From the NCBI RefSeq assembly GCF_918731615.1, contig NZ_OU957226.1, positions 682,001-746,000 of the forward strand: a stretch of DNA of 64,000 nt, in the 5' to 3' direction. The notes under the pieces were generated by a model. It saw nothing but the letters and a program-made list of their open reading frames with translations. It made no database searches and had not been told where the DNA came from. The stretch comes from Flavobacterium sp. CECT 9288 (GTDB taxonomy: Bacteria; Bacteroidota; Bacteroidia; Flavobacteriales; Flavobacteriaceae). A program made the position numbers and the translations under genes. This document shows, piece after piece, positions 1-64,000 of the stretch. Positions within the stretch are counted from its first letter, which is position 1, and each line of letters begins with the position of its first letter.

Positions 1-126
1 AGTTCTATTTCGGTTAGTTTGCTTTTGAAAATTATCTTCGACCTCATAAAGTACTGAATCAGCTTTTGCAATGGCTACAAAATGACTTATAGAAGGGAAA
101 TAGGTGGGGTGTATGATAATATTCAT
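1..126 (-). CDS. WbqC-like family protein, N-terminal part only
   Basis: This reading frame starts with an ATG at 126 on the minus strand and runs off the left edge, so only 42 residues are visible. They begin MNIIIHPTYFPSISHF and end in EDNFQKQTNRNRT. That pattern resembles the N-terminus of WbqC-like proteins of Bacteroidota, which are often found next to lepB in Flavobacterium-type genomes. WbqC proteins are linked to polysaccharide biosynthesis loci, but their biochemical role is poorly known. The gene follows lepB in the same direction after a 59-bp gap that contains a strong stem-loop. The family call rests on recognition of a short segment, so it is tentative. Confidence 0.6.
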   Translation of the reverse strand, partial: MNIIIHPTYFPSISHFVAIAKADSVLYEVEDNFQKQTNRNRT

Positions 127-140
127 GATGTTGTAATGTA

Positions 141-183
141 CTAGCGTTTAGAGTTTTTAGTGCTGCTAAACGCTAGTTTTTTT
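141..183. terminator. Stem-loop with T tract between lepB and the WbqC-like gene
   Basis: CTAGCGTTTA at 141-150 pairs perfectly with TAAACGCTAG at 167-176, and seven T residues follow at 177-183. The T tract sits on the plus-strand side, whereas both flanking genes are on the minus strand. It would therefore be an ideal terminator only for plus-strand transcripts. On the minus strand it may attenuate read-through from lepB or serve as a 3' stabilising hairpin. Confidence 0.55.
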
Positions 184-185
184 AT

Positions 186-1754
186 TTAAACTTTGTTTGT
201 TTTTCTTTTTTTCCAAAAATAATCTCCTATGAAAAATACAACTAGTCCAATTAGGAATAATTGAAAATATGATTGAGGTTGTCCTTCACCACTCACGGTT
301 GTGAAAACTCTATTCCAACGAATTTTGTTGATTCCTTTACCGTTAGGATCGATACTTAACCATATAAATATTGGTTTACCTACAATATGATTTTCTGGAA
401 CAAATCCCCAGTATCTACTATCTTCAGAGTTGTTGCGGTTATCACCCATCATCCAGTAGTAATTTTGCTTAAAAGTGTATTCTTTAGCAATTTTACCATT
501 GATACGAATTTCGGTGCCGTTTACTTGCAACTTATTGTTCTCGTAATCGTCTATAATCGTTTTGTAGAAAGGTAGGTTTTCAATAGTTAAAGCAACAGTT
601 TTTCCTTGCTCTGGGATGTAAATAGGTCCGTAATTATCGCTATTCCATTTTTTTAGGTGAGGAAAAACCCCTTTGCCAAAATTTGCTTGATCAACGCCTT
701 TGGCAATTTGTTTCACTACTGCTGTTACACCGGGAGTATTTTTAAAAACCTGAGCACCTTCTTCTGTTAAGGCACTAAGGAAAATAGTGTCTCTTTTGGT
801 GTCATTTGTAAAAAAAGCTCTATCAGTAATATCTAATTCTTTAAAAAGATATTCAAGATCAATAGGTGTTTTTCCATCAAGCGCAATTTTATATGAAAAT
901 TGAGGCTTTGCTCTTTCTGGTAATTGAAGGATCTTACCGTCAATATACACATCTCCATTAACAATAGAAAGGTTGTCGCCTGGCACTCCTACGCATCTTT
1001 TTACGTAATTTGATTTTTTATCAATTGGTTTGTATGCTCTTCTTTTTGAGGTGTCAAAAAATTTGTAAACCGTGTCAACAGGCCAGTTAAAGACAACTAT
1101 ATCAGTTCGCTTTATATTTTGAATTCCAGGTAATCTTAAGTAAGGCAATAAAGGCCATGAAGAATATGATTTTCTTTGAGTCAAAGGTATAGAGTCGTGA
1201 ACCATAGGTAACGCCACAGTTGTCATAGGTACTCTTGCACCATAATTCATTTTACTTACAAACAAAAAGTCTCCTACTAATAATGATTTTTCTAATGATG
1301 ATGTAGGTATTGTAAAGGGCTGAATAACATAAGTATGAACAAGAGTTGCTACCACCACTGCAAATAATATAGAGCTTATGGTATCGGCTGTTTTGTTTTG
1401 AGGGGATACACTTCTGTCAGCTATGTAATTTAATTTTTGTGTATAATTAATATAGTAGATGTATAAACCTAAAGTAACAATTCCTAGAAAAGTATCTAAA
1501 GAAGATCTTTTACCAAAACTTCTCAGGGTTTCAATCCATATTACTGGGAATAAGATTAAGTTAATTATCGGAATAAATAGTAAAACGGTCCACCATGTAG
1601 GTCTACCTATTATTTTCATTAATACGATTGCGTTATAAACAGGAATAGCTGCTTCCCATTTTTTTCGTCCCGCACTTTCATATAATTTCCAAGTTCCTAA
1701 AAAGTGAATTATTTGTACCAGTAAGAAAAATACAAACCATTGATATACAGTCAT
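186..1754 (-). CDS. lepB: Signal peptidase I (LepB)
   Basis: Signal peptidase I cleaves signal peptides from exported proteins at the outer face of the inner membrane. The protein has 522 residues, long for the family but common in Bacteroidota because of extra N-terminal membrane segments (about residues 5-25, 52-75, 85-105) and a large insertion between the catalytic boxes. The Ser box lies at residues 150-158 (PTSSLEKSL), with Ser153 aligning to the catalytic serine. The Lys box is at 250-260 (YVKRCVGVPGD), with Lys252 as the general base. The C-terminal box GDNRNNSEDSRYWG is also present. A hydrophobic segment near the C-terminus could be a further anchor. It lies downstream of dapB in the same direction with a 59-bp gap, probably co-transcribed. 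Identification is firm. Confidence 0.96.
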   Translation of the reverse strand: MTVYQWFVFFLLVQIIHFLGTWKLYESAGRKKWEAAIPVYNAIVLMKIIGRPTWWTVLLFIPIINLILFPVIWIETLRSFGKRSSLDTFLGIVTLGLYIYYINYTQKLNYIADRSVSPQNKTADTISSILFAVVVATLVHTYVIQPFTIPTSSLEKSLLVGDFLFVSKMNYGARVPMTTVALPMVHDSIPLTQRKSYSSWPLLPYLRLPGIQNIKRTDIVVFNWPVDTVYKFFDTSKRRAYKPIDKKSNYVKRCVGVPGDNLSIVNGDVYIDGKILQLPERAKPQFSYKIALDGKTPIDLEYLFKELDITDRAFFTNDTKRDTIFLSALTEEGAQVFKNTPGVTAVVKQIAKGVDQANFGKGVFPHLKKWNSDNYGPIYIPEQGKTVALTIENLPFYKTIIDDYENNKLQVNGTEIRINGKIAKEYTFKQNYYWMMGDNRNNSEDSRYWGFVPENHIVGKPIFIWLSIDPNGKGINKIRWNRVFTTVSGEGQPQSYFQLFLIGLVVFFIGDYFWKKRKTNKV

Positions 1755-1813
1755 AGTCTTTTGTTTTTGTTTAATTATTGTGATGCAATTTCACAAAGAG
1801 AATAATGTTTATT

Positions 1814-2515
1814 TTATTTTAAATCTAATACATCTTTCATAGAGAAAACTCCTTGCTTTCCTACTATCCACTCAGCCGCGATAACTGCTCCAAGTGCAAA
1901 TCCATCTCTATTGTGTGCCGTGTGTTTTATTTCGATACTGTCAACTGTCGAATTATATTGTACGGTGTGCGTTCCAGGAACGGTTCCTATTCTTTTAGCA
2001 TCAATGTGTATTTCACCTTTATTAGGATTGTCTAAAGTCCATTTAGTGTATGAGCTATTCTCTATAATTCCTTTGGCTAAAGAAATTGCTGTGCCACTTG
2101 GTGCATCTAGCTTTTGGGTATGGTGAATTTCTTCCATGCTTACTTGGTAACTGTCAAATTTTGACATCATTTTTGCAAGGTATTCGTTCAACTCAAAAAA
2201 GATGTTTACTCCTAAACTGAAATTGGAACTGGAAATCAAGGCACCTTTTGTTTCAAGGCAAAGTGCTTCAATAGTTTTGTAATGTTCAAGCCATCCTGTT
2301 GTTCCTGAAATTACGGGAACATTGGCGTGAAAACAAGTCGAAATATTTTCAACAGCAGCTGACGGTACACTAAAATCAATGCCTACATCAGCCCTAGAAA
2401 GTCCTTCAAAAGTACTTTTTTCATCTTTTCTTAATACGATTTCATGACCTCGTTCCAAAGCAATTTTTTCAATCACTTGGCCCATTTTTCCGTATCCTAG
2501 TAATGCAATTTTCAT
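1814..2515 (-). CDS. dapB: 4-hydroxy-tetrahydrodipicolinate reductase (DapB)
   Basis: DapB reduces 4-hydroxy-tetrahydrodipicolinate with NAD(P)H in the lysine and diaminopimelate pathway in the cytoplasm. The protein has 233 residues, at the short end for the family as in other Bacteroidota. The N-terminus carries the dinucleotide-binding motif GYGKMG (residues 7-12). The catalytic and substrate-binding signature is EEIHHTQKLDAPSGTA, with the His pair at 131-132, Lys135 and the Gly-Thr at 141-142. The gene sits between the DUF5683 gene and lepB, the arrangement typical of flavobacteria. The 148-bp upstream gap could hold its promoter, but I found no box matching TAnnTTTG with confidence. Confidence 0.96.
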   Translation of the reverse strand: MKIALLGYGKMGQVIEKIALERGHEIVLRKDEKSTFEGLSRADVGIDFSVPSAAVENISTCFHANVPVISGTTGWLEHYKTIEALCLETKGALISSSNFSLGVNIFFELNEYLAKMMSKFDSYQVSMEEIHHTQKLDAPSGTAISLAKGIIENSSYTKWTLDNPNKGEIHIDAKRIGTVPGTHTVQYNSTVDSIEIKHTAHNRDGFALGAVIAAEWIVGKQGVFSMKDVLDLK

Positions 2516-2663
2516 TGTAATATTTTATAATTTAAAGCCAAATGAACTTTGACAATTTTATTTTTTGCTTGCTGCAATAACTTCGTAAAATCGAATCACT
2601 AATTATTTATAATTCAAGCGGACTTATTTTTTTATTGATGAAAAATTAAATCAATTCACTCTT

Positions 2664-3224
2664 TCAAAAAGTATAATTAATAGTTAGTCCTGCATTTGTC
2701 TTGAACGTTACATCATTTTGATAAATAGCGGGGCGTAGAGATAAGTTTTCATCAACGTTAAATTGAAGTAGTGCTGCATCAACATTAGCATCAATGATGT
2801 TTAAAGCATAAAAAGCAAGTGTTACAAGTGCAGATAAATCTCTATTGCGTTGGTAAAATTTTTGCCCAGCAATCAATCTGTTGTTGTCAAGAAAGGCTAA
2901 ATCTTCGGTTACAACACCTTCTAGGCGTCTTTTATAAGCCGTTCTGTATTGTCTGTACTTTTTATTATTATCCGCATAAAAGTATATACTTGTACCTATA
3001 GCTCCGTAAACTAAGGGAATTTTCCAGTATTTTTTATTGTAAGCTTGACCTAAACCAGGTAATACTGCCGAGAAAAAAGCAGCTTTAGCAGGTGTAAGCG
3101 GATCAATGTTAGACACTTTCAAGGTATCCTTAACTATCAAATCTGTAGATTCTTTGGCTTGAGCCAAAACAGAGCTGCAACTCAATAGCAATAAGGAAAT
3201 TGAAATGAAAAATGATTTAAACAC
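2664..3224 (-). CDS. DUF5683 domain protein with signal peptide
   Basis: This 186-residue protein has an N-terminal signal peptide (hydrophobic residues about 5-21, ending near VLAQA). It contains the DUF5683 core ALLPGLGQ-like sequence, here FSAVLPGLGQAYNKKYWKIP, followed by a membrane segment with YFYADNNKKYRQYR. The C-terminus ends in FKTNAGLTINYTF, which resembles an outer-membrane protein terminus. The function is unknown; the family is widespread in Bacteroidota and commonly sits between parB and dapB. The start codon overlaps the parB stop codon by one base, which indicates translational coupling in a parA-parB-DUF5683 transcript. Confidence 0.85.
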   Translation of the reverse strand: MFKSFFISISLLLLSCSSVLAQAKESTDLIVKDTLKVSNIDPLTPAKAAFFSAVLPGLGQAYNKKYWKIPLVYGAIGTSIYFYADNNKKYRQYRTAYKRRLEGVVTEDLAFLDNNRLIAGQKFYQRNRDLSALVTLAFYALNIIDANVDAALLQFNVDENLSLRPAIYQNDVTFKTNAGLTINYTF

Positions 3225-4123
3225 TAGTCGTTTATTAGTTTAATGATTCTTTTAAAATCTTCTTCAGAGTGAAAAGGAATGGTTATTTTACCTTTTCCGC
3301 CGCCTGTAACTTTCACGTCTACTTTGGTACCAAAATAATTGGTAAAGGTGTTTTTGTGTGCATCCTCAACCTCAAAAGAATTTGCTTTTGGTTTTCCTTC
3401 AGGTTTTGGTTTTAGGCTCTCTTGATAATTTTTTACTAATGCCTCGGTATCGCGCACCGATAAATTTTGGCTAACAATTTTTTGATAAATATCAGCTTGA
3501 ATATCTTGGTTTTCAATATTGATGATGGCTCTACCATGACCCATGCTTATGAATCCATCTCTAATTCCTGTTTGAATAATAGGATCAAGTTTTAATAAGC
3601 GTAAATAATTAGCAATAGTAGATCTTTTCTTTCCTACACGATCACTCATTTGTTCTTGTGTAAGTTGGATTTCATCTATCAATCTTTGATAAGACAAGGC
3701 AATTTCTATAGGGTCTAAGTCATGACGTTGAATGTTCTCAACCAGTGCCATAACAAGTGATTCATTGTCATTTGCAATACGAATGTAAGCAGGAACTGTA
3801 GTAAGTCCTACAAGTGTAGAAGCTCTAAGACGACGCTCTCCAGATATAAGTTGGAACTTATTAAAATCTAGTTTACGTACGGTAATAGGCTGTATAACAC
3901 CTAGTTCTTTTATAGAAGTAGCCAGTTCTCTTAATGATTCCTCATTAAAATTACTTCGGGGTTGAAACGGATTTATTTCGATTGCAGCAATTTCAAGCTC
4001 AATAATATTCCCAACAACCTTATCGGCATTTTTATCATCAACAGATTTGATATCGTTTTCTGGATCTTTCAATAACGCGGATAATCCTCTTCCTAAGGCT
4101 TGTTTTTTAATTGCTTGTGCCAT
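3224..4123 (-). CDS. parB: Chromosome partitioning protein ParB
   Basis: ParB binds centromere-like parS sites near the replication origin and forms a CTP-dependent sliding clamp that directs chromosome segregation with ParA. The protein has 299 residues. It starts with the ParA-interacting N-terminus (KKQALGRGLSALL), followed by the NPFQPR box (51-56) and the GERRLRA box (95-101) of the CTP-binding nuclease-like domain. A helix-turn-helix region follows (VGKKRSTIANYLRLLKL), then a C-terminal dimerisation part. It is four bases downstream of parA, so they form an operon. I did not see a convincing parS palindrome in this window. Confidence 0.96.
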   Translation of the reverse strand: MAQAIKKQALGRGLSALLKDPENDIKSVDDKNADKVVGNIIELEIAAIEINPFQPRSNFNEESLRELATSIKELGVIQPITVRKLDFNKFQLISGERRLRASTLVGLTTVPAYIRIANDNESLVMALVENIQRHDLDPIEIALSYQRLIDEIQLTQEQMSDRVGKKRSTIANYLRLLKLDPIIQTGIRDGFISMGHGRAIINIENQDIQADIYQKIVSQNLSVRDTEALVKNYQESLKPKPEGKPKANSFEVEDAHKNTFTNYFGTKVDVKVTGGGKGKITIPFHSEEDFKRIIKLIND

Positions 4124-4127
4124 AAAA

Positions 4128-4895
4128 TTATTTACTATTTTTCTTTATGATTTCTTGTGCAAGGTGAAGGTAGTTTACAGCACCTTTACTTGTTGCATCA
4201 TAATTAATTATGCTTTCGCCAAAACTAGGCGCTTCACTCAATTTTACATTTCTTTGAATGATAGTTTCAAAAACCATATCGTTAAAATGTTTTTGAACTT
4301 CCTCAACAACTTGATTAGATAAACGCAAACGAGAATCAAACATGGTCAACAAAAGTCCCTCAATATCTAAATCTGGATTGTGTATTTTTTGAATACTTTT
4401 TATGGTATTTAGTAATTTACCCAATCCTTCTAGTGCAAAATATTCGCATTGAATAGGAATAACTACAGAGTCTGATGCCGTTAAAGCATTAAGAGTTAAT
4501 AATCCTAATGATGGTGCACAGTCAATGATAATGAAATCGTATTCATCTTTTACATTGGCCAATGCTTTTTTAAGCATGTATTCTCTGTTTTCTTTATCAA
4601 CTAGTTCTATTTCTATAGCAACAAGGTCAATGTGAGATGGAATAACGTCAACATTGGGAGCAGAGCATTTAATAACTGCTTCTTGCGGAGTATGGCTGTG
4701 CTCTAATATTTGATACGTCCCTATTTCTACTGATTCAACATCAATTCCAAGTCCTGATGATGCATTAGCTTGAGGATCAGCATCAATAAGTAGAACCTTT
4801 TTTTCTAATACACCTAATGCAGCTGCAAGATTAACTGATGTTGTAGTTTTGCCAACTCCTCCTTTTTGATTAGCAATCGCGATGATTTTGCCCAT
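4128..4895 (-). CDS. parA: Chromosome partitioning ATPase ParA (Soj)
   Basis: ParA is a deviant Walker-type ATPase that binds DNA nonspecifically and drives movement of ParB-parS complexes. The 255-residue protein opens with MGKIIAIANQKGGVGKTTTS, whose deviant Walker A motif is at residues 11-18. It also has the Walker A' region DADPQANASSGLG and a Walker B segment FIIIDCAPSLG. It leads the parA-parB-DUF5683-dapB-lepB series on the minus strand. This chromosomal ParA is distinct from the ICE-encoded ParA-like TraA at 42.97 kb. Identification is firm. Confidence 0.97.
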   Translation of the reverse strand: MGKIIAIANQKGGVGKTTTSVNLAAALGVLEKKVLLIDADPQANASSGLGIDVESVEIGTYQILEHSHTPQEAVIKCSAPNVDVIPSHIDLVAIEIELVDKENREYMLKKALANVKDEYDFIIIDCAPSLGLLTLNALTASDSVVIPIQCEYFALEGLGKLLNTIKSIQKIHNPDLDIEGLLLTMFDSRLRLSNQVVEEVQKHFNDMVFETIIQRNVKLSEAPSFGESIINYDATSKGAVNYLHLAQEIIKKNSK

Positions 4896-5073
4896 TTGTT
4901 TTTCTAAATTTTGAACCGTAAAAATACGATTATTTATGGTTTTTGAAAATCTATTTTGTTAACAATCGTGAAACCACAATTTGAATGATTTTACTTGTGT
5001 TTAAAATTTTAGTTTAATTTTTTCATTTAAAAGCTATTCCAGCTGTTCGCTACAAGGTCTTGCTGTTGCCTCT

Positions 5074-5131
5074 GCTTTTTTACTGTCCTAAAAGGAGCTT
5101 CTTTTAGTCGCTCTTTTAGGACAAAAAAAGC
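5074..5131. repeat. Long imperfect stem-loop in the parA-tRNA gap
   Basis: GTCCTAAAAGGAGC at 5085-5098 pairs with GCTCTTTTAGGAC at 5110-5122, with one extra base. Outer arms GCTTTTT (5074-5080) and AAAAAGC (ending 5131) extend it. It could act as a bidirectional terminator between parA and tRNA-Pro, or be a member of a dispersed intergenic repeat family. The structure is directly visible; its role is inferred. Confidence 0.55.
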
Positions 5132-5258
5132 AAGATGCACCTAGCGCAACGCTTTTCGCTACCATCTGGGCTTTGGTTTTCCCATCCAGAAAAAGTTTTT
5201 CTAGAATTCATCTTCTTTTTTTTAACAAAATAACATTTTTCATATTTTGCAAAAATAC

Positions 5259-5288
5259 TTGTGTAAGATAAAAAGAGTTGTATCTTTG
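5259..5288 (+). promoter_or_regulatory. Bacteroidota-type promoter of tRNA-Pro
   Basis: A TTG at 5259-5261 and the box TATCTTTG at 5281-5288 are 19 bp apart. They match the -33 TTG and -7 TAnnTTTG consensus of Bacteroidota housekeeping promoters. The box ends 10 bp before the tRNA 5' end. This is the clearest promoter in the window and supports the phylum assignment. Confidence 0.8.
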
Positions 5289-5298
5289 CACCCGATTT

Positions 5299-5665
<367 letters not shown>

Positions 5666-5750
5666 GTAGCAGTTATCGCGTCCCGATTGCAAATCGGGAA
5701 GGCCGCAAGTTCGAATTTCCGTTTTCGGAATAAACACTGCCACCCCGACA
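5666..5750 (+). pseudogene. Decayed tRNA-like sequence with Cys-type anticodon (GCA)
   Basis: GTAGC, GTTATCGCG, AGGCCGCAAGTTCGAAT and CTGCCACCCCGA follow the order of the tRNA-Pro gene just upstream. The anticodon arm at 5682-5698 is a perfect five-pair stem with loop TTGCAAA, giving anticodon GCA. The 5' acceptor strand is missing and the T arm does not pair, because a small hairpin, TTCCGTTTTCGGAA (5717-5730), interrupts it. It cannot fold as a tRNA, so I regard it as a chimeric relic. Confidence 0.65.
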
Positions 5751-5780
5751 AAAGCCGAACGAGATCGTTCGGCTTTTTTT
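5737..5780 (+). repeat. Direct repeat copy 2 (tRNA 3' end plus terminator)
   Basis: This is the second, identical copy of the 44-bp repeat found at 5362-5405. It again carries CACCCCGA and the 11-bp terminator stem with its T run. It ends the GIY-YIG/tRNA-relic segment and marks the last sequence that can be assigned to the chromosome before the conjugative element. Confidence 0.9.
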
Positions 5781-6132
5781 TCCGAAAAAAGATTAATGTA
5801 GCAAAAAGTAGCTTAAATAGAGGGGTTTACACTGTTGGAAATCGTTGCAGGTAACGATTTAGTAATGGTGCTCATTGCATTCATTTTTACTCAATTTCCT
5901 TGTAAATCAGTAGCAAATATAATAAATCTATGTGATTTAAAACTCCTTTTCACGACCTAACTATTATAATTTTTAGGAATTTTGATGGTTTTTTTGTCTT
6001 CATCGTTAGAAAAAATTTCTCCCCAGTGGGGTGAAACTGTGGAATTATTATCATTAAATGTTTGAAATTTTGTGAATTAATTAGGCGTAAACCAAATTTA
6101 AAATTTGGCAAGCATCACAAAATTTATTAGCT
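5781..6132. other. Non-coding left end of the conjugative element
   Basis: No gene is seen in these 352 bases. The chromosome-ICE junction is probably here, because the chromosomal tRNA terminator ends at 5780 and the first ICE gene starts at 6133. An inverted repeat at 5839-5860 (arms AAATCGTT and AACGATTT around a six-base centre) has the shape of a tyrosine-recombinase crossover site. A second palindrome at 6092-6108 lies directly upstream of rteC. The exact junction cannot be fixed without the right end. Confidence 0.5.
6092..6108. promoter_or_regulatory. Palindrome upstream of rteC
   Basis: CCAAATTT and AAATTTGG form a perfect 8-bp inverted repeat around one base, 24 bp before the rteC start codon. 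It could be an operator for RteC or another ICE regulator. A CCAAATTTT half-site is also seen upstream of the second rteC-like gene (about 19245-19260, minus strand). Confidence 0.4.
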
Positions 6133-6978
6133 ATGAAATATTCTTTAGACAACATCCTTTTAGAGATACACAATAAAGAAGAGAAGATTTTATCACAAAG
6201 CAAAAGGTTGATTGATGAGGCTTACGAAATGACCCTGTATCTTCAAGATCTTTTAGGTTCAGTTAAGAAATACCTTGCTGAGGAAGGATTTAAAAACGAT
6301 GAGGAAGAAATCCATTTCTTTCGTTCTATTAAACCCCAAATACTCGGTAAGCTGATCTATTATAATAAGATATATCGCATTGAAACCACTTGCCCTGTCA
6401 ATAACGGTAAAATGTATTACTGTTATTTTTCTGGACAGTTGGCAAATCTAAAGCGAGAATACACTGAACACCTCTGCAATTCGGATTTTTACAGATACTA
6501 CCGCTCAGGACGGACAGACCGTGATGATACTTACTTCAAACGTGGAAACATTAACTACCACGATGGGCTTAACAGCATCGTATTTGAAATAGACCCGGAA
6601 TTCTCGACTTTCTTCGATTATAAAACTGCAAGGATTATCTCCAATGAATTGCTCTACACCTATCTGCTAACAAAAATTAATCCCGATGAAAATCCCGATG
6701 TGATATTGCAAAAGCCGGAAAGTTCCAAAGATATATTTTGGACCGACAGCAAAAATGCTATAATCGAATTGATATATGCCCTTTATGCTTCGGGTGTAAT
6801 TTCTCACGGAAAAATCGGTATCCGAAAAATTAGCCTGATGTTTCAAATGCTTTTCCGTATTCCTCTCGGCGACCTGCACCACGCTTTCCATAGAATGAAA
6901 ACCCGAAGTGGTTCCAGAACTTCATTTTTAGACCAGCTTAAGTTTTCTCTTGAAGAATATATGGATAAAGACCTTTAG
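6133..6978 (+). CDS. rteC: RteC-family regulator, copy 1
   Basis: RteC proteins are DNA-binding regulators of Bacteroides conjugative transposons; in CTnDOT RteC activates excision genes in response to tetracycline. This 281-residue protein has the family core EEEIHFFRSIKPQILGKLIYY followed by KREYTEH and FYRYYRSG. Its C-terminal half carries the winged-helix-like part (AIIELIYALYASGVISHG and GDLHHAFHRMKTRSGSRT). It is the first gene of the element and ends at a clean terminator. A similar but divergent paralogue lies at 18404-19228. No tetracycline gene is nearby, so the inducing signal here is unknown. Confidence 0.85.
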   Translation: MKYSLDNILLEIHNKEEKILSQSKRLIDEAYEMTLYLQDLLGSVKKYLAEEGFKNDEEEIHFFRSIKPQILGKLIYYNKIYRIETTCPVNNGKMYYCYFSGQLANLKREYTEHLCNSDFYRYYRSGRTDRDDTYFKRGNINYHDGLNSIVFEIDPEFSTFFDYKTARIISNELLYTYLLTKINPDENPDVILQKPESSKDIFWTDSKNAIIELIYALYASGVISHGKIGIRKISLMFQMLFRIPLGDLHHAFHRMKTRSGSRTSFLDQLKFSLEEYMDKDL

Positions 6979-7002
6979 TTTAATTGAGCTATCATTTCAA
7001 AG

Positions 7003-7031
7003 CAGTACATCATCGTGTACTGTTTTTTTTT
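7003..7031 (+). terminator. Rho-independent terminator after rteC
   Basis: CAGTACA (7003-7009) pairs perfectly with TGTACTG (7016-7022) across a six-base loop, and nine T residues follow. It sits 24 bp after the rteC stop codon on the same strand. Confidence 0.85.
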
Positions 7032-7042
7032 GCCCATATCAG

Positions 7043-7159
7043 CCAATTGGTAAAGATTTGCAAAACACTATTATTAAACTATCAAAATCCCCTAAAAACC
7101 TTTACTGATAAGGCTTTCCCTAATTATAAAAATTTTCAAAAAACCGCCAAACCAATTGG
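7043..7159. promoter_or_regulatory. Two CCAATTGG palindromes upstream of a helix-turn-helix gene
   Basis: CCAATTGG occurs at 7043-7050 and 7152-7159, in the 194-bp gap between the rteC terminator and the next gene. Each is preceded by G or A and followed by a short purine-rich stretch. They may be binding sites for an ICE regulator or recombination factor, or a coincidence in AT-rich DNA. Confidence 0.3.
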
Positions 7160-7225
7160 CAAGGCTTGGCAGACAAATTCTGCCACTCTTTTCAACTTTG
7201 CATAGTAAACTTTAAAAGTTATGCA

Positions 7226-7579
7226 ATGAAAATAATAACCATTGAAGAAGAAGCGTGGGATCAGCTAAACAATCGTATCACTGCTATCGCTGACTATCTG
7301 AAAAGATTGGAAGTGACCAATTATGAAGACCTGTGGCTCAACAACCACGAGGTATGCCAATACCTACACATAAGCGAGAAAACCTTATGGCGTATGCGTA
7401 CCAAAGGTGAGATTGCTTATTCAAAAATCTATGGACAATACTTCTACACTATTGGTGCTATCAAAGATATGCTCAATGCCAATGCTGTACAAAGCAGTGA
7501 TGAGTATGTACAGGAACTTATAGCAAAAGGCAAAAGCTATATCGAAAAAGGCAGGAAACTAAAGACCGATAAAAAATAG
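7226..7579 (+). CDS. Small helix-turn-helix protein (excisionase-like)
   Basis: The open frame extends upstream, but the ATG at 7226 gives a 117-residue protein starting MKIITIEEEAWDQL, the usual start of this ICE family. A helix-turn-helix of the MerR/excisionase type spans about residues 37-80 (LNNHEVCQYLHISEKTLWRM). The N-terminus is predicted helical and the C-terminus is lysine-rich. Comparable small proteins in CTnDOT-type elements act in excision or as transcription factors. It is followed by a second such gene after 26 bp, suggesting co-transcription. A GACAAA-type motif lies 54 bp upstream at 7172. Confidence 0.78.
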   Translation: MKIITIEEEAWDQLNNRITAIADYLKRLEVTNYEDLWLNNHEVCQYLHISEKTLWRMRTKGEIAYSKIYGQYFYTIGAIKDMLNANAVQSSDEYVQELIAKGKSYIEKGRKLKTDKK

Positions 7580-7605
7580 GTACGAACCCTTAAAAGTATA
7601 ATCCG

Positions 7606-7899
7606 ATGAATATTGACAGAATGGAATTTTTGGCGTGGATGGAACGCCTGATGGACAGACTTGATATGCTTGGCAACAATATCGAGGACTTTCAAAAGAA
7701 ACGAAATAATATTGATGGTGAGGAATTACTCGACAATCAGGATTTACTTCAAATGCTGAAAATCAGCAATCGTTCATTGCAACGTTACCGCTCCAACGGG
7801 AAACTACCTTATTATACGATAAGCGGAAAATTGTATTATAAGTTATCTGATGTTCATCAATTTATAAGAGAGAGTTTTAATCCTCCGACACCTAAATAG
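7606..7899 (+). CDS. Small helix-turn-helix protein, second copy type
   Basis: The protein has 97 residues. After a helical N-terminus (MEFLAWMERLMDRLDMLG) it carries a helix-turn-helix of the same class as its neighbour at residues 42-88, with LLDNQDLLQMLKISNRSLQR and a wing containing LPYYTISGKLYYKLSDV. Such pairs of small DNA-binding proteins are typical of the regulation and excision segments of Bacteroidota ICEs. The two neighbours share the fold pattern but not close identity, so they probably bind different sites. A specific excisionase role cannot be shown from sequence alone. Confidence 0.78.
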   Translation: MNIDRMEFLAWMERLMDRLDMLGNNIEDFQKKRNNIDGEELLDNQDLLQMLKISNRSLQRYRSNGKLPYYTISGKLYYKLSDVHQFIRESFNPPTPK

Positions 7900-7911
7900 A
7901 TGCCATTAAGC

Positions 7912-7936
7912 GACAAATACTGCCTTTGAATGCCAC
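7912..7936. promoter_or_regulatory. GACAAA-type motif upstream of the DUF3945 gene
   Basis: The sequence GACAAATACTGCCTTTG and following bases matches the motif seen at 7172, 12474 and 42573. It lies 87 bp upstream of the DUF4099/DUF3945 gene. See the corresponding finding for the comparison. Confidence 0.45.
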
Positions 7937-7998
7937 TTAGTGCAATGCAGTAAACGCTTCTTTTATTTTCGGCATTGAAATCTTAAAATTTTCAGATT

Positions 7999-9456
7999 AT
8001 GAGCGAAGAAACTACAAATAAGCAAGAAGAGCCCGAACAATTATCGGACATATTGTTGGTGCTGGATAAAGAAAAAATGAAAATCCAAGCTGTAAAAAGC
8101 ATCGACAAAAACGGGAAAATGGAAACCGTTGATCCCACAAAAAAGAACCAAAGCGAATTTATGCGGGTGGACAAACAGGGTGATTTGATTTCTAATTTCT
8201 TCTCAAATTTTTACAGACAGCTAAAAGATCCTACCAAATTTACATTCTTCAAAGTACCAGCCGATAAAGCTTTAGAGAAAGCAAAAGAATTTCAAAAACA
8301 GGTAGATCATCCTACTCCAAAAGGCGAAAAACAAATGAAAAAAGACGAAGTAAAAGTTGAGCCTGAACATAAACAAGAAAATCAAAATAATATGGAAACA
8401 ACACAAAAAGCACCGGAAAATAACGAATACCGTTACAAGCCGGAACAAATTGATTGGGAAACAATGAACAACCTTGGATTAGGCAAAGAACGCCTTGAAA
8501 AAATGAACCTACTTGAACCTTTATTGAAAGGTTTTAAAACCAATGAATTGGTACCCGTAAGCCTAAATCTCGGCACTGCCGTTACCCGAATGGATGCCCG
8601 TCTTTCCTTGCAACACAATGACGAAGGTAAGGTAGTGGTCGCCATTCACGGTATCCGTAAAGAACCGAACTTAAACTTTGAGTTCTTTGGACACAAGTTT
8701 ACTGATGAAGACAAGAAAAACTTACTGGATGCAGGAAATATGGGACGTGTGGTTGATTTGAAAAACCCCAAAACAGGCGAAACCATTCCGTCAATTATTA
8801 GTGTGGATAGGTTAACCAATGAATTGATTGCACTGAAAATAGAATACATAAAAATACCCGATGAAATAAAAGGCATAAAACTGAATGATGAGCAAAAACA
8901 AACTTTAATGGACGGCAAACCACTTCATTTAGAGGGAATGATTTCTAAGAAGGGAACTGAGTTTGAAGCTACGGTTCAATTCAATGCAGACAAACGCTAT
9001 GTTGAATTTCTGTTCGATAGAGGCAATATTAATCAGCAAACGCAAAGCAACGGACAAAATAATCAGCAAAATAATTTGCAGGAAGTTCCGAGAACTTTTA
9101 GAGGTAAGGAATTGGATAATGAGCAATATGATAAGTTCAAAGCGGGTCAGACTATTTACATCAATGGCTTGACAGATAAGCAAGGTAAGCCGTATCAAGG
9201 TTATATCACGCTGAATAAGGAAACCAACAAAACCAATTTTTCTTTTCAAAATCCCGATAAACTCAAAGAACAAGCGAAACCTACCGAAGCTCATAAAACG
9301 CAAACTGCGGTTAATTCGGATGGTAAAACCAATGAAGCAACAAAGAATATCAAAGAGCCTTTGCAACCGAAACAACAAACGCCAAAAGATAAAAAACAGC
9401 AAGAGCAACAGGAAAAACCTCAAGCACCTGCTAAATCTAAAGGCAGAAAAATGTAG
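7999..9456 (+). CDS. DUF4099/DUF3945 domain protein
   Basis: This 485-residue cytoplasmic protein is built from an N-terminal segment (ILLVLDKEKMKIQAVKSIDK), a DUF4099-like region (about residues 145-290, with IDWETMNNLGLGKERLEKMN), and DUF3945-like repeats. Two repeat units contain GIKLNDEQKQTLMDGKPLHL and FRGKELDNEQYDKFKAGQTI. The tail is rich in Gln, Lys and Pro and is probably disordered. The family is almost always found directly upstream of topB in Bacteroidota conjugative elements, as here, with a six-base gap. Its function is unknown; a role in DNA processing with TopB is an inference from context only. Confidence 0.82.
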   Translation: MSEETTNKQEEPEQLSDILLVLDKEKMKIQAVKSIDKNGKMETVDPTKKNQSEFMRVDKQGDLISNFFSNFYRQLKDPTKFTFFKVPADKALEKAKEFQKQVDHPTPKGEKQMKKDEVKVEPEHKQENQNNMETTQKAPENNEYRYKPEQIDWETMNNLGLGKERLEKMNLLEPLLKGFKTNELVPVSLNLGTAVTRMDARLSLQHNDEGKVVVAIHGIRKEPNLNFEFFGHKFTDEDKKNLLDAGNMGRVVDLKNPKTGETIPSIISVDRLTNELIALKIEYIKIPDEIKGIKLNDEQKQTLMDGKPLHLEGMISKKGTEFEATVQFNADKRYVEFLFDRGNINQQTQSNGQNNQQNNLQEVPRTFRGKELDNEQYDKFKAGQTIYINGLTDKQGKPYQGYITLNKETNKTNFSFQNPDKLKEQAKPTEAHKTQTAVNSDGKTNEATKNIKEPLQPKQQTPKDKKQQEQQEKPQAPAKSKGRKM

Positions 9457-9462
9457 TAAATT

Positions 9463-11559
9463 ATGAAAGCAATAATTGCAGAAAAACCAAGCGTAGCAAG
9501 AGAAATAGCCGGCTTGTTGGGTGCTTCCGAAAAAAAGGATGGCTATCTGACAGGCAACGGCTATTGTGTTACGTGGGCGTTTGGACACCTAATTGGATTA
9601 GGAATGCCCGAAGATTACGGAATATCAGGTTTTCAGAAAGCTTCGCTTCCGATACTTCCTAACCCATTTTTATTAACCGTTCGTAAAGTAAAAAAGGACA
9701 AAAGTTATGTAGCTGATACAGGTGCATTAAAGCAATTGAAAATAATTGAGCAAGTATTTAATCGGTGCGATAGTATTATTGTAGCTACTGATGCAGGTCG
9801 TGAAGGCGAACTCATCTTTCGGTACATTTACGAATACCTCAAATGCAACAAACCTTTTCAAAGATTATGGATAAGTTCATTAACTGAAAAAGCCATTAAA
9901 CAAGGTTTTGATAACCTCAAAAACGGAAAAGAATTTGACGGATTGTATCAATCTGCACAAGGCAGAAGCCGTGCCGATTGGCTTGTAGGAATTAATGCTA
10001 CGCAGGCATTGAGCATTGTTGCAGGAAATGGGATTTATTCGCTCGGAAGAGTGCAAACACCAACACTTGCCTTGATTTGCAAACGTTATCTCGACAACAA
10101 GAAATTCTCAATAAAGAAATATTATCAGATACAATTGTTGCATCACAAAGAAATGATTGGTTTTAAAAGTGTTTCCACAACCAAATGGGAAGATAAAAAG
10201 CTGGCAGACGATACATTGCGAACCATCGAAAGAAACAATAATATGGTAACGGTCACGTCCATAGAAATCAAAAGCGTAACGGAACAACCGCCTTTGCTTT
10301 TTGACTTGACAGGTTTGCAAAAAGAAGCCAATAAAAAGCTAAACCTTTCTGCCGAAGAAACGCTGAACATTGCCCAAAGCCTTTACGAAAAGAAATTCAT
10401 CACTTATCCTCGTACCGGAAGCAAATATATTCCCGAAGATATGTGGGCTGAAATCCCCAATCTTGTAAGAGCATTACAGGACCGTGAAAACTGCAAACAA
10501 GCCTTGTCTAAAATAAAATGGGGACGTTTCAATAAACGCATCGTGAACGATTTGCGTGTAACCGACCATCACGCATTATTGATTACCGAAAAAATTCCAT
10601 CGGCATTAAATGCAAAAGAAAATGCAGTTTACGATATGATTGCTTTTCGACTGTTGGAAGCGATTTCTCAAGCTTGTACGAAAGAGATTACCGACGTTGC
10701 TTTACGAGCTATACATTATGATTTTACTGCAAAAGGTTGTAAGATAACCGAACCAGGTTGGCGCTCGATAAAAGGAAGTTTCGCAGATGATGACACCGAA
10801 CCTTTGCAGGATTTACCCGAACTGAAAAAGGGCGATGAACTTAAAATAAAAGAAGCCTCGGTTTTGGAAAAACAAACTAAACCGCCTGCATTATATACTG
10901 AAGCTGGGCTTTTATCAGCTATGGAAACTGCCGGAAAGGGGATAGAAAATGAAGAAGAACGTAAAGCTCTGCAAAATATAGGCATTGGCACACCTGCAAC
11001 ACGGGCATCAATAATTGAAACATTGTTTACCCGAAATTATATCCAACGGGAAAAGAAATCTTTAATCCCGACTGAAAAAGGATTGCAGGTTTATGAGTTA
11101 GTCAAAGACCAAAAAATTGCGGATGTGGCTATGACTGCCGAATGGGAACTTGCTTTGCAGAAAATTGAAAACAACGAAGCTGATGCCGAAGCATTTCAAA
11201 AGGAAATGGAAACGTATGCAAAATCTATTACGAATGAATTGTTGCAAACTACCATTGCCCACGAAAACCTGCCTCAACTTATTTGCCCAAAATGTAAAAC
11301 CCAGCAACTGATTATTAGAGATAAGATTGTTAAATGCCCTGATGAAGTTTGTAACTGGGTACAGTTCCGCAATGTTTGTGGCCTACAAATCAGCATTGCT
11401 GATATTGAAAGCCTCGTCAATAAAGGCAAAACGGCTCTGCTTAAAGGGATGAAAAGCAAAGCTGGAAAAAAATTCGATGCTTATATAGTGTTGAATGAGG
11501 ATTACAAAACCTCTTTTGAATTTGAAAAAAACAAAAGCTATAAACGTAATGGAAAATAA
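9463..11559 (+). CDS. topB: DNA topoisomerase III (TopB-like, type IA)
   Basis: Type IA topoisomerases cut one DNA strand through a 5'-phosphotyrosine link and relax or decatenate DNA. The 698-residue protein starts with the Toprim domain (MKAIIAEKPSVAREIA) and carries the acidic motif ATDAGREGE at residues 108-116. The active-site tyrosine is Tyr315 in KKFITYPRTGSKY. A C-terminal zinc-finger-like segment has CPKC and CPDEVC near residues 604-630. ICE-encoded TopB enzymes probably assist processing of transferred or replicating DNA. The stop codon overlaps the next gene by 11 bases, implying translational coupling. Confidence 0.95.
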   Translation: MKAIIAEKPSVAREIAGLLGASEKKDGYLTGNGYCVTWAFGHLIGLGMPEDYGISGFQKASLPILPNPFLLTVRKVKKDKSYVADTGALKQLKIIEQVFNRCDSIIVATDAGREGELIFRYIYEYLKCNKPFQRLWISSLTEKAIKQGFDNLKNGKEFDGLYQSAQGRSRADWLVGINATQALSIVAGNGIYSLGRVQTPTLALICKRYLDNKKFSIKKYYQIQLLHHKEMIGFKSVSTTKWEDKKLADDTLRTIERNNNMVTVTSIEIKSVTEQPPLLFDLTGLQKEANKKLNLSAEETLNIAQSLYEKKFITYPRTGSKYIPEDMWAEIPNLVRALQDRENCKQALSKIKWGRFNKRIVNDLRVTDHHALLITEKIPSALNAKENAVYDMIAFRLLEAISQACTKEITDVALRAIHYDFTAKGCKITEPGWRSIKGSFADDDTEPLQDLPELKKGDELKIKEASVLEKQTKPPALYTEAGLLSAMETAGKGIENEEERKALQNIGIGTPATRASIIETLFTRNYIQREKKSLIPTEKGLQVYELVKDQKIADVAMTAEWELALQKIENNEADAEAFQKEMETYAKSITNELLQTTIAHENLPQLICPKCKTQQLIIRDKIVKCPDEVCNWVQFRNVCGLQISIADIESLVNKGKTALLKGMKSKAGKKFDAYIVLNEDYKTSFEFEKNKSYKRNGK

Positions 11560-12430
11560 GCCTAGCATTAGCACAATGGAAATCAAAAACCTGATTTATT
11601 CCCTACGTGGAAAACAAGTAATGCGGGATAGCGACCTCGCTTCCTTATACCAAGTGGAAACAAAGAACCTTAACAAAGCCGTAAAAAGAAATATTGAAAG
11701 ATTTCCTGCTTCTTTTTGCTTTCAACTGACCGAAGAGGAAGTTGAAAACTTGAGGTTCCAAATTGGAACCTCAAGTTTGAGCTACGGCGGAAGGCGTTAT
11801 TTGCCTTATGTTTTTACTGAACAAGGTATTGCAATGGCTTCTGCCATACTCCGTTCGGATATTGCCGTTAAAGTCAGTGTAGAAATTATGGAAGCCTTTG
11901 TAGAAATGCGTAGGATGCTCATCAGCAATGCTTCGCTTTTTCATCGTTTGGATAAGATTGAACTAAAACAATTAGAAGCTGACCAAAAATTTGAAGATAT
12001 TTTTAAGGCTTTGGAAAGCGACAAACTGCAAAGTGAAAGAGGTGTTTTCTATGATGGTCAAATTTTCGATGCTTATACTTTTGTATCGGATATTATCCGA
12101 AGTGCCAAAAGTTCTATTATCCTGCTTGATAATTATGTGGATGACACGATATTGATCTTATTGGGCAAACGGAATAATAATGTAACCGCAACAATCTATA
12201 CCAAAAGCATCAGCAATCAGTTACGTCTGGATTTACAACGGTACAACAGCCAATATCCTCCCATTGAAATTGAGATTTTCTCCGATGCCCACGACCGCTT
12301 TTTAATTATTGACGATACGGAGCTTTACCATATTGGAGCATCACTAAAAGACCTGGGCAAAAAATGGTTTGCCTTTTCGAGAATGGATATTGAAGTCGGC
12401 AGGATGCTTCAAATCTTAAAAAAACCATAG
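11549..12430 (+). CDS. ORF6N domain protein with a PLD-like C-terminal half
   Basis: The start chosen is the ATG at 11549, overlapping the end of topB; an upstream in-frame start would intrude further into topB. The 293-residue protein has an ORF6N DNA-binding domain in its first half (IYSLRGKQVMRDSDLASLYQ, ERFPASFCFQLTEEE, GGRRYLPYVFTEQGIAMAS). The second half resembles phospholipase D-type folds, with SSIILLDNYVDDTIL and the HDRFLIID segment near residue 248, although a full HxK motif is not evident. ORF6N proteins are common in phages and mobile elements and usually have varied C-terminal partners. A 33-bp palindrome (11746-11778) lies within the coding sequence. Confidence 0.82.
   Translation: MENKPSISTMEIKNLIYSLRGKQVMRDSDLASLYQVETKNLNKAVKRNIERFPASFCFQLTEEEVENLRFQIGTSSLSYGGRRYLPYVFTEQGIAMASAILRSDIAVKVSVEIMEAFVEMRRMLISNASLFHRLDKIELKQLEADQKFEDIFKALESDKLQSERGVFYDGQIFDAYTFVSDIIRSAKSSIILLDNYVDDTILILLGKRNNNVTATIYTKSISNQLRLDLQRYNSQYPPIEIEIFSDAHDRFLIIDDTELYHIGASLKDLGKKWFAFSRMDIEVGRMLQILKKP
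11746..11778. repeat. 33-bp perfect palindrome inside the ORF6N gene
   Basis: AAACTTGAGGTTCCAA (11746-11761) is the exact reverse complement of TTGGAACCTCAAGTTT (11763-11778), with one central base. It encodes part of the conserved stretch NLRFQIGTSSL. The arms are 16 bp, far longer than expected by chance at one site. Confidence 0.85.
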
Positions 12431-12438
12431 AACGAACA

Positions 12439-12459
12439 TCTGAATATTCAGAGGTTTTT
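12439..12459 (+). terminator. Weak terminator after the ORF6N gene
   Basis: TCTGAATATTCAGA (12439-12452) is self-complementary and followed by GG and a run of T residues. The stem is short, so termination is likely to be partial. Confidence 0.5.
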
Positions 12460-12473
12460 TTATTGTCCATTAC

Positions 12474-12508
12474 GACAAATCCTACCTTCTAAAGCCAAAC
12501 CCTACCAC
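12474..12508. promoter_or_regulatory. GACAAA-type 35-bp motif upstream of the DUF1896 gene
   Basis: This site matches the one at 42573-42607 in 28 of 35 positions, including GACAAA at the start and AAGCCAAAC plus CTACCAC at the end. It lies 69-103 bp upstream of the DUF1896 start codon, in the place expected of a promoter or operator. Confidence 0.5.
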
Positions 12509-12576
12509 TTTTTTAATGGCTTTTACTTCCTTCTTTAATTTTAGACATCAAGCAAAATTCTAAACAAAATTAAAGT

Positions 12577-13011
12577 ATGGATACACAAAAAGACCTTTCG
12601 TATTTCAGATTACGATTACAAGAATTATTAAACACCAGTTTCCCCGAAAAAGCAAACGACCAAAAATTCATAAACCAGCGTTCCTCTTGGGCTACCAATG
12701 CCTATGAAGGTGCTTTTCAATCGGGAAATGATATTGAAAAATGTAACGAAATAGCCAATTATATTCTTTTCGATGGTTTACATTTTTCCAAGTTCGATAC
12801 CGTATTTCAGGTGGTTTGTAATGAGTTCGACACCATAATGGCAGATGAAGAATTGCGACCATTTGCTTTAAAAATGTTCCGTGTTTGTGAACCTATTTTC
12901 TCCAACTATGAACTAACTGATGACTTCGCTTATGGTTATGAGTATGACCAGCTCTACACCGAAATAACCGGAACCATCGCAATATGGATAGCGGAAAATG
13001 GGCTTCAGTAA
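12577..13011 (+). CDS. DUF1896 domain protein
   Basis: The protein has 144 residues and starts [18 protein letters not shown]. It matches the pattern of DUF1896 proteins, which are small acidic proteins (for example [15 protein letters not shown] and [20 protein letters not shown]) found beside the large methylase-helicase of Bacteroidota ICEs. No catalytic motif is seen. Its 3' end overlaps the methylase-helicase gene by 14 bases, so the two are probably translated together. An accessory role for the methylase-helicase is an inference from this constant pairing. Confidence 0.78.
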
Positions 13012-16000
13012 AAAGCAACATCTCCAACAAAACATTGATGCCCTGCGAATTGCTTTTAAACTGGAAAAGGAGAAACAACAAGCCACCGTAGGCGAAAGAC
13101 TGCTAATGATGCAATACAGCGGATTTGGCGGTCTTAAATTCGTATTGAACCCCATAGAAAATGAAATAGACATCAATAATTGGCGAAAAACTGAACATGA
13201 TTTATTTCCACTTACACAGGAGCTCCACCAACTATTAAAAGAAAATTCCGAAGACGAAAAGCAATACCGCAGGTATGTGGACAGTATGAAAAGTTCGGTG
13301 CTGACGGCTTTTTATACACCGCCACAGGTTATAGATGCAATTTCTTCAACATTGAGTGATAGCGGTTTGAACATTCAAAAATTCCTTGAACCTTCCGCAG
13401 GTATCGGCTCTTTCATACAATCCTTTTCCGAAAACCAGCAACCCAATGTAACTGCTTATGAAAAGGATTTGCTTACAGGAAAGATTTTAAAACAGCTTTA
13501 TCCACAAAGCAATATCCGTGTAAGTGGTTTTGAGGAAATACCCGAAAAGGAACAAAACACTTATGATGTAATTGCAAGTAATATCCCTTTTGGCGATACT
13601 TCCATATTTGATCTTTCGTATTCCCGAAGTAAGGACGAAGCAAAAATACAGGCATCCCGAAGCATCCACAATTATTTTTTTTTAAAAGGAACGGATATGC
13701 TACGTGATGGTGGCTTGTTGGCATTTGTTACCTCGCAGGGTATTCTAAATAGCCCAAAAAACGAACCGATACGCAGGGGGTTGATGCAGAATAGTAATCT
13801 GGTTTCGGTTGTTAGATTGCCAAATAATCTGTTTACTGAATATGCAGGTACAGACGTTGGAAGCGACCTGATTATCCTGCAAAAAAATACGGCAAAACAA
13901 AGTTTGACCGAAGTGGAAGAACTGTTTTGCCAAAGTAATACAACAGAATATAATACACCAAACAATGCTTTTTTTCAGGATAGCACAAGAATTGTTCATA
14001 CAGATAGAAAATTAGACACCGACCCTTATGGAAAACCAGCCTTAATTTATACGCATAAAGAAGGCGTTACCGGCATTACCAAAGACCTTAAAAAAATGCT
14101 TTCAGAAGATTTTGAAAATCATCTGAATTTGAGTTTATACAAAGGCGAGCCGAACATACAAATTCCAATTACAACAACTGTTACAGCTCCCATTGTAGAG
14201 CCTATAACGATTAAACCAACACCTGTAACCATTCAGGAAAATCCAAATGAATTAAAACAATTAAGCATTTTCGACTTGTTTGAAAATGTGGACGAACCAG
14301 TAGCGGTTATTGCTCCACCAAAAAAAGGTACTCAAACTCAAAGGCAAACTTCCAAGAAGCGAAGAGCCAATATTGTTCGCCAAGCAGACTTGTTCAGTTC
14401 GGCGATACAACCACCTTATATCCCTCCAATTTCAAATGGAAATACCAATGGAAATACTTCAACTGTCAGCAAAAAAGAGGAAGTTATCGGCGACCTGTTT
14501 TCGGGCTTAAACGGAAATGGTCAGGCTCAAAAGCAAACCGTTGTCAGTACCATTCCCGAACCTGCTCTATACAGCAAAGGATTACAATCATTTCATCGAA
14601 GTGATTGTCTTGTTATAGATAATGGTTGGGTTGGTCATTTGCAAGATGTTGATAAAAATGGAGCAACGGCAATGTTCCATCCCTTGCAATTACCATCATT
14701 GCAGAAAGTAAGAGCCGAAGCCTACATTTCAGTAAGAGATAGCTATCTCGATTTGTATCAAAAGGAAGCCGAAAAGCAAAACGAACATATAGTAGAAAGG
14801 GAAACGCTGAATAATTTGTATGATGTTTTTGTAAAAAGATATGGCAATCTGAACAGTGCCGAAAATATCAAATTGATTAAAACAGACAGTGCAGGGAAAG
14901 AAATTCCTTATCTGGAACGTGTAGTTGGTGGTGTGGTGCATAAGGCGGATATATTCAGTCGTCCCGTTACTTTTTCTACTACCATTTTAGCAACAGACAA
15001 TCCCGATGAGGCTTTAGCATCATCACTGAACAAATACGGCAAGGTGGATTTGTATTATATGTCCGAAATCAGCAGTATGCCTGCCGATGCTTTGAAAGAA
15101 GCTCTACACGGGCGTATTTTCTATAATCCTTTACAAAAGGAATATGATATAGCCGAACGATGGATTGCTGGAAATATAGTAGAGAAATCTGAAGAGGTCA
15201 AAGCCTATCTTGAAAGTAGTCCCAATGATGCAGAAGCCAAAGTAAGTCTTACGGTTTTGGAAGAAGCCAAACCAAGACGCATTGAGTTTGAAGAACTGGA
15301 TTTCAATCTCGGCGAACGCTGGATACCCACAGGGATTTATGCCCGTTTTGCTTCGCACTTGTTTGATACGGAAGTCAATATCCATTATTCCGAAAGTTCG
15401 GATGATTTTTCGGTAAAGTGCAACCAAAAGAATGTGCATATATGGGATAAATATGCCGTAAAATCAGAGAGTAGAAACTTTGATGGGATTGCTTTGCTCA
15501 AACACGCACTCGTAAATACCACACCAGACATTACCAAAAAAATCAAGGTTGGTGACCAAGAAGTCAAGGTCAGGGATATGGAAGCCGTACAGGTGGCGAA
15601 TACCAAGATTGACGAAATCCGCACTGCCTTTTCTGATTGGCTTTACGCCCAAAGTGATGAATTTAAAAATAGGTTGACTGACCAGTATAACAACACATTC
15701 AACTGTTTTGTACGACCGAATTATGATGGAAGCCATCAGGAATTTCCGGGTTTGGATAGAAAATCATTAGGTATTGAAGACTTGTATTCGAGCCAGAAAG
15801 ATACTGTTTGGATGATAAAGCTGAACAACGGTGCTATTTGCGACCACGAAGTTGGTGCTGGAAAAACATTGGTAATGTGTACGGCTTCACAAGAAATGAA
15901 GCGTTTAGGTTTGGCACACAAACCGATGATTATCGGGCTAAAAAGTAACGTTCACGAAATTGCAGAAGCTTACAGATCCGCCTATCCACACGCAAAAATT

Positions 16001-18394
16001 CTCTACCCTGGCAAAGAAGATTTTACGCCCAAAAAACGCTTGCGGATTTTCGGGGATATTAAAAACAACGATTGGGATTGTGTGATATTAACCCACGACC
16101 AGTTTGGCATGATACCGCAATCGCCCGAAATGCAAAAGGAAATTCTCGAAATTGAATTAGACAGTGTAGAGCGAAATCTCGATGCTCTAAAATCAGAAGG
16201 CAGTGAAGTTACACGAGGGATGCTTGCGGGTGCTATCAAACGGAAAGAAAATCTTGAGGTAAAACTGAAAACCCTGCAACACGATATTGATAACAGAAAG
16301 GATGATGTAGTGGACTTCAAAATGATGGGCATCGACCATTTGTTTGTGGACGAAAGCCATCAATTCAAAAATTTGATGTTCAACACACGCCACACAAGGG
16401 TTGCAGGATTGGGAAATGTAGATGGAAGCCAAAAAGCAATGAACATGCTTTTTGCAATTCGAACCATTCAAGACAAAATACAAGCGGATATGGGTGCGAC
16501 TTTCCTTTCCGGAACAACAATCAGTAATTCACTTACAGAATTGTACCTTTTGTTCAAATACCTGAGACCAAGAGCGTTGGAAAAGCAAGGAATTAACTGC
16601 TTCGATGCGTGGTCTGCTATTTATGCAAGAAAAACTACGGATTATGAATTCTCGGTTGCCAACAATATTGTAGCAAAAGAACGTTTCCGATACTTTATTA
16701 AAGTGCCAGAATTGGCACAATTCTACTCTGAAATTACAGATTACAGAACGGCAAAAGATATTGGTATTGACCGCCCTGAAAAGAACGAAATACTGTATAA
16801 CATTCCACCAACACCCGACCAGACAGCATTTATCCAAAATCTGATGGATTTTGCAAAATCGGGTAATGCGACTTTGCTGGGAAGAGCACCTTTATCGCAA
16901 CGAGAAGAAAAAGCAAAAATGCTTATCGCTACCGACTATGCCCGAAAAATGTCTTTAGATATGCGAATGGTTGGCGGTAGATATGATGACCATCCCGACA
17001 ATAAAGCATCCCATTGTGCGACAAACATTGCGAAATATTACAACAAATTCAATGCACAGAAAGGTACACAGTTTATCTTTTCCGACCTCGGCACCTACAA
17101 GCCTGGCGAATGGAATGTATATTCTGAAATAAAACGCAAACTTGTGGAAAATCACGGTATTCCGGCACACGAAGTCCGTTTTATACAGGAAGCCAAAAAC
17201 GATAACCAGCGTAAAGGACTTATCAAGGATATGAATGAGGGTAAAATTCGTGTGATTTTTGGTTCTACAAGTATGCTTGGAACTGGTGTAAATGCACAGA
17301 AAAAAGCAGTTGCCGTTCATCATTTAGATACGCCTTGGCGACCAAGCGACCTTACCCAAAGGGATGGAAGAGCAATACGAAAGGGTAATGAAATTGCCAA
17401 GTATTTCGCAAACAATAAAGTGGATGTAATTATTTATGCTACAGAAAAATCGTTGGATAGCTATAAGTTCAATCTTTTGTACAACAAACAACTTTTTATA
17501 GACCAACTTAAAACTAATAACCTTGGCAAACGTACTATTGATGAAGGAAGTATGGACGAAAAATCGGGAATGAACTTTTCGGAATATGTAGCTATCCTTT
17601 CGGGAAATACCGACCTTTTGGATAAAGCGAAAATTGAAAAACAAGTTGCAGGACTGGAAAGCGAAAAGCAAGCTTTCAACCGTTCCAAAGTCAGTTCTAA
17701 ATATAAACTGGAAGATGTTACTTCTACGTTGGAAAGTGCCCAATCTCGTTTGGAACGGATGAGTCTCGATTGGAATAATCTGCAACAACGCATACAGAAA
17801 AATTCGGACGATACAATTGCAAACCCTGTTTTATTGGATGGTTTATCGCTCAATGCGGATATAAAACAGATTGGTGCAAAACTCAATCAGATTGCAGACA
17901 AATCCCGTACAGGAGGTCAGTATGAAGAAATAGGTGCTTTATATGGATTTACGTTGTTGGTTAAAACCGAAATATCCGAAAAAGAAGGCGTGGACATAAG
18001 AGTAAATCGCTTTTTGGTGCAGGGCGAAGGCAATATCAAATACACTTATAACAATGGAATCATTGCCAGCGATGCAAAATTGGCAACAATGAACTTTCTC
18101 AATGCATTGGAAAAAATCCCTGGCTATATCGAGCAAGAACAAAAGAAAGTTACGGAACTGAAAAAAGATGTACCTATACTTCAGGAAATAGTTAAAGGTA
18201 CGTGGACAAAGGAAAATAGATTAAGCGAATTGAAAACAGAATTGGCTTCTATTGATAGAAAAATACAGTTATCTATTGCTCCAGAACCTAAAAATGAACC
18301 TGCGGAACAAATTGAAAAAAGGAAAGAAACTTCAATAGTTTCGGAGAGTATTGTACGGACAAAAGGCATTCATTTACAACGAGGTATATTGTAA
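12998..18394 (+). CDS. Giant N6-adenine methylase-SNF2/DEAD helicase fusion
   Basis: This 1798-residue cytoplasmic protein fuses an Eco57I-like methyltransferase with a superfamily 2 helicase. The AdoMet site [11 protein letters not shown] is near residue 130 and the catalytic NPPF-type motif is altered to SNIPFGD near 192. A long linker rich in Pro, Thr and Gln (about 390-520) follows. The helicase has EVGAGKT near 952, DESHQF near 1117, the SGTTISNS motif, and [15 protein letters not shown] near 1455. A coiled-coil tail ends the protein. The architecture recalls phage P1 DarB, which protects incoming DNA from type I restriction. A similar antirestriction role in conjugation is plausible but unproven. 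No dedicated nuclease motif was noticed. Confidence 0.88.
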
Positions 18395-18403
18395 CTGCGT
18401 TGC

Positions 18404-19228
18404 TTATATTTCGTCCTGTTCATCCATTTTTTTAATCAATGCATCTCGGAGGCTGTCAAGGAACTTTGTTCGGTTTATCTTCCGGGATTTAAGTTCCATG
18501 AACGTATGATAGAAATCACCTAAGTCAATATTAAAGGTTCTTTCAAAAGTTTTGGAGATAAGCTTTATGTCAACATTTCCGTTTTCAAATACGCCTAATG
18601 AATATAATGCGTAAATCAATTCGGTTAATGCTGTTTTGTTACCAGTCCAGTTTAAAGGAGATTCATGAGAAATCTTATTATAGTTTTTAGTATTCAATTG
18701 GTTTTCAATGTAAACTTGTATCAAATCATTAGCGATGATTTTAGCTACTTTATAATCGTGAGATGTAGAGAAGCTTTGGTCCGTTTCAAAATAAATTGTG
18801 TCCAACCATAGTTTTATATCGTGTTTGCCACGAACAAAAAATCTTTCGTCAAGAAAGGAGTTATTACTGCGGTAATATTTATAAAAATCAATGTTATTGT
18901 CAAAGAACCCTTTGAGTTTTTTTAGTTCTTTGTTAAGATATTTTCTGATTGGTTTTGCTCCATAAGGCTTTTTCGCCTCAATTTTATATATGGCATTGTA
19001 GTAAATAAGTTTTGAAACAATAATAGGCTTCTTATGTTTGAAAAAGTGGATTTCTTCGTCAATATTTTGAAATCCACTTTTTAAAATATGTTCCTTTACT
19101 TCAGATAAGCATTCAACGATAAGATGTATAATGGTTTCTATCCCCTGTATCGAAGAATCAGCTTCAATCTCCAGCTGATTGATTGTTGTTTCCAATTTTA
19201 AAAGGATTTCGGTATAAAATTTATTCAT
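18404..19228 (-). CDS. rteC: RteC-family regulator, copy 2
   Basis: The 274-residue protein repeats the layout of the first RteC. It has DEEIHFFKHKKPIIVSKLIYY, FYKYYRSN, TDQSFSTSHDYKVAKIIAND, ALTELIYALYSLGVFENG and LGDFYHTFMELKSRKINRTK. It is convergent with the methylase-helicase gene, with only nine bases between stop codons. The two RteC proteins are clear homologues but differ at most positions, so this is an old duplication or a separate acquisition. It lies between the core left module and the metal cargo, and could regulate either. Its upstream region holds CCTAACAAATTTAGG, a short palindrome. Confidence 0.83.
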   Translation of the reverse strand: MNKFYTEILLKLETTINQLEIEADSSIQGIETIIHLIVECLSEVKEHILKSGFQNIDEEIHFFKHKKPIIVSKLIYYNAIYKIEAKKPYGAKPIRKYLNKELKKLKGFFDNNIDFYKYYRSNNSFLDERFFVRGKHDIKLWLDTIYFETDQSFSTSHDYKVAKIIANDLIQVYIENQLNTKNYNKISHESPLNWTGNKTALTELIYALYSLGVFENGNVDIKLISKTFERTFNIDLGDFYHTFMELKSRKINRTKFLDSLRDALIKKMDEQDEI

Positions 19229-19308
19229 TCGTTTTATTTTGAAGTCTTAAAATTTGGTTACTAATAAAAATACCTAAATTTGTTAGGTTTTATTGTTCAT
19301 ACTATTCT

Positions 19309-21345
19309 TTAAAATTTCATCCGTTGTATGCGTACAGCGTTTAAAATTGCCAATAATGCAACTCCCACATCAGCAAAAACGGCTTCCCACATTGTGGCTA
19401 AACCACCTGCTCCAAGAACTAAAACAATTCCTTTTACACCGAATGACAATGCAATATTTTGCCAAACAATTTTTTTAGTCTGCTTGCCTATATTTATTGC
19501 CATTGGTATTTTACTGGGATTGTCATCTTGTATAACCACATCAGCTGTTTCAATTGTGGCATCGCTACCCAAACCACCCATTGCTATACCTACATCACTT
19601 AATGCTACCACAGGTGCGTCATTTACGCCATCTCCAACAAATGCTACTGTTTCATTTTTAGCTTTTATCTCTTTTACTTTATTAACCTTGTCTTCGGGCA
19701 ATAAGTCGCCAAAGTAATTTTTAATCCTTAATTTATCGGCAACAAATTTTACTACTGTGCTTTTATCCCCGCTTAACATTGTAGTTTTTACGCCTAATGC
19801 ATGTAGTTTGTCAATGGTTAGTTGTGCATCTTCTTTTATACTGTCAGCTATGGTAATATAGCCTGCAAATTTTCCATCGTAAGCAATGGCAATTAAAGTG
19901 TAAACAATTGTGGATGGATCTAAATCATAATCAATATCAAACTTATCCATCAACTTAAAATTTCCTGCCAATAATTCCTTTCCGTTTACAGTAGCTTTTA
20001 AGCCATGACCAGCAATTTCTTCTGTATTTTCTAATTTTATGGAATTATCAATTTCGCCCACATATTGTTGAATAGCAGTAGCAACAGGATGTGTGCTTTG
20101 ACTTTCTAAAGCACTGACTATTTTAAGAATTTCATCTTTATTAAATTCAGATTTTATTACAACTTCCTGTACTTTAAAAACACCTTCGGTCATTGTACCG
20201 GTTTTGTCCATTACTACATTTTGAATACTGGCAATTACATCTAAAAAGTTGCTTCCTTTAAACAAAATTCCATTTTTTGAAGCGGCACCAATTCCTCCAA
20301 AATAACCTAAGGGAATACTGATGACCAAAGCACAGGGACAAGAAATAACCAAAAATACCAATGCTCTGTACAACCATTGACTAAATACATAATCGCTCAC
20401 AAAAAAATATGGAACTATTGTAATTAGCACAGCCAACAACACGACAATCGGTGTGTAGATTTTAGCAAATTTGCGGATGAATAATTCTGTTGGTGCTTTT
20501 TGTGCTGTGGCATTTTGTACCAATTCTAGAATTTTAGAAAGCTTGCTATCTGTATAAGCCGTAGTAACTTTTACCTGGGCAACAGTATTTAAGTTAATCA
20601 TTCCTGCCAATACGGTTTCGCCTTTATTTTTGGTGTCGGGCTTGCTTTCTCCGGTAAGTGCAGCGGTGTTAAATGAAGAAGTTTCGGATAATAATTCTCC
20701 ATCCAAGCCTAATTTTTCTCCGGGTTTTAACTGGATAATATCGCCAATGTTTACAGTTTCTGCTTTTACCGTTTTTGCCTGATTATTTTCTAAAACAGTT
20801 ACTTCATCAGGTCTTTGGTCTAGCAAGGATTTAATATTTGCCTTAGCTCTTGTTACTGCCAATGTCTGAAATACTTCGCCAACGGCATAAAACAACATTA
20901 CAGCAACACCTTCGGGATATTCGCCAATGGCAAAAGCTCCAATGGTGGCAATGCTCATCAATAAAAACTCTGAAAATACATCACCTTTTCGGATGCTTTC
21001 GAAGGCTTCTTTGATTACCGGTAGTCCAACAGGTGCATACGCAACCACATACCAAACAATTCTTACCAAACCTGTGAACCAAGATTGAGGAAACCAATTA
21101 TCTAAAGCAATAGCGATTATTAATAATGCGAAACTGATGATGGCGGGTAAAAACATTTGAAAGGTAGATTTATCAGTACTTCCGTGGTTGTGACCATCAT
21201 CGTCGGTATGTTCGTGGTTGTGCCCATCATCATCGTGATGTTTTTCCAATAGCTTTACAGCATTGGCATCGGTATATATTTTTTCTTCCTGGGGTGTGCA
21301 GCAAAGTTGTTTGCCTTGTGCATCATATTTATGTTTGTGTTCCAT
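19309..21345 (-). CDS. Zn/Cd/Pb-type P1B ATPase (ZntA/CadA-like)
   Basis: P1B ATPases pump heavy-metal ions out of the cytoplasm at the cost of ATP. This 678-residue protein has a His-rich N-terminus (two HNHEHTDDDGHNH-like runs) and a CC pair at residues 15-16 instead of a full HMA domain. The ion-binding motif is SCPCALV near residue 336. The phosphorylated Asp is in MDKTGT near 380, followed by MLSGDK and GDGVNDAP. The C-terminal membrane pair contains GVKGIVLVLG and VFADVGVALLAILNA. The CPC motif with the final-helix Asp-Val-Gly supports divalent Zn/Cd/Pb transport rather than copper. It starts exactly where the methyltransferase gene ends. Confidence 0.92.
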   Translation of the reverse strand: MEHKHKYDAQGKQLCCTPQEEKIYTDANAVKLLEKHHDDDGHNHEHTDDDGHNHGSTDKSTFQMFLPAIISFALLIIAIALDNWFPQSWFTGLVRIVWYVVAYAPVGLPVIKEAFESIRKGDVFSEFLLMSIATIGAFAIGEYPEGVAVMLFYAVGEVFQTLAVTRAKANIKSLLDQRPDEVTVLENNQAKTVKAETVNIGDIIQLKPGEKLGLDGELLSETSSFNTAALTGESKPDTKNKGETVLAGMINLNTVAQVKVTTAYTDSKLSKILELVQNATAQKAPTELFIRKFAKIYTPIVVLLAVLITIVPYFFVSDYVFSQWLYRALVFLVISCPCALVISIPLGYFGGIGAASKNGILFKGSNFLDVIASIQNVVMDKTGTMTEGVFKVQEVVIKSEFNKDEILKIVSALESQSTHPVATAIQQYVGEIDNSIKLENTEEIAGHGLKATVNGKELLAGNFKLMDKFDIDYDLDPSTIVYTLIAIAYDGKFAGYITIADSIKEDAQLTIDKLHALGVKTTMLSGDKSTVVKFVADKLRIKNYFGDLLPEDKVNKVKEIKAKNETVAFVGDGVNDAPVVALSDVGIAMGGLGSDATIETADVVIQDDNPSKIPMAINIGKQTKKIVWQNIALSFGVKGIVLVLGAGGLATMWEAVFADVGVALLAILNAVRIQRMKF

Positions 21346-21944
21346 TATAGTAATCTTTTAGTAGTCTTTTTGTAAGATAAATATTCTTCTCCGTGTTGTT
21401 TTTCTAAAAATTCTTCTTCCAATCTTATCTGAATTTGGATAACGAAGTAAGTGGATAGCATCAGGAAAAATGTAACAGCATTTGGCAGTATGAAAAATAT
21501 ACCTGTAACGCTGATTATCATTCCTAAAAAAATCGGGTTTCTGCTATAAGAAAACAAGCCTTTGGTTACCAGTTCTGTTTTATTATTTTCATCTATACCG
21601 ATACGCCAACTATTACTCATTTGATATTGGGCTACCGAAATCCAGAGTAGTGAAAGGTGTATTAGAGTTAACCCTATTATCAAAAATACCTCTTTCATTA
21701 AATAAGAAATTGGCACTAAATATTGATATGCTCTATCACCCAATGCATAAATAAATACTGTCATAAAAAGTAATGCTATCAATACTTTCATCACAAAACC
21801 GATGTAATCGTGGGCATTGTCTGTTTTGCCAAATGTTATCGGATTGATACTAGTTTGCTTATAGGTGCGGTATGACGGTAGCACAAAAGCCACCGCTATA
21901 TACAACACCAAATACAAAGGCAAATAAAATTTTAGCCAAATCAT
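21345..21944 (-). CDS. Membrane methyltransferase of the isoprenylcysteine/PEMT type
   Basis: The 199-residue protein has about five membrane segments and the C-terminal family signature FSYSRNPIFLGMII, followed by EEEFLEKQHGEEYLSYKK. These features define small membrane methyltransferases related to isoprenylcysteine carboxyl methyltransferase and phospholipid N-methyltransferase. Members are frequently found in Bacteroidota and Proteobacteria next to metal-efflux ATPases, as here, but the substrate in that setting is not known. It overlaps the P-type ATPase gene at one base, so both are on one transcript. The family call is good; the biological role is open. Confidence 0.82.
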   Translation of the reverse strand: MIWLKFYLPLYLVLYIAVAFVLPSYRTYKQTSINPITFGKTDNAHDYIGFVMKVLIALLFMTVFIYALGDRAYQYLVPISYLMKEVFLIIGLTLIHLSLLWISVAQYQMSNSWRIGIDENNKTELVTKGLFSYSRNPIFLGMIISVTGIFFILPNAVTFFLMLSTYFVIQIQIRLEEEFLEKQHGEEYLSYKKTTKRLL

Positions 21945-21963
21945 AGTTTCTATTTTTTTAATG

Positions 21964-22009
21964 TTTGTGAAAGCCTGTATTACTCAGTTTTGCGTTTACA
22001 AAAAATGAT
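21964..22009 (-). pseudogene. Relic of a czcB 3' end
   Basis: Read on the minus strand, this segment ends in SFFVNAKLSNTGFHKH and a stop codon. The true czcB gene at 22502 ends in FFVNAKLSNTGGHEH and a stop. The DNA match is close over about 34 bases (21976-22009 against 22518-22551) and disappears upstream of it. This is best explained by a former second czcB copy or a duplication left behind when ynfA entered or neighbouring DNA was deleted. Confidence 0.65.
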
Positions 22010-22129
22010 TTTTTTATAAGAACATTTTTTGTAATTGGAACTGCATTTATTTTCCTTTTCATTAGTTTCTGGAGATGATGCAGGCAACTTTGTGCGGCAT
22101 CATTTTGTTAACTTTTATAGCACTTATAT

Positions 22130-22465
22130 TTAAAATTTCCTTGGCATAAATAGCATTATCGCTATGCCTATAGATATAATTATTGCACCTATTATATCAA
22201 ACTTATCTGGTTTAAAATTGTCAACTTTCCACGCCCATAATAATGCCATCACAATAAAAATACCCCCATATACAACGTAGGCTTTTCCAAAAGTAGCAGA
22301 TTGCAAAGTCATCACGTATCCGTAGAGAGCAAGAATTATTGCTCCTAAAATGCCATACCAGATTGGCTTCCCCTCTTTGAGCCAAATCCAAACAAGGTAG
22401 CCTCCGCCAATTTCGCAAAGACCAGCCAATACAAAAAATACAATAGTTTTAATAATTGGTGTCAT
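22130..22465 (-). CDS. ynfA: YnfA family small membrane protein
   Basis: This 111-residue protein has four membrane helices and the YnfA pattern LAGLCEIGGGYLVWIWLKEG, AILALYG-like AIILALYGYVMTL, and YVVYGGIFIVMALLWAW. YnfA proteins resemble small multidrug-resistance transporters and have been proposed to export cationic compounds or, in resistance loci, thallium or other metals; the substrate is uncertain. It lies 36 bp downstream of czcB in the same direction and upstream of the methyltransferase gene. The czcB 3' relic directly after it suggests that the gene was inserted into, or captured with, a czc operon. Confidence 0.88.
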   Translation of the reverse strand: MTPIIKTIVFFVLAGLCEIGGGYLVWIWLKEGKPIWYGILGAIILALYGYVMTLQSATFGKAYVVYGGIFIVMALLWAWKVDNFKPDKFDIIGAIIISIGIAIMLFMPRKF

Positions 22466-22501
22466 AATATTTATAGAAAAAAAATAGTTGTAAACATATG
22501 G

Positions 22502-23767
22502 TTAATGTTCGTGCCCACCCGTATTGCTCAGTTTTGCGTTTACAAAAAATGCTCCTTTTACCACAATTTTTGCATCGGCAGGAATTTCGTTTACAAAGGT
22601 TACCGCTGTGTAACCCATATCAGATACGCCTTTGAGTACTTCTACTTTTTCAAAATTCATACCGTTTTTATGTTCCGTTTCTTCTCCCTCTTTATGCTCG
22701 TGTGCTTCTTCGCCTTCTTGGTGGTGTTCTTCTGCTTCTTTGTCGGTTTGTACAAAAACATAGTATTTGCCATCAGCGTTTACAATAGCATCATTGGGAA
22801 CAGCCGGAGTAGTTACCTTGTTTAGGCTTACAATACCAGTGATATTCATTCCATCAATTAAGCCATTTTTATTTCCATTTACACGGCAGTGTACCGCAAT
22901 GGTTTTACTCTCGTTTTCAAACGATGAACCAATACTGAAAACCATAGCATCATACTCTGTAGTGGGATTATTGGTTAATGTAAAATGAATGATTTGCCCC
23001 ACTTTTACCTGCGGCAAATCTTTTTCAAAAACCTGTAAATCTAAATGCAATGAACTGTTGTCAACGACTTCAATTACAGGAGAAGAAACGTCCACATAGC
23101 TTCCTATTGTAGCGAAGACATTACTGACTGTTCCGTTTAACGGACTTGTTACTACTAATGCCGATTTCAGATTATTATTCGATACCGACCCGGGATTGAT
23201 GCCCATTAATTGTATCTGCTGTTGTAAGGAAGCTCTTCGGGTCCGTAGATTGTTCAATTCAGCTTCCGCATTTTGCAGGTTCTTCTTTGCACCTGCATTT
23301 CCTTCAAACAATTCTTTTTGCCTGCGGTATTCCTGATCGGCAAAAGTCATTTTACTGGCTGTACTCAAGTATTCTTCCTGTAATTGTATGAATTGCGGAT
23401 TGGCAATAGTGGCGATGACCTGACCTTTTCTTACATAATCGCCAATTTGCACTTTAAGCGTTTTTATTACCCCACCATACAAAGAGGTAGCATTGGCTTT
23501 GTAATTATTAGGAACTCGTAAATTTCCATTTGCTTTGATGGTTGCGGTCAATTCCTTATGCTCTACAGCCCCTAATTGTATACCTACAGTTTTTATTTGT
23601 TCTGCTGTAAGCGTAGCGATGTTAGAAGGTCCTTCCTCATGCTGTTCTTCTGCTTTGGTTTCAGACGTTTTTTCATCGGCTTGTTTATTATTGTTGCAGG
23701 CGGAAAACAGAAGCGTTAAAACAACTATCCCTGCAATAGACTTGATTTTATTTATACTGATTTTCAT
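22502..23767 (-). CDS. czcB: RND efflux periplasmic adaptor lipoprotein (CzcB/CusB type)
   Basis: The adaptor bridges the inner-membrane RND pump and the outer-membrane channel. The 421-residue protein has a lipoprotein signal ending in LFSAC (Cys24). The membrane-fusion fold shows as GNLRVPNNYKANATSLYGGV, the coiled-coil hairpin (about 125-190, rich in Leu, Gln and Arg) and the lipoyl and barrel parts with VTSPLNGTVSNVFATIGSYV. A His/Glu-rich insertion near residues 345-370 (HHQEGEEAHEHKEGEE) may chelate metal. It is six bases from czcA upstream, a tight operon. The family assignment is firm; divalent rather than monovalent substrate is inferred from the pump. Confidence 0.93.
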   Translation of the reverse strand: MKISINKIKSIAGIVVLTLLFSACNNNKQADEKTSETKAEEQHEEGPSNIATLTAEQIKTVGIQLGAVEHKELTATIKANGNLRVPNNYKANATSLYGGVIKTLKVQIGDYVRKGQVIATIANPQFIQLQEEYLSTASKMTFADQEYRRQKELFEGNAGAKKNLQNAEAELNNLRTRRASLQQQIQLMGINPGSVSNNNLKSALVVTSPLNGTVSNVFATIGSYVDVSSPVIEVVDNSSLHLDLQVFEKDLPQVKVGQIIHFTLTNNPTTEYDAMVFSIGSSFENESKTIAVHCRVNGNKNGLIDGMNITGIVSLNKVTTPAVPNDAIVNADGKYYVFVQTDKEAEEHHQEGEEAHEHKEGEETEHKNGMNFEKVEVLKGVSDMGYTAVTFVNEIPADAKIVVKGAFFVNAKLSNTGGHEH

Positions 23768-23773
23768 TTTTGC

Positions 23774-26700
23774 TTATTGATTGATGAATGAATAAATGGT
23801 GATAACTGACTGGTTTACCTGCTGAATGCTTTTCAGGTAATTCAATTGTATGTCGGATGCAGTTTGCAATGCAAATAGATATTCTACATAGCTGATGTCG
23901 CCTGTCTTATAGCCTAACTGTGCCGCTGATACAATTTGTTTGGCATTAGGCAATGCCTTCTGCTGAAAATAATTATACTGCTGCTTATCCTGTTGATACT
24001 GTAGTAAAGCATTTTGCATTTGTGTGGTTAATGATATCTGCTGCTGTCGTGCAATGGCTTCTGCTGCCTGTTTTTTATAATCTAATGATTGTATCCTCGC
24101 TTTGGTAGCGCCGAATGTTATCGGAATTGCAATTCCAATATTTATAGCACTAAAGCGGTTGCCTGCATTAAAATATTTCTCTGTCCCATTTACATTCTGA
24201 AAACCAATTAAAGACTGATTTGTATAGCCAAAGGTAAAATCGGGCAGGCCTTGTGAACGTTCTACTTTCTTGCTTTTTTCCGCGATAAGCGCATCCTGAT
24301 ACAAAGAACGAATGGCAGGATGACTAGATACTACGGAGCTATCCATTAAATTACTTATTTGTAATGGTTGGAATGCTCCGCTTTCTGTGATTGTAAAATC
24401 TTCTTTGGTGTTCATCAGCGTTTGCATATTTGTGTAGGCGTTGGTTAAATACACCTCATTTTGCTTCAGCAATAAATTAATTTCACCTTGTTTGACTTCG
24501 GCAGTGCTGATCTCCACTTTTTTGATATCGCCTGTTTGATAACGTAGCTGTGCTATCCTGATGAAATCATTATAAAGGCTATCCAATTGCTGCAATTGTT
24601 TTTGATTTTGCTGTAAGTACAGTATTTGATAATAATAGGTCCTGACCTGGGTTTTCAACTCCAGCACAGTAAGATTTTTCTGTATTTCCTTTCCTTTTAT
24701 TTCAGCATTGATCAATTGCTTTTTTGATCCGAACAGGCTTGGGAAAGGGATGGTCTGTGCCACCTGAAAAGACTGGTCGAATTGGATGCTATTGTATTGA
24801 CCTAACTGTGCATTAACATCAAGTTTGGGTAATTCCCCCGCGGTTTTTTTCAAAGCCTGGCTTGCCTTGATCTCAAAATCTCCGGCTTTTACCTGTGAAT
24901 TGTTTTCAAGAGCTATTTGTATGGCTTCATCTACAGATAAGGTTCTTTTTGTCTGGGCATTTGATGTAAAGCCTATTGATGACAGGAACAAGAAAATAAT
25001 TATAGCGACGGGTTTCATTTGGGGTTTTATTTTTAAATCAATTTTCGAATTGAAAATGATATACAATAATGGCAATACAAATAATGTAAGGAATGTTGCC
25101 GTAACCAAACCACCAATTACAACGGTTGCTAAAGGTTTTTGCACTTCTGCACCGGCACTGCTACTTAATGCCATTGGTAAAAATCCTAAACTTGCTACAG
25201 TTGCCGTCATTAAAACCGGCCGTAAGCGAATTTTAGTGCCTTCAATTACACGTTTTATTACATCTGTCCAACCTTCTTTTTCCAACTGGTTGAAAGTGCC
25301 TATCAAGACTATTCCGTTTAAAACGGCAACACCAAATAAGGCAATAAAGCCGATACCCGCACTGATGCTAAAGGGCATGCCACGAAGCAAAAGTGCCAAT
25401 ACGCCACCAATGGCACTCATTGGGATGGCTGTAAATATAAGGCCTGCCTGTTTGAAGGAATGGAAAGTAAAATAGAGCAATACAAAAATCAAAAGCAATG
25501 AAACCGGGACCGCTATCATTAACCTGCTACTAGCTTTCTGTAGGTTTTCGAACTGTCCGCCGTAAGTAAAATAGTAGCCTGAAGGTAGTTTAATCTCTTT
25601 GCTTAATTTTTGCTGGATTTCCTGCACTACACTTTGCACATCACGTCCCGAAACATTGAACCCGATTACAATTCTGCGTTTTCCTGCTTCACGGCTTATT
25701 TGTGCCGGGCCTAATTTGTAATCAATTGTGGCTAATTGCGATAACGGAATTTGGTTTCCGGTTGGTGTGGCTATCATCAGATTCTTTACATCATCGATAC
25801 TGCTGCGATAGGTGCTGTCCAGCCGTACTACCAAATCGAATCTTCTTTCGTTTTCAAAAACTACCCCTGCACTTTTACCCGCAAATGCGGTGCTTACCAC
25901 ATTGTTTACATCTTCTACATTAAGCCCGTAATTGGCAATACGTAAACGATCATATTCTATATTAATTTGAGGTAAGCCACTCACACGTTCCACCTGTGGG
26001 GCAGTAGCACCATTTACACTTTGGATTACTTTGCTCACCTTTTCAGCATTTAGCGCAAGGGTGTCTAAATTTTCTCCAAATATTTTTACTGCCACATCTT
26101 GCCTGATACCTGTCATTAGTTCATTAAAACGCATTTGTATAGGTTGGTTTTTCTCAAAAAACACGCCCGGTATTGCTTCTAATTTTTCATTGATGGCATC
26201 TGCCAATTCATTATAAGTTCTGCCGCTTTTCCATTCACTTTGAGGCTTCAGCAATATCATCATATCGGTAGCTTCCGGTGGCATCGGGTCGGTAGGTACT
26301 TCTGCTGCCCCTGTCTTTCCTACTACCATTTTTACTTCGTCAAATTGTTTTACTATTCTTGACGCCTGCATAGAGGTTTCAATACTTTGGCTTAGCGAAC
26401 TGCCTTGTGGTAAAATGCAGTGAAAAGCAAAATCGCCTTCCTGTAATTGTGGTATAAACTCGCCGCCCATTCTGCTAAACAGGAAAAGACTAAAGCCAAA
26501 TACGGCAACTGTAATGCCAACTAACCAATATTTAATATTGATGGCTTTTTCTAATAATGGCTGATATTTTCTTTGCAGCCAATTCATCATTCTGTCCGAG
26601 AATGTTTCTTTGTGTGACGCTTTTTTTGAAAGAAATAAAGCGCACATCATCGGAATATAGGTTAGGGACAATATTAAAGCACCGAAAATCGCAAAGCCCA

Positions 26701-28141
26701 CAGTTTGAGCCATTGGACGGAACATTTTACCTTCAACACCTACCAATGTAAGTATAGGAATGTAAACAATCAAGATAATAATTTCTCCGAAAGCGGCACT
26801 GCTACGAATTTTAGAAGCAGATGCAAATACTTCATTATCCATTTCCTGTTGGGTGAGTTTATGGACTGATTTACGAAGCCCCAGATGATGCAAGGTTGCT
26901 TCTACAATAATTACCGCACCATCTACAATTAATCCAAAATCTATTGCTCCCAAACTCATTAAATTGGCACTTACGCCAAACACATTCATTAAAGCCAATG
27001 CAAACAACATCGCCAAAGGAATAGCGGATGCTACAATCAATCCTGCCCTAAAATTTCCTAAGAAAATCACCAATACAAAAATGACAATCAGTGCGCCTTC
27101 TATCAGGTTCTTTTCAACGGTACTCATAGCTCTGTCAACCAAATCTGTACGGTCTAAATAGGGTTCAATAATAATATCTTCGGGTAATGATTTTTGAATA
27201 ACCGGCAATTTCTCTTTGATTCGGTTTACCACTTCGTTGCTGTTTTCGCCTTTTAACATCATTACCACTCCACCAACAGCATCGATCTTTCCGTTGTAGG
27301 TCATAGCTCCATACCTTACCGCACTCCCGAACCTTACCTCTGCAACATCTTTTATAAAAATAGGAATACTTCCTGTGTCATCTTTAATGCTGATATTCTT
27401 TACATCTTCTAACGAAGTTACCAAGCCAATACCACGGATGAAGTACGCATTTGGCTTTTTATCGATGTAAGCACCGCCGGTATTCTGATTGTTTTTTTCT
27501 AATGCAGTAAAAATATCGGTAACACTTACCCCCATTGCTTTTAAACGATTTGGGTTTACTGATACTTCATATTGTTTTAGCTCACCACCAAAACTGTTTA
27601 TTTCGGCAATCCCGGGTGTACCATACAATTGTCTTGCTACAATCCAATCCTGCATGGTGCGAAGATCCTTTGCATTGTATTTATTTTCACTGCCTTTTTG
27701 GGGATGGATGATGTATTGATAGACTTCTCCCAATCCGGTACTTACTGGTGCAAGTTCTGGCTTGCCAATACCTTTAGGTATATTTTCCTCTGCTTCTTTT
27801 AGTTTTTCATTGATAAGCTGACGGGCAAAATAAATGTCTACTTTATCTTTAAATACTACTGTAATTACCGATAAGCCAAATCTTGAAATACTCCTTGTTT
27901 CTTCTATATCTGGAATATTGGCAATGCTTTGCTCAATAGGGAAGGTTACTAATTGTTCTACTTCTTGCCCTGCCAATGTAGGGCAAACCGTAATTATTTG
28001 CACCTGATTATTAGTAATATCGGGTACGGCATCAATGGGTAGTTTTGTGGCACTCCACACTCCCCAAATGATGAGTAACAAGGTCATTATCCCAATGACG
28101 AGCTTGTTCTGAATACTAAATTTTATAATGTTATCTAACAC
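23774..28141 (-). CDS. czcA: Heavy-metal RND pump fused to TolC-like outer-membrane factor (CzcA-CzcC)
   Basis: Residues 1 to about 1035 form the RND pump, with two 12-helix-type halves and periplasmic domains. The fourth-helix motif is DFGLIVDGAVIIVEA, which is typical of divalent-cation (Co, Zn, Cd, Ni) pumps rather than CusA-type copper/silver pumps. From about residue 1041 a second export-like segment (MKPVAIIIFLFLSSIGFTSN) begins a TolC family channel with long coiled-coil repeats to residue 1455. Such CzcA-CzcC fusions are known in Bacteroidota. The internal signal-like segment suggests a membrane crossing or processing point between the parts. The gene leads into czcB after six bases. 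Confidence 0.93.
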   Translation of the reverse strand: MLDNIIKFSIQNKLVIGIMTLLLIIWGVWSATKLPIDAVPDITNNQVQIITVCPTLAGQEVEQLVTFPIEQSIANIPDIEETRSISRFGLSVITVVFKDKVDIYFARQLINEKLKEAEENIPKGIGKPELAPVSTGLGEVYQYIIHPQKGSENKYNAKDLRTMQDWIVARQLYGTPGIAEINSFGGELKQYEVSVNPNRLKAMGVSVTDIFTALEKNNQNTGGAYIDKKPNAYFIRGIGLVTSLEDVKNISIKDDTGSIPIFIKDVAEVRFGSAVRYGAMTYNGKIDAVGGVVMMLKGENSNEVVNRIKEKLPVIQKSLPEDIIIEPYLDRTDLVDRAMSTVEKNLIEGALIVIFVLVIFLGNFRAGLIVASAIPLAMLFALALMNVFGVSANLMSLGAIDFGLIVDGAVIIVEATLHHLGLRKSVHKLTQQEMDNEVFASASKIRSSAAFGEIIILIVYIPILTLVGVEGKMFRPMAQTVGFAIFGALILSLTYIPMMCALFLSKKASHKETFSDRMMNWLQRKYQPLLEKAINIKYWLVGITVAVFGFSLFLFSRMGGEFIPQLQEGDFAFHCILPQGSSLSQSIETSMQASRIVKQFDEVKMVVGKTGAAEVPTDPMPPEATDMMILLKPQSEWKSGRTYNELADAINEKLEAIPGVFFEKNQPIQMRFNELMTGIRQDVAVKIFGENLDTLALNAEKVSKVIQSVNGATAPQVERVSGLPQINIEYDRLRIANYGLNVEDVNNVVSTAFAGKSAGVVFENERRFDLVVRLDSTYRSSIDDVKNLMIATPTGNQIPLSQLATIDYKLGPAQISREAGKRRIVIGFNVSGRDVQSVVQEIQQKLSKEIKLPSGYYFTYGGQFENLQKASSRLMIAVPVSLLLIFVLLYFTFHSFKQAGLIFTAIPMSAIGGVLALLLRGMPFSISAGIGFIALFGVAVLNGIVLIGTFNQLEKEGWTDVIKRVIEGTKIRLRPVLMTATVASLGFLPMALSSSAGAEVQKPLATVVIGGLVTATFLTLFVLPLLYIIFNSKIDLKIKPQMKPVAIIIFLFLSSIGFTSNAQTKRTLSVDEAIQIALENNSQVKAGDFEIKASQALKKTAGELPKLDVNAQLGQYNSIQFDQSFQVAQTIPFPSLFGSKKQLINAEIKGKEIQKNLTVLELKTQVRTYYYQILYLQQNQKQLQQLDSLYNDFIRIAQLRYQTGDIKKVEISTAEVKQGEINLLLKQNEVYLTNAYTNMQTLMNTKEDFTITESGAFQPLQISNLMDSSVVSSHPAIRSLYQDALIAEKSKKVERSQGLPDFTFGYTNQSLIGFQNVNGTEKYFNAGNRFSAINIGIAIPITFGATKARIQSLDYKKQAAEAIARQQQISLTTQMQNALLQYQQDKQQYNYFQQKALPNAKQIVSAAQLGYKTGDISYVEYLFALQTASDIQLNYLKSIQQVNQSVITIYSFINQ

Positions 28142-28375
28142 GTGTATCTGTTTAATTTTTTGATAAATAAATTATTGCCTCTTGCCATAAGAAGCCAACA
28201 GATAATCAAATAACTATTGGATGAAGTGGATAATGCCTGTAATTATTTCTATAAACAAACATTCATAGAAAACACATAACACGAACACGCTAACAGTACC
28301 GTAAAGCCAATAAAAGGCATACAATTACTGAGGCTTGCAACAAACCATCAATAGCATTAAGAAAATCTGAAAAAA

Positions 28376-28702
28376 TTAAACAGTAAATTTGGGAGGATGC
28401 CAAATACTTCCTGAGTAGAAGGAAATTAAAGTAAAATCACGAAGTGTAATTTTTTTAACAATAAGAGTGGGTTTAGGTTGCTTGATTTCAAAAGGTTTGA
28501 AATGGTAAGTAGTAATACTTATACTACAACAATTGCAATAACAAAAAGGACCGCAATTGTCATCGCTATCTTTGTTGTGGTCGTGAGATTGAACGGTTTC
28601 AATTTTAGGAATGGTATCTTCACACTGATTACTTCCATCGCTACAAGGCAATGAAAAAAGTACCATTAGGTAAAAAGTCCATATTGTGATTATCCATCTC
28701 AT
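28376..28702 (-). CDS. DUF6660-type small exported Cys/His-rich protein
   Basis: The protein has 108 residues with an N-terminal hydrophobic segment (WIITIWTFYLMVLFSLPC) that may be a signal peptide or lipoprotein signal ending at Cys20. The middle holds SHDHNKDSDDNCGPFCYCNCC, a dense set of potential metal ligands. The C-terminus ends FYSGSIWHPPKFTV. Proteins of this kind (DUF6660) often precede czc genes in Bacteroidota; the function is unknown, and periplasmic metal binding is an inference. A promoter box TATATTTG on the minus strand (28711-28718) and a palindrome at 28726-28752 lie upstream. Confidence 0.78.
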   Translation of the reverse strand: MRWIITIWTFYLMVLFSLPCSDGSNQCEDTIPKIETVQSHDHNKDSDDNCGPFCYCNCCSISITTYHFKPFEIKQPKPTLIVKKITLRDFTLISFYSGSIWHPPKFTV

Positions 28703-28710
28703 TTATAGTG

Positions 28711-28752
28711 CAAATATAGAAAAATAAACTTTGCAATCGGATTGCAAAGTTT
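28711..28752 (-). promoter_or_regulatory. Promoter box and palindromic operator of the czc operon
   Basis: AAACTTTGCAAT (28726-28737) and ATTGCAAAGTTT (28741-28752) form a perfect 12-bp inverted repeat around CGG. A -7 type box TATATTTG is at 28718-28711 on the minus strand, just before the DUF6660 start codon. The palindrome covers the expected -33 area, so binding there would block the promoter. The Fur-family gene directly upstream is the obvious candidate regulator. Confidence 0.6.
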
Positions 28753-28761
28753 CATAGTATT

Positions 28762-29178
28762 TTAGTTGCATCTGTCACACCGTCCTTTGAGTACCAAATT
28801 GATGCCTTCTAATTTAAAATTTAGTGGAATATTGATGTTTGGAATTTCGGTATCGGTAAGACAAAAAGTTCGCTGGCACTGGGAGCAATGAAAATGCGTA
28901 TGCTGTTCTGAAGGTTTGCAATTGCAACCCGATTGACAAAGTGCATATTTTACAACTCCTGTTCCGTCGTCAATAGTATGGATAAGTTTGTGCTCTAAAA
29001 AAGTTTTCAGCGTTCTGAATAGCGTAACATTATCTGCATTTTCAAACTGTTCTGCTAATTCCTTATGACTGATGGCATATTGCAGTTTCAACAATTTTTC
29101 TATTACCAACAAACGCATTGCTGTGGGTTTAATATTTCTTTGTTGTAAAATATTTTCTTCATTTTTCATAATGATCAA
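28762..29178 (-). CDS. Fur-family metalloregulator
   Basis: Fur-family proteins are metal-sensing repressors. The 138-residue protein has a winged-helix domain (PTAMRLLVIEKLLKLQYAIS, DNVTLFRTLKTFLEHKLIHT) and a metal-binding C-terminal half with HTHFHCSQCQRTFCL and a final CDRC. The two Cys pairs form the structural zinc site. A further Cys cluster (CQSGCNC) in the middle is unusual and may add a metal-sensing site. It lies directly upstream of DUF6660-czcA-czcB, and a palindrome lies between. Whether it senses zinc (Zur-like) or another ion cannot be told from sequence. Confidence 0.87.
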   Translation of the reverse strand: MIIMKNEENILQQRNIKPTAMRLLVIEKLLKLQYAISHKELAEQFENADNVTLFRTLKTFLEHKLIHTIDDGTGVVKYALCQSGCNCKPSEQHTHFHCSQCQRTFCLTDTEIPNINIPLNFKLEGINLVLKGRCDRCN

Positions 29179-29273
29179 TTCCTATTACCATTTACTCCAA
29201 AATCGAGAGGCTATGTTAAAATGGGTGTTCAAACTAACGGTTTTGCTATTTAATCTACAATATAATTTCTTAT

Positions 29274-29378
29274 TAATACGAATTAAGGGTTGGGTCTTAA
29301 TAGTTATGGTTTTGCAATATTTAATTTTTTGTAATAAACCGCAAATTAATTGATGGTTTTAACCCTTAATTCGTATTA
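29274..29378. repeat. 18-bp inverted repeats bracketing a 105-bp segment
   Basis: TAATACGAATTAAGGGTT (29274-29291) is the exact reverse complement of AACCCTTAATTCGTATTA (29361-29378), with 69 bases between. It lies between the multicopper oxidase stop codon and the Fur-family start. It could be a small non-autonomous element (MITE-like) or a long terminator stem. I see no clear target-site duplication. Confidence 0.6.
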
Positions 29379-29391
29379 TATACACTGTTTA

Positions 29392-31662
29392 CTAATAATT
29401 CAGTGCGAGCCCCACTCCAAAACCCATATCGCTATCGTAATGTGTACGGATGCCAATGTTTTTGTTGATGATGTACTTTAGGTCTGCCATATATTCCATA
29501 TCAGTATTAACCATAAATCCTGCTCTTATTCTTTTGGAAATTGGAATATCTTCCCGCATTAATGACAAACGAACAATTCCATCATGATATACTTCTGCCT
29601 GAAAGTTTACCAACATTGGCAAAGTATACATAAAACCTAAACTAAAGGCTCTGCGGGTATCCTTTTCGTTTTTCTGTCCGAATAAATTTGTTTCGTGTTC
29701 ATCCATTCCCATTTTTCGGTATCGCCAATCAAAACCAATAAACGGCATAAACCATTGCATTTTCCCAATGTATCTTCCTAAATGAGTTTCTACTTCATAA
29801 CCATGCATATCATTATAGCCTAAACGCCATTCTGTACCTAAAGACCATCTTGAGTTCTGGAGCATTGCATCACCATCATTACCATTAGTTGCAAAATCAT
29901 TCTGCGCCATAAAGTGCGGCATATTGCTTTCTCTCTGCAACTTGTTATAGGCTTGTTTTTTGTTGGGTAAATTCGGATTTTGATAATCATCTACTGCAAA
30001 AACCCTGTTCATTCCCGACATCATATGATATAAGATATGACAGTGGAAAAACCAATCTCCTTCTTCGTTTGCTAAAAACTCAATGGTATCCGTTTCCATT
30101 GGCATTATATCTAAGACATTTTTAAGTGGTGATTTTTCGCCTTTGCCGTTGATTACCCTGAAATCAAAACCATGCAAATGCATTGGGTGGCGCATCATTG
30201 AGTTATTATGAATGGTAATTCGTAGAATTTCTCCTTTTTTTACAGGTATTTTATCAACTTCTGAAAGTATTTTATTATCCATACTCCACACATAACGGTT
30301 CATATTTCCGGTAAGAGTAAATTTCAATTCTTTTACTGGCGCATCTTTAGGAAGTGAGGTATTGGAAGGAGATTGTAGCATTGCATAATTCAGCGTTTTG
30401 ATTTCTCCCAAAGCATTTGCATTGTAACGGTTGGGATCATTTTCCATATTCATATTGTGTTGGCTGTGGTCTTCTTTCTGCTTACTATCTCCTGTGATTT
30501 CGGGATACATTACCACATTCATATCCATTTGGTTCAAGCTCATTTTCATTCCCATATCGTCCAAATCGCCGTTCATCTTCATCATATCATTCATCATTTT
30601 CATCCCTTCAAAATATTTCAATTTTGGAAGTGGTGAAATGAGCTGTTTGATGCCATTACCTACAAAATAGCTTGCTGACTGTGTTCTGTCTTCGGTAGTT
30701 GCTAAAAATTCATAGGCAACACCATCTTCAGGAATGGTTACCACCACATCATAAGTTTCAGAAACTGCAATAATTAATCTATCAACTTCTACAGGCTCTA
30801 CATCATTACCATCATTGGCTACTACGGTGATTTTTCCGCCTGCATACCTCAACCAAAAATAAGAAGAAGCACCACCGTTTGATACTCGTAACCGTACTTT
30901 ATCGCCTGCTTTTAACGTTTTGCCATCAACCGTTTTTAAATCAGTAGAATGATTTCCGTTGATTAAAATTTTGTCATAATAAACATCGCTTACATCCATT
31001 GCCAACATACGCTTCCATTCGTTCTTAATTTTTGTTTTGAAATGACCTTCTTTGATAGCTTCTGCATAAGATTGTGTCGCATTTTTTTTAATCGCTGCCC
31101 AATCATTGGCATTATGCAACATACGGTTGATGTTATCGGGATTAAGGTTTGTCCATTCACTTAAAATAATAGGAATGGTAGGTAGATCATCAATTCCTTT
31201 TCTAAAAGATTTATCATCATCCTTTTTCTTCATTACGAAACTTCCATACATCCCAATTTGCTCCTGCAAACCAGAATGGGAGTGATACCAGTGCGTTCCG
31301 TGTTGGATAATAGGAAAACGATAGGTATATGTTGTACCTGCCTCAATCGGTTTTTGTGTAAGCCAGGGCACTCCATCTTCCTTATTGGGCAAGAACACAC
31401 CGTGCCAATGCAATGATGTACTTTCTTTTAATTGGTTGTGTACTACAATTTCGGCAGTATCTCCCTCCGTAAATGTTAGGGTAGGCATTGGTATTTGACC
31501 ATTTACAGCAATGGCTCTTTTTTCTTTGTCTGCATAGTTTACAAGTGTGTCTTTTACATAAAGGTCATAACGGACTACCTTTTGTGCAAAAAGAGATTGC
31601 GAACACAACAGTATGAAAACTGCCTGTAGCAATCTGATAGTAATATTTCTGGGTATATTCAT
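29392..31662 (-). CDS. Multicopper oxidase (CopA/PcoA type) fused to CopB-like barrel
   Basis: The start was set at the ATG at 31662 because it gives a proper signal peptide (ITIRLLQAVFILLCSQSLFA); the longer frame overlaps the previous gene. The 756-residue protein has all four copper-binding signatures: SLHWHGVFL, HGTHWYHSHSGL, RHPMHLHGFDF and FHCHILYHMMSGM (about residues 536-548). A Met-rich loop (GMKMMNDMMKMNG and following) is characteristic of copper-tolerance oxidases. The C-terminal 170 residues resemble the CopB outer-membrane protein (GTEWRLGYNDMHGYEVETHL, ending in GVGLALNY). It probably oxidises Cu(I) in the periplasm. The fusion is known in Bacteroidota. Confidence 0.9.
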   Translation of the reverse strand: MNIPRNITIRLLQAVFILLCSQSLFAQKVVRYDLYVKDTLVNYADKEKRAIAVNGQIPMPTLTFTEGDTAEIVVHNQLKESTSLHWHGVFLPNKEDGVPWLTQKPIEAGTTYTYRFPIIQHGTHWYHSHSGLQEQIGMYGSFVMKKKDDDKSFRKGIDDLPTIPIILSEWTNLNPDNINRMLHNANDWAAIKKNATQSYAEAIKEGHFKTKIKNEWKRMLAMDVSDVYYDKILINGNHSTDLKTVDGKTLKAGDKVRLRVSNGGASSYFWLRYAGGKITVVANDGNDVEPVEVDRLIIAVSETYDVVVTIPEDGVAYEFLATTEDRTQSASYFVGNGIKQLISPLPKLKYFEGMKMMNDMMKMNGDLDDMGMKMSLNQMDMNVVMYPEITGDSKQKEDHSQHNMNMENDPNRYNANALGEIKTLNYAMLQSPSNTSLPKDAPVKELKFTLTGNMNRYVWSMDNKILSEVDKIPVKKGEILRITIHNNSMMRHPMHLHGFDFRVINGKGEKSPLKNVLDIMPMETDTIEFLANEEGDWFFHCHILYHMMSGMNRVFAVDDYQNPNLPNKKQAYNKLQRESNMPHFMAQNDFATNGNDGDAMLQNSRWSLGTEWRLGYNDMHGYEVETHLGRYIGKMQWFMPFIGFDWRYRKMGMDEHETNLFGQKNEKDTRRAFSLGFMYTLPMLVNFQAEVYHDGIVRLSLMREDIPISKRIRAGFMVNTDMEYMADLKYIINKNIGIRTHYDSDMGFGVGLALNY

Positions 31663-31685
31663 TTTAATATTTTTATTAATGAAAC

Positions 31686-32135
31686 TTATTCCTGCTTTTT
31701 TAACCAATTGGTTAATACTTTGATTTGCTCATCATTTAGTTTTGCATTTTCATGCATTATTGTATATGATGATAAAGGCATTTGCTTGGTTTCGATTTGT
31801 TCTTTAATTGAGTTTAATAATCTTTCCTGTTTCCGATTTGAGTAAGTACCCCATTCATTAAAATTCAAATCCTGCTTTGCGTTTTTGATGTGATTTTCTA
31901 CCAATGTTCTTGCAGGTTGTACATAGTCGTACCAAACATAATTAGTATTGTTGCTATGACAATCGTAGCAAGAGGTTTGAAGCATCGCTTTTACTTCAAT
32001 AGGCATTTTATATACTTGGGTAAAATCAGTTGTGTAAACCTGCCCTTTATCTACATTAAGGGCAGGCTGATAAAATTGAATAGCAATAAAAATAAACAGC
32101 ACTATTGTCAACATTATCTTTAATACTCTCTTCAT
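31686..32135 (-). CDS. Haem-binding domain protein (c-type CxxCH)
   Basis: This 149-residue exported protein has an N-terminal membrane segment (VLKIMLTIVLFIFIAIQFY) and a single CxxCH motif, CYDCHSNNTNYVWYDYVQPA. The downstream helix region EWGTYSNRKQERLLNSIKEQ and QMPLSSYTIMHENAKLNDEQ matches the Bacteroidota haem-binding domain family (Haem_bd). A single c-type haem would be attached in the periplasm and might pass electrons. It sits between a DUF3347 gene (two bases away) and the multicopper oxidase, so a redox role in copper detoxification is reasonable but inferred. Confidence 0.82.
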   Translation of the reverse strand: MKRVLKIMLTIVLFIFIAIQFYQPALNVDKGQVYTTDFTQVYKMPIEVKAMLQTSCYDCHSNNTNYVWYDYVQPARTLVENHIKNAKQDLNFNEWGTYSNRKQERLLNSIKEQIETKQMPLSSYTIMHENAKLNDEQIKVLTNWLKKQE

Positions 32136-32137
32136 TT

Positions 32138-32800
32138 TTAGAACTCTTTTTTTACAGAGCCACAGGTAAGCATCTTGCTGCCATAATAAGGATTTTTGAT
32201 AGTCTTAGCTTCGCTAATCCAAACCGCACCTTTTCCATCATTGTACATTGGGCAATAATCCTGATATAATTTTTGGGTAGTTCCAAATAATGTGATAAGG
32301 TCAGAAACGTCTTTACTTAACGATGCTAAATGCTCTCTCTGGTGGTCTATTTTACCAGCATTGTCACTAATATGCTCTGCATTTTCTTTGGCATTTTCCG
32401 CTATTTCCATATATTCTTTATGTTTATTCGCTGGGATAGCGTTCATATCCACATTTTTTAAGGTAGTAAACAATTGTTTTCCTGCATTAGCAGCTGCTTT
32501 GTCATTATCTGCGACAAGTGCATTTTTTAAAGCCAAATAATCTTTGATTATCGGTGTGATTGTAAAGTTTTGTGCTTGCTCCTTTACAGTGGACTTTTCC
32601 GCTTTCTGAGAAGGCATATCTGTTGAAGTAACAGCAACTACAGTATCATTTTGTACCGCTGATGATAAATCTTTAGTTTCTGATACCATGGTGCTATCAT
32701 TAGTTTGCTGGTCGCTATTTTTATTTGACGATTGGTTGCAGGAAATTGTTGCCACTGCAACTGTTACTAATGTAATGATTGAGAAAATTATATTTTTCAT
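32138..32800 (-). CDS. DUF3347 lipoprotein, copy 1
   Basis: The 220-residue protein has a lipoprotein-type signal (TLVTVAVATISC, Cys21). A Ser/Thr/Lys-rich linker precedes the DUF3347 domain (DYLALKNALVADNDKAAANA and DYCPMYNDGKGAVWISE). It ends in NPYYGSKMLTCGSVKKEF. DUF3347 occurs in periplasmic proteins and at the ends of CusB-type adaptors, and is thought to bind copper; the conserved Cys-Pro-Met and Met-Leu-Thr-Cys could be ligands. A second DUF3347 protein is 1.2 kb upstream in the same operon. The family assignment is good, but the precise role is unknown. Confidence 0.82.
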   Translation of the reverse strand: MKNIIFSIITLVTVAVATISCNQSSNKNSDQQTNDSTMVSETKDLSSAVQNDTVVAVTSTDMPSQKAEKSTVKEQAQNFTITPIIKDYLALKNALVADNDKAAANAGKQLFTTLKNVDMNAIPANKHKEYMEIAENAKENAEHISDNAGKIDHQREHLASLSKDVSDLITLFGTTQKLYQDYCPMYNDGKGAVWISEAKTIKNPYYGSKMLTCGSVKKEF

Positions 32801-32839
32801 TTTATTTATTTTTGATATTATTGAAGAAATTTATCTTAT

Positions 32840-33361
32840 TTATTTGTTTTCAAATTCATTTAGCTTACGCTTCATAAATTCGATTTCTTGTGCCTGTGTT
32901 TCCAGTATGTTTTTTTGTAACTGTATCAATTCGGGGTCGGTAAGCTTAGCTTTTTCAGACATCAATACTGCTGCTGCGTGATGTGGTATCATACCTTTTA
33001 CAAACTCCTTATCGCCCACAAATAATTGCTCCCGAATACCAAACCAAGAAAAGATGCCAATCGCAAAGGAAACCGTTATGATTGCCCAGTTGATTTTTTT
33101 GTTTTCATACATTCCTTTCATTATCAATAGTTCTATAATCAACATTGCAGAAACCATCAGCAATGTCATATACAAATTATTGATGTTCAGGATAAGGTTC
33201 TGTAAGCCGTCAATCATAGCATACATAATGAAGTACATAGCTATGAACATAGCAACAGCCATTACAGCAAAGCGTTTGTACATTGCTAAAGAGTGATTAG
33301 TATTATGCTTTTCATTCTTATGGTTATGTTGCATTTCGTGTTGGTTTTCCATACTTTCCAT
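32840..33361 (-). CDS. DUF305-like membrane protein
   Basis: The 173-residue protein has a His-rich N-terminus (HEMQHNHKNEKHNTNHS) and three membrane segments between about residues 28 and 110. A DUF305-like soluble end follows, with KGMIPHHAAAVLMSEKAKL and ILETQAQEIEFMKRKLNEF. DUF305 proteins are often linked to copper and silver resistance and have a conserved MxPHH motif, present here as MIPHH. Their exact function is not known. It is in the copper cluster and 13 bp from the HMA-DUF3347 gene upstream. Confidence 0.83.
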   Translation of the reverse strand: MESMENQHEMQHNHKNEKHNTNHSLAMYKRFAVMAVAMFIAMYFIMYAMIDGLQNLILNINNLYMTLLMVSAMLIIELLIMKGMYENKKINWAIITVSFAIGIFSWFGIREQLFVGDKEFVKGMIPHHAAAVLMSEKAKLTDPELIQLQKNILETQAQEIEFMKRKLNEFENK

Positions 33362-33373
33362 AACAATAGCGTT

Positions 33374-34252
33374 TTATTTGTTATTAATAGTTTCCTGTAC
33401 GCTTCCGCAAGTAAGCATTTTGGAGCCGTAATACGGGTTTTTAATTGCTTCTTCTTTGCTTAGCCAATTTGCTCCTTTACCATTATTGTACATTGGGCAA
33501 TGCTGATAATAAACAGGTGTTTCTTGTTTTGAAACTTTGGCTAATTCGTACATATTATTAGCCAGTAAAGCGAAAATTTCTCTTTGTTTGGTAACATCTT
33601 TTGCTACAGCAATTTTTTCTGCATTAGCAGTTAAATCCTTCATTACTTTCATCCAAACGGTATGTTCTTCATTAGAAAGTTTCGTCATTTCTACTGCTTT
33701 AATTGCTTTTACCAGTTCAGAAGCTTTTGCAGATGAAGTACCTGCATCGGTTTTCACCAAAGCATCTTTCACAGAAAAATAATTATCGAAAACGGCTTTC
33801 AGTTGTGGTGCATTTTGGGTTGCAGCGGTATTTGTTTGAGCCATTTCGCCGTGGTTGCTGTGTTCGTTTTTCATATCCATACCGGCATCTTTAGTTTTTG
33901 CAACTGGTTTTAATTCTCTATTGTATTGGCAGCATCCGGATAGTTTAGCATAAACATCATCAGGTGCTAAAAATTTTTCACTGTCGTACCCTACTAAAGC
34001 AATACGTTTCAGAATTTCATCCTGGCTTGTTTTTTTATCATCATAGTTGAGAATAGCCATTTTGGTATCTTTATTCCATTCTACTGTGGCAACATTTTTT
34101 ACATTTCCTGCTTTTTCAATGGTAGTTTTGCACATTTCGCAGTTGCCATATATTTTTACGGTTTCTGTTTTTGCATTTTTGATTTGTGCAAAACTGTTTA
34201 CGGCTGATAGTAATACAGTGATTACCATCAATATTTTTGAAATTGATTTCAT
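33374..34252 (-). CDS. HMA-DUF3347 fusion protein, exported
   Basis: The ATG at 34252 was chosen because it begins a clear signal peptide (SKILMVITVLLSAVNSFAQ). The 292-residue protein has an N-terminal heavy-metal-associated domain with CEMCKTTIEKAGNVKNVATV, a central copper-ligand-like CCQYNRELKP and a His/Met linker. A DUF3347 domain follows and ends in YYQHCPMYNNGKGANWLS and NPYYGSKMLTCGSV. The HMA domain can hand over Cu(I), and DUF3347 may be a receiving site. It is a tandem paralogue of the downstream DUF3347 lipoprotein. A periplasmic copper chaperone is the likeliest role. Confidence 0.82.
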   Translation of the reverse strand: MKSISKILMVITVLLSAVNSFAQIKNAKTETVKIYGNCEMCKTTIEKAGNVKNVATVEWNKDTKMAILNYDDKKTSQDEILKRIALVGYDSEKFLAPDDVYAKLSGCCQYNRELKPVAKTKDAGMDMKNEHSNHGEMAQTNTAATQNAPQLKAVFDNYFSVKDALVKTDAGTSSAKASELVKAIKAVEMTKLSNEEHTVWMKVMKDLTANAEKIAVAKDVTKQREIFALLANNMYELAKVSKQETPVYYQHCPMYNNGKGANWLSKEEAIKNPYYGSKMLTCGSVQETINNK

Positions 34253-34347
34253 TTTGATTTTTTTTAATTTAATAAGATATACGAAGAATTTGCGAAAACT
34301 GGATTTAGCTTTCGACAAGGCACACGTATGGCTAACAAGCCATCGTT

Positions 34348-34740
34348 TTAGCTTATTTTAGGCGGTTGCCAAATGGAAGAGTAACCTGAAGAATAATAGG
34401 CTTGTTTGAAACCGAATTTTTGCTTTTTAGTTTCGCCAAAAGGGTGTGTTATTTTTAAATCGATGGGGATTTGTAAACTTACCGAAGATGAAGAAGTGCT
34501 ACATCCGCAAGAACTGTGCTTACAATTGCCGTCGCAGTCGTGACCATCTTTACATTTTTTACAGGACTTGTCCTTGCAACTGCTTTTATGTTCTGCTTTT
34601 GCAGATTGGTCTTTTGAGCAACTTTTTTGTTCTGTATTGGCTGTTTTTTTGGCACAAGCATAGCTTATGCTTGGCATTAGGAAAAAGCCCAAACACAATA
34701 AGATGACAAAGCTGATATGTTTACTCAAATTTTTCAACAC
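34348..34740 (-). CDS. Cys-rich exported protein of unknown function
   Basis: The 130-residue frame starts with GTG (or the adjoining TTG), since no ATG precedes the signal peptide (HISFVILLCLGFFLMPSISY). The mature part has many Cys and Lys residues in spacings such as SCKDKSCKKCKDGHDCDGNC and KHSSCGCSTSSSS, reminiscent of metallothionein. It ends in YYSSGYSSIWQPPKIS. The last 12 residues resemble the end of the DUF6660 protein (FYSGSIWHPPKF), so both may belong to one family of periplasmic metal-binding proteins. A TAATTTTG box lies just upstream. I do not recognise a named family. Copper sequestration is an inference. Confidence 0.62.
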   Translation of the reverse strand: MLKNLSKHISFVILLCLGFFLMPSISYACAKKTANTEQKSCSKDQSAKAEHKSSCKDKSCKKCKDGHDCDGNCKHSSCGCSTSSSSVSLQIPIDLKITHPFGETKKQKFGFKQAYYSSGYSSIWQPPKIS

Positions 34741-34938
34741 TACAAAATTATGAAATTATTTCTTTTAATTGCTATATTTTGCACATTCGTGAACTGCAAA
34801 CACAGAATTATAGATAAAATGTCTAAATCACTAGTCTGCATAGTCCTTTTTATGCTTATTAAAATAAATATCTAGTTAATTCCCTAAAGTGTTTGTTATA
34901 AGCTAAATAACTAAGCAGGTATTAGTAGGATAAGGAAA

Positions 34939-35165
34939 TTAATCTTTGCTTAATGGTTCTATCTTAAAACCTGCTTTCTGTACAGTTTCAATTACCTGTT
35001 CTTGTGTAATTCCTTGTGATTTTACGGTAAGCACCTTGTCTTTAGTTGTATCTACTTCCCAATGGCATATACCATCGGCATTATCCAAATAAGGTTTTAC
35101 AGATGTACACATCCACCACAGTTAATATTTGTTTTGAATCGTAAGTCTTGATTATTCTTTTCCAT
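34939..35165 (-). pseudogene. Frameshifted heavy-metal-associated (CopZ-like) chaperone
   Basis: A frame beginning MEKNNQDLRFKTNINCGGC (ATG at 35165) contains the metal-binding CxxC motif, but stops within 5 codons after it. Shifting by one base restores SVKPYLDNADGICHWEVDTT, KDKVLTVKSQGITQEQVIE and AGFKIEPLSKD with a stop at 34939. The segment is 227 bases long, one short of an intact 75-residue HMA protein. The missing base lies near 35112-35120. It could be a real mutation or a sequencing error. An intact copy would be a cytoplasmic Cu(I) chaperone for the ATPase beside it. Confidence 0.82.
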
Positions 35166-35186
35166 TTTGTTTATTGAATAATTCAC

Positions 35187-37727
35187 TTAAAGTTTAAAAC
35201 TGCGTAATCGCAATGCATTTACGATTACCGATACAGAACTTAAAGACATTGCTAAAGCTGCAATCATTGGTGATAATAAAATTCCGAAAAACGGATATAA
35301 AATACCTGCTGCAATTGGAACACCAAGCACATTGTAGAAAAAGGCAAAGAATAAGTTTTGCTTGATGTTTTTCATAACAGCATGGCTCAAATTTTTTGCT
35401 TTAACGATACCTAATAAATCGCCTTTTACTAAAGTTATTTTGGCACTTTCTATGGCTACATCGGTTCCAGTTCCCATAGCTATTCCGATATTGGCTTGTG
35501 CTAATGCTGGAGCATCATTTATACCATCACCAGCCATAGCTACAATTTTCCCTTCTGCTTGTAAACGTTTAATTTCGTTGAGTTTATCTTCGGGTAAGCA
35601 TCCTGCTTTATAGGAAGATAAACCTAATTCATCCGCTACTGCTTTGGCTGTATTAACATTGTCGCCAGTAAGCATAATTACTTCTACACCTTGGAGCATT
35701 AGTTCTTTTATCGCTGATGCACTCGAAGTTTTTATCGCATCGGCAATTGAAACAAAGCCAACTGTAACACCATCAACAGCAATGTAAGAAACCGTTTTAC
35801 CAAGTTTTTGTTCTGCAATAATTTTGTTTTCTAAATCGTCAGAAATAGTTGCCTTAACCTGTTCCATTAGTTTTTTATTGCCTAATGCTACTTTTCTATT
35901 GGTAACCGTTCCTGTAACTCCTTTTCCTGTAACATTTTCAAAATCTTTGACTTCAATTAATGAAATAGATTTTGTTTTGGCATAATTGACTACTGCTTGT
36001 GCCAATGGATGTTCACTGTATTGGTTTAAGGAAGCTATATTTTGCATTAAATCATCCTCGTTATTAGTTGATGCGTAAATTTTTTCTACCGAAGGTTTTC
36101 CCTCTGTTAGCGTTCCTGTTTTATCTGTTATTAAAACATCTACCTTATTCATATTTTCTAAGGCTTCGGCATTTTTAATTAATACTCCAGATTGTGCTCC
36201 TTTGCCCACACCCACCATCACAGACATCGGCGTGGCTAAACCTAAAGCACAAGGACAAGCTATGATTAAAACTGCAATGGCATTTATAAATCCATAAACC
36301 TTCGCTGGTTCTGGACCAAATAGTGCCCAAACAAAAAAGGTAATTACTGAAATGATTACTACAATGGGTACAAAATATTTAGAAATACTATCGGCTAATT
36401 TTTGAATGGGTGCTCTTGAACGAGAAGCATCGTTAACCATTTGTACAATTTGAGAAAGTAATGTTTCAGAACCTACTTTTTCGGCCATCATTATAAATGA
36501 TTTGTTCCCGTTGATTGTTCCCGAAATTACATTATCGTCTTTCTTTTTGTCAACGGGAATTGGTTCTCCTGTAATCATTGCTTCATCAATACTGCTTTCA
36601 CCATCGGTTATTTTTCCGTCAACTGGAATTTTATCTCCTGGTTTTACGCGTAATAAATCACCTTTCTTAATATCATGAATGGAAATCACTTTATCGCCTC
36701 CTTCACCAATCAAAGTAGCTTCTGTTGGCGCTAATTGTAATAACGCTTTTATAGCTCCACTGGTTTGGCTATGTGCTCTTGCTTCTAACAATTGTCCCAA
36801 CAAGACCAGTGTAATGATTACTGTTGCTGCTTCAAAATAAAGATGAATGGTTCCGTGTTCGGTTTTAAATTCTTCGGGAAAGATATTCGGAAACAGCATT
36901 CCTACAATACTAAACAAAAATGCAACTCCAGTTCCTATTCCGATAAGGGTAAACATATTTAGATTCCAAGTGATTATGGATTTCCAAGCTCGTACAAAAA
37001 ACATCCAACCAGCATAGAAAATAACAGGAATTGAAAACAGAAATTGCACCCAGTTCCACATGTTGCTGTCCATTATTTGAAATAACGGATTGTTATGCAC
37101 CATTTCCATCATGGCAATAATGAAAATTGGCACCGTAAAGAGGGTTGCAATTTTCATTTTTTTAAGCAAATCCAGATAGGTTTTTTTTTCTTCGGAATCG
37201 CTTGGTTCCATGGGTACTAAATCCATTCCGCATATAGGACATGAACCCGGACTATCTTGAATAACTTCGGGATGCATTGGGCAGGTGTACATCGTTTTCT
37301 TTACATTCAATTCTGCTTCTTTTACCAAATGCATTCCACAAACAGGGCAATCGCCAGCTTTATCATAGGTTTTATCGCCTTCACAATGCATTGGGCAATA
37401 GTATTTGCCTTTTATATTGCTAGTCACTTCGATTATTTTTTTATCATCGTGAGAATGAGCGGAGCAGCAGGATTTTGCAACTGGTTCATTTGTCGTGGTA
37501 TGTTGTGGGCTTTTGTTATTGCTCATTTCTATGGTATATTTTCCAACAGCGGTTAATGCTTTTTGCAATTGTGTAGTTGAAATGTGTTTATCCATTGTCA
37601 GGGTAGCTGAGTTTTCATCTTTTGAAACTTCAACATTTGTCACATTTTCAACCTTTAATAAAGCCGATTTTACCTTTGCTTCGCAACCTCCACAGGTCAT
37701 ACCTGTTACTTGAAATTTGTGTACCAT
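35187..37727 (-). CDS. copA: Cu(I)-exporting P1B ATPase (CopA)
   Basis: CopA exports Cu(I) from the cytoplasm. The 846-residue protein has an N-terminal HMA domain (GMTCGGCEAKV, Cys12 and Cys15), a linker with a His/Cys site, and two heavy-metal-binding YHS-like repeats (YYCPMHCEGDKTYDKAGDCP and YTCPMHPEVIQDSPGSCP). Eight membrane helices include ACPCALGLATP near residue 489. The phosphorylated Asp is in TDKTGTLTEG near 534, followed by MLTGDN and GDGINDAPAL. CPC plus these repeats indicates copper or silver. It lies between the broken HMA chaperone and the interrupted AraC/HMA regulator, so the transporter is intact while its neighbours are not. Confidence 0.94.
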   Translation of the reverse strand: MVHKFQVTGMTCGGCEAKVKSALLKVENVTNVEVSKDENSATLTMDKHISTTQLQKALTAVGKYTIEMSNNKSPQHTTTNEPVAKSCCSAHSHDDKKIIEVTSNIKGKYYCPMHCEGDKTYDKAGDCPVCGMHLVKEAELNVKKTMYTCPMHPEVIQDSPGSCPICGMDLVPMEPSDSEEKKTYLDLLKKMKIATLFTVPIFIIAMMEMVHNNPLFQIMDSNMWNWVQFLFSIPVIFYAGWMFFVRAWKSIITWNLNMFTLIGIGTGVAFLFSIVGMLFPNIFPEEFKTEHGTIHLYFEAATVIITLVLLGQLLEARAHSQTSGAIKALLQLAPTEATLIGEGGDKVISIHDIKKGDLLRVKPGDKIPVDGKITDGESSIDEAMITGEPIPVDKKKDDNVISGTINGNKSFIMMAEKVGSETLLSQIVQMVNDASRSRAPIQKLADSISKYFVPIVVIISVITFFVWALFGPEPAKVYGFINAIAVLIIACPCALGLATPMSVMVGVGKGAQSGVLIKNAEALENMNKVDVLITDKTGTLTEGKPSVEKIYASTNNEDDLMQNIASLNQYSEHPLAQAVVNYAKTKSISLIEVKDFENVTGKGVTGTVTNRKVALGNKKLMEQVKATISDDLENKIIAEQKLGKTVSYIAVDGVTVGFVSIADAIKTSSASAIKELMLQGVEVIMLTGDNVNTAKAVADELGLSSYKAGCLPEDKLNEIKRLQAEGKIVAMAGDGINDAPALAQANIGIAMGTGTDVAIESAKITLVKGDLLGIVKAKNLSHAVMKNIKQNLFFAFFYNVLGVPIAAGILYPFFGILLSPMIAALAMSLSSVSVIVNALRLRSFKL

Positions 37728-37813
37728 TTTGTATGAGTTTTATTGTGATACAAAGTTCCATATTGTTTCCATTTTTTCGTTGTGGAATTTTGGGAATGAT
37801 TTGTAAGATTTAC

Positions 37814-38377
37814 TTAGACCTTATCCAAAGACTTCCTTTTATCTTCCCGTATTTGCTTGAAATGACTTGGCGTTAGTCCTGTTACCTTTTTGAATTGGTT
37901 GCTTAAATAGGCTACACTTGAGTAATTTAAACGGAAAGCAATTTCACTCAAAGACAGTTCATCATATACCAATAATTCTTTTACCTTCTCTATTTTTTGG
38001 GCAATAAAATACTTTTCAATCGTAGTACCTTCTATATCAGAAAACAGGTTGGACAGATAATTATAATCATGATGCAGTTTGCTGCTTAATACATCTGAAA
38101 GATTTTTTTTGGTGTCGTTGTCCTGATGATGCACAAGGTCAATAATTATATTCTTTATCTATTCAATGATGAGGCTTTTTCTATCATCTATTACCTCAAA
38201 ACCTAACAAAATTAGAGCTTTTTCCAATTTATCTTTTTCCTCAGTAGTAGGCTCTTTATCCAATATGACTTCTCCCAACCTTATATTTTTTACCTCTAAA
38301 TCGAATTTATCCAATTCATTTTGTACTACCATAATACAGCGGTTGCAAACCATGTTTTTAATAAAGAGTGTCGTCAT
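37814..38377 (-). pseudogene. AraC-family regulator with N-terminal HMA domain, interrupted by an amber codon
   Basis: Read on the minus strand, the 5' part encodes a 72-residue HMA-like domain (MTTLFIKNMVCNRC, Cys11 and Cys14) ending DRKSLIIE, then a TAG at 38159-38161. Without it the frame continues unchanged (IKNIIIDLVHHQDNDT) to a full AraC DNA-binding domain (LSLSEIAFRLNYSSVAYLSN, TGLTPSHFKQIREDKRKSLD), ending at 37814. The whole gene would be 187 codons. Intact copies of this HMA-AraC family are metal-responsive activators beside copA. Either the gene is inactive, or read-through or an internal start (ATG at 38134) gives a partial regulator. Confidence 0.87.
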
Positions 38378-38459
38378 ATTTATTACCTATTCATATTAAG
38401 CAGAATAGCCAAATTTACGATTTAAATTAAAGCATAAATATTATGTTGAATATTGTTTT

Positions 38460-40457
38460 TTATTCCTGCATCAAATGCTGTAAATCAGGATCATTCTTAA
38501 TGCGCTCCAATTCCGTTTTAATGACTTGAACAATATCTTGTTTGATTTGTTTATAATTCGTTTCTATTTCCTGCTTCATTTTATCTTCTCCCTGTTCATC
38601 AACAAAGGATAGAATTTCTGGTATCCTCTGATATACTTTAGTTTCTGCTGCAACTTTTTCATTGTCCACTACAATTTCGGCGTGGAATATTTTTTGTTCG
38701 ATGCGTTCTTCAAAATTATCCGAAACAGCACCCACAAACATACCTTGTGTTAGTGTTGAAATTTTGGAAGCTGGAATAAGACTATCTAATTGTGTAGAAA
38801 TGGAAGTTGACGTATCATTTCGGTTGATTGATATACTTTGACGCTTTTGCAATACTTTCCCGAACCTTTCCGAAAGGCTCTTTGCAGTTTCGCCAACTAC
38901 CTGACCCGAAAATATATTGCCCACAGTGTTTTGGATAACCTTTGCTTCTTTATCGCCATAATCCCTTATCAATTGCGAAAAATCTTGAAAACCCAAACAA
39001 ACTGCCACCTTATTACTTCGGGCAGTTGCAATGAGATTATCTAATCCACGAAAGTAAATAGTGGGCAACTCATCAATAATAACAGAACTCTTTAATTGTC
39101 CTTTTTTATTAATGAGTTTGACAATCCTTGAATTGTACAATCCCAAAGCTGCCGAATAAATATTTTGACGGTCGGGATTGTTTCCAACACAAAGGATTTT
39201 CGGTTCTTTGGGATTGTTGATGTCCAGTGAAAAATCATCGCCAGTCATTACCCAATACAATTGTGGCGAAATCATTCTTGATAAAGGGATTTTTGCGGAT
39301 GCAATCTGCCCCTGTAATTGGTCTTGTGCGCCACTTTGCCACGCATCCATAAACGGCGAAAGATAATTTTCCAGATCAGGATATGAAGTAAGGATAGTGA
39401 ATACATCCGAATACTTTTTGTTCAGTAATTCAATGGCGTGTGGAAAGGTGCAGTATTTCCCATTATCATAGATTTTGAGATACCAGATAATTGCTGCTAA
39501 CAAAATAATTGGGCTTTCCACAAAAAAATCGCCCTGCTTTTGTATCCAGCTTCGGTTGAGGTTCAGCATTATAGTATATGCTGCTTCGTAAGCGTCAGAG
39601 ATGTCCGTCATAAAATCTGGATTGAGTGGATTACATCGGTGGCTCTTTCTCGGGTCGTCAAAATTAATGATGTAGAATTTGGGTTGTACTTTATACTTAT
39701 CTCTGTGCTTTAATAAATGATTGTAGGCAATAGTAGAAAGGTCGTCAAACTTGAAATCGTAGATGTACATTGAGAACCCTTTCTCAATCTGTTGCTTGAT
39801 ATAGTTGTTTACAATGGCGTAGGATTTTCCTGAACCTGGCGTTCCTAAAACAATGGTTGCGCGAAAAGGATTGACGATGTTTATCCAGCCTTTATTCCAT
39901 TTGTTTTTGTAATAAAATTTTGTGGGAAGATTGACAGAATATTCATTTTCCATCAATTTGGTTTCCTGCTGAAAGCTTTCGTTTTCATTATTGAAAACAT
40001 CGTCCATCAGGTTGGTGCGAAGTAAACGGCTCATCCAAACGCCAGCTACCATCAAAGCGATGTAGCCTAAACTTGTGGTAAGGACATAAAGGAATGTAGC
40101 TGTGTTTAATGATAACTTTAGTAAAGGTGTGTTCAGAAAAAACAGGACAAAGCCAATTCCCCAAGCCACATAAATTTTAGTCCAAGTTATTTTTTCATTT
40201 TTAACACCTTTGGTTCCCAAACAACTCAAAGCCAGCAATACCAAAGCAAATACTTTGGTATATAAGGTATGCGAAAACAATCCAGCGGTCCGTTGAAAAT
40301 TGCCTAATATTTTGTTGATGAGTTCCAGTGTCCAGCCACGTTCTATAAAGAAACCATAACAAAACCAATAAAGGTGCATCAGTACCAAAAGAATACTGAC
40401 TGCCCGCATAAAAGCCATAATCTTGGCAAGTCCTCTTAAATCATCTTCTCCCTGCAT
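38460..40457 (-). CDS. mobC: Type IV coupling protein (MobC/TraG/VirD4 family)
   Basis: Coupling proteins recruit the relaxosome to the secretion channel and hydrolyse ATP. The 665-residue protein begins with membrane segments in its first 170 residues. The Walker A motif is GTPGSGKSYAIV near residues 203-212 and the Walker B region is VIIDELPTIYF. The substrate-sensing part includes GQVVGETAKSLSERFGK and RIPEILSFVDEQG. In Bacteroidota ICEs this protein is called MobC and follows mobA and mobB, as here. An 87-bp gap separates it from mobB. Confidence 0.93.
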   Translation of the reverse strand: MQGEDDLRGLAKIMAFMRAVSILLVLMHLYWFCYGFFIERGWTLELINKILGNFQRTAGLFSHTLYTKVFALVLLALSCLGTKGVKNEKITWTKIYVAWGIGFVLFFLNTPLLKLSLNTATFLYVLTTSLGYIALMVAGVWMSRLLRTNLMDDVFNNENESFQQETKLMENEYSVNLPTKFYYKNKWNKGWINIVNPFRATIVLGTPGSGKSYAIVNNYIKQQIEKGFSMYIYDFKFDDLSTIAYNHLLKHRDKYKVQPKFYIINFDDPRKSHRCNPLNPDFMTDISDAYEAAYTIMLNLNRSWIQKQGDFFVESPIILLAAIIWYLKIYDNGKYCTFPHAIELLNKKYSDVFTILTSYPDLENYLSPFMDAWQSGAQDQLQGQIASAKIPLSRMISPQLYWVMTGDDFSLDINNPKEPKILCVGNNPDRQNIYSAALGLYNSRIVKLINKKGQLKSSVIIDELPTIYFRGLDNLIATARSNKVAVCLGFQDFSQLIRDYGDKEAKVIQNTVGNIFSGQVVGETAKSLSERFGKVLQKRQSISINRNDTSTSISTQLDSLIPASKISTLTQGMFVGAVSDNFEERIEQKIFHAEIVVDNEKVAAETKVYQRIPEILSFVDEQGEDKMKQEIETNYKQIKQDIVQVIKTELERIKNDPDLQHLMQE

Positions 40458-40544
40458 TATTTTAATTTTTAATGTTCGGGCGTGAATTTAAAAGGTCTAA
40501 AGGGTGGTTATAATAATATGGAACTCATTGGCGGTCTTTGGCTT

Positions 40545-41834
40545 TTATTGACCCTTTTTACGTTTCCGCTTCTTCTTCATTTTATTGGCAAAATCCAGTT
40601 CCTCATAATCTTCGCCCTGCGCTTCGGGTAACAATCCGCCTAATGCTTCAATCAAACCATCTTCGTGTTTTTCATTAGTATTCAGGAAGTCGAATAAATG
40701 ATGAGGTTTTTCAGCAGGTAAATCCTCTATGTTGTTTGATTGAGATAATTTAGTTGGTGGCTCATCAGTTTCCTTGATTTCGGGTTTGATGTTATTTTTC
40801 CAATAATCATTAAAGGTATTGGCAGAAAGTTCTTTTGCTAAACGGGAACCATTCCAGACCATTTTGGAATTATGGTCTATAAAAGTAATTCCATAAATAC
40901 GCTTTGTATCATTTCTTCTTATCACTACATTAATACCTTGGTCTGCCAACTGCTTTTTAAAGTTCAGTTCATCAGATGTAGATTGCAGAGCAATATTGAC
41001 AGCTGATTTTAAAGTCTGTTTAGTTGGGTGGTCTTTTAATCTGGTTTTACTTTTCTCAAATTGCAATTCCAGAGCCAGAAGTCCTGCGTTCTTTCCGAAC
41101 ATAGAAGCCTTGAATGGATGTCCGGCTCTTTCGCCTTCTTCATTTAACGGAATATATAATAAACCCTGCTGAGATTTTCCCTGCAATTCGCCCTCAACTT
41201 TTTCAGTGGTAATATTGAATAACGAAAGCAATGCGTTGTATTCGCCCAATGTCTGGTATTGGTAATAGTTCGGCAAATGGCGAACTACCGAAGCTATCTG
41301 ACTTTTTACATCACCTTTCTGGTAATTCACAGGGCTAAAAATCTTATCGTTCTGCTTGTGTTCCTTATCTGTTGCAGATACCAATCCGTGTTGCCTTTCG
41401 AGTTCTCGGCACACATTCATAGACCGCATTTTCTCAAATTTATCTGAAATTTTTTTGCCTTCTTCATTCACACAAACCGAAACAATATGTATGTGAGTTC
41501 TGTCGATATCAGTATGCTTGAACACGACAAAAGGCTGTTCGCCATAACCCATTTCACGCATATACTGCTCTGCCAACTCCCTAAATTTTTCATCACTAAC
41601 ATTATCTTTCGGGTCGGGATTGAGCGAAATATGCAACGTATGCTTTTCGGTATTTCGATTTGCAATAAGATAAGGCGTAAAAGATTGGCTCAATTGTGCT
41701 ACAGAATAATGCCCGCTTGGTGTTTCAATTATCTTATTGGCAAACAGAATTTGTCCGTTTTCCTTTTCCACTTTAATATTATTGTACGCCAAAGCACCAT
41801 ATAAATTACTGCTTCTTCCAATTTTTGCTATCAT
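40545..41834 (-). CDS. mobB: MobB relaxase
   Basis: The relaxase nicks DNA at oriT and stays bound to the transferred strand. The 429-residue protein has an N-terminal relaxase domain. Tyr12 is a candidate nucleophile; the metal-binding triad HTDIDRTHIHIV has His107, His114 and His116. Motif NTEKHTLHISLNPDPKDNVS is also family-typical. The C-terminus is basic (KMKKKRKRKKGQ). It follows mobA by eight bases in one operon. The C-terminal half, with low similarity to any named domain I recognise, may bind TopB or MobC. Confidence 0.93.
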   Translation of the reverse strand: MIAKIGRSSNLYGALAYNNIKVEKENGQILFANKIIETPSGHYSVAQLSQSFTPYLIANRNTEKHTLHISLNPDPKDNVSDEKFRELAEQYMREMGYGEQPFVVFKHTDIDRTHIHIVSVCVNEEGKKISDKFEKMRSMNVCRELERQHGLVSATDKEHKQNDKIFSPVNYQKGDVKSQIASVVRHLPNYYQYQTLGEYNALLSLFNITTEKVEGELQGKSQQGLLYIPLNEEGERAGHPFKASMFGKNAGLLALELQFEKSKTRLKDHPTKQTLKSAVNIALQSTSDELNFKKQLADQGINVVIRRNDTKRIYGITFIDHNSKMVWNGSRLAKELSANTFNDYWKNNIKPEIKETDEPPTKLSQSNNIEDLPAEKPHHLFDFLNTNEKHEDGLIEALGGLLPEAQGEDYEELDFANKMKKKRKRKKGQ

Positions 41835-41842
41835 TTTTAGAC

Positions 41843-42277
41843 CTATTTTTTTAGATGTTTAGCTTCAAATTCTTCGATTAGTTGAATGATTTTTTGGCAT
41901 AACAATACCATTTCAATCGTCTGTTTTTCCAATTTATAGAGGTAGGCAGATCCTTTTTTCTCTGAAAAATTCTTGTACAATAGCTTTACAACTTGGTTAT
42001 AATTTACACCGACCGAGCGAAATTGACTGTGAAACGAGGTCAATCGCATATAGAAATCAACTGTTCCTTTATCAATTTGAATGGTCTTTATCGTTTTTTC
42101 AAAGATGCAGGACGTTATAAAATGTGCCTTTACCAGCATTCCCGATTGGTCAAAGAGCGAAAGAAATCGGCTGTGCTCTTCTTCATTAAAGGAAATTGTA
42201 TATCTAATCTTCGCCGGGTCTTCTTTAGGTCGGCGTCCGGTCTTTTTTAATTGTTTTCTGTTGTTTTCGTTCATCAC
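41843..42277 (-). CDS. mobA: MobA relaxosome accessory protein (ribbon-helix-helix type)
   Basis: The 144-residue protein has a basic N-terminus (RKQLKKTGRRPKEDPAKIRY), then a ribbon-helix-helix-like stretch (TISFNEEEHSRFLSLFDQSG) and a C-terminal helical part with VDFYMRLTSFHSQFRSVGVN and VVKLLYKNFSEKK, typical of MobA/BmgB-type nicking accessory proteins. It would bind the oriT region and help MobB to nick. It is the first gene of mobA-mobB-mobC. The oriT candidate lies just upstream at 42339-42394. Confidence 0.87.
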   Translation of the reverse strand: MMNENNRKQLKKTGRRPKEDPAKIRYTISFNEEEHSRFLSLFDQSGMLVKAHFITSCIFEKTIKTIQIDKGTVDFYMRLTSFHSQFRSVGVNYNQVVKLLYKNFSEKKGSAYLYKLEKQTIEMVLLCQKIIQLIEEFEAKHLKK

Positions 42278-42338
42278 AAATCCATTTATAATTTACACAA
42301 AACCCTGACTTCGGAAGGTGTTTTTCAGCCCCTGGCAG

Positions 42339-42394
42339 GGCAAGTTGTTTTGAGCATCCGAAATCGTTTCGAGATGCTCAAAACACAACTTGCC
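42339..42394. repeat. Long hairpin near mobA, oriT candidate
   Basis: GGCAAGTTGTTTTGAGCATC (42339-42358) pairs with the complementary run 42373-42394, with two extra bases in the second arm. The 14-base interval holds a smaller palindrome, CGAAATCGTTTCG. The structure gives a nearly continuous stem of about 25 bp, as often seen next to relaxase nick sites. Confidence 0.6.
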
Positions 42395-42572
42395 GTGTTC
42401 TGATGAACACAAAAATCCGCCCTGCGGGACGGATTAAATGTAGCAGGGAAAATCGGCTCGATGCCGTTCTGCTTCGTGTCCATTATATCAAGATGCTTTG
42501 CATAAATCCGTTAGTAAAATTCATTTTACAAAGTAACCAACTGTTGATAAGAGTATTGCAATGTGATACTAG

Positions 42573-42607
42573 GACAAACTCTGCCTTTGGAAGCCAAACA
42601 CTACCAC
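42573..42607. promoter_or_regulatory. GACAAA-type 35-bp motif in the mobA-traA gap
   Basis: The site begins GACAAACTCTGCCTTTGG and ends AAGCCAAACACTACCAC. It matches the site at 12474-12508 at 28 of 35 positions. It lies about 300 bp from mobA and 360 bp from traA. Confidence 0.5.
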
Positions 42608-42755
42608 GATAATGTAAATACCTATTTATCTGCATTTATTTGTACTTATAAACACATATAGGGACGTAGTTAGCTATGCAGGTAACAACGTAAGTACTTC
42701 ATTACCGATGTAAATAAATACAAATGTGCAGATGTAAAAAAGCACCTATTGAAAT

Positions 42756-42885
42756 ACTTGAATATGCAATTGTGTACGCAAAAAAGCAGGTACATAAATA
42801 AGTAATTATGGTTGTACAAATCTATTTGCCTACAACCATAAAAATGTATTCAAGTGAATAAATAGCCTACTACGTAATTACCTGC
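42756..42885. repeat. Nested inverted repeats upstream of traA
   Basis: ACTTGAATA (42756-42764) mirrors TATTCAAGT (42847-42855); GCAGGTA (42785-42791) mirrors TACCTGC (42879-42885); and TTATGGTTGTA (42805-42815) mirrors TACAACCATAA (42830-42840). The sequence is very AT-rich with repeated GTA and AATAA words. It may be a partition (centromere-like) site for the ParA-like TraA or part of oriT. Confidence 0.45.
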
Positions 42886-42969
42886 TTATTTCTATAATTC
42901 TGTATAGAGCTACAAACCTATATGCGCACCTAAGTAATTGAGGATATAAATTTTAAAAACAGTTGAAAT

Positions 42970-43737
42970 ATGAATACAAAACACAAAACAGTATTTATCG
43001 CCTTTTCATCTCAAAAAGGCGGTGTGGGAAAAAGTACATTTACAACATTGGTAGCAAGTACGATGCACTATCGGTTAGGCTATAATGTAGCCGTATTTGA
43101 TGCCGATTTCCCCCAGCACAGCCTGATGAAAATGAAGGTACGTGATTTGGCGATGGTAATGGAAAACGAAGCTTTAAAAAAGCTGGCTTACAAACAATTT
43201 ACCACCATCAACAAAAAAGCCTATCCGATTATGCAATCCAAAGCTGATAGCGTATTGGAAACCGCTCACGAATTTTTAAGTAGTTCTTCAGTACCTATTG
43301 ATGTGGTCTTTTTTGACCTGCCCGGAACGGTTAACACGCCTGGCATTTTGAATGCACTGGCAGGAATGCACCACATTTTTACACCTATCACGGCAGACCG
43401 AGTGGTAATGGAAAGCACACTGATTTTTACACAGCTTTTGCAGGATGTGATTATGAAAAAAGGCGAAACTTACATAGAAACCATTAACCTGTTTTGGAAT
43501 CAGGTTGATGGTAGAGAAAGTACACCTTTATACGAGGTTTATAACCAACTGATCGAACAATTGGGTTTAAGCCTGATGCAGAGCCAAATCAAAAACAGCA
43601 CCCGTTTTCGCAAAGAAAGTGAAGTCAATAGCAAAGCCGTTTTCCGCTCTACGGTAATGCCACCCGACGAACGCTTGATGAAAGCCAGTCAGTTAGATCA
43701 ATTTATAAACGAGTTTTTAAAAATCATTCAATTATAG
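42970..43737 (+). CDS. traA: TraA, ParA-family ATPase of the conjugative element
   Basis: The 255-residue protein has the deviant Walker A motif SSQKGGVGKSTFTTL near residues 13-27 and a Walker B-type segment DVVFFDLPGTVN. The last part (NSTRFRKESEVNSKAVFRST) matches TraA proteins of CTnDOT-type elements. ParA ATPases usually drive DNA or protein positioning; a role of TraA in transfer or element maintenance is assumed. It is followed by traB after four bases, so they form an operon. Confidence 0.92.
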   Translation: MNTKHKTVFIAFSSQKGGVGKSTFTTLVASTMHYRLGYNVAVFDADFPQHSLMKMKVRDLAMVMENEALKKLAYKQFTTINKKAYPIMQSKADSVLETAHEFLSSSSVPIDVVFFDLPGTVNTPGILNALAGMHHIFTPITADRVVMESTLIFTQLLQDVIMKKGETYIETINLFWNQVDGRESTPLYEVYNQLIEQLGLSLMQSQIKNSTRFRKESEVNSKAVFRSTVMPPDERLMKASQLDQFINEFLKIIQL

Positions 43738-43741
43738 TCTA

Positions 43742-44182
43742 ATGGAAAAAGAAAATAAGAAAAAAAGTACGCCCGATATTAACGAGGAACTGATGATGAG
43801 CCTGATGGTAGATGGTGTAAAAAAAGAGGGATTACAATTACCTGTGGAGCCGATTGTTGAAAGACCCGAAAAGGAAGACATTCAGCCAGAAAAACTACCA
43901 TTGGAGAAACCTGCTGTGAAGGAAAAGACCAAAATTAAAAAAACAAACGAAACAGATTACGAAAGCCTCTTTTTCAAAAGAACAGACACGAATGCCCGAG
44001 ATGGAAAAACGGTATATATCCGACCAGATTTTCACGAAAAATTGTCACGAATTGCACAAGTAATCGGTGAAGACAAAATAACCATTTACGGCTATTTAGA
44101 TAATTTGCTGGACTACCATTTTCAGGAATTTGGCGAGCAGATTACCAAGAGTTTTAATGATAAATACAAACCCATTTTATAA
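43742..44182 (+). CDS. traB: TraB-type DUF3408 protein
   Basis: The 146-residue protein has a charged, Lys/Glu/Pro-rich N-terminal half (residues 1-75), then a DUF3408 domain with VYIRPDFHEKLSRIAQVIGE and ITIYGYLDNLLDYHFQEFGE. DUF3408 proteins of conjugative elements act with ParA-like TraA and may be DNA-binding ribbon-helix-helix partners, similar to ParB in partition pairs. This fits their position directly after traA. In CTnDOT two such proteins (TraB, TraC) occur; here only one is found, so the B/C name is uncertain. Confidence 0.85.
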   Translation: MEKENKKKSTPDINEELMMSLMVDGVKKEGLQLPVEPIVERPEKEDIQPEKLPLEKPAVKEKTKIKKTNETDYESLFFKRTDTNARDGKTVYIRPDFHEKLSRIAQVIGEDKITIYGYLDNLLDYHFQEFGEQITKSFNDKYKPIL

Positions 44183-44185
44183 GTT

Positions 44186-44821
44186 ATGGAAATAGTAATT
44201 GTGATATGCCTGCTGATTGTGATTGCCCTGCTTCTGCAGGACAAGATTGTAATCAAAAAAAGTTCAGAAAGAAAACCAATACAGAAAAAAGGCAACCCTA
44301 AACTGCTCGATATTATGGGACAACCTAGACCTAAGAGAAGCCTTTCGATGCCAAACAATGCCACTGAAAGCCAAGTTGAAGAACTGGAAATTAATCCTGA
44401 TACTTTTGACATAGAATACGACGAAAATGAAAACGTCGGCATTCAAATTCCGCAGGAAGAGCTGGACAAAATTTTCAGAAATAGGCCTGATTTTGAAGAA
44501 GAGGAAGAAGAATGGAACATGTATAAATTATCCGATGGTGGTAACGGTTTTGCCCAAGGTGTTACTTTTGAAGAACTAAATTCTGTGGGGGAGCTGCTTC
44601 AGAAAGACAAATGGGAGCCAATCCAAAAGGAAACAGCGGTTGCCATTGTACAGAAAATACATGGAACCGAATTGTTCAACCTACTGGAGAATTCTATCGA
44701 AGGTGCTTCTCGTAAAATAACTGATTTATTGGACAATAGCTTTTCTTCTGAAACGGAAACTGGTTCTTCCATTTTGCGGAAAAATGATTTCGAGGATTTT
44801 GACATTGGGGAGTTTGTGTAA
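44186..44821 (+). CDS. traD: TraD-like conjugal transfer protein
   Basis: The 211-residue protein has an N-terminal membrane helix (IVIVICLLIVIALLLQDKIVI), a basic linker (KSSERKPIQKKGNPKLLDIM) and a large acidic region (EEEEEEWNMY). The C-terminal half is helical (TAVAIVQKIHGTELFNLLEN). This corresponds in position and layout to TraD of Bacteroidota elements, which has no known activity. It ends the traA-B-D group; the restriction/defence island begins 145 bp later on the opposite strand, separating it from traE. Confidence 0.78.
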   Translation: MEIVIVICLLIVIALLLQDKIVIKKSSERKPIQKKGNPKLLDIMGQPRPKRSLSMPNNATESQVEELEINPDTFDIEYDENENVGIQIPQEELDKIFRNRPDFEEEEEEWNMYKLSDGGNGFAQGVTFEELNSVGELLQKDKWEPIQKETAVAIVQKIHGTELFNLLENSIEGASRKITDLLDNSFSSETETGSSILRKNDFEDFDIGEFV

Positions 44822-44966
44822 GCAACCCAATATCATTTTCTCTACCCACTTTTCAAAATCAAAAAGTACCTAATTATAACTGTAAACATTCAATCAGTAT
44901 TAAATTCAGTTAGAACACACATACTTGTCAAAATGTTTCGTTCAATCTGTTCTTTCAAAAATTTGA

Positions 44967-47900
44967 TTATAACTGACCACCAACACCTTTAAATTTTTCT
45001 ACGAAAGTGGCTATTTTTTGAAAAACACTTTGCTTTTTAGTCAAATATTGAGGATTTAAAGGACTCATTTTAGGTAATACGGTATTGAGTTCTGTTCCAT
45101 TTTCATTGGCAAATTCTCGCTTTAAAGATGCTGTAATGTATCGTTTTGCTGCTGCTTCATTTAAATTTTCCTCTACAATTAATTCGTAAACCTCTTTTTT
45201 CTGTTTTTCCTGTGCATATTTGAAGAAAGAATCTATAACATTGGCTTTATCTTGAATAACCTCAAGGTCTGTTTCATTAATAAAATCTACCACTAAACTT
45301 TCTTTTGCTCTGTTTCCAATACTTGCTCTAATTACTCTTCGGATTTCTTCTATCAAAGTGGCTTTGTCTTTGTTCTTTTTCTTATGCTCAAAAATCAATT
45401 CAAGGATATAATCCAAATTTATTTCTTGAGATTTAAGCAAGTCTATTTCAAAAACTACTTCATCCCAATCGATAGTTGATTCTTCTGATTCTTTGCCGTT
45501 TTTTTCACGTCTTAACCAATCACGTATGTCATTATACGTAGAACGGTAATCTTGGATTGTTCTTTCTGGAAGCAAGCTAATCTCTTGCATGATTGCTAAT
45601 TCTTCGTCTGTTACAAAATTAGATTCTTTGAACGCTTCCAGAGCTTCAACATCCTTAATATCTATTGTTTGAAGTGCTTTAAGATTGTTGAACTCATCGT
45701 AATTTTGCAATATGTTTTCTACACGCAAGTACTCTCCGAATAGTTTTGAGAAATCTTTTTTGTCTTTTTCTGTTTCTATTTCATCAGGGGATGGGAACTT
45801 TTCATTTAACTCTTTTACAACATCGATAAAACCTCTTCGCGCTTCTCCTGAAGCAATATCTGTAAAACCTTCTAAATATTCTTTGTAGCTCTTTTCGAGT
45901 ACTACGTTTTTAGTGTTTTTATCCCCAAATAAAGTTATGGCATCCACAGTAGCCTTTTCTAAATCTCTGAAAGTGATAATGTTTCCGAAAGTTTTTGTGG
46001 CATCATAAATCCTGTTGGTACGGGAAAAGGCTTGCATTAATCCGTGATAACGTAAATTCTTATCAACAAATAATGTGTTTAATGTCGGCGCATCAAACCC
46101 TGTAAGAAACATTCCGACAACTATAATTAAGTCGACTTCTTTACTTTTTACACGTTTGGCAAGGTCACGATAGTAGTTCTGAAATTCTTTGCTTTCTACA
46201 CCAAAACTTGTTTTAAATAGTGCATTATAGTCGTTAATCGCTTTGGTCAAAAATTCTTTGGCGGTGCTATCCATAGCAGAAGGCTCAAAGTTTTCGTCAG
46301 GTATTTCACCAATGGCACTTTGCTCTTCATTGGCTGCAAAAGAAAATATTGTTGCAATTTTTAAAGGTTTTTCATTGTCTTTTTGAAGTTTCATTAACTC
46401 TTCATAATAACACTTAGCTGCTATTACGCTACTGACTGCAAACATGGCATTAAAACCACTATTTCCTGCCTGATTTCTATGTGTTTTTATTCTGTAATTA
46501 TTTAGAATGTATTGCGAAACCTCTTTGATACGAGCAGGATGAAGCAATGCCTTAGTGTTTTCCGCAGCAGATAATTTTTTCTCATCCACTTCTGTTTCCA
46601 TCGCTTTAAACTGCGGACGTACGTTGTTGTAATCTACTTTGAATTTCAGTACTTTTTCGTCTCTAATAGCATCTGTAATAACATACGAATGCAATTCACG
46701 ACCAAATACAGATGCCGTAGTTTCTGCACCCAAAGCATTTTCAGGAAAGATTGGAGTTCCTGTAAAACCAAATTGATAAAACTTTTTAAATTTTTTGTTC
46801 AAGTTCTTTTGCGCTTCACCAAATTGAGAACGATGTGCTTCATCAAAGATGAATACCACTTGTTTTTGGTATATGGCTAAATCACTTTCCGTTTTCATTA
46901 AGTTGTTCAACTTTTGAATAGTTGTGACTATAATTTTATTGTCCTCCTTTTCAATATTTCTTTTTAAACCAGCTGTACTATCTGAACCGTTTACACTATC
47001 TGGTGAAAATCGTTGGTACTCTTTCATGGTTTGAAAGTCTAAATCTTTTCGATCAACCACAAAGAACACTTTATCAATGAATTCTAATTCAGTAGCTAAA
47101 CGAGCTGCTTTAAAACTGGTCAATGTTTTCCCTGAACCTGTAGTATGCCAAATATAACCACCGCTTTCTACTTTAGACCAATTTTTAGCTTGATACGAAC
47201 TTGAAATTTTCCATAACATTCTTTCTGTAGCTGCTATTTGATACGGTCGCATAATAAGCAAGGTATCACTTGTGTCAAAAACTGAATACGTTAGCAACAC
47301 ATTTAACAAGGTGCGTTTTTCAAAAAAGGTTGTCGTAAAATCTTTAAGGTCTTTAATCAATGTATTATCGGCTTTTGCCCAGTTCATGGTAAAGTCAAAG
47401 CTGTTTTTATTACGCTCTACAGTGTTTGCAAAATAGCGACTGTCTGTTCCGTTTGAGATTACAAAAATCTGTAAGTATTTAAAAAGAGAATTAGTGCTGT
47501 TAAGACTCTCTTTAGTATAACGATGCACTTGGTTAAATGCCTCCCGAATAGCTACACCGCGTTTTTTTAATTCTATTTGAACCAATGGTAAACCGTTGAC
47601 TAAAATGGTAACATCATAGCGATTAGCATGTGTACCTTTTTGCTCAAATTGCTTAATTACCTGAACTTTATTACGCGCAATGTTATTTTTATCTATTAAG
47701 TAAATGTTTTGGATATGCCCATCATCAAAAACAAAATCGTAGATGTAATTTTCATGAATTTTTTTTGTTTTTTCAACAAGATTATCACTTGGTTTATCTA
47801 AATACTCTTCCAAAAAACGAGCCCATTCGCTATCTAAAAATTCCATATTGTTCAGCGCTTGCAATTGTACTCGTACATTAGCCATCATGGCCTCGATAGT

Positions 47901-48071
47901 GTTTAGGTTGGGATTTTCATACCCTTGATTGATTAAGTCTTGGATAAATTCTTTCTCCAAAGCGGCTTCCGTTTGATAAACAGTAGGTGGCTCATTAACC
48001 TCTGAATACTTGGTGTATTTGTCTAAAACAATAAAATTGTTTGATTCTGCTATGGTTTTATACTGTGACAT
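44967..48071 (-). CDS. hsdR: Type I restriction endonuclease subunit R (HsdR)
   Basis: HsdR translocates DNA and cleaves it at a distance from the recognition site. The 1034-residue protein has an N-terminal nuclease region ([20 protein letters not shown], with the catalytic Asp and the Glu-Leu-Lys) and two RecA-like motor domains. Walker A is [14 protein letters not shown] near residue 313 and DEAH is [14 protein letters not shown] near 407. Helicase motif VI is represented by [15 protein letters not shown]-terminal helical part binds the methylase. The start overlaps the upstream PrrC-like gene by 14 bases, implying coupled translation. Confidence 0.95.
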
Positions 48072-49206
48072 CTTCTTCAGTAACTAGTTGGTTATTGTTT
48101 GATTTAAAATTGTATATTTTTATTATTATTTCCCGAACCAAGAAGCGCAACATTCGCTTATCATTATCATCAAGAATGGATATTTCCTCACCATGATGTT
48201 TAGAGTGACTAGACAAATTGATTATTCGCTTGTGATAAGCTTCCCGAGAATCTTGAGGTAGTAGCTGCTCCCAATTATTAAATCCTAGAAAAGTTGAAGT
48301 CTTTTCAAATATATTACGAATAAAATTAAAGTGATATTTTTGAATATCTTCTGATTGCAAAGCTTTTTCCAGTTCTGATAGAAGAAATAAATGATATGAA
48401 AAAGGAGAATCTTTTATTTGCTCTTCTAGGTTAAATGTACCATCTATCAATCTTTCAAGTCGCCATTCTTTAGTTTTTTTTACTCTACTAAATTCATTAA
48501 AAAGGACATTATAGAATAAAGGATTGTGAGTTGTAATTATGAACTCCAAGTCTGATTGGCTTGACTTTATTAATTCAGCAATATTAACAGCCAATTCGAT
48601 TAGATGTGTGTCATCTAACGAACTTACCGGGTCATCAATAAATATATATTTTAAATCATTAAATCGATCGGTTTCACGGTCAGCTTCTTCAGCTACATTT
48701 AAAACAGTAATAGCCTGTTCTAAAAAACTGTAAAAAACACTCCATATAAAACAACTTTCTTCTCCTTTAGAAATCTTAACGAACTCAGAGGGTTCTTCAT
48801 TTCCCCGTTCAAATGAGAAACGAACTTCCGAAAAATCTTCATTAAAACTAGGTGTTAATTTATCACTGGTGTACCGTTGAAAATGAGTTGTTATATTAGG
48901 CTCTTGTCCTTGTTCTACAAGTACCCAATTGGTATAACTATTGGGTTGAATTTTCAACTTCCTATCGGAATCGTTATCCAAATCGTTATCCCAATAAAAT
49001 AAATCTTCGGTAAATGCATTGTAGTACATTATCTTGATTTTTGCTTCTACATCTTCTTCTTGCGCTTCCTGATTTTTGGGTGCTATCAATTCTTTAAATT
49101 CACGTGACAACCGTGTTTTTCCACTGCCATTAAAAGCATAAATTAGTTGCACTTTTTTATTGGCATCTTTAAGAGTTTGTGCTATTTCAGATAATGACTG
49201 TGCCAT
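48058..49206 (-). CDS. PrrC-like ABC-ATPase, anticodon nuclease candidate
   Basis: The 382-residue protein has a Walker A motif (YAFNGSGKT, residues 23-31), an ABC-type signature-like KISKGEE (144-150), Walker [13 protein letters not shown] (188-199) and TTHN (225-228). Its C-terminal third has Arg297 and Glu301 in RNIFE, and His334 in NLSSH. E. coli PrrC (396 residues) has a proposed catalytic triad Arg320-Glu324-His356 with spacings 4 and 32; here they are 4 and 33. PrrC is encoded within hsd clusters, between hsdS and hsdR, and cuts tRNA-Lys when restriction is inhibited. Length, order and triad spacing all fit. Direct tRNA cleavage is inferred, not shown. Confidence 0.7.
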
Positions 49207-49215
49207 ATTTTTTTA

Positions 49216-50403
49216 TTATAAATTATCTTGAGGAAATGTTAATAACAAATCTCTGTAATACTCATATTGTTTTTTTCTTAACGCTATTTCTTTTGGTAAA
49301 CCTTCGCTTAATGAGTTGGTAAGAATGTCGAAATTATCTAAAATTGTAGCTATGCGTTCTTGTTCTTCTTTGGAAGGAATAGGCATTTTAATTTTAGCCA
49401 AATCATCAGCGTTTACACGTCTGACTTTTGTTCCTGTAATCAAAGGCCTTTTTTGTTTTTGAAATTGTTCTGTTTGAAAAAAATAAGCCACATATTTTGG
49501 ATTCAAATTATGACTATAAAAACAAGCATCACTGCTTATTGCTATTTCTTCATCTCCAAGCCACGCAACTGCTTTACATACATCTTCATCGGTTTCACTA
49601 GTGGTTGCTATTACCAAATCTCCATATTTTGCCATTCTCGCTTTCTTCGCAAATTCTTCTGAAACAAAAGACTTGGTTTTATCTGTGTATGTTCCATAGT
49701 AAGTATAGATTTGTCCGTAGTGAATACAACCAACCCCTGTTTCAGAAAAGTCTTTTTTCTGTAAACCACCTCCACGAATAAATTTGCCTATATTTTCATC
49801 CCCCAAAGGTAAATGTTGTACTTTATTTTTATCTAAAGAATACAACTTCTCTCTATAATAACTATATTGCATTTTTCGTGCTGTAAGCTCCGCTGTAAGC
49901 TCCGCTGTAAGCACTGAAAAGGCATCGAGAATTCCAACTATTTTTTGTTGAATTTCAAGCGATTTTTTGGGATTGCTAGGGCATGGAATTGGAATTTGTA
50001 GTTTTAATATTTTATCTCTCTCAATACTATAAGGTGTTGCAGTACGGTTTGATATGTCATAAATGTGTTGTTGTTTATTGATAAGATAAAAATATAAATA
50101 TCGATTTAAAATAATTGATGTATTTGGTATTACGCAAAAACACACATCATTAGCCCAAAATTTTTTAGTTTGCCATTTTACATAACCTGCAGACCCATAT
50201 TGTGCAATTGTAATTGTATTTGACTCCCTATTATAACTGTTAGTGTAACCCATATAACCTACACCACCGCTAACAACTGGATATTGTCCATCTGAAAGTA
50301 AATCATTTTTTGTTATTCTAACACCTCTAATTATTTCCACAACTTGTCCTAGAGTTTTCCATTTTACGACTTCACCATCCAATATTTTTTCTAGATAACT
50401 CAT
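49216..50403 (-). CDS. hsdS: Type I specificity subunit (HsdS)
   Basis: HsdS gives the recognition sequence of the type I enzyme. The 395-residue protein has two target-recognition domains: the first runs to about residue 150 and the second starts after about 190. Each is followed by a helix with the pattern [11 protein letters not shown] and [11 protein letters not shown], which bind HsdM. The central spacer contains [11 protein letters not shown] (residues 166-176), encoded by 12-bp DNA repeats at 49880-49912. Such TAEL repeats set the gap between half-sites in EcoR124-type enzymes. It overlaps hsdM by four bases and leads nine bases into the PrrC-like gene. Confidence 0.94.
49880..49912 (-). 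repeat. 12-bp tandem repeats coding TAEL in hsdS
   Basis: The unit GCTGTAAGCTCC (plus strand) occurs twice, at 49880-49891 and 49892-49903, followed by a partial third unit to 49912. The in-frame repeats code for TAEL, TAEL and TAR. Slipped-strand gain or loss of one unit would change the spacing between the two target domains. Confidence 0.9.
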
Positions 50404-51947
50404 GCTTCAATTTCTTTTATAATGGCATTAATATATGTACGAAGTTTGTCAATTTTTTTTACTGTTTGTTCAACTTCGTTGTTTAATTTCTCAATGTTAA
50501 TTTGCTCTCGATTGTCTTTGGGAGCTACATAGGAACTTACCGATAAATTATAATCATTTTCAGCAATTTTAGTGTTTTCGATAGATTTTGCAACATGTTC
50601 TACATCAACTTTACTATCAAATAACTCCATTATTTTTTCAATATGCCTATCAGTCATCAGATTGTTATTGGTCACCTTCTTGAAGAAATCTTCACCACTG
50701 GCATCAATAAACTGCGTTGTAGTATCGGTCTTATGTTTTGAAAGTACCAAAATGGTTACCGCTATAGATGTTCCATAAAACAAATTAGGAGCTACAGAGA
50801 TGATGGTTTCTACAAAGTTATTATCCACTAAATACTTTCTAATTTTTTGTTCGGCACCACCACGGTAAAAAATACCTGGAAAACAAACTAACGCTGCTCG
50901 TCCTTTACTGGAAAGATAACTCAGTGCATGCAGTACAAATGCAAAATCTGCTTTTGATTTAGGAGCCAGCACTCCAGCTGGAGCAAAGCGGTCATCATTT
51001 ATAAGTGTTGGGTCATCATCTCCAACCCATTTTACCGAATAAGGAGGGTTTGATACAATGGCATCAAAAGGTTTGTCGTCAATAAAGTGAGGGTTGTGAA
51101 GTGTATCGCCTAAGGCTATATTAAATTTGTCGTAGTTGACATTGTGTAAAAACATGTTCATACGAGCCAAATTATACGTTGTATGATTTATTTCTTGTCC
51201 AAAAAATCCTTCTTCAATGATATGAGCATCAAAGTGCTTTTTTGCTTGCAGCAGTAAAGAGCCGGAACCAGCCGCAGGATCATAAATTTTGTTTACTTTT
51301 TCTTGTTTGTGCATTGCCAATTGCGCAATAAGCTTAGACACGTGCACTGGTGTAAAAAACTCACCACCTGATTTACCCGCATTGGCAGCATAATTACCAA
51401 TAAGAATTTCGTAAGCATCTCCAAAAAGATCAATTTGATTGTCTTCAAACTTACCGAAATTTAGTTCTTCAACTCCTTTTAAAACCGATGCTAAACGGCT
51501 ATTTTTATTTTCAACTGTATTCCCTAGTCGTGAACTTGTAGTATCAAAATCGGCAAATAAACCTTTTATATCCTCTTCTGACGGATACCCATTTGCGGAA
51601 CTTTCAATTGCTGTAAAAATGGCTTTTAAATCTGTATTTAGGTTTGGATTAGTATTAGCCGTTTTAGCAATATTTACATAAAGTTGACTAGGATAGATAA
51701 AATATCCTTTTGTTTTAATTGCATCATCTTTTATTTCTGGTGTAATTACATCATCCGATAAGCTGGCGTAATCAATGCTATCATCACCAGCCTCTATATA
51801 ATTCGTAAAGTTCTCACTAATGTAGCGATAGAAAAGTGTTCCCAATACAAATTGTTTGAAATCCCATCCATCTACAGCCCCACGAACCTCGTTGGCTATT
51901 TTCCAAATTTTGGCTAGTAATTCTGCTCTTTGTGCTGTGCTTGTCAT
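50400..51947 (-). CDS. hsdM: Type I adenine methyltransferase (HsdM)
   Basis: HsdM methylates adenine in the recognition site and with HsdS forms the modification complex. The 515-residue protein has an N-terminal helical domain ([20 protein letters not shown]). Motif [17 protein letters not shown] precedes the AdoMet motif [14 protein letters not shown] near residue 221, and the catalytic motif NPPYSVKW is near 299. A C-terminal helix region follows for HsdS contact. It lies downstream of the nucleotidyltransferase gene, with 69 bp between, so all defence genes may share a promoter. Confidence 0.96.
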
Positions 51948-52016
51948 TCTTTTTATTTTTGTAAATCTTTATTTTTAACTATTCTATCTTAAAAAAGTAT
52001 TATTCTTCATTGACTT

Positions 52017-52706
52017 TCAAAGTGTAATTATTTCTATTTTCTCCATCAACATCTGAAATCGTTCCTCTCTAATTAACGGATGGATGTGCATGGCTAAAAT
52101 TTCGTTAGCTTGTGGATGTTTTTTAATGGCTGTAAGTTCTTGCTTGATGTATTGTTTCAAGTCATCTTCACTCGCTAGGATTTCTTCTACTATTGTTGTT
52201 CTATTGTCAATAAGATAGATGATATCTTCGTAGTCATGGCTTCCATAAAAGTCATTTTGCCCTCGGTCTTTGAATGCTTCTAATTTAGTAGCTAGAAAAT
52301 AAGGAGATGGCAATACGTTGATTGTAATTCCTTCGGGCAATTCTATTTGTTGCAAGTATTTGAATCCAGGCTTGTACCATTTATTAGATATGCCAATACT
52401 ACTGTCGTCAGCAGGCATAATGTCTATTGCAATATTTTCAAACTGATAAGAACAGATGGATTGTCCTTGAGGATCTGGATAGAAATTAAGTTCCGCTAAT
52501 CGTTCTTGCATTTGAGTCCATTCATAATAATTAGCTAAGTTAATGGTCATGTCTATATCAGAAGTGGGACGAATTTCTTCTGCAGCAGGATCATCTGTAT
52601 ATAAGCTAATTACTGCTCCTCCAATGAAGACCATCTTTTCATTTAATTGCTTTAAACCTTTCGCCACTTGAGCTACTAATGCCAGATTGATTATTTTATT
52701 ATGCAT
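52017..52706 (-). CDS. Nucleotidyltransferase-fold protein (AbiEii-like)
   Basis: The 229-residue protein has the polymerase-beta-type nucleotidyltransferase signature: GGAVISLYTDDPAAEEIRPT followed by SDIDMTI, and a third acidic residue in IAIDIMPAD. This matches the AbiEii/MenT-like toxin pattern. The gene starts eight bases inside the end of the winged helix-turn-helix gene upstream. Such pairs often form toxin-antitoxin systems, in which an NTase modifies tRNA or another target. The partner is not a typical AbiEi by sequence, so the class is uncertain. It is also possible that it acts as part of the hsd locus regulation. Confidence 0.68.
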   Translation of the reverse strand: MHNKIINLALVAQVAKGLKQLNEKMVFIGGAVISLYTDDPAAEEIRPTSDIDMTINLANYYEWTQMQERLAELNFYPDPQGQSICSYQFENIAIDIMPADDSSIGISNKWYKPGFKYLQQIELPEGITINVLPSPYFLATKLEAFKDRGQNDFYGSHDYEDIIYLIDNRTTIVEEILASEDDLKQYIKQELTAIKKHPQANEILAMHIHPLIREERFQMLMEKIEIITL

Positions 52707-53220
52707 TCAGTATCCTTTTTTCTAATTCTCGTTTTGCCATTTCTTTTTCTCTTACTCTTCCCACTCTAATGGCATCCACTAAAGTTAACAATTCGTATAA
52801 ATCAGTGTCTTTTAATGAAGCTTCCACCATAGTGGGATATAAAGGTTCTATTGCTTGACCACGGTCTAATCCTTTTGCATATGGCCAAACATAGTTATCC
52901 GTTGCTTGAATGATTTTATTTAAAGGTTCCGCTGAATGAGCTGTTAGCATTCCCCTAACCAAAGCTCCTGGTTGTTGCGGAAATGTATAGGCTACACCAT
53001 GAATTAAAAATTCGTTAAAAGCAATTTTATTCACTTTTTTTCGGGCATCATCAATTAGTCCTGCATATTTGGAACGATTTAACGACTGGCTTACTTCCGA
53101 TTGACTCATGCCTAATTCCTGAGCAATAGTATGATGAAACCAAGATTTTTCACCTAGTGCAATTATTTTCAACAAAATTACAATGTCTTGCGGTTTGAGA
53201 TTATTTTTTGCTTGTGCCAT
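52699..53220 (-). CDS. Winged helix-turn-helix regulator or antitoxin
   Basis: The 173-residue protein has a helix-turn-helix in residues 28-60 (HHTIAQELGMSQSEVSQSLN), followed by a wing and a C-terminal half with FPQQPGALVRGMLTAHSAEP. Its gene overlaps the NTase gene by eight bases and begins the whole defence cluster. Upstream DNA has palindromes (53232-53250, 53253-53267 and around 53291), which it could bind to control its own operon. It is probably the antitoxin and repressor of the NTase partner. The family is not one I can name with confidence. Confidence 0.62.
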   Translation of the reverse strand: MAQAKNNLKPQDIVILLKIIALGEKSWFHHTIAQELGMSQSEVSQSLNRSKYAGLIDDARKKVNKIAFNEFLIHGVAYTFPQQPGALVRGMLTAHSAEPLNKIIQATDNYVWPYAKGLDRGQAIEPLYPTMVEASLKDTDLYELLTLVDAIRVGRVREKEMAKRELEKRILNA

Positions 53221-53231
53221 TCTAATATTTC

Positions 53232-53320
53232 ATATTGCGATATGCAATATTAACTATAAAATATAGTATAAGCAAATTTTTTTAATTCTTCATATTGCAT
53301 ATTGCGATTTTCGATATACA
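53232..53320 (-). promoter_or_regulatory. Palindrome cluster, operator candidate of the defence operon
   Basis: ATATTGC and GCAATAT (53232-53250) are inverted around GATAT. A second palindrome, ACTAT-AAAAT-ATAGT, is at 53253-53267. CATATTGC recurs directly at 53291-53298, followed by a repeat ATTGCGATTTTCGATAT. The sites cover about 90 bp directly upstream of the helix-turn-helix start codon at 53220. Confidence 0.5.
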
Positions 53321-53365
53321 AATATGTGATTCCTGAAATTTAGTGATATTATAATCCTAAAGTAA

Positions 53366-53403
53366 ATGCCACCCACCGCCAAGTAATTCCACTCACTGCC
53401 AAA
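53366..53403. repeat. Two 18-bp direct repeats upstream of traE
   Basis: ATGCCACCCACCGCCAAG (53366-53383) and ATTCCACTCACTGCCAAA (53386-53403) are related direct repeats, matching at 13 of 18 positions, with a 20-bp period. They lie about 90-125 bp upstream of the traE start codon and may be regulator half-sites on the same face of the helix. Confidence 0.4.
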
Positions 53404-53490
53404 TTGTTATCTCGCCTCAATTTCTGAAACACCTTTGTCACGAAAGCCCACAAGGTGTGGGAAAGAACAACAATTTAATGTGTTTCAATT

Positions 53491-53796
53491 ATGAAAAAAC
53501 AAAGTAAAAAAGTATTGGTGGCAGTCATTGCATTGCTATCAGGAATGGGTGTTTTCGCACAGGGAAATGGTACTGCTGGAATTACCGAAGCAACCCAAAT
53601 GGTAACCTCTTATTTCGACCCAGCAACCCAACTCATTTACGCCATTGGCGCTGTAGTAGGTCTTATTGGAGGTGTTAAAGTGTACAACAAATTTAGTTCA
53701 GGTGATCCTGATACAAGCAAAACGGCGGCTTCGTGGTTCGGTGCGTGTATCTTCTTGATCGTTGCGGCCACTGTTCTACGTTCATTCTTCCTTTAA
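53491..53796 (+). CDS. traE: TraE (DUF4134), small membrane protein
   Basis: The 101-residue protein has a signal peptide-like N-terminus (VLVAVIALLSGMGVFAQ) and two further hydrophobic segments (LIYAIGAVVGLIGGVKVY and FGACIFLIVAATVLRSF). The size and position (first of the tra channel genes) match TraE of CTnDOT, which is a VirB2-like pilin candidate. It is followed by traF after 11 bases. Confidence 0.88.
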   Translation: MKKQSKKVLVAVIALLSGMGVFAQGNGTAGITEATQMVTSYFDPATQLIYAIGAVVGLIGGVKVYNKFSSGDPDTSKTAASWFGACIFLIVAATVLRSFFL

Positions 53797-53807
53797 TCTT
53801 TTGACTT

Positions 53808-54140
53808 ATGAGTAATTATAACATCAATAAGGGTATTGGAAAAACGGTTGAATTTAAAGGATTGAAAGCACAATACCTGTTACTTTTCGCAGGTGGATTG
53901 CTCGGCACATTAATCCTCGTGATGTTACTATATGTGATCGGGGTTAATTCCTATATCTGCCTATTACTCTTAACAGGTGGTGCTTCGCTGATAGTGTGGC
54001 AGACCTTTTCACTGAATAGAAGGTACGGCGAACACGGACTAATGAAAGTGGGCGCAAGAAAAAGACATCCCCGATATATCATTTGTCGCAAGGCTGTACA
54101 TCGCTATTTAAAGTTTACTACTAAACCTGATGTACGATGA
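53808..54140 (+). CDS. traF: TraF (DUF4133), VirB3-like membrane protein
   Basis: The 110-residue protein starts MSNYNINKGIGKTVEFKGLK and has two membrane helices (LLLFAGGLLGTLILVMLLYV, CLLLLTGGASLIVWQTF). A conserved cytoplasmic basic tail (RKRHPRYIICRKAV) follows. It is the DUF4133/TraF family, comparable to VirB3. It overlaps traG by four bases, so the two are translationally coupled. Confidence 0.88.
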   Translation: MSNYNINKGIGKTVEFKGLKAQYLLLFAGGLLGTLILVMLLYVIGVNSYICLLLLTGGASLIVWQTFSLNRRYGEHGLMKVGARKRHPRYIICRKAVHRYLKFTTKPDVR

Positions 54141-56641
54141 TAAACACAGCAAAATCCACAACATTGGAAAGCAAGTTTCCTTTATTGGCGGTAGAAAACA
54201 ATTGTATTTTGTCAAAGGATGCGGACATTACTGCCTGCTTTGAAGTGCGTCTACCAGAACTATTTACGGTAGGTTCTGCTGAATATGAAGCTATTCATTC
54301 CGCTTGGCATAAGGCGATTAAAACCTTACCTGATTTTACGATAGTACATAAACAGGATTGGTACATCAAAGAAAATTATGCGCCAGATTTGGCAAAAGAT
54401 GACCAAAGTTTTCTAGCAAAGTCCTACCAACGCCATTTCAATGAACGTCCTTTTCTGAACCATTATTGTTATCTGTTTCTAACTAAAACGAGCAAAGAAC
54501 GTATGCGAATGCAGAGTAATTTCAGTTCGCTTTGCAAAGGAACACTGATACCGAAGGAAATCAGGGATAAGGAAGTGATACATCGCTTTATGGAAGCCAT
54601 TGCACAATTTGAACGTATCGTAAACGATAGCGGATTTATCAAAATGCAACGCCTTACAGAAGACGAAATTATCGGTACGGATGAGAAACAGGGTTTATTG
54701 GAACAATACCTAACATTATCAAAGGAAGCTGGAACACCGATGCAAGACATTGCATTGGGTGGTGAAGAAGTCCGTATCGGTAACAAAAGATTGTGCCTAC
54801 ACACTTTATCTGATACTGACGATTTGCCTGGAACGGTATCTGCTGATACCCGTTTCGAAAAACTTTCTACCGACCGAAGCGACTGCCGTTTGTCGTTCGC
54901 TGCACCTGTGGGATTGCTGTTAAGCTGCAATCACATCTACAACCAGTATTTGTTTTTGGATAACAGCGAAGCCAACCTGCAAAAGTTTGAAAAGTCAGCA
55001 AGGAATATGCACTCATTGGCTCGTTACAGTCGGGCAAATCAAATCAACAAAGAGTGGATAGAAAAGTATTTGAACGAGGCACATAGTTTTGGACTGTCAT
55101 CCATAAGAGCGCATTTCAATATTATGGCTTGGTCAGATGATGCAAACGAACTTAAGCAATTAAAGAATGATTGCGGCAGTGCTTTGGCATTAATGGAATG
55201 CAAACCACGCCACAACACTACAGATGTAGCAACACTGTATTGGGCAGGAATGCCAGGCAATGCAGGCGATTTTCCGAGTGAGGAAAGTTTTTACACGTTC
55301 ATTGAACCTGCTTTGTGTTTTTTCACAGAAGAAACCAATTACCACAATTCGCCATCACCCTTTGGTATCAAGATGGCTGATCGATTGACCGGAAAGCCCA
55401 TCCATTTGGATATCTCGGATTTACCGATGAAACGGGGTATCATCACGAACCGGAACAAGTTTATACTTGGCCCTTCGGGAAGTGGAAAATCGTTTTTCAC
55501 CAACCATATGGTTCGCCAATATTATGAACAGGGTGCTCACGTACTTTTGGTTGATACTGGTAATTCTTATCAGGGTTTATGCGAACTCATTAAAGGCAAA
55601 ACCAAAGGCGAAGACGGTGTTTACTTCACTTATACCGAAGATAATCCGATTGCTTTTAATCCTTTCTACACCGATGATGGCGTGTTTGATATTGAAAAAA
55701 GAGAAAGTGTCAAAACCTTGATACTTACCCTTTGGAAACGTGATGATGAACCACCAACTCGTTCGGAAGAAGTGGCATTGTCCAATGCCGTAAGCGGTTA
55801 CATCGATCGCATTAAACAAGATGCTATTTTTCCATCATTCAATGGTTTCTACGAATACGTAAAAGGCGATTATCGTAAGGTCTTGGAAGAAAAACAGGTA
55901 AGGGAAAAAGACTTTGATATTGCCAATTTCCTCAATGTTTTAGAACCTTATTATAAAGGTGGCGAATATGATTATCTGTTGAATTCTGACAAACAATTAG
56001 ACCTACTTTCCAAACGCTTTATTGTGTTTGAAATTGATGCCATCAAAGACCACAAAATCCTCTTTCCAATCGTGACCATCATCATTATGGAGGTCTTCAT
56101 CAACAAAATGAGAAGGCTGAAAGGTATCCGAAAACTCATTCTAATTGAAGAAGCGTGGAAGGCAATTGCCAAAGAAGGTATGGCGGAATACATAAAATAT
56201 TTGTTTAAAACCGTCCGCAAATTCTTCGGAGAAGCGATTGTTGTAACGCAGGAGGTGGATGATATTATTCAGTCGCCCATTGTCAAAGAAAGTATCATCA
56301 ATAATTCCGATTGTAAAATCCTGCTCGACCAACGTAAGTATATGAACAAGTTCGATGATATACAGGCAATGTTAGGTTTGACTGATAAAGAAAAAGCGCA
56401 GGTACTTTCTATCAATATGAATAACGACCCATCACGGCTTTATAAGGAAGTATGGATTGGCTTGGGCGGAACGCATTCTGCGGTATATGTCACAGAAGTT
56501 AGTTTGGAGGAATATCTCGCATACACCACCGAAGAAACCGAAAAACTGGAAGTGATGCAACTCGCATCCGAACTGGACGGCAATGTAGAACTCGCTATAA
56601 AACACATCGCTATGCAACGGCGTGATAGTGCAAATCAATAG
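54137..56641 (+). CDS. traG: TraG, VirB4-like conjugation ATPase
   Basis: VirB4-type ATPases power assembly and function of type IV secretion. The 834-residue protein has an N-terminal domain with a membrane-associated region and a C-terminal motor domain. Walker A is GPSGSGKSFFTNHMV near residues 445-459; the family motif LLVDTGNSYQGL follows, and Walker B is LILIEEAWKAI near residue 667. Additional motifs include EAIVVTQEVDDI, where a Gln senses nucleotide. It is the largest tra protein of the element. Confidence 0.95.
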   Translation: MINTAKSTTLESKFPLLAVENNCILSKDADITACFEVRLPELFTVGSAEYEAIHSAWHKAIKTLPDFTIVHKQDWYIKENYAPDLAKDDQSFLAKSYQRHFNERPFLNHYCYLFLTKTSKERMRMQSNFSSLCKGTLIPKEIRDKEVIHRFMEAIAQFERIVNDSGFIKMQRLTEDEIIGTDEKQGLLEQYLTLSKEAGTPMQDIALGGEEVRIGNKRLCLHTLSDTDDLPGTVSADTRFEKLSTDRSDCRLSFAAPVGLLLSCNHIYNQYLFLDNSEANLQKFEKSARNMHSLARYSRANQINKEWIEKYLNEAHSFGLSSIRAHFNIMAWSDDANELKQLKNDCGSALALMECKPRHNTTDVATLYWAGMPGNAGDFPSEESFYTFIEPALCFFTEETNYHNSPSPFGIKMADRLTGKPIHLDISDLPMKRGIITNRNKFILGPSGSGKSFFTNHMVRQYYEQGAHVLLVDTGNSYQGLCELIKGKTKGEDGVYFTYTEDNPIAFNPFYTDDGVFDIEKRESVKTLILTLWKRDDEPPTRSEEVALSNAVSGYIDRIKQDAIFPSFNGFYEYVKGDYRKVLEEKQVREKDFDIANFLNVLEPYYKGGEYDYLLNSDKQLDLLSKRFIVFEIDAIKDHKILFPIVTIIIMEVFINKMRRLKGIRKLILIEEAWKAIAKEGMAEYIKYLFKTVRKFFGEAIVVTQEVDDIIQSPIVKESIINNSDCKILLDQRKYMNKFDDIQAMLGLTDKEKAQVLSINMNNDPSRLYKEVWIGLGGTHSAVYVTEVSLEEYLAYTTEETEKLEVMQLASELDGNVELAIKHIAMQRRDSANQ

Positions 56642-56668
56642 TTCATTAATAATTTAAAATTCAAGAAA

Positions 56669-57301
56669 ATGAAAAAAATATTTTTTATGGTATGTACTGT
56701 ATTAACACTTGCAGTAGCACCGTCTGCAAAAGCCCAATGGGTAGTTACAGACCCCACGAACCTAGCTTCAGGTATTCTTAACAGTGCCAACGAAATCATA
56801 CAGACTTCTTCCACTGTGAGTAATGTGATTAAGAATTTCAAAGAAGTAGAAAAAGTATATAAGCAAGGCAAAGAATATTACGACAAACTACAGGCTATAA
56901 ACAACCTTGTAAAAGATGCTCGTAAAGTGCAACTGACTGTTTTGTTGGTAGGCGATGTTTCGGAAATGTATGTAAAAAATTTTGGCAAAATGATGAATGA
57001 CCCCAATTTTTCGCCACAGGAATTGGTAGCCATCGGCAACGGTTATTCAGCATTGCTAAATGAAAGTACGGAACTGCTGAAAGAATTGAAGCAGATCATC
57101 ACCTCATCAAGTCTTTCGCTAAATGACAAAGAGCGAATGGATGTTATCGACCGTGTGTACAAGGAAGTAAAAGACTATCACAGCCTTGTTCGCTATTACA
57201 CCAACAAGAATATCTCTGTAAGCTACCTGAGAGCGAAAAAGAAAAACGATGCCAAGAGAGTGCTTGACTTGTATGGAACTTCTAACCAAAAATACTGGTG
57301 A
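56669..57301 (+). CDS. traI: TraI (DUF4141), exported
   Basis: The 210-residue protein has a signal peptide (MVCTVLTLAVAPSAKAQ) and a long helical body (NEIIQTSSTVSNVIKNFKEV, YKQGKEYYDKLQAINNLVKD, MMNDPNFSPQELVAIGNGYS). It is the DUF4141 family, TraI of CTnDOT-type elements, similar to VirB5 in size and helical nature. traH, a small gene between traG and traI in CTnDOT, is not seen in the 27-bp gap. It overlaps traJ by four bases. Confidence 0.87.
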   Translation: MKKIFFMVCTVLTLAVAPSAKAQWVVTDPTNLASGILNSANEIIQTSSTVSNVIKNFKEVEKVYKQGKEYYDKLQAINNLVKDARKVQLTVLLVGDVSEMYVKNFGKMMNDPNFSPQELVAIGNGYSALLNESTELLKELKQIITSSSLSLNDKERMDVIDRVYKEVKDYHSLVRYYTNKNISVSYLRAKKKNDAKRVLDLYGTSNQKYW

Positions 57302-58299
57302 AAATGGAATGGAATAATCTTCACGAAGTACTGCGTTCGCTGTACGATGATATGATGCCACTTGCTGGGGATATGGCAGGAGTTGCCAAAGGTGTAGCTG
57401 GATTAGGCGCTTTGTTCTATGTGGCATTGAAGGTTTGGCAGGCTTTAAGCCGAGCCGAACCAATCGATATGTTTCCGTTATTACGTCCGTTTGCCTTGGG
57501 ACTTTGCATTATGTTTTTCCCAACAATCGTGTTGGGAACCATCAATGCGGTACTCAATCCGATAGTAACGGGAACCCATTCTATTCTCGAAGACCAGGTA
57601 CTTGACCTGAATAAGTTGCAACAGCAGAAAGACCAGCTGGAATATGAGGCAATGGTAAGAAATCCTGAAACTGCTTATATGGCATCGGATGAGGAATTCG
57701 ACAAGAAATTGGATGAATTGGGTTGGTCGCCATCTGATGTAGGAACAATGGCAGGAATGTATATGGATAGGCAATCTTACAAGATTGAGAAGGCAATAAA
57801 AGAATGGTTTCGCAATTTACTAGAAATACTTTTTCAGGCGTCAGCACTGGTTATTGATACCATAAGAACATTTTTTTTAATCGTTTTGTCCATACTCGGG
57901 CCAATTGCTTTTGCTATATCTGTTTGGGATGGATTTCAATCTACGCTCTCGCAATGGTTTACAAGATATATAAGTGTTTACCTCTGGCTTCCCGTATCCG
58001 ATTTGTTCAGTTCGATGTTGGCAAGAATACAATCGCTGATATTGGAACGGGACATCGAAATGCTGAATGACCCAACCTATATACCTGATACCTCAAATAC
58101 CGTGTATATCATCTTTATGATTATCGGAATCGTAGGATATTTCACTATCCCAACAGTAACAGGCTGGATTATTCAGGCTGGCGGTGCAGGAAATTTTACC
58201 CGTAATGTTAACCAAACGGCAATGAAATCAGGAAATCTTGCTGGTGCAGGAGCTGGATCTGTTGCAGGTAATATTGGTGGCAGGCTAATCAATAAGTAA
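57298..58299 (+). CDS. traJ: TraJ, polytopic membrane protein (VirB6-like)
   Basis: The 333-residue protein has about six membrane segments: residues 25-45, 63-85, 175-200, 200-220, 235-250 and 272-295. It carries the TraJ signature PVSDLFSSMLARIQSLILER and the Gly/Ala-rich C-terminus (AGAGAGSVAGNIGGRLI). It would be the inner-membrane channel component related to VirB6. It overlaps traI and precedes traK by 21 bases. Confidence 0.9.
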   Translation: MKMEWNNLHEVLRSLYDDMMPLAGDMAGVAKGVAGLGALFYVALKVWQALSRAEPIDMFPLLRPFALGLCIMFFPTIVLGTINAVLNPIVTGTHSILEDQVLDLNKLQQQKDQLEYEAMVRNPETAYMASDEEFDKKLDELGWSPSDVGTMAGMYMDRQSYKIEKAIKEWFRNLLEILFQASALVIDTIRTFFLIVLSILGPIAFAISVWDGFQSTLSQWFTRYISVYLWLPVSDLFSSMLARIQSLILERDIEMLNDPTYIPDTSNTVYIIFMIIGIVGYFTIPTVTGWIIQAGGAGNFTRNVNQTAMKSGNLAGAGAGSVAGNIGGRLINK

Positions 58300-58320
58300 A
58301 CAACATTAATCACTTAAGAA

Positions 58321-58944
58321 ATGGAATTTAAAACACTCAGAAATATAGAAAACAGCTTTAAACAGATAAGGCTGTACGCCATTGTATTTGCCGTTCTCTG
58401 CATTAGCGTTGTCGGGTATGCTGTATGGAAATCCTACAGCTTTGCAACAGAACAACGCCAAAAAATTTATGTACTGGACAATGGAAAATCATTGATGTTG
58501 GCGCTGTCGCAAGATGCGTCTATCAACCGACCAGTTGAGGCTAGGGAACACGTCAGACGTTTTCACGAACTCTTTTTTACACTTGCACCCGATAAAAATG
58601 CTATTGAAAGCAATATGAAACGGGCATTCAATCTTGCGGATAAAAGTGCCTTTGATTATTACAAAGACCTTTCGGAAAAAGGCTACTACAACCGTATCAT
58701 ATCGGGAAATGTACAGCAACGTATCGAGGTGGATAGTGTAGTCTGCAATTTCGATAATCATCCTTATGCAGTGCGTACTTACGCTAAGCAATTCATCATC
58801 CGTTCCAGCAATGTGACAAGGCGAAGCTTGATAACGTCCTGTTTCCTTGTAAACTCTGTTCGTTCAGACAATAATCCGCAAGGTTTCAACATTGAAAAAT
58901 TTGCCGTGTTAGAGAATAAGGACCTTGAAGTTATTCAACGCTAA
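58321..58944 (+). CDS. traK: TraK, VirB8-like membrane protein
   Basis: The 207-residue protein has one N-terminal membrane helix (LYAIVFAVLCISVVGYAVWK) and a periplasmic domain with REHVRRFHELFFTLAPDKNA and SAFDYYKDLSEKGYYNRIIS. It belongs to the TraK family of Bacteroidota elements, similar to VirB8 scaffold proteins. It is followed by a small gene of unknown function rather than directly by traL. Confidence 0.9.
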   Translation: MEFKTLRNIENSFKQIRLYAIVFAVLCISVVGYAVWKSYSFATEQRQKIYVLDNGKSLMLALSQDASINRPVEAREHVRRFHELFFTLAPDKNAIESNMKRAFNLADKSAFDYYKDLSEKGYYNRIISGNVQQRIEVDSVVCNFDNHPYAVRTYAKQFIIRSSNVTRRSLITSCFLVNSVRSDNNPQGFNIEKFAVLENKDLEVIQR

Positions 58945-58955
58945 AACCCAAGATT

Positions 58956-59387
58956 ATGAAACAATTACTCGATTTAGACACGTTCTCAAAAGACCTTTCG
59001 GATAAAGGCTATAACGGTTATTTCCACACTCAATCGGCTTATCCTGGCAAACTAAAAGACAGCATCAGTGAATACTTGGAAGCCTCTCACAACGGTACGA
59101 AAAAACCGAATAGACATGAACTTTTTTTATTATCGACTTACCTCCAATGGAATGGAGATGACAAGCCGAGGATTGAATGTAATATGTGGATAAGACATAA
59201 AAACGGCATTTTCGATGTACAAAAGATGGACATTGAAAGGACAGACCGCTACGGACAACTATTGAAGAAATCAGAACTAACAAATCTTTCAACAGGTTCG
59301 GTTCCTACATTAAAGGAAGCCGTAGCCCAAGTATCTGAAGATCCTAAACAACACATTTCTTCCCAAAAAAGAGGGTTTAAAATGTGA
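58956..59387 (+). CDS. Hypothetical cytoplasmic protein inserted between traK and traL
   Basis: The 143-residue protein has no signal peptide or membrane helix. It begins MKQLLDLDTFSKDLSDKGYN and contains ECNMWIRHKNGIFDVQKMDI and a C-terminal basic stretch (ISSQKRGFKM). The internal pattern DKGYNGYF and MWIRH are not part of any family I recognise with confidence. It is in the same direction and 11 bases from traK, so it is on the tra transcript. In CTnDOT traL follows traK directly, so this is an added gene. Possible relation to DUF3945-type proteins was considered but is weak. Confidence 0.72.
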   Translation: MKQLLDLDTFSKDLSDKGYNGYFHTQSAYPGKLKDSISEYLEASHNGTKKPNRHELFLLSTYLQWNGDDKPRIECNMWIRHKNGIFDVQKMDIERTDRYGQLLKKSELTNLSTGSVPTLKEAVAQVSEDPKQHISSQKRGFKM

Positions 59388-59408
59388 TAGCCAATAATAA
59401 TTTAAGAC

Positions 59409-59696
59409 ATGAAAAAATTAAGAGCAAATATGGATAGGTATTTTAACAAGTTGGACGAACGATGGCGGGCATTACCCGTTGGAAAACAGCATAAATACAC
59501 CTTATACTTTTTTATAGGCTATCTACTGCTTACCGCAGGAGTTATTTTAAAAGTATGGTATGATGCAGGCAAAGCCGATAACAATTTGGTCATTGAGCAT
59601 ATCGAAAATCCTGTTCTCAAAAAGAAAGAAAGTCCTGAAAAGCTGAAGGACACATTGACAACAATTTTTAAAAATAAATTTTATGAAAGAAAATGA
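59409..59696 (+). CDS. traL: TraL (DUF3989), membrane protein
   Basis: The 95-residue protein has one membrane helix (YTLYFFIGYLLLTAGVILKVW) and charged ends. It starts MKKLRANMDRYFNKLDERWR, typical of the DUF3989/TraL family. It overlaps traM by 14 bases, so translation is coupled. Confidence 0.86.
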   Translation: MKKLRANMDRYFNKLDERWRALPVGKQHKYTLYFFIGYLLLTAGVILKVWYDAGKADNNLVIEHIENPVLKKKESPEKLKDTLTTIFKNKFYERK

Positions 59697-60999
59697 AAAA
59701 AGGGTCAGCATTCTGGTTGAGGAAGGCGACCAAAACAAAGTATCCAACCTTACGGAGGATAAAAAGAGTGCCATTGAACGATTTAAAAAACCACTCATTT
59801 TTGGTTTAATGGGGATTGTTTTTATGGGTTGTTTATACCTGATATTTAAACCCTCGGCAGATAAAAAAGAAATGGAAAACATCGGACTAAACGATGCTTT
59901 TCCACAGGCTACCGAAGCAGGAATGCAGGATGATAAACAAAAAGCTTATGAGCAAGATATGCTGGAACAGAAAGACCAGGAAAGCCGAAATGCCCTAACT
60001 ACGCTATCGGATTATTGGAATACCGATAGCACACAGCAGACTAAAGAAGAATTGCCCGAAGAAGACCAAAACAATGGTATGATGACTGGAAAATCGGGCA
60101 CTTCTACACTAAACAGTTACCGAAATGCACAAAGCACATTAGGTTCATTTTATCAGGATAATAACAGCGAAACACAAGAACTACGCAGGCAATTGGACGA
60201 ACTAAAAGAAAAATTGGCTGAAAAAGATATACCTGTCGGTGTAACTGTAAATGACCAATTGACGTTGATGGAAAAATCGTATCAGATGGCTTCAAAGTAT
60301 CTGCCTTCGGGAGGAAATACCGAAAAACCTGTAAGCACCGACAGTGCTAGCCGAGGTTCTTCTTCAAATTCTCAGAAAGAATATTTTGTAGCATTCACAC
60401 CTACAAGAAAGAAAGCTGTATCGGCTTTGTACAGAGAACCTACGGATAGTGCTTTTTTAGCCGACTGGAGCGAAAAAAAAAACCGAGGTTTCTATACTGC
60501 TGGAACAGTAGAGCAAGTCGCTCAACCAAAAAATAGCGTAAAAGCCAGCATACAGGAAACACAGACCATTATTGGCGAAAGCGGTGTACGACTGCGTTTG
60601 TTAGAACCTGCACAAACGCCAAACCGTACTATTCCGCAGGGAACAATTTTAACGGCAATCGGAAAGTTTCAAGGTGGCAGGTTACAGTTAAAAGTTACAT
60701 CTATTGAGCTTGAGGGCAATATTATCCCAGTAGATATAACCATCTACGACCTCGATGGTCAGCAGGGTTTGTACGTTCCCTATTCGCCAGAACGTAATGC
60801 AGTTACCGACATCGTAGCCAATATGGGAAATGCCACAGGTTCAAGCTTCAGTATGAACTCGTCAACAGGACAACAGATTGGTTCCGACCTCAGTAAAAGT
60901 GCCGTACAAGGTATTTCGGGTTATTTCGCCAAAAAAATACGAACACCAAAAGTTACGCTAAAAGCAGGACATCAAGTTTTCCTTGTTTCTAAAAAATAA
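59683..60999 (+). CDS. traM: TraM, VirB10-like protein
   Basis: The 438-residue protein has a cytoplasmic N-terminus and one membrane helix (PLIFGLMGIVFMGCLYLIF). A long Gln/Glu/Asp-rich periplasmic coiled-coil linker (residues 70-180) follows. The C-terminal domain (GIRLRL-like GVRLRLLEPAQTPNRTIP, KFQGGRLQLKVTSIELEGNI and ending KAGHQVFLVSKK) matches TraM of Bacteroidota elements and is similar to VirB10 core proteins. It would link inner and outer membranes in the channel. Confidence 0.92.
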   Translation: MKENEKRVSILVEEGDQNKVSNLTEDKKSAIERFKKPLIFGLMGIVFMGCLYLIFKPSADKKEMENIGLNDAFPQATEAGMQDDKQKAYEQDMLEQKDQESRNALTTLSDYWNTDSTQQTKEELPEEDQNNGMMTGKSGTSTLNSYRNAQSTLGSFYQDNNSETQELRRQLDELKEKLAEKDIPVGVTVNDQLTLMEKSYQMASKYLPSGGNTEKPVSTDSASRGSSSNSQKEYFVAFTPTRKKAVSALYREPTDSAFLADWSEKKNRGFYTAGTVEQVAQPKNSVKASIQETQTIIGESGVRLRLLEPAQTPNRTIPQGTILTAIGKFQGGRLQLKVTSIELEGNIIPVDITIYDLDGQQGLYVPYSPERNAVTDIVANMGNATGSSFSMNSSTGQQIGSDLSKSAVQGISGYFAKKIRTPKVTLKAGHQVFLVSKK

Positions 61000-61023
61000 T
61001 ATTGAACTCAAATAATTAAGAAA

Positions 61024-61917
61024 ATGAAAAATCATATAAAAACTTTTTGGGCTTTTGCCCTTATCATCGGCTTTGCCGTAAACACTTTTGCACAAGACAG
61101 TATAAAAGCACCGCTAAATTTAGGCAAGATAGAACCGTACCAAATGCAAGTAACTTATGACAAGACTACTCATTTGATTTTCCCAACCGCCATACGTTAT
61201 GTGGATTTGGGAAGCGAATACCTGATTGCAGGAAAAGCAGAAGATGCGGAAAACGTACTTCGTGTAAAAGCATCGGTAAAAGATTTCGAAACGGAAACCA
61301 ATTTTTCGGTAATTACCAATGACGGTCGATTTTACAGCTTCAATGTATATTATAGTGCTTATCCGGAAGCGTTGAGTTACGATCTGCTGACAATGCAAAA
61401 AGCAGTGGATAAGGAAAATGGAAATGATGTGCTTTTTGAAGAATTGGGTAACAATTCGCCATCATTGTCAGGTTTGCTTTTGGAAACGATTTACAAAAAA
61501 GACCAGCGAATTGTAAAGCATATCGGTGCTAAAAGTTTCGGTATTCAGTTTATCCTAAAAGGAATTTACATACACAATGGCAAATACTATTTCCATACAG
61601 AATTGAGAAACCGTACCAATGTGCCTTTCGGAATTGATTTTATCAATTTCAAAGTAGTAGATAAAAAAGTAGCCAAGCGTACCGTAGTGCAGGAAAGACC
61701 AATGATACCATTACGTACTTATAAGCCATTGAATGAGATTGGCGGGAAAGCAATCGAACAAAACGTATTCCTTTTAGACCAGTTTACCATTGCCGATGAC
61801 AAGGTTTTGCTGATTGAAATCTTTGAGAAAAACGGTGGCAGACACCAAACGCTTCAGGTAGAGAATTCAGATTTAATCAAGGCTCGACTAATTAATGATA
61901 TGCACCTGAAATTTTAA
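61024..61917 (+). CDS. traN: TraN (DUF4138), VirB9-like exported protein
   Basis: The 297-residue protein has a signal peptide (TFWAFALIIGFAVNTFAQ). The body carries the TraN/DUF4138 features QVTYDKTTHLIFPTAIRYVD, LGSEYLIAGKAEDAENVLRV and ITNDGRFYSFNVYYSAYPEA. These are beta-rich and correspond to VirB9-type outer-membrane complex proteins. It follows traM after 24 bases. Confidence 0.92.
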   Translation: MKNHIKTFWAFALIIGFAVNTFAQDSIKAPLNLGKIEPYQMQVTYDKTTHLIFPTAIRYVDLGSEYLIAGKAEDAENVLRVKASVKDFETETNFSVITNDGRFYSFNVYYSAYPEALSYDLLTMQKAVDKENGNDVLFEELGNNSPSLSGLLLETIYKKDQRIVKHIGAKSFGIQFILKGIYIHNGKYYFHTELRNRTNVPFGIDFINFKVVDKKVAKRTVVQERPMIPLRTYKPLNEIGGKAIEQNVFLLDQFTIADDKVLLIEIFEKNGGRHQTLQVENSDLIKARLINDMHLKF

Positions 61918-61938
61918 TAACCCTTTTAAAGTAATAAT

Positions 61939-62499
61939 ATGAGAAAGTATATCTATACCGTAATGTTCGTATTAATGGGCATTACGATTGCACAAGCACA
62001 ACGAATGTTACCTAAGCAAAAAGGCTTGGAAGTAAGTGCCGGTGTATTATCTGGCGATAAAATCGGAAACGATTATTATATCAATTTAGCAATGACTATA
62101 AATGGCAAAAACGGCAATTACCAATTTTGGGCATTGGAATATACGCACCAATACCATTCTTATAAAGACTTGCATATTCCGCAAGAAACTTACACAGCCG
62201 AAGGCGGTTACAGTTTATTCCTCTTGGGTGATGCCCGAAAAAACATAACGCTAAATGCCGGAATAACTGGCGTAATCGGTTATGAAGCCATCAACCGTGG
62301 CGAAGCAATGTTGGATGATGGAGCGAAAATAGTGAGTGAGGACAATTTCATTTACGGAGCTGGTGGTCGGCTGACTTTTGAAACGTATCTATCCGACCGA
62401 TTTGTGTTAGTCCTGCAAGGACGTACAAAGGTTTTATGGGGTACAGATATGAAACAATTCCGTCCGTCCGCAGGTGTGGCATTAAGATTTAACTTTTAA
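61939..62499 (+). CDS. traO: TraO, outer-membrane beta-barrel-like protein
   Basis: The 186-residue protein has a signal peptide (IYTVMFVLMGITIAQAQ) and alternating beta-strand pattern with the conserved QKGLEVSAGVLSGDKIGNDY and FWALEYTHQYHSYKDLHIPQ segments. It ends in FRPSAGVALRFNF, with the final Phe characteristic of outer-membrane barrels. It is TraO of CTnDOT-type elements. traP does not follow; the next gene is traQ. Confidence 0.9.
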   Translation: MRKYIYTVMFVLMGITIAQAQRMLPKQKGLEVSAGVLSGDKIGNDYYINLAMTINGKNGNYQFWALEYTHQYHSYKDLHIPQETYTAEGGYSLFLLGDARKNITLNAGITGVIGYEAINRGEAMLDDGAKIVSEDNFIYGAGGRLTFETYLSDRFVLVLQGRTKVLWGTDMKQFRPSAGVALRFNF

Positions 62500-62511
62500 A
62501 AACGTATAATA

Positions 62512-62961
62512 ATGACAGCATTTTTCAATCAATTCAAAATAGGATTACTGCCACTATATGTATTGTTGGCAATCCTCACAAGTTCGGTTACTTTGGTATC
62601 TTGTAGCAAAGATGACGAACTCGAAATACGGAACGATTTTCCTTTTGAAGTACAGGTTATGCCTGTTCCCAAAGACGTATCGAATGGGCAAACCGTAGAA
62701 ATAAGGATGACAATAAAACGAAGCGGTAATTACAGCAATACACAATATTTTATCCGTTACTTTCAGTTTGATGGACAGGGAACTTTAAGATATTATAATG
62801 AACCTGCGTATCTACCAAACGATTTATATCCTTTACCAACAGAGCAGTTTCGATTGTATTATACTTCTACGTCCACTGTGTCGCAATCATTTGATGTATG
62901 GATTTCTGATAGTTTTGGAAATGAAAAGAAATTCACTTTCCAATTCAATAGTAGCGATTAA
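62512..62961 (+). CDS. traQ: TraQ-type (DUF3872) lipoprotein
   Basis: The 149-residue protein has a lipoprotein signal (LLPLYVLLAILTSSVTLVSC, Cys31). The DUF3872 domain follows with EIRNDFPFEVQVMPVPKDVS and STSTVSQSFDVWISDSFGNE. It is the last gene of the tra group, and a terminator follows. In CTnDOT traP, a primase-like gene, lies between traO and traQ; here the gap is only 12 bases. It is presumably an outer-membrane-anchored part of the channel. Confidence 0.88.
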   Translation: MTAFFNQFKIGLLPLYVLLAILTSSVTLVSCSKDDELEIRNDFPFEVQVMPVPKDVSNGQTVEIRMTIKRSGNYSNTQYFIRYFQFDGQGTLRYYNEPAYLPNDLYPLPTEQFRLYYTSTSTVSQSFDVWISDSFGNEKKFTFQFNSSD

Positions 62962-62967
62962 TAAATA

Positions 62968-62996
62968 AAATCCTGTCCACAAGGCAGGATTTTTTT
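62968..62996 (+). terminator. Terminator after traQ
   Basis: AAATCCTG (62968-62975) pairs with CAGGATTT (62985-62992) across a nine-base loop, followed by T residues. It lies directly after the last tra gene and would end the tra transcript. Confidence 0.8.
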
Positions 62997-63085
62997 ATAC
63001 TACCACGCTCACATTTTATATTTTTGTGATGTAGCGAAATAAATATATTTGTAAATTTATATGTAGAAATGTAATAGCTATTATT

Positions 63086-63373
63086 ATGGTTGCATCATTA
63101 GTTATAGGGATCCTGTTTTTGGTTTTAGGCTTGGCGCTTCGCTACTGGATTAACCGCCGAAAGTTTTATAGGCGAAGTCCTATGGGTGCAGAAAGTTTTT
63201 CTTCTTACGAAAAATCGGTTGGCATTAAATTCATTGAACGAGTTGGCAAATGGGTAGCTTATGCCTTGATTATCTTCGGATTATTGTCATTATGGGTTTA
63301 TTCCCGTGAAAAAAATGATAAGAAAAAACCGAAAGTGGAGATAAAAACTGAACAAATCGACCAACGCAGATAA
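63086..63373 (+). CDS. Small membrane protein of unknown function
   Basis: The 95-residue protein has two hydrophobic segments (VIGILFLVLGLALRYWI and VAYALIIFGLLSLWVY) with a basic loop (RRKFYRRSPMGAESFSSYEK). It has its own 89-bp upstream gap after the tra terminator. Similar small proteins occur in Flavobacteriia, often labelled as transporter permeases by automatic annotation; nothing here supports transport. It may be a chromosomal or ICE accessory gene. I could not assign a function. Confidence 0.62.
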   Translation: MVASLVIGILFLVLGLALRYWINRRKFYRRSPMGAESFSSYEKSVGIKFIERVGKWVAYALIIFGLLSLWVYSREKNDKKKPKVEIKTEQIDQRR

Positions 63374-63397
63374 TCATTTTTAAAATACGGTTCTAAG

Positions 63398-63432
63398 AAA
63401 ATCGGATAACATTTTGGGTTATCCGATTTTTG
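63398..63432. terminator. Bidirectional terminator
   Basis: AAAATCGGATAAC (63398-63410) pairs with GTTATCCGATTTT (63418-63430) across seven bases, with T residues after it and A residues before it. It serves the small membrane protein on the plus strand and the reductase gene on the minus strand, which converge on it. Confidence 0.85.
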
Positions 63433-63450
63433 ATTAATTATAAAAGTAAA

Positions 63451-63990
63451 CTACAGTTTACTTTTTCGCTTATAGTGCAGTTGCGTTAAACCGGTTCCAA
63501 ATGTTTTGACTTCGATAAATTCAATTACTTGTTCAGGTCTTCCATCTTTAAAAAGTCTTGTTCCATTACCTAATAAAATTGGGATAACTGAAATTATAAA
63601 CTCATCTATTAAATCGTGTTTCAGTAGTTCATTTATTACTTCAGCTCCACCATCACAATAGATGTTTTTGCCGTTTTCAGACTTTAATTGTTTGACTAAT
63701 TCGTTTATGTTTCCTGTATAAAAAGTGGTTCTTCCTACTTTTTGTCTTTCAGTTCTTGTAATGACATAAACATCTCGCTTACCGTTATCGTAATGAGATG
63801 CTCCGATTTCATTAACTACATAGTCGTAGGTTCTTCTACCAATAATTATAGTGTCTATTTTTGACGTAAATTCTGCATAACCATAATCTTCTCCTTCTTT
63901 ATCTACAAGTTTCAAAAAGCTTAGATCATCATTTGGTTTTGCAATGTAACCGTCTAAACTCATTGCAATGAAAAGTGATATTTTTCGCAT
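63451..63990 (-). CDS. Dihydrofolate reductase/RibD C-terminal family protein
   Basis: The 179-residue protein has the fold signature SLFIAMSLDGYIAKPNDDLS, then IDTIIIGRRTYDYV, and the C-terminal half contains NIYCDGGAEVINELLKHDLI with SVIPILLGNGTRLF. This family (DHFR-like, related to the RibD C-terminal reductase) uses NADPH, but members like this are not proven to act on dihydrofolate or riboflavin intermediates. It is transcribed towards the tra genes. Whether it belongs to the ICE or lies outside it cannot be decided here. The gene is complete with its start codon ten bases from the window edge. Confidence 0.88.
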   Translation of the reverse strand: MRKISLFIAMSLDGYIAKPNDDLSFLKLVDKEGEDYGYAEFTSKIDTIIIGRRTYDYVVNEIGASHYDNGKRDVYVITRTERQKVGRTTFYTGNINELVKQLKSENGKNIYCDGGAEVINELLKHDLIDEFIISVIPILLGNGTRLFKDGRPEQVIEFIEVKTFGTGLTQLHYKRKSKL

Positions 63991-64000
63991 TTGTCTTAAA

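Follow-up and report, generated by a model that had tools for sequence, protein, structure and literature searches.

The window, by which the whole analysed stretch of 64,000 nucleotides is meant, contains a gene that very probably (about 0.9) encodes a PrrC-family anticodon nuclease in a type IC hsdM-hsdS-prrC-hsdR operon, which forms part of the cargo of a Flavobacterium conjugative element. The gene, its homology, motifs, operon and carrier ICE are established by the present analysis and its folds by models; the latency, the trigger and the tRNA-Lys target are taken from the E. coli case. In kind this PrrC is ordinary, and PrrC in hsd loci has long been known. The operon and the gene pair beside it are composed as follows:

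44967..48071, minus strand: hsdR, 1034 aa, with an EcoR124-type C-terminal domain (PF12008, E 3e-73; TIGR00348)
48058..49206, minus strand: prrC, 382 aa, ATG start, predicted PrrC-family anticodon nuclease (ORF list, PADLOC, AAA_13, models)
49216..50403, minus strand: hsdS, 395 aa (Methylase_S in Pfam; PADLOC)
49880..49912, minus strand: 12-base tandem repeat within hsdS, 2.8 copies, encoding [10 protein letters not shown]
50400..51947, minus strand: hsdM, 515 aa (TIGR00497, E 8e-194)
52017..53220, minus strand: AbiE-like two-gene pair (PADLOC PDC-M21A/B), adjoining hsdM upstream in the same cargo block

The genes are read on the minus strand in the order hsdM-hsdS-prrC-hsdR. The preliminary description had reported a 382-residue reading frame between hsdS and hsdR that overlaps hsdR by 14 bases; the ORF list bears this out (overlap at 48058-48071) and supplies the strand, which had been left unstated. 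Only 9 bases separate the end of hsdS from the start of prrC. On the plus strand of 48058..49206, stops interrupt the frame read. In 79 of 82 related loci (80 picked by likeness to the window, and two plasmids), prrC is directly flanked by hsdS upstream and hsdR downstream; two of the three exceptions lie at a contig end, and in the third about 1 kb precedes hsdR. The overlap is exactly 14 bases in 18 of these 82 loci. In L003, L004, L016, L069 and L078, hsdM and an hsdS-like part form a single ORF of 704-737 aa upstream of prrC.

The hsd system is most likely of type IC, since the HsdR has an EcoR124-type C-terminal domain, the HsdM fits TIGR00497 and the hsdS contains the tandem repeat, which we take to be comparable to the repeats of EcoR124-type HsdS. 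EcoprrI, the partner of E. coli PrrC, is also described as type IC (PMC3014915).

A PrrC-like identity had been proposed from the sequence, and profile searches agree with it. The PADLOC PrrC model PDLC02360 matches residues 3-378 of the window protein (E 3e-140, about 465-469 bits) and Pfam AAA_13 scores above its cut-off; no NCBIfam profile matched. PDLC02360 also covers two more distant groups, so this match alone leaves the subgroup unfixed. The window PrrC is 53.5% identical to L081, an E. coli plasmid protein of 396 aa with the annotation anticodon nuclease, which has KYGDSNKSFSY (K284 to Y294), D287, R320, E324 and H356 at the published PrrC positions. Two regions of the gene are of particular concern:

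48202..48318, minus strand: R297, E301 and H334, with the HEPN-type pair R327-x6-H334 (PrrC residues 297-335, from alignments)
48382..48435, minus strand: counterpart, by alignment, of the Lys-anticodon-recognising peptide 284-294 of E. coli PrrC (PrrC residues 258-275)

The published triad of E. coli PrrC is R320-E324-H356. In the alignment with L081, D266, R297, E301 and H334 of the window protein stand at D287, R320, E324 and H356; these four residues and R327 are each invariant in all 91 aligned rows, and R297, E301 and H334 are also identical in all 83 rows of a narrower alignment, the window being included in both. R297-x3-E301 and H334, noted earlier for their spacing of 4 and 33, are thus confirmed, and by alignment the proposed triad is correct, with R327 to be added to it. 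The ATPase motifs are Walker [10 protein letters not shown], signature KISKGEES and Walker [15 protein letters not shown]227. The protein (382 aa in total, with the ABC ATPase at its N-terminus) has no coiled-coil or zinc-hook insert. Every ATPase and catalytic residue checked is intact, and the reading frame is open. The N-domain of PrrC has a 15-residue PrrC box, and residues 61-75 of the window protein are among the most conserved positions of the alignment. One full-length PrrC was found in the genome of the window, the second place scoring 20 bits. A sequence look-up in the PDB yielded no PrrC structure, its two hits at E 1 or below (the better at 0.32) being of no use; tblastn of phage records at E 1e-5 gave no relative.

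Structural models divide the protein into two parts. The model of the N-domain (about residues 1-255) matches Rad50/SMC-type ATPase heads. The C-domain (about residues 258-365), modelled alone, has a HEPN toxin as its best VIA-align 2 match; Foldseek with the same model returned nothing significant (best E 0.76), and the HEPN match is that of VIA-align 2 alone. From this model the C-domain is predicted to be a HEPN-like helical bundle, and an unrelated C-terminal fold, named earlier as grounds for rejecting the PrrC identity, was not seen. The R-x4-6-H motif of the HEPN superfamily, by which the PrrC nuclease domain has been classed as HEPN (PMC3710099), is present as R327-x6-H334.

The host of the carrier is a Flavobacterium, as shown by the named relatives of the ParB encoded on the adjoining chromosome, and the element extends for about 72.9 kb between repeats at window position 5362 and G000:C1:760223. 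Its main parts within the window are as follows:

5299..5374, plus strand: tRNA-Pro(UGG), the ICE integration site; the repeat from 5362 recurs at 5737 and at G000:C1:760223
38460..42277, minus strand: ICE mobilisation genes (coupling protein, relaxase, MobC)
42970..44821, plus strand: traA-, traB- and traD-like genes on one side of the cargo, traA by ParA/CbiA domains
53491..62961, plus strand: traE to traQ conjugation genes on the other side of the cargo (Pfam: TraG, TraJ, TraM, TraO, TraQ)

The names traA, traB and traD are our own assignments for the genes at 42970..44821, as are the tra letters within 53491..62961 beyond the five named by Pfam. A tyrosine integrase adjoins the far repeat at G000:C1:760223. 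Judging by the integrase, relaxase, coupling protein, type IV secretion (T4SS) genes and direct repeats at a tRNA gene, the carrier is an ICE. The ICE context in Bacteroidota that had been suggested for the hsd locus is therefore upheld by the relaxase, coupling protein, tra genes, integrase and tRNA-Pro repeats, with transfer as a prediction only.

The hsd-prrC block and the AbiE-like pair sit between traD and traE. For comparison, traD loci of Flavobacterium were read with flanks of 1.5 kb at 29 other places: traE lies within about 1.1 kb of traD in four (L205, L207 with broken traE matches, L212 and L214), one has hsdR at traD (L209), and the other 24, where traE is beyond reach, are uninformative. 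The hsd-prrC block is thus cargo, and its insertion site is unoccupied in some elements.

Other genes of the same ICE are also worth recording. Beyond the window, at L085:10867-14061 (G000:C1:748867-752061), there is a complete-looking CBASS set of cyclase, HORMA, TRIP13 and 2TM-type effector (PADLOC E 7e-95 to 7e-126). With this set beside the hsd-prrC block and the AbiE-like pair, the ICE has at least three defence modules. Near its left end, window positions 12998-18394 encode a protein of 1798 aa that combines N6-methylase and helicase domains. The segment 19309-37727 probably holds metal-resistance cargo: a multicopper oxidase, a haem-binding protein and two P-type ATPases, of which one has heavy-metal domains. 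The integration-site repeat has the extra copy at 5737, and its AT-rich continuation reappears at G000:C1:759886; older insertions may have left these remnants behind.

E. coli PrrC is held latent by the hsd enzyme; loss of the enzyme on unmodified DNA, together with NTP hydrolysis, leads to cutting of tRNA-Lys (PMC3014915). By analogy, the assembled hsd enzyme would most likely keep the window PrrC inactive. Were this enzyme disabled by a phage protein or another insult while on unmodified DNA, the Rad50-like domain would hydrolyse NTP and so release the HEPN domain, which would cut the anticodon loop of tRNA-Lys(UUU), and translation and phage growth would stop.

The recognition stretch of the window protein reads xDS--PFSYH, compared with GDSNKSFSYH in E. 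coli: it keeps the D287 equivalent (D266) and FSYH, is two residues shorter and is without SNKS. D287 is the wobble-contacting residue of E. coli PrrC. Two tRNA-Lys(UUU) genes and no tRNA-Lys CUU gene were found among the 66 tRNA matches of the host genome, at least one of which (C1:3436566) was left unread. With only 35% identity to the E. coli protein, PrrC170 cuts tRNA-Lys as well (PMC11555353). The target of the window PrrC is probably also tRNA-Lys(UUU), the same target being favoured by the retained D287 equivalent, the presence of tRNA-Lys(UUU) and the activity of PrrC170. A K. quasipneumoniae plasmid protein, L186, has 32-34% identity to L081 and the order hsdS-prrC-hsdM, and falls outside the group of window and E. 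coli type in a 50-row tree (branch support 1.0 as a split). From species, this level of identity and this gene order we infer that PrrC170 belongs to the L186 clade; the L186 locus also has two extra genes between hsdR and hsdS that are unnamed in the gene list of the PrrC170 paper. If PrrC170 is L186-like, the window PrrC lies between two tRNA-Lys cutters. The two extra residues look like a gain in the SNKS-type, as other groups are without them too.

A different outcome, in which PrrC stays under the same hsd control and the SP-type stretch directs it to another tRNA, or to tRNA-Lys with a different wobble modification, is rather unlikely. It would account for DS--PFSYH in place of GDSNKSFSYH and for the divergence of the window C-domain, which is 39-45% identical to ten E. 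coli-type C-domains and 54-99% to 80 SP-type ones, even though the HsdR proteins of seven E. coli-type loci are 81-90% identical to that of the window (residues 30-440). A review likewise remarks that PrrC substrates may vary because the recognition stretch varies (PMC3014915). However, the equivalent of D287 is conserved throughout the 91 aligned rows and also in all 8 rows of the PFFHH-type, and PMC3014915 describes the PrrC of S. mutans as an anticodon nuclease; of 120 relatives of an Enterococcus PrrC, 117 have the SP-type motif, although S. mutans itself was not seen among them. Cleavage of tRNA-Lys by the more distant PrrC170 (PMC11555353) points the same way.

Two further readings concern the identity of the protein. 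That the protein is degenerate or non-toxic and serves only as a regulatory ATPase of the hsd enzyme is very improbable: PrrCs of Neisseria and Xanthomonas are reportedly non-toxic in yeast, which would fit it, but the checked catalytic and ATPase residues are all intact in the window protein and its frame is open. An RloC-type wobble-excising nuclease belongs to the same superfamily, and some relatives are named 'wobble nucleotide-excising tRNase' by JGI. Yet RloC proteins have 658-897 aa with a coiled-coil/zinc-hook insert and are rarely linked to restriction-modification genes (PMC2610378), whereas the window protein has 382 aa and no CXXC in its ORF, and lies inside an hsd operon. With the PrrC model, the window protein scores 469 bits, whereas longer proteins of the 700-aa class from the genome searches do not exceed about 56. 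This identity, hardly credible, is rejected on length, the absent hook and the hsd operon context.

Relatives of the PrrC-family nuclease are common. A homologue search with the window PrrC gave at least 8000 proteins at E up to 0.001, not necessarily all PrrC. Among 395 evenly drawn Bacteroidota genomes, the PrrC model matches 72; the match is full-length, at 290 bits or above, in 23 of them, counting that of the window. Eight of these 23 loci have hsdS upstream and hsdR downstream, seven being SNKS-type and one, the window itself, SP-type; in three of the eight (L138-L140) the hsdR match starts 761-815 bases after prrC. In the remaining 15, prrC is followed by a different hsdM with 30-37% identity, within 12 bases or overlapping in 14 and after 671 bases in one; these loci have two other recognition stretches (in 4 and 11 loci). 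By motif, 119 of 120 and 117 of 120 proteins in two further sets, the latter the relatives of the Enterococcus PrrC, are SP-type; the excess of SP-type in these sets and among the 80 loci says nothing about frequency, as the 80 loci were picked by likeness to the window. L030 and L037 carry SND and were left out of the SNKS-type group. In the 50-row tree the SNKS-type group has support 1.0 and the SP-type forms no clade.

Two further PrrC groups (L145-L159, L167, L168, L186, L187) can be distinguished, mostly directly upstream of the different hsdM. The stretch is DT--PFFHH in one and often VFLYH in the other, whose members mostly have 356-361 aa. The R, E and H of the triad are kept in 19 of 19 rows of these distant groups; the farthest group, with 11 rows, has the D287 equivalent in none of them and R327 in only 2. 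On one Flavobacterium contig (L218-L219, G411:C31), tra genes lie about 17 kb from a PFFHH-type PrrC in the order hsdR-hsdS-prrC-hsdM.

The trees of the two PrrC domains and of HsdR disagree. In a tree of the C-domain columns with the recognition columns omitted, the SNKS-type C-domains (10 of 91 rows) form one clade with support 99; this tree has only 88 columns and a long-branch warning for L142. By the N-domain, monophyly of the SNKS-type is rejected (AU p 0.006 with all 91 rows; 0.004 with 47 of 83 rows), and likewise with N-domain residues 1-180 under a mixture model (AU p 4.7e-9; 37 of the 91 rows, without L140, a near copy of L138). Their HsdR partners are not one clade either (AU p 2e-4; 47 rows, 7 of them SNKS-type), and the well-supported branches of the HsdR tree force only two changes. 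The SNKS-type group was named by motif before the N-domain and HsdR trees, and the L040 pattern was known before testing; few C-domain columns and unequal rates are caveats on the exchange test. Recombination within hsd operons is the simplest reading of this domain pattern.

L040:10001-11122 is a natural hybrid PrrC, with the N-domain of one lineage and the C-terminal nuclease domain of another. Its identity to L005 and L007 is 85% over residues 1-204 and 47% over residues 229-361; to L143 it is 65% and 82% over the same segments. At the DNA level the change-over falls at about codons 181-211, at Walker B. A similar drop in identity is seen in L141 compared with L054.

L220, from another Flavobacterium (prrC at L220:7578-8711), has this operon, equally oriented, at the corresponding ICE site. 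Its HsdR is 91% identical to that of the window; its PrrC is only 51% identical and SNKS-type. The AbiE-like pair has no match at the L220 ICE site.

Tentatively, the HEPN domain may be an exchangeable specificity cartridge moved by recombination near the Walker B codons, with the SP-type possibly reading a different anticodon or wobble modification from the SNKS-type. The ATPase and the restriction partner may then stay while the C-domain moves between PrrC N-domains and hsd operons. A limited literature search, judged by titles and the beginnings of abstracts, found no report of PrrC domain swaps, and the 'domain swap' passages seen in PMC12707154 concern other proteins; the exchange of the nuclease domain in PrrC may be new. 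If true, cassettes that share a conserved regulator exchange the tRNA-contacting part of PrrC, and the tRNA choice of PrrC would become directly testable with natural hybrids and with matched pairs in which the ICE site is shared and HsdR is 91% identical while PrrC differs.

The novelty of the locus itself is lesser, since the PrrC-hsd link is old, relatives are common and a prr operon on a Vibrio ICE was reported in 2016 (PMC4857294). The current work adds to this classic guard system a case on a Flavobacterium ICE, where CBASS and an AbiE-like pair are present too. With these three on one ICE, a single conjugation event could move layered phage defence.

Several known systems can be compared with the window PrrC. 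HEPN toxins (the 7ae6 HEPN toxin; AbiV) share the helical-bundle fold of the C-domain model and the R-x6-H pair; to our knowledge they have no ATPase fusion and have other partners. RloC likewise combines a Rad50-like ATPase with a C-terminal nuclease and the same triad, but is about twice as long, has a zinc hook, excises the wobble base and is rarely found in restriction-modification loci (PMC2610378). ICEValA056-2 of Vibrio alginolyticus carries prrABCD with a putative anticodon nuclease as ICE cargo, as in the window; it is, however, an SXT/R391-type ICE of another phylum, and its PrrD is described as having no similarity to PrrD of E. coli CTr5X, whereas the window HsdR has the EcoR124 C-terminal domain (PMC4857294). 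PrrC170 of Klebsiella quasipneumoniae is also a PrrC-family protein working with type I hsd genes, but in the listed order HsdR, HsdS, PrrC, HsdM (PMC11555353); by L186, its recognition stretch probably follows the GDT--PFFHH pattern. E. coli PrrC with EcoprrI (prrABCD) resembles the window in the order hsdM-hsdS-prrC-hsdR, the type IC partner, the size (396 aa against 382), the triad, the ATPase motifs and the D287 equivalent, as compared through the plasmid copy L081. The window PrrC differs in having only 53.5% identity, in a recognition stretch two residues shorter and without SNKS, in its Flavobacterium host and in its ICE carrier.
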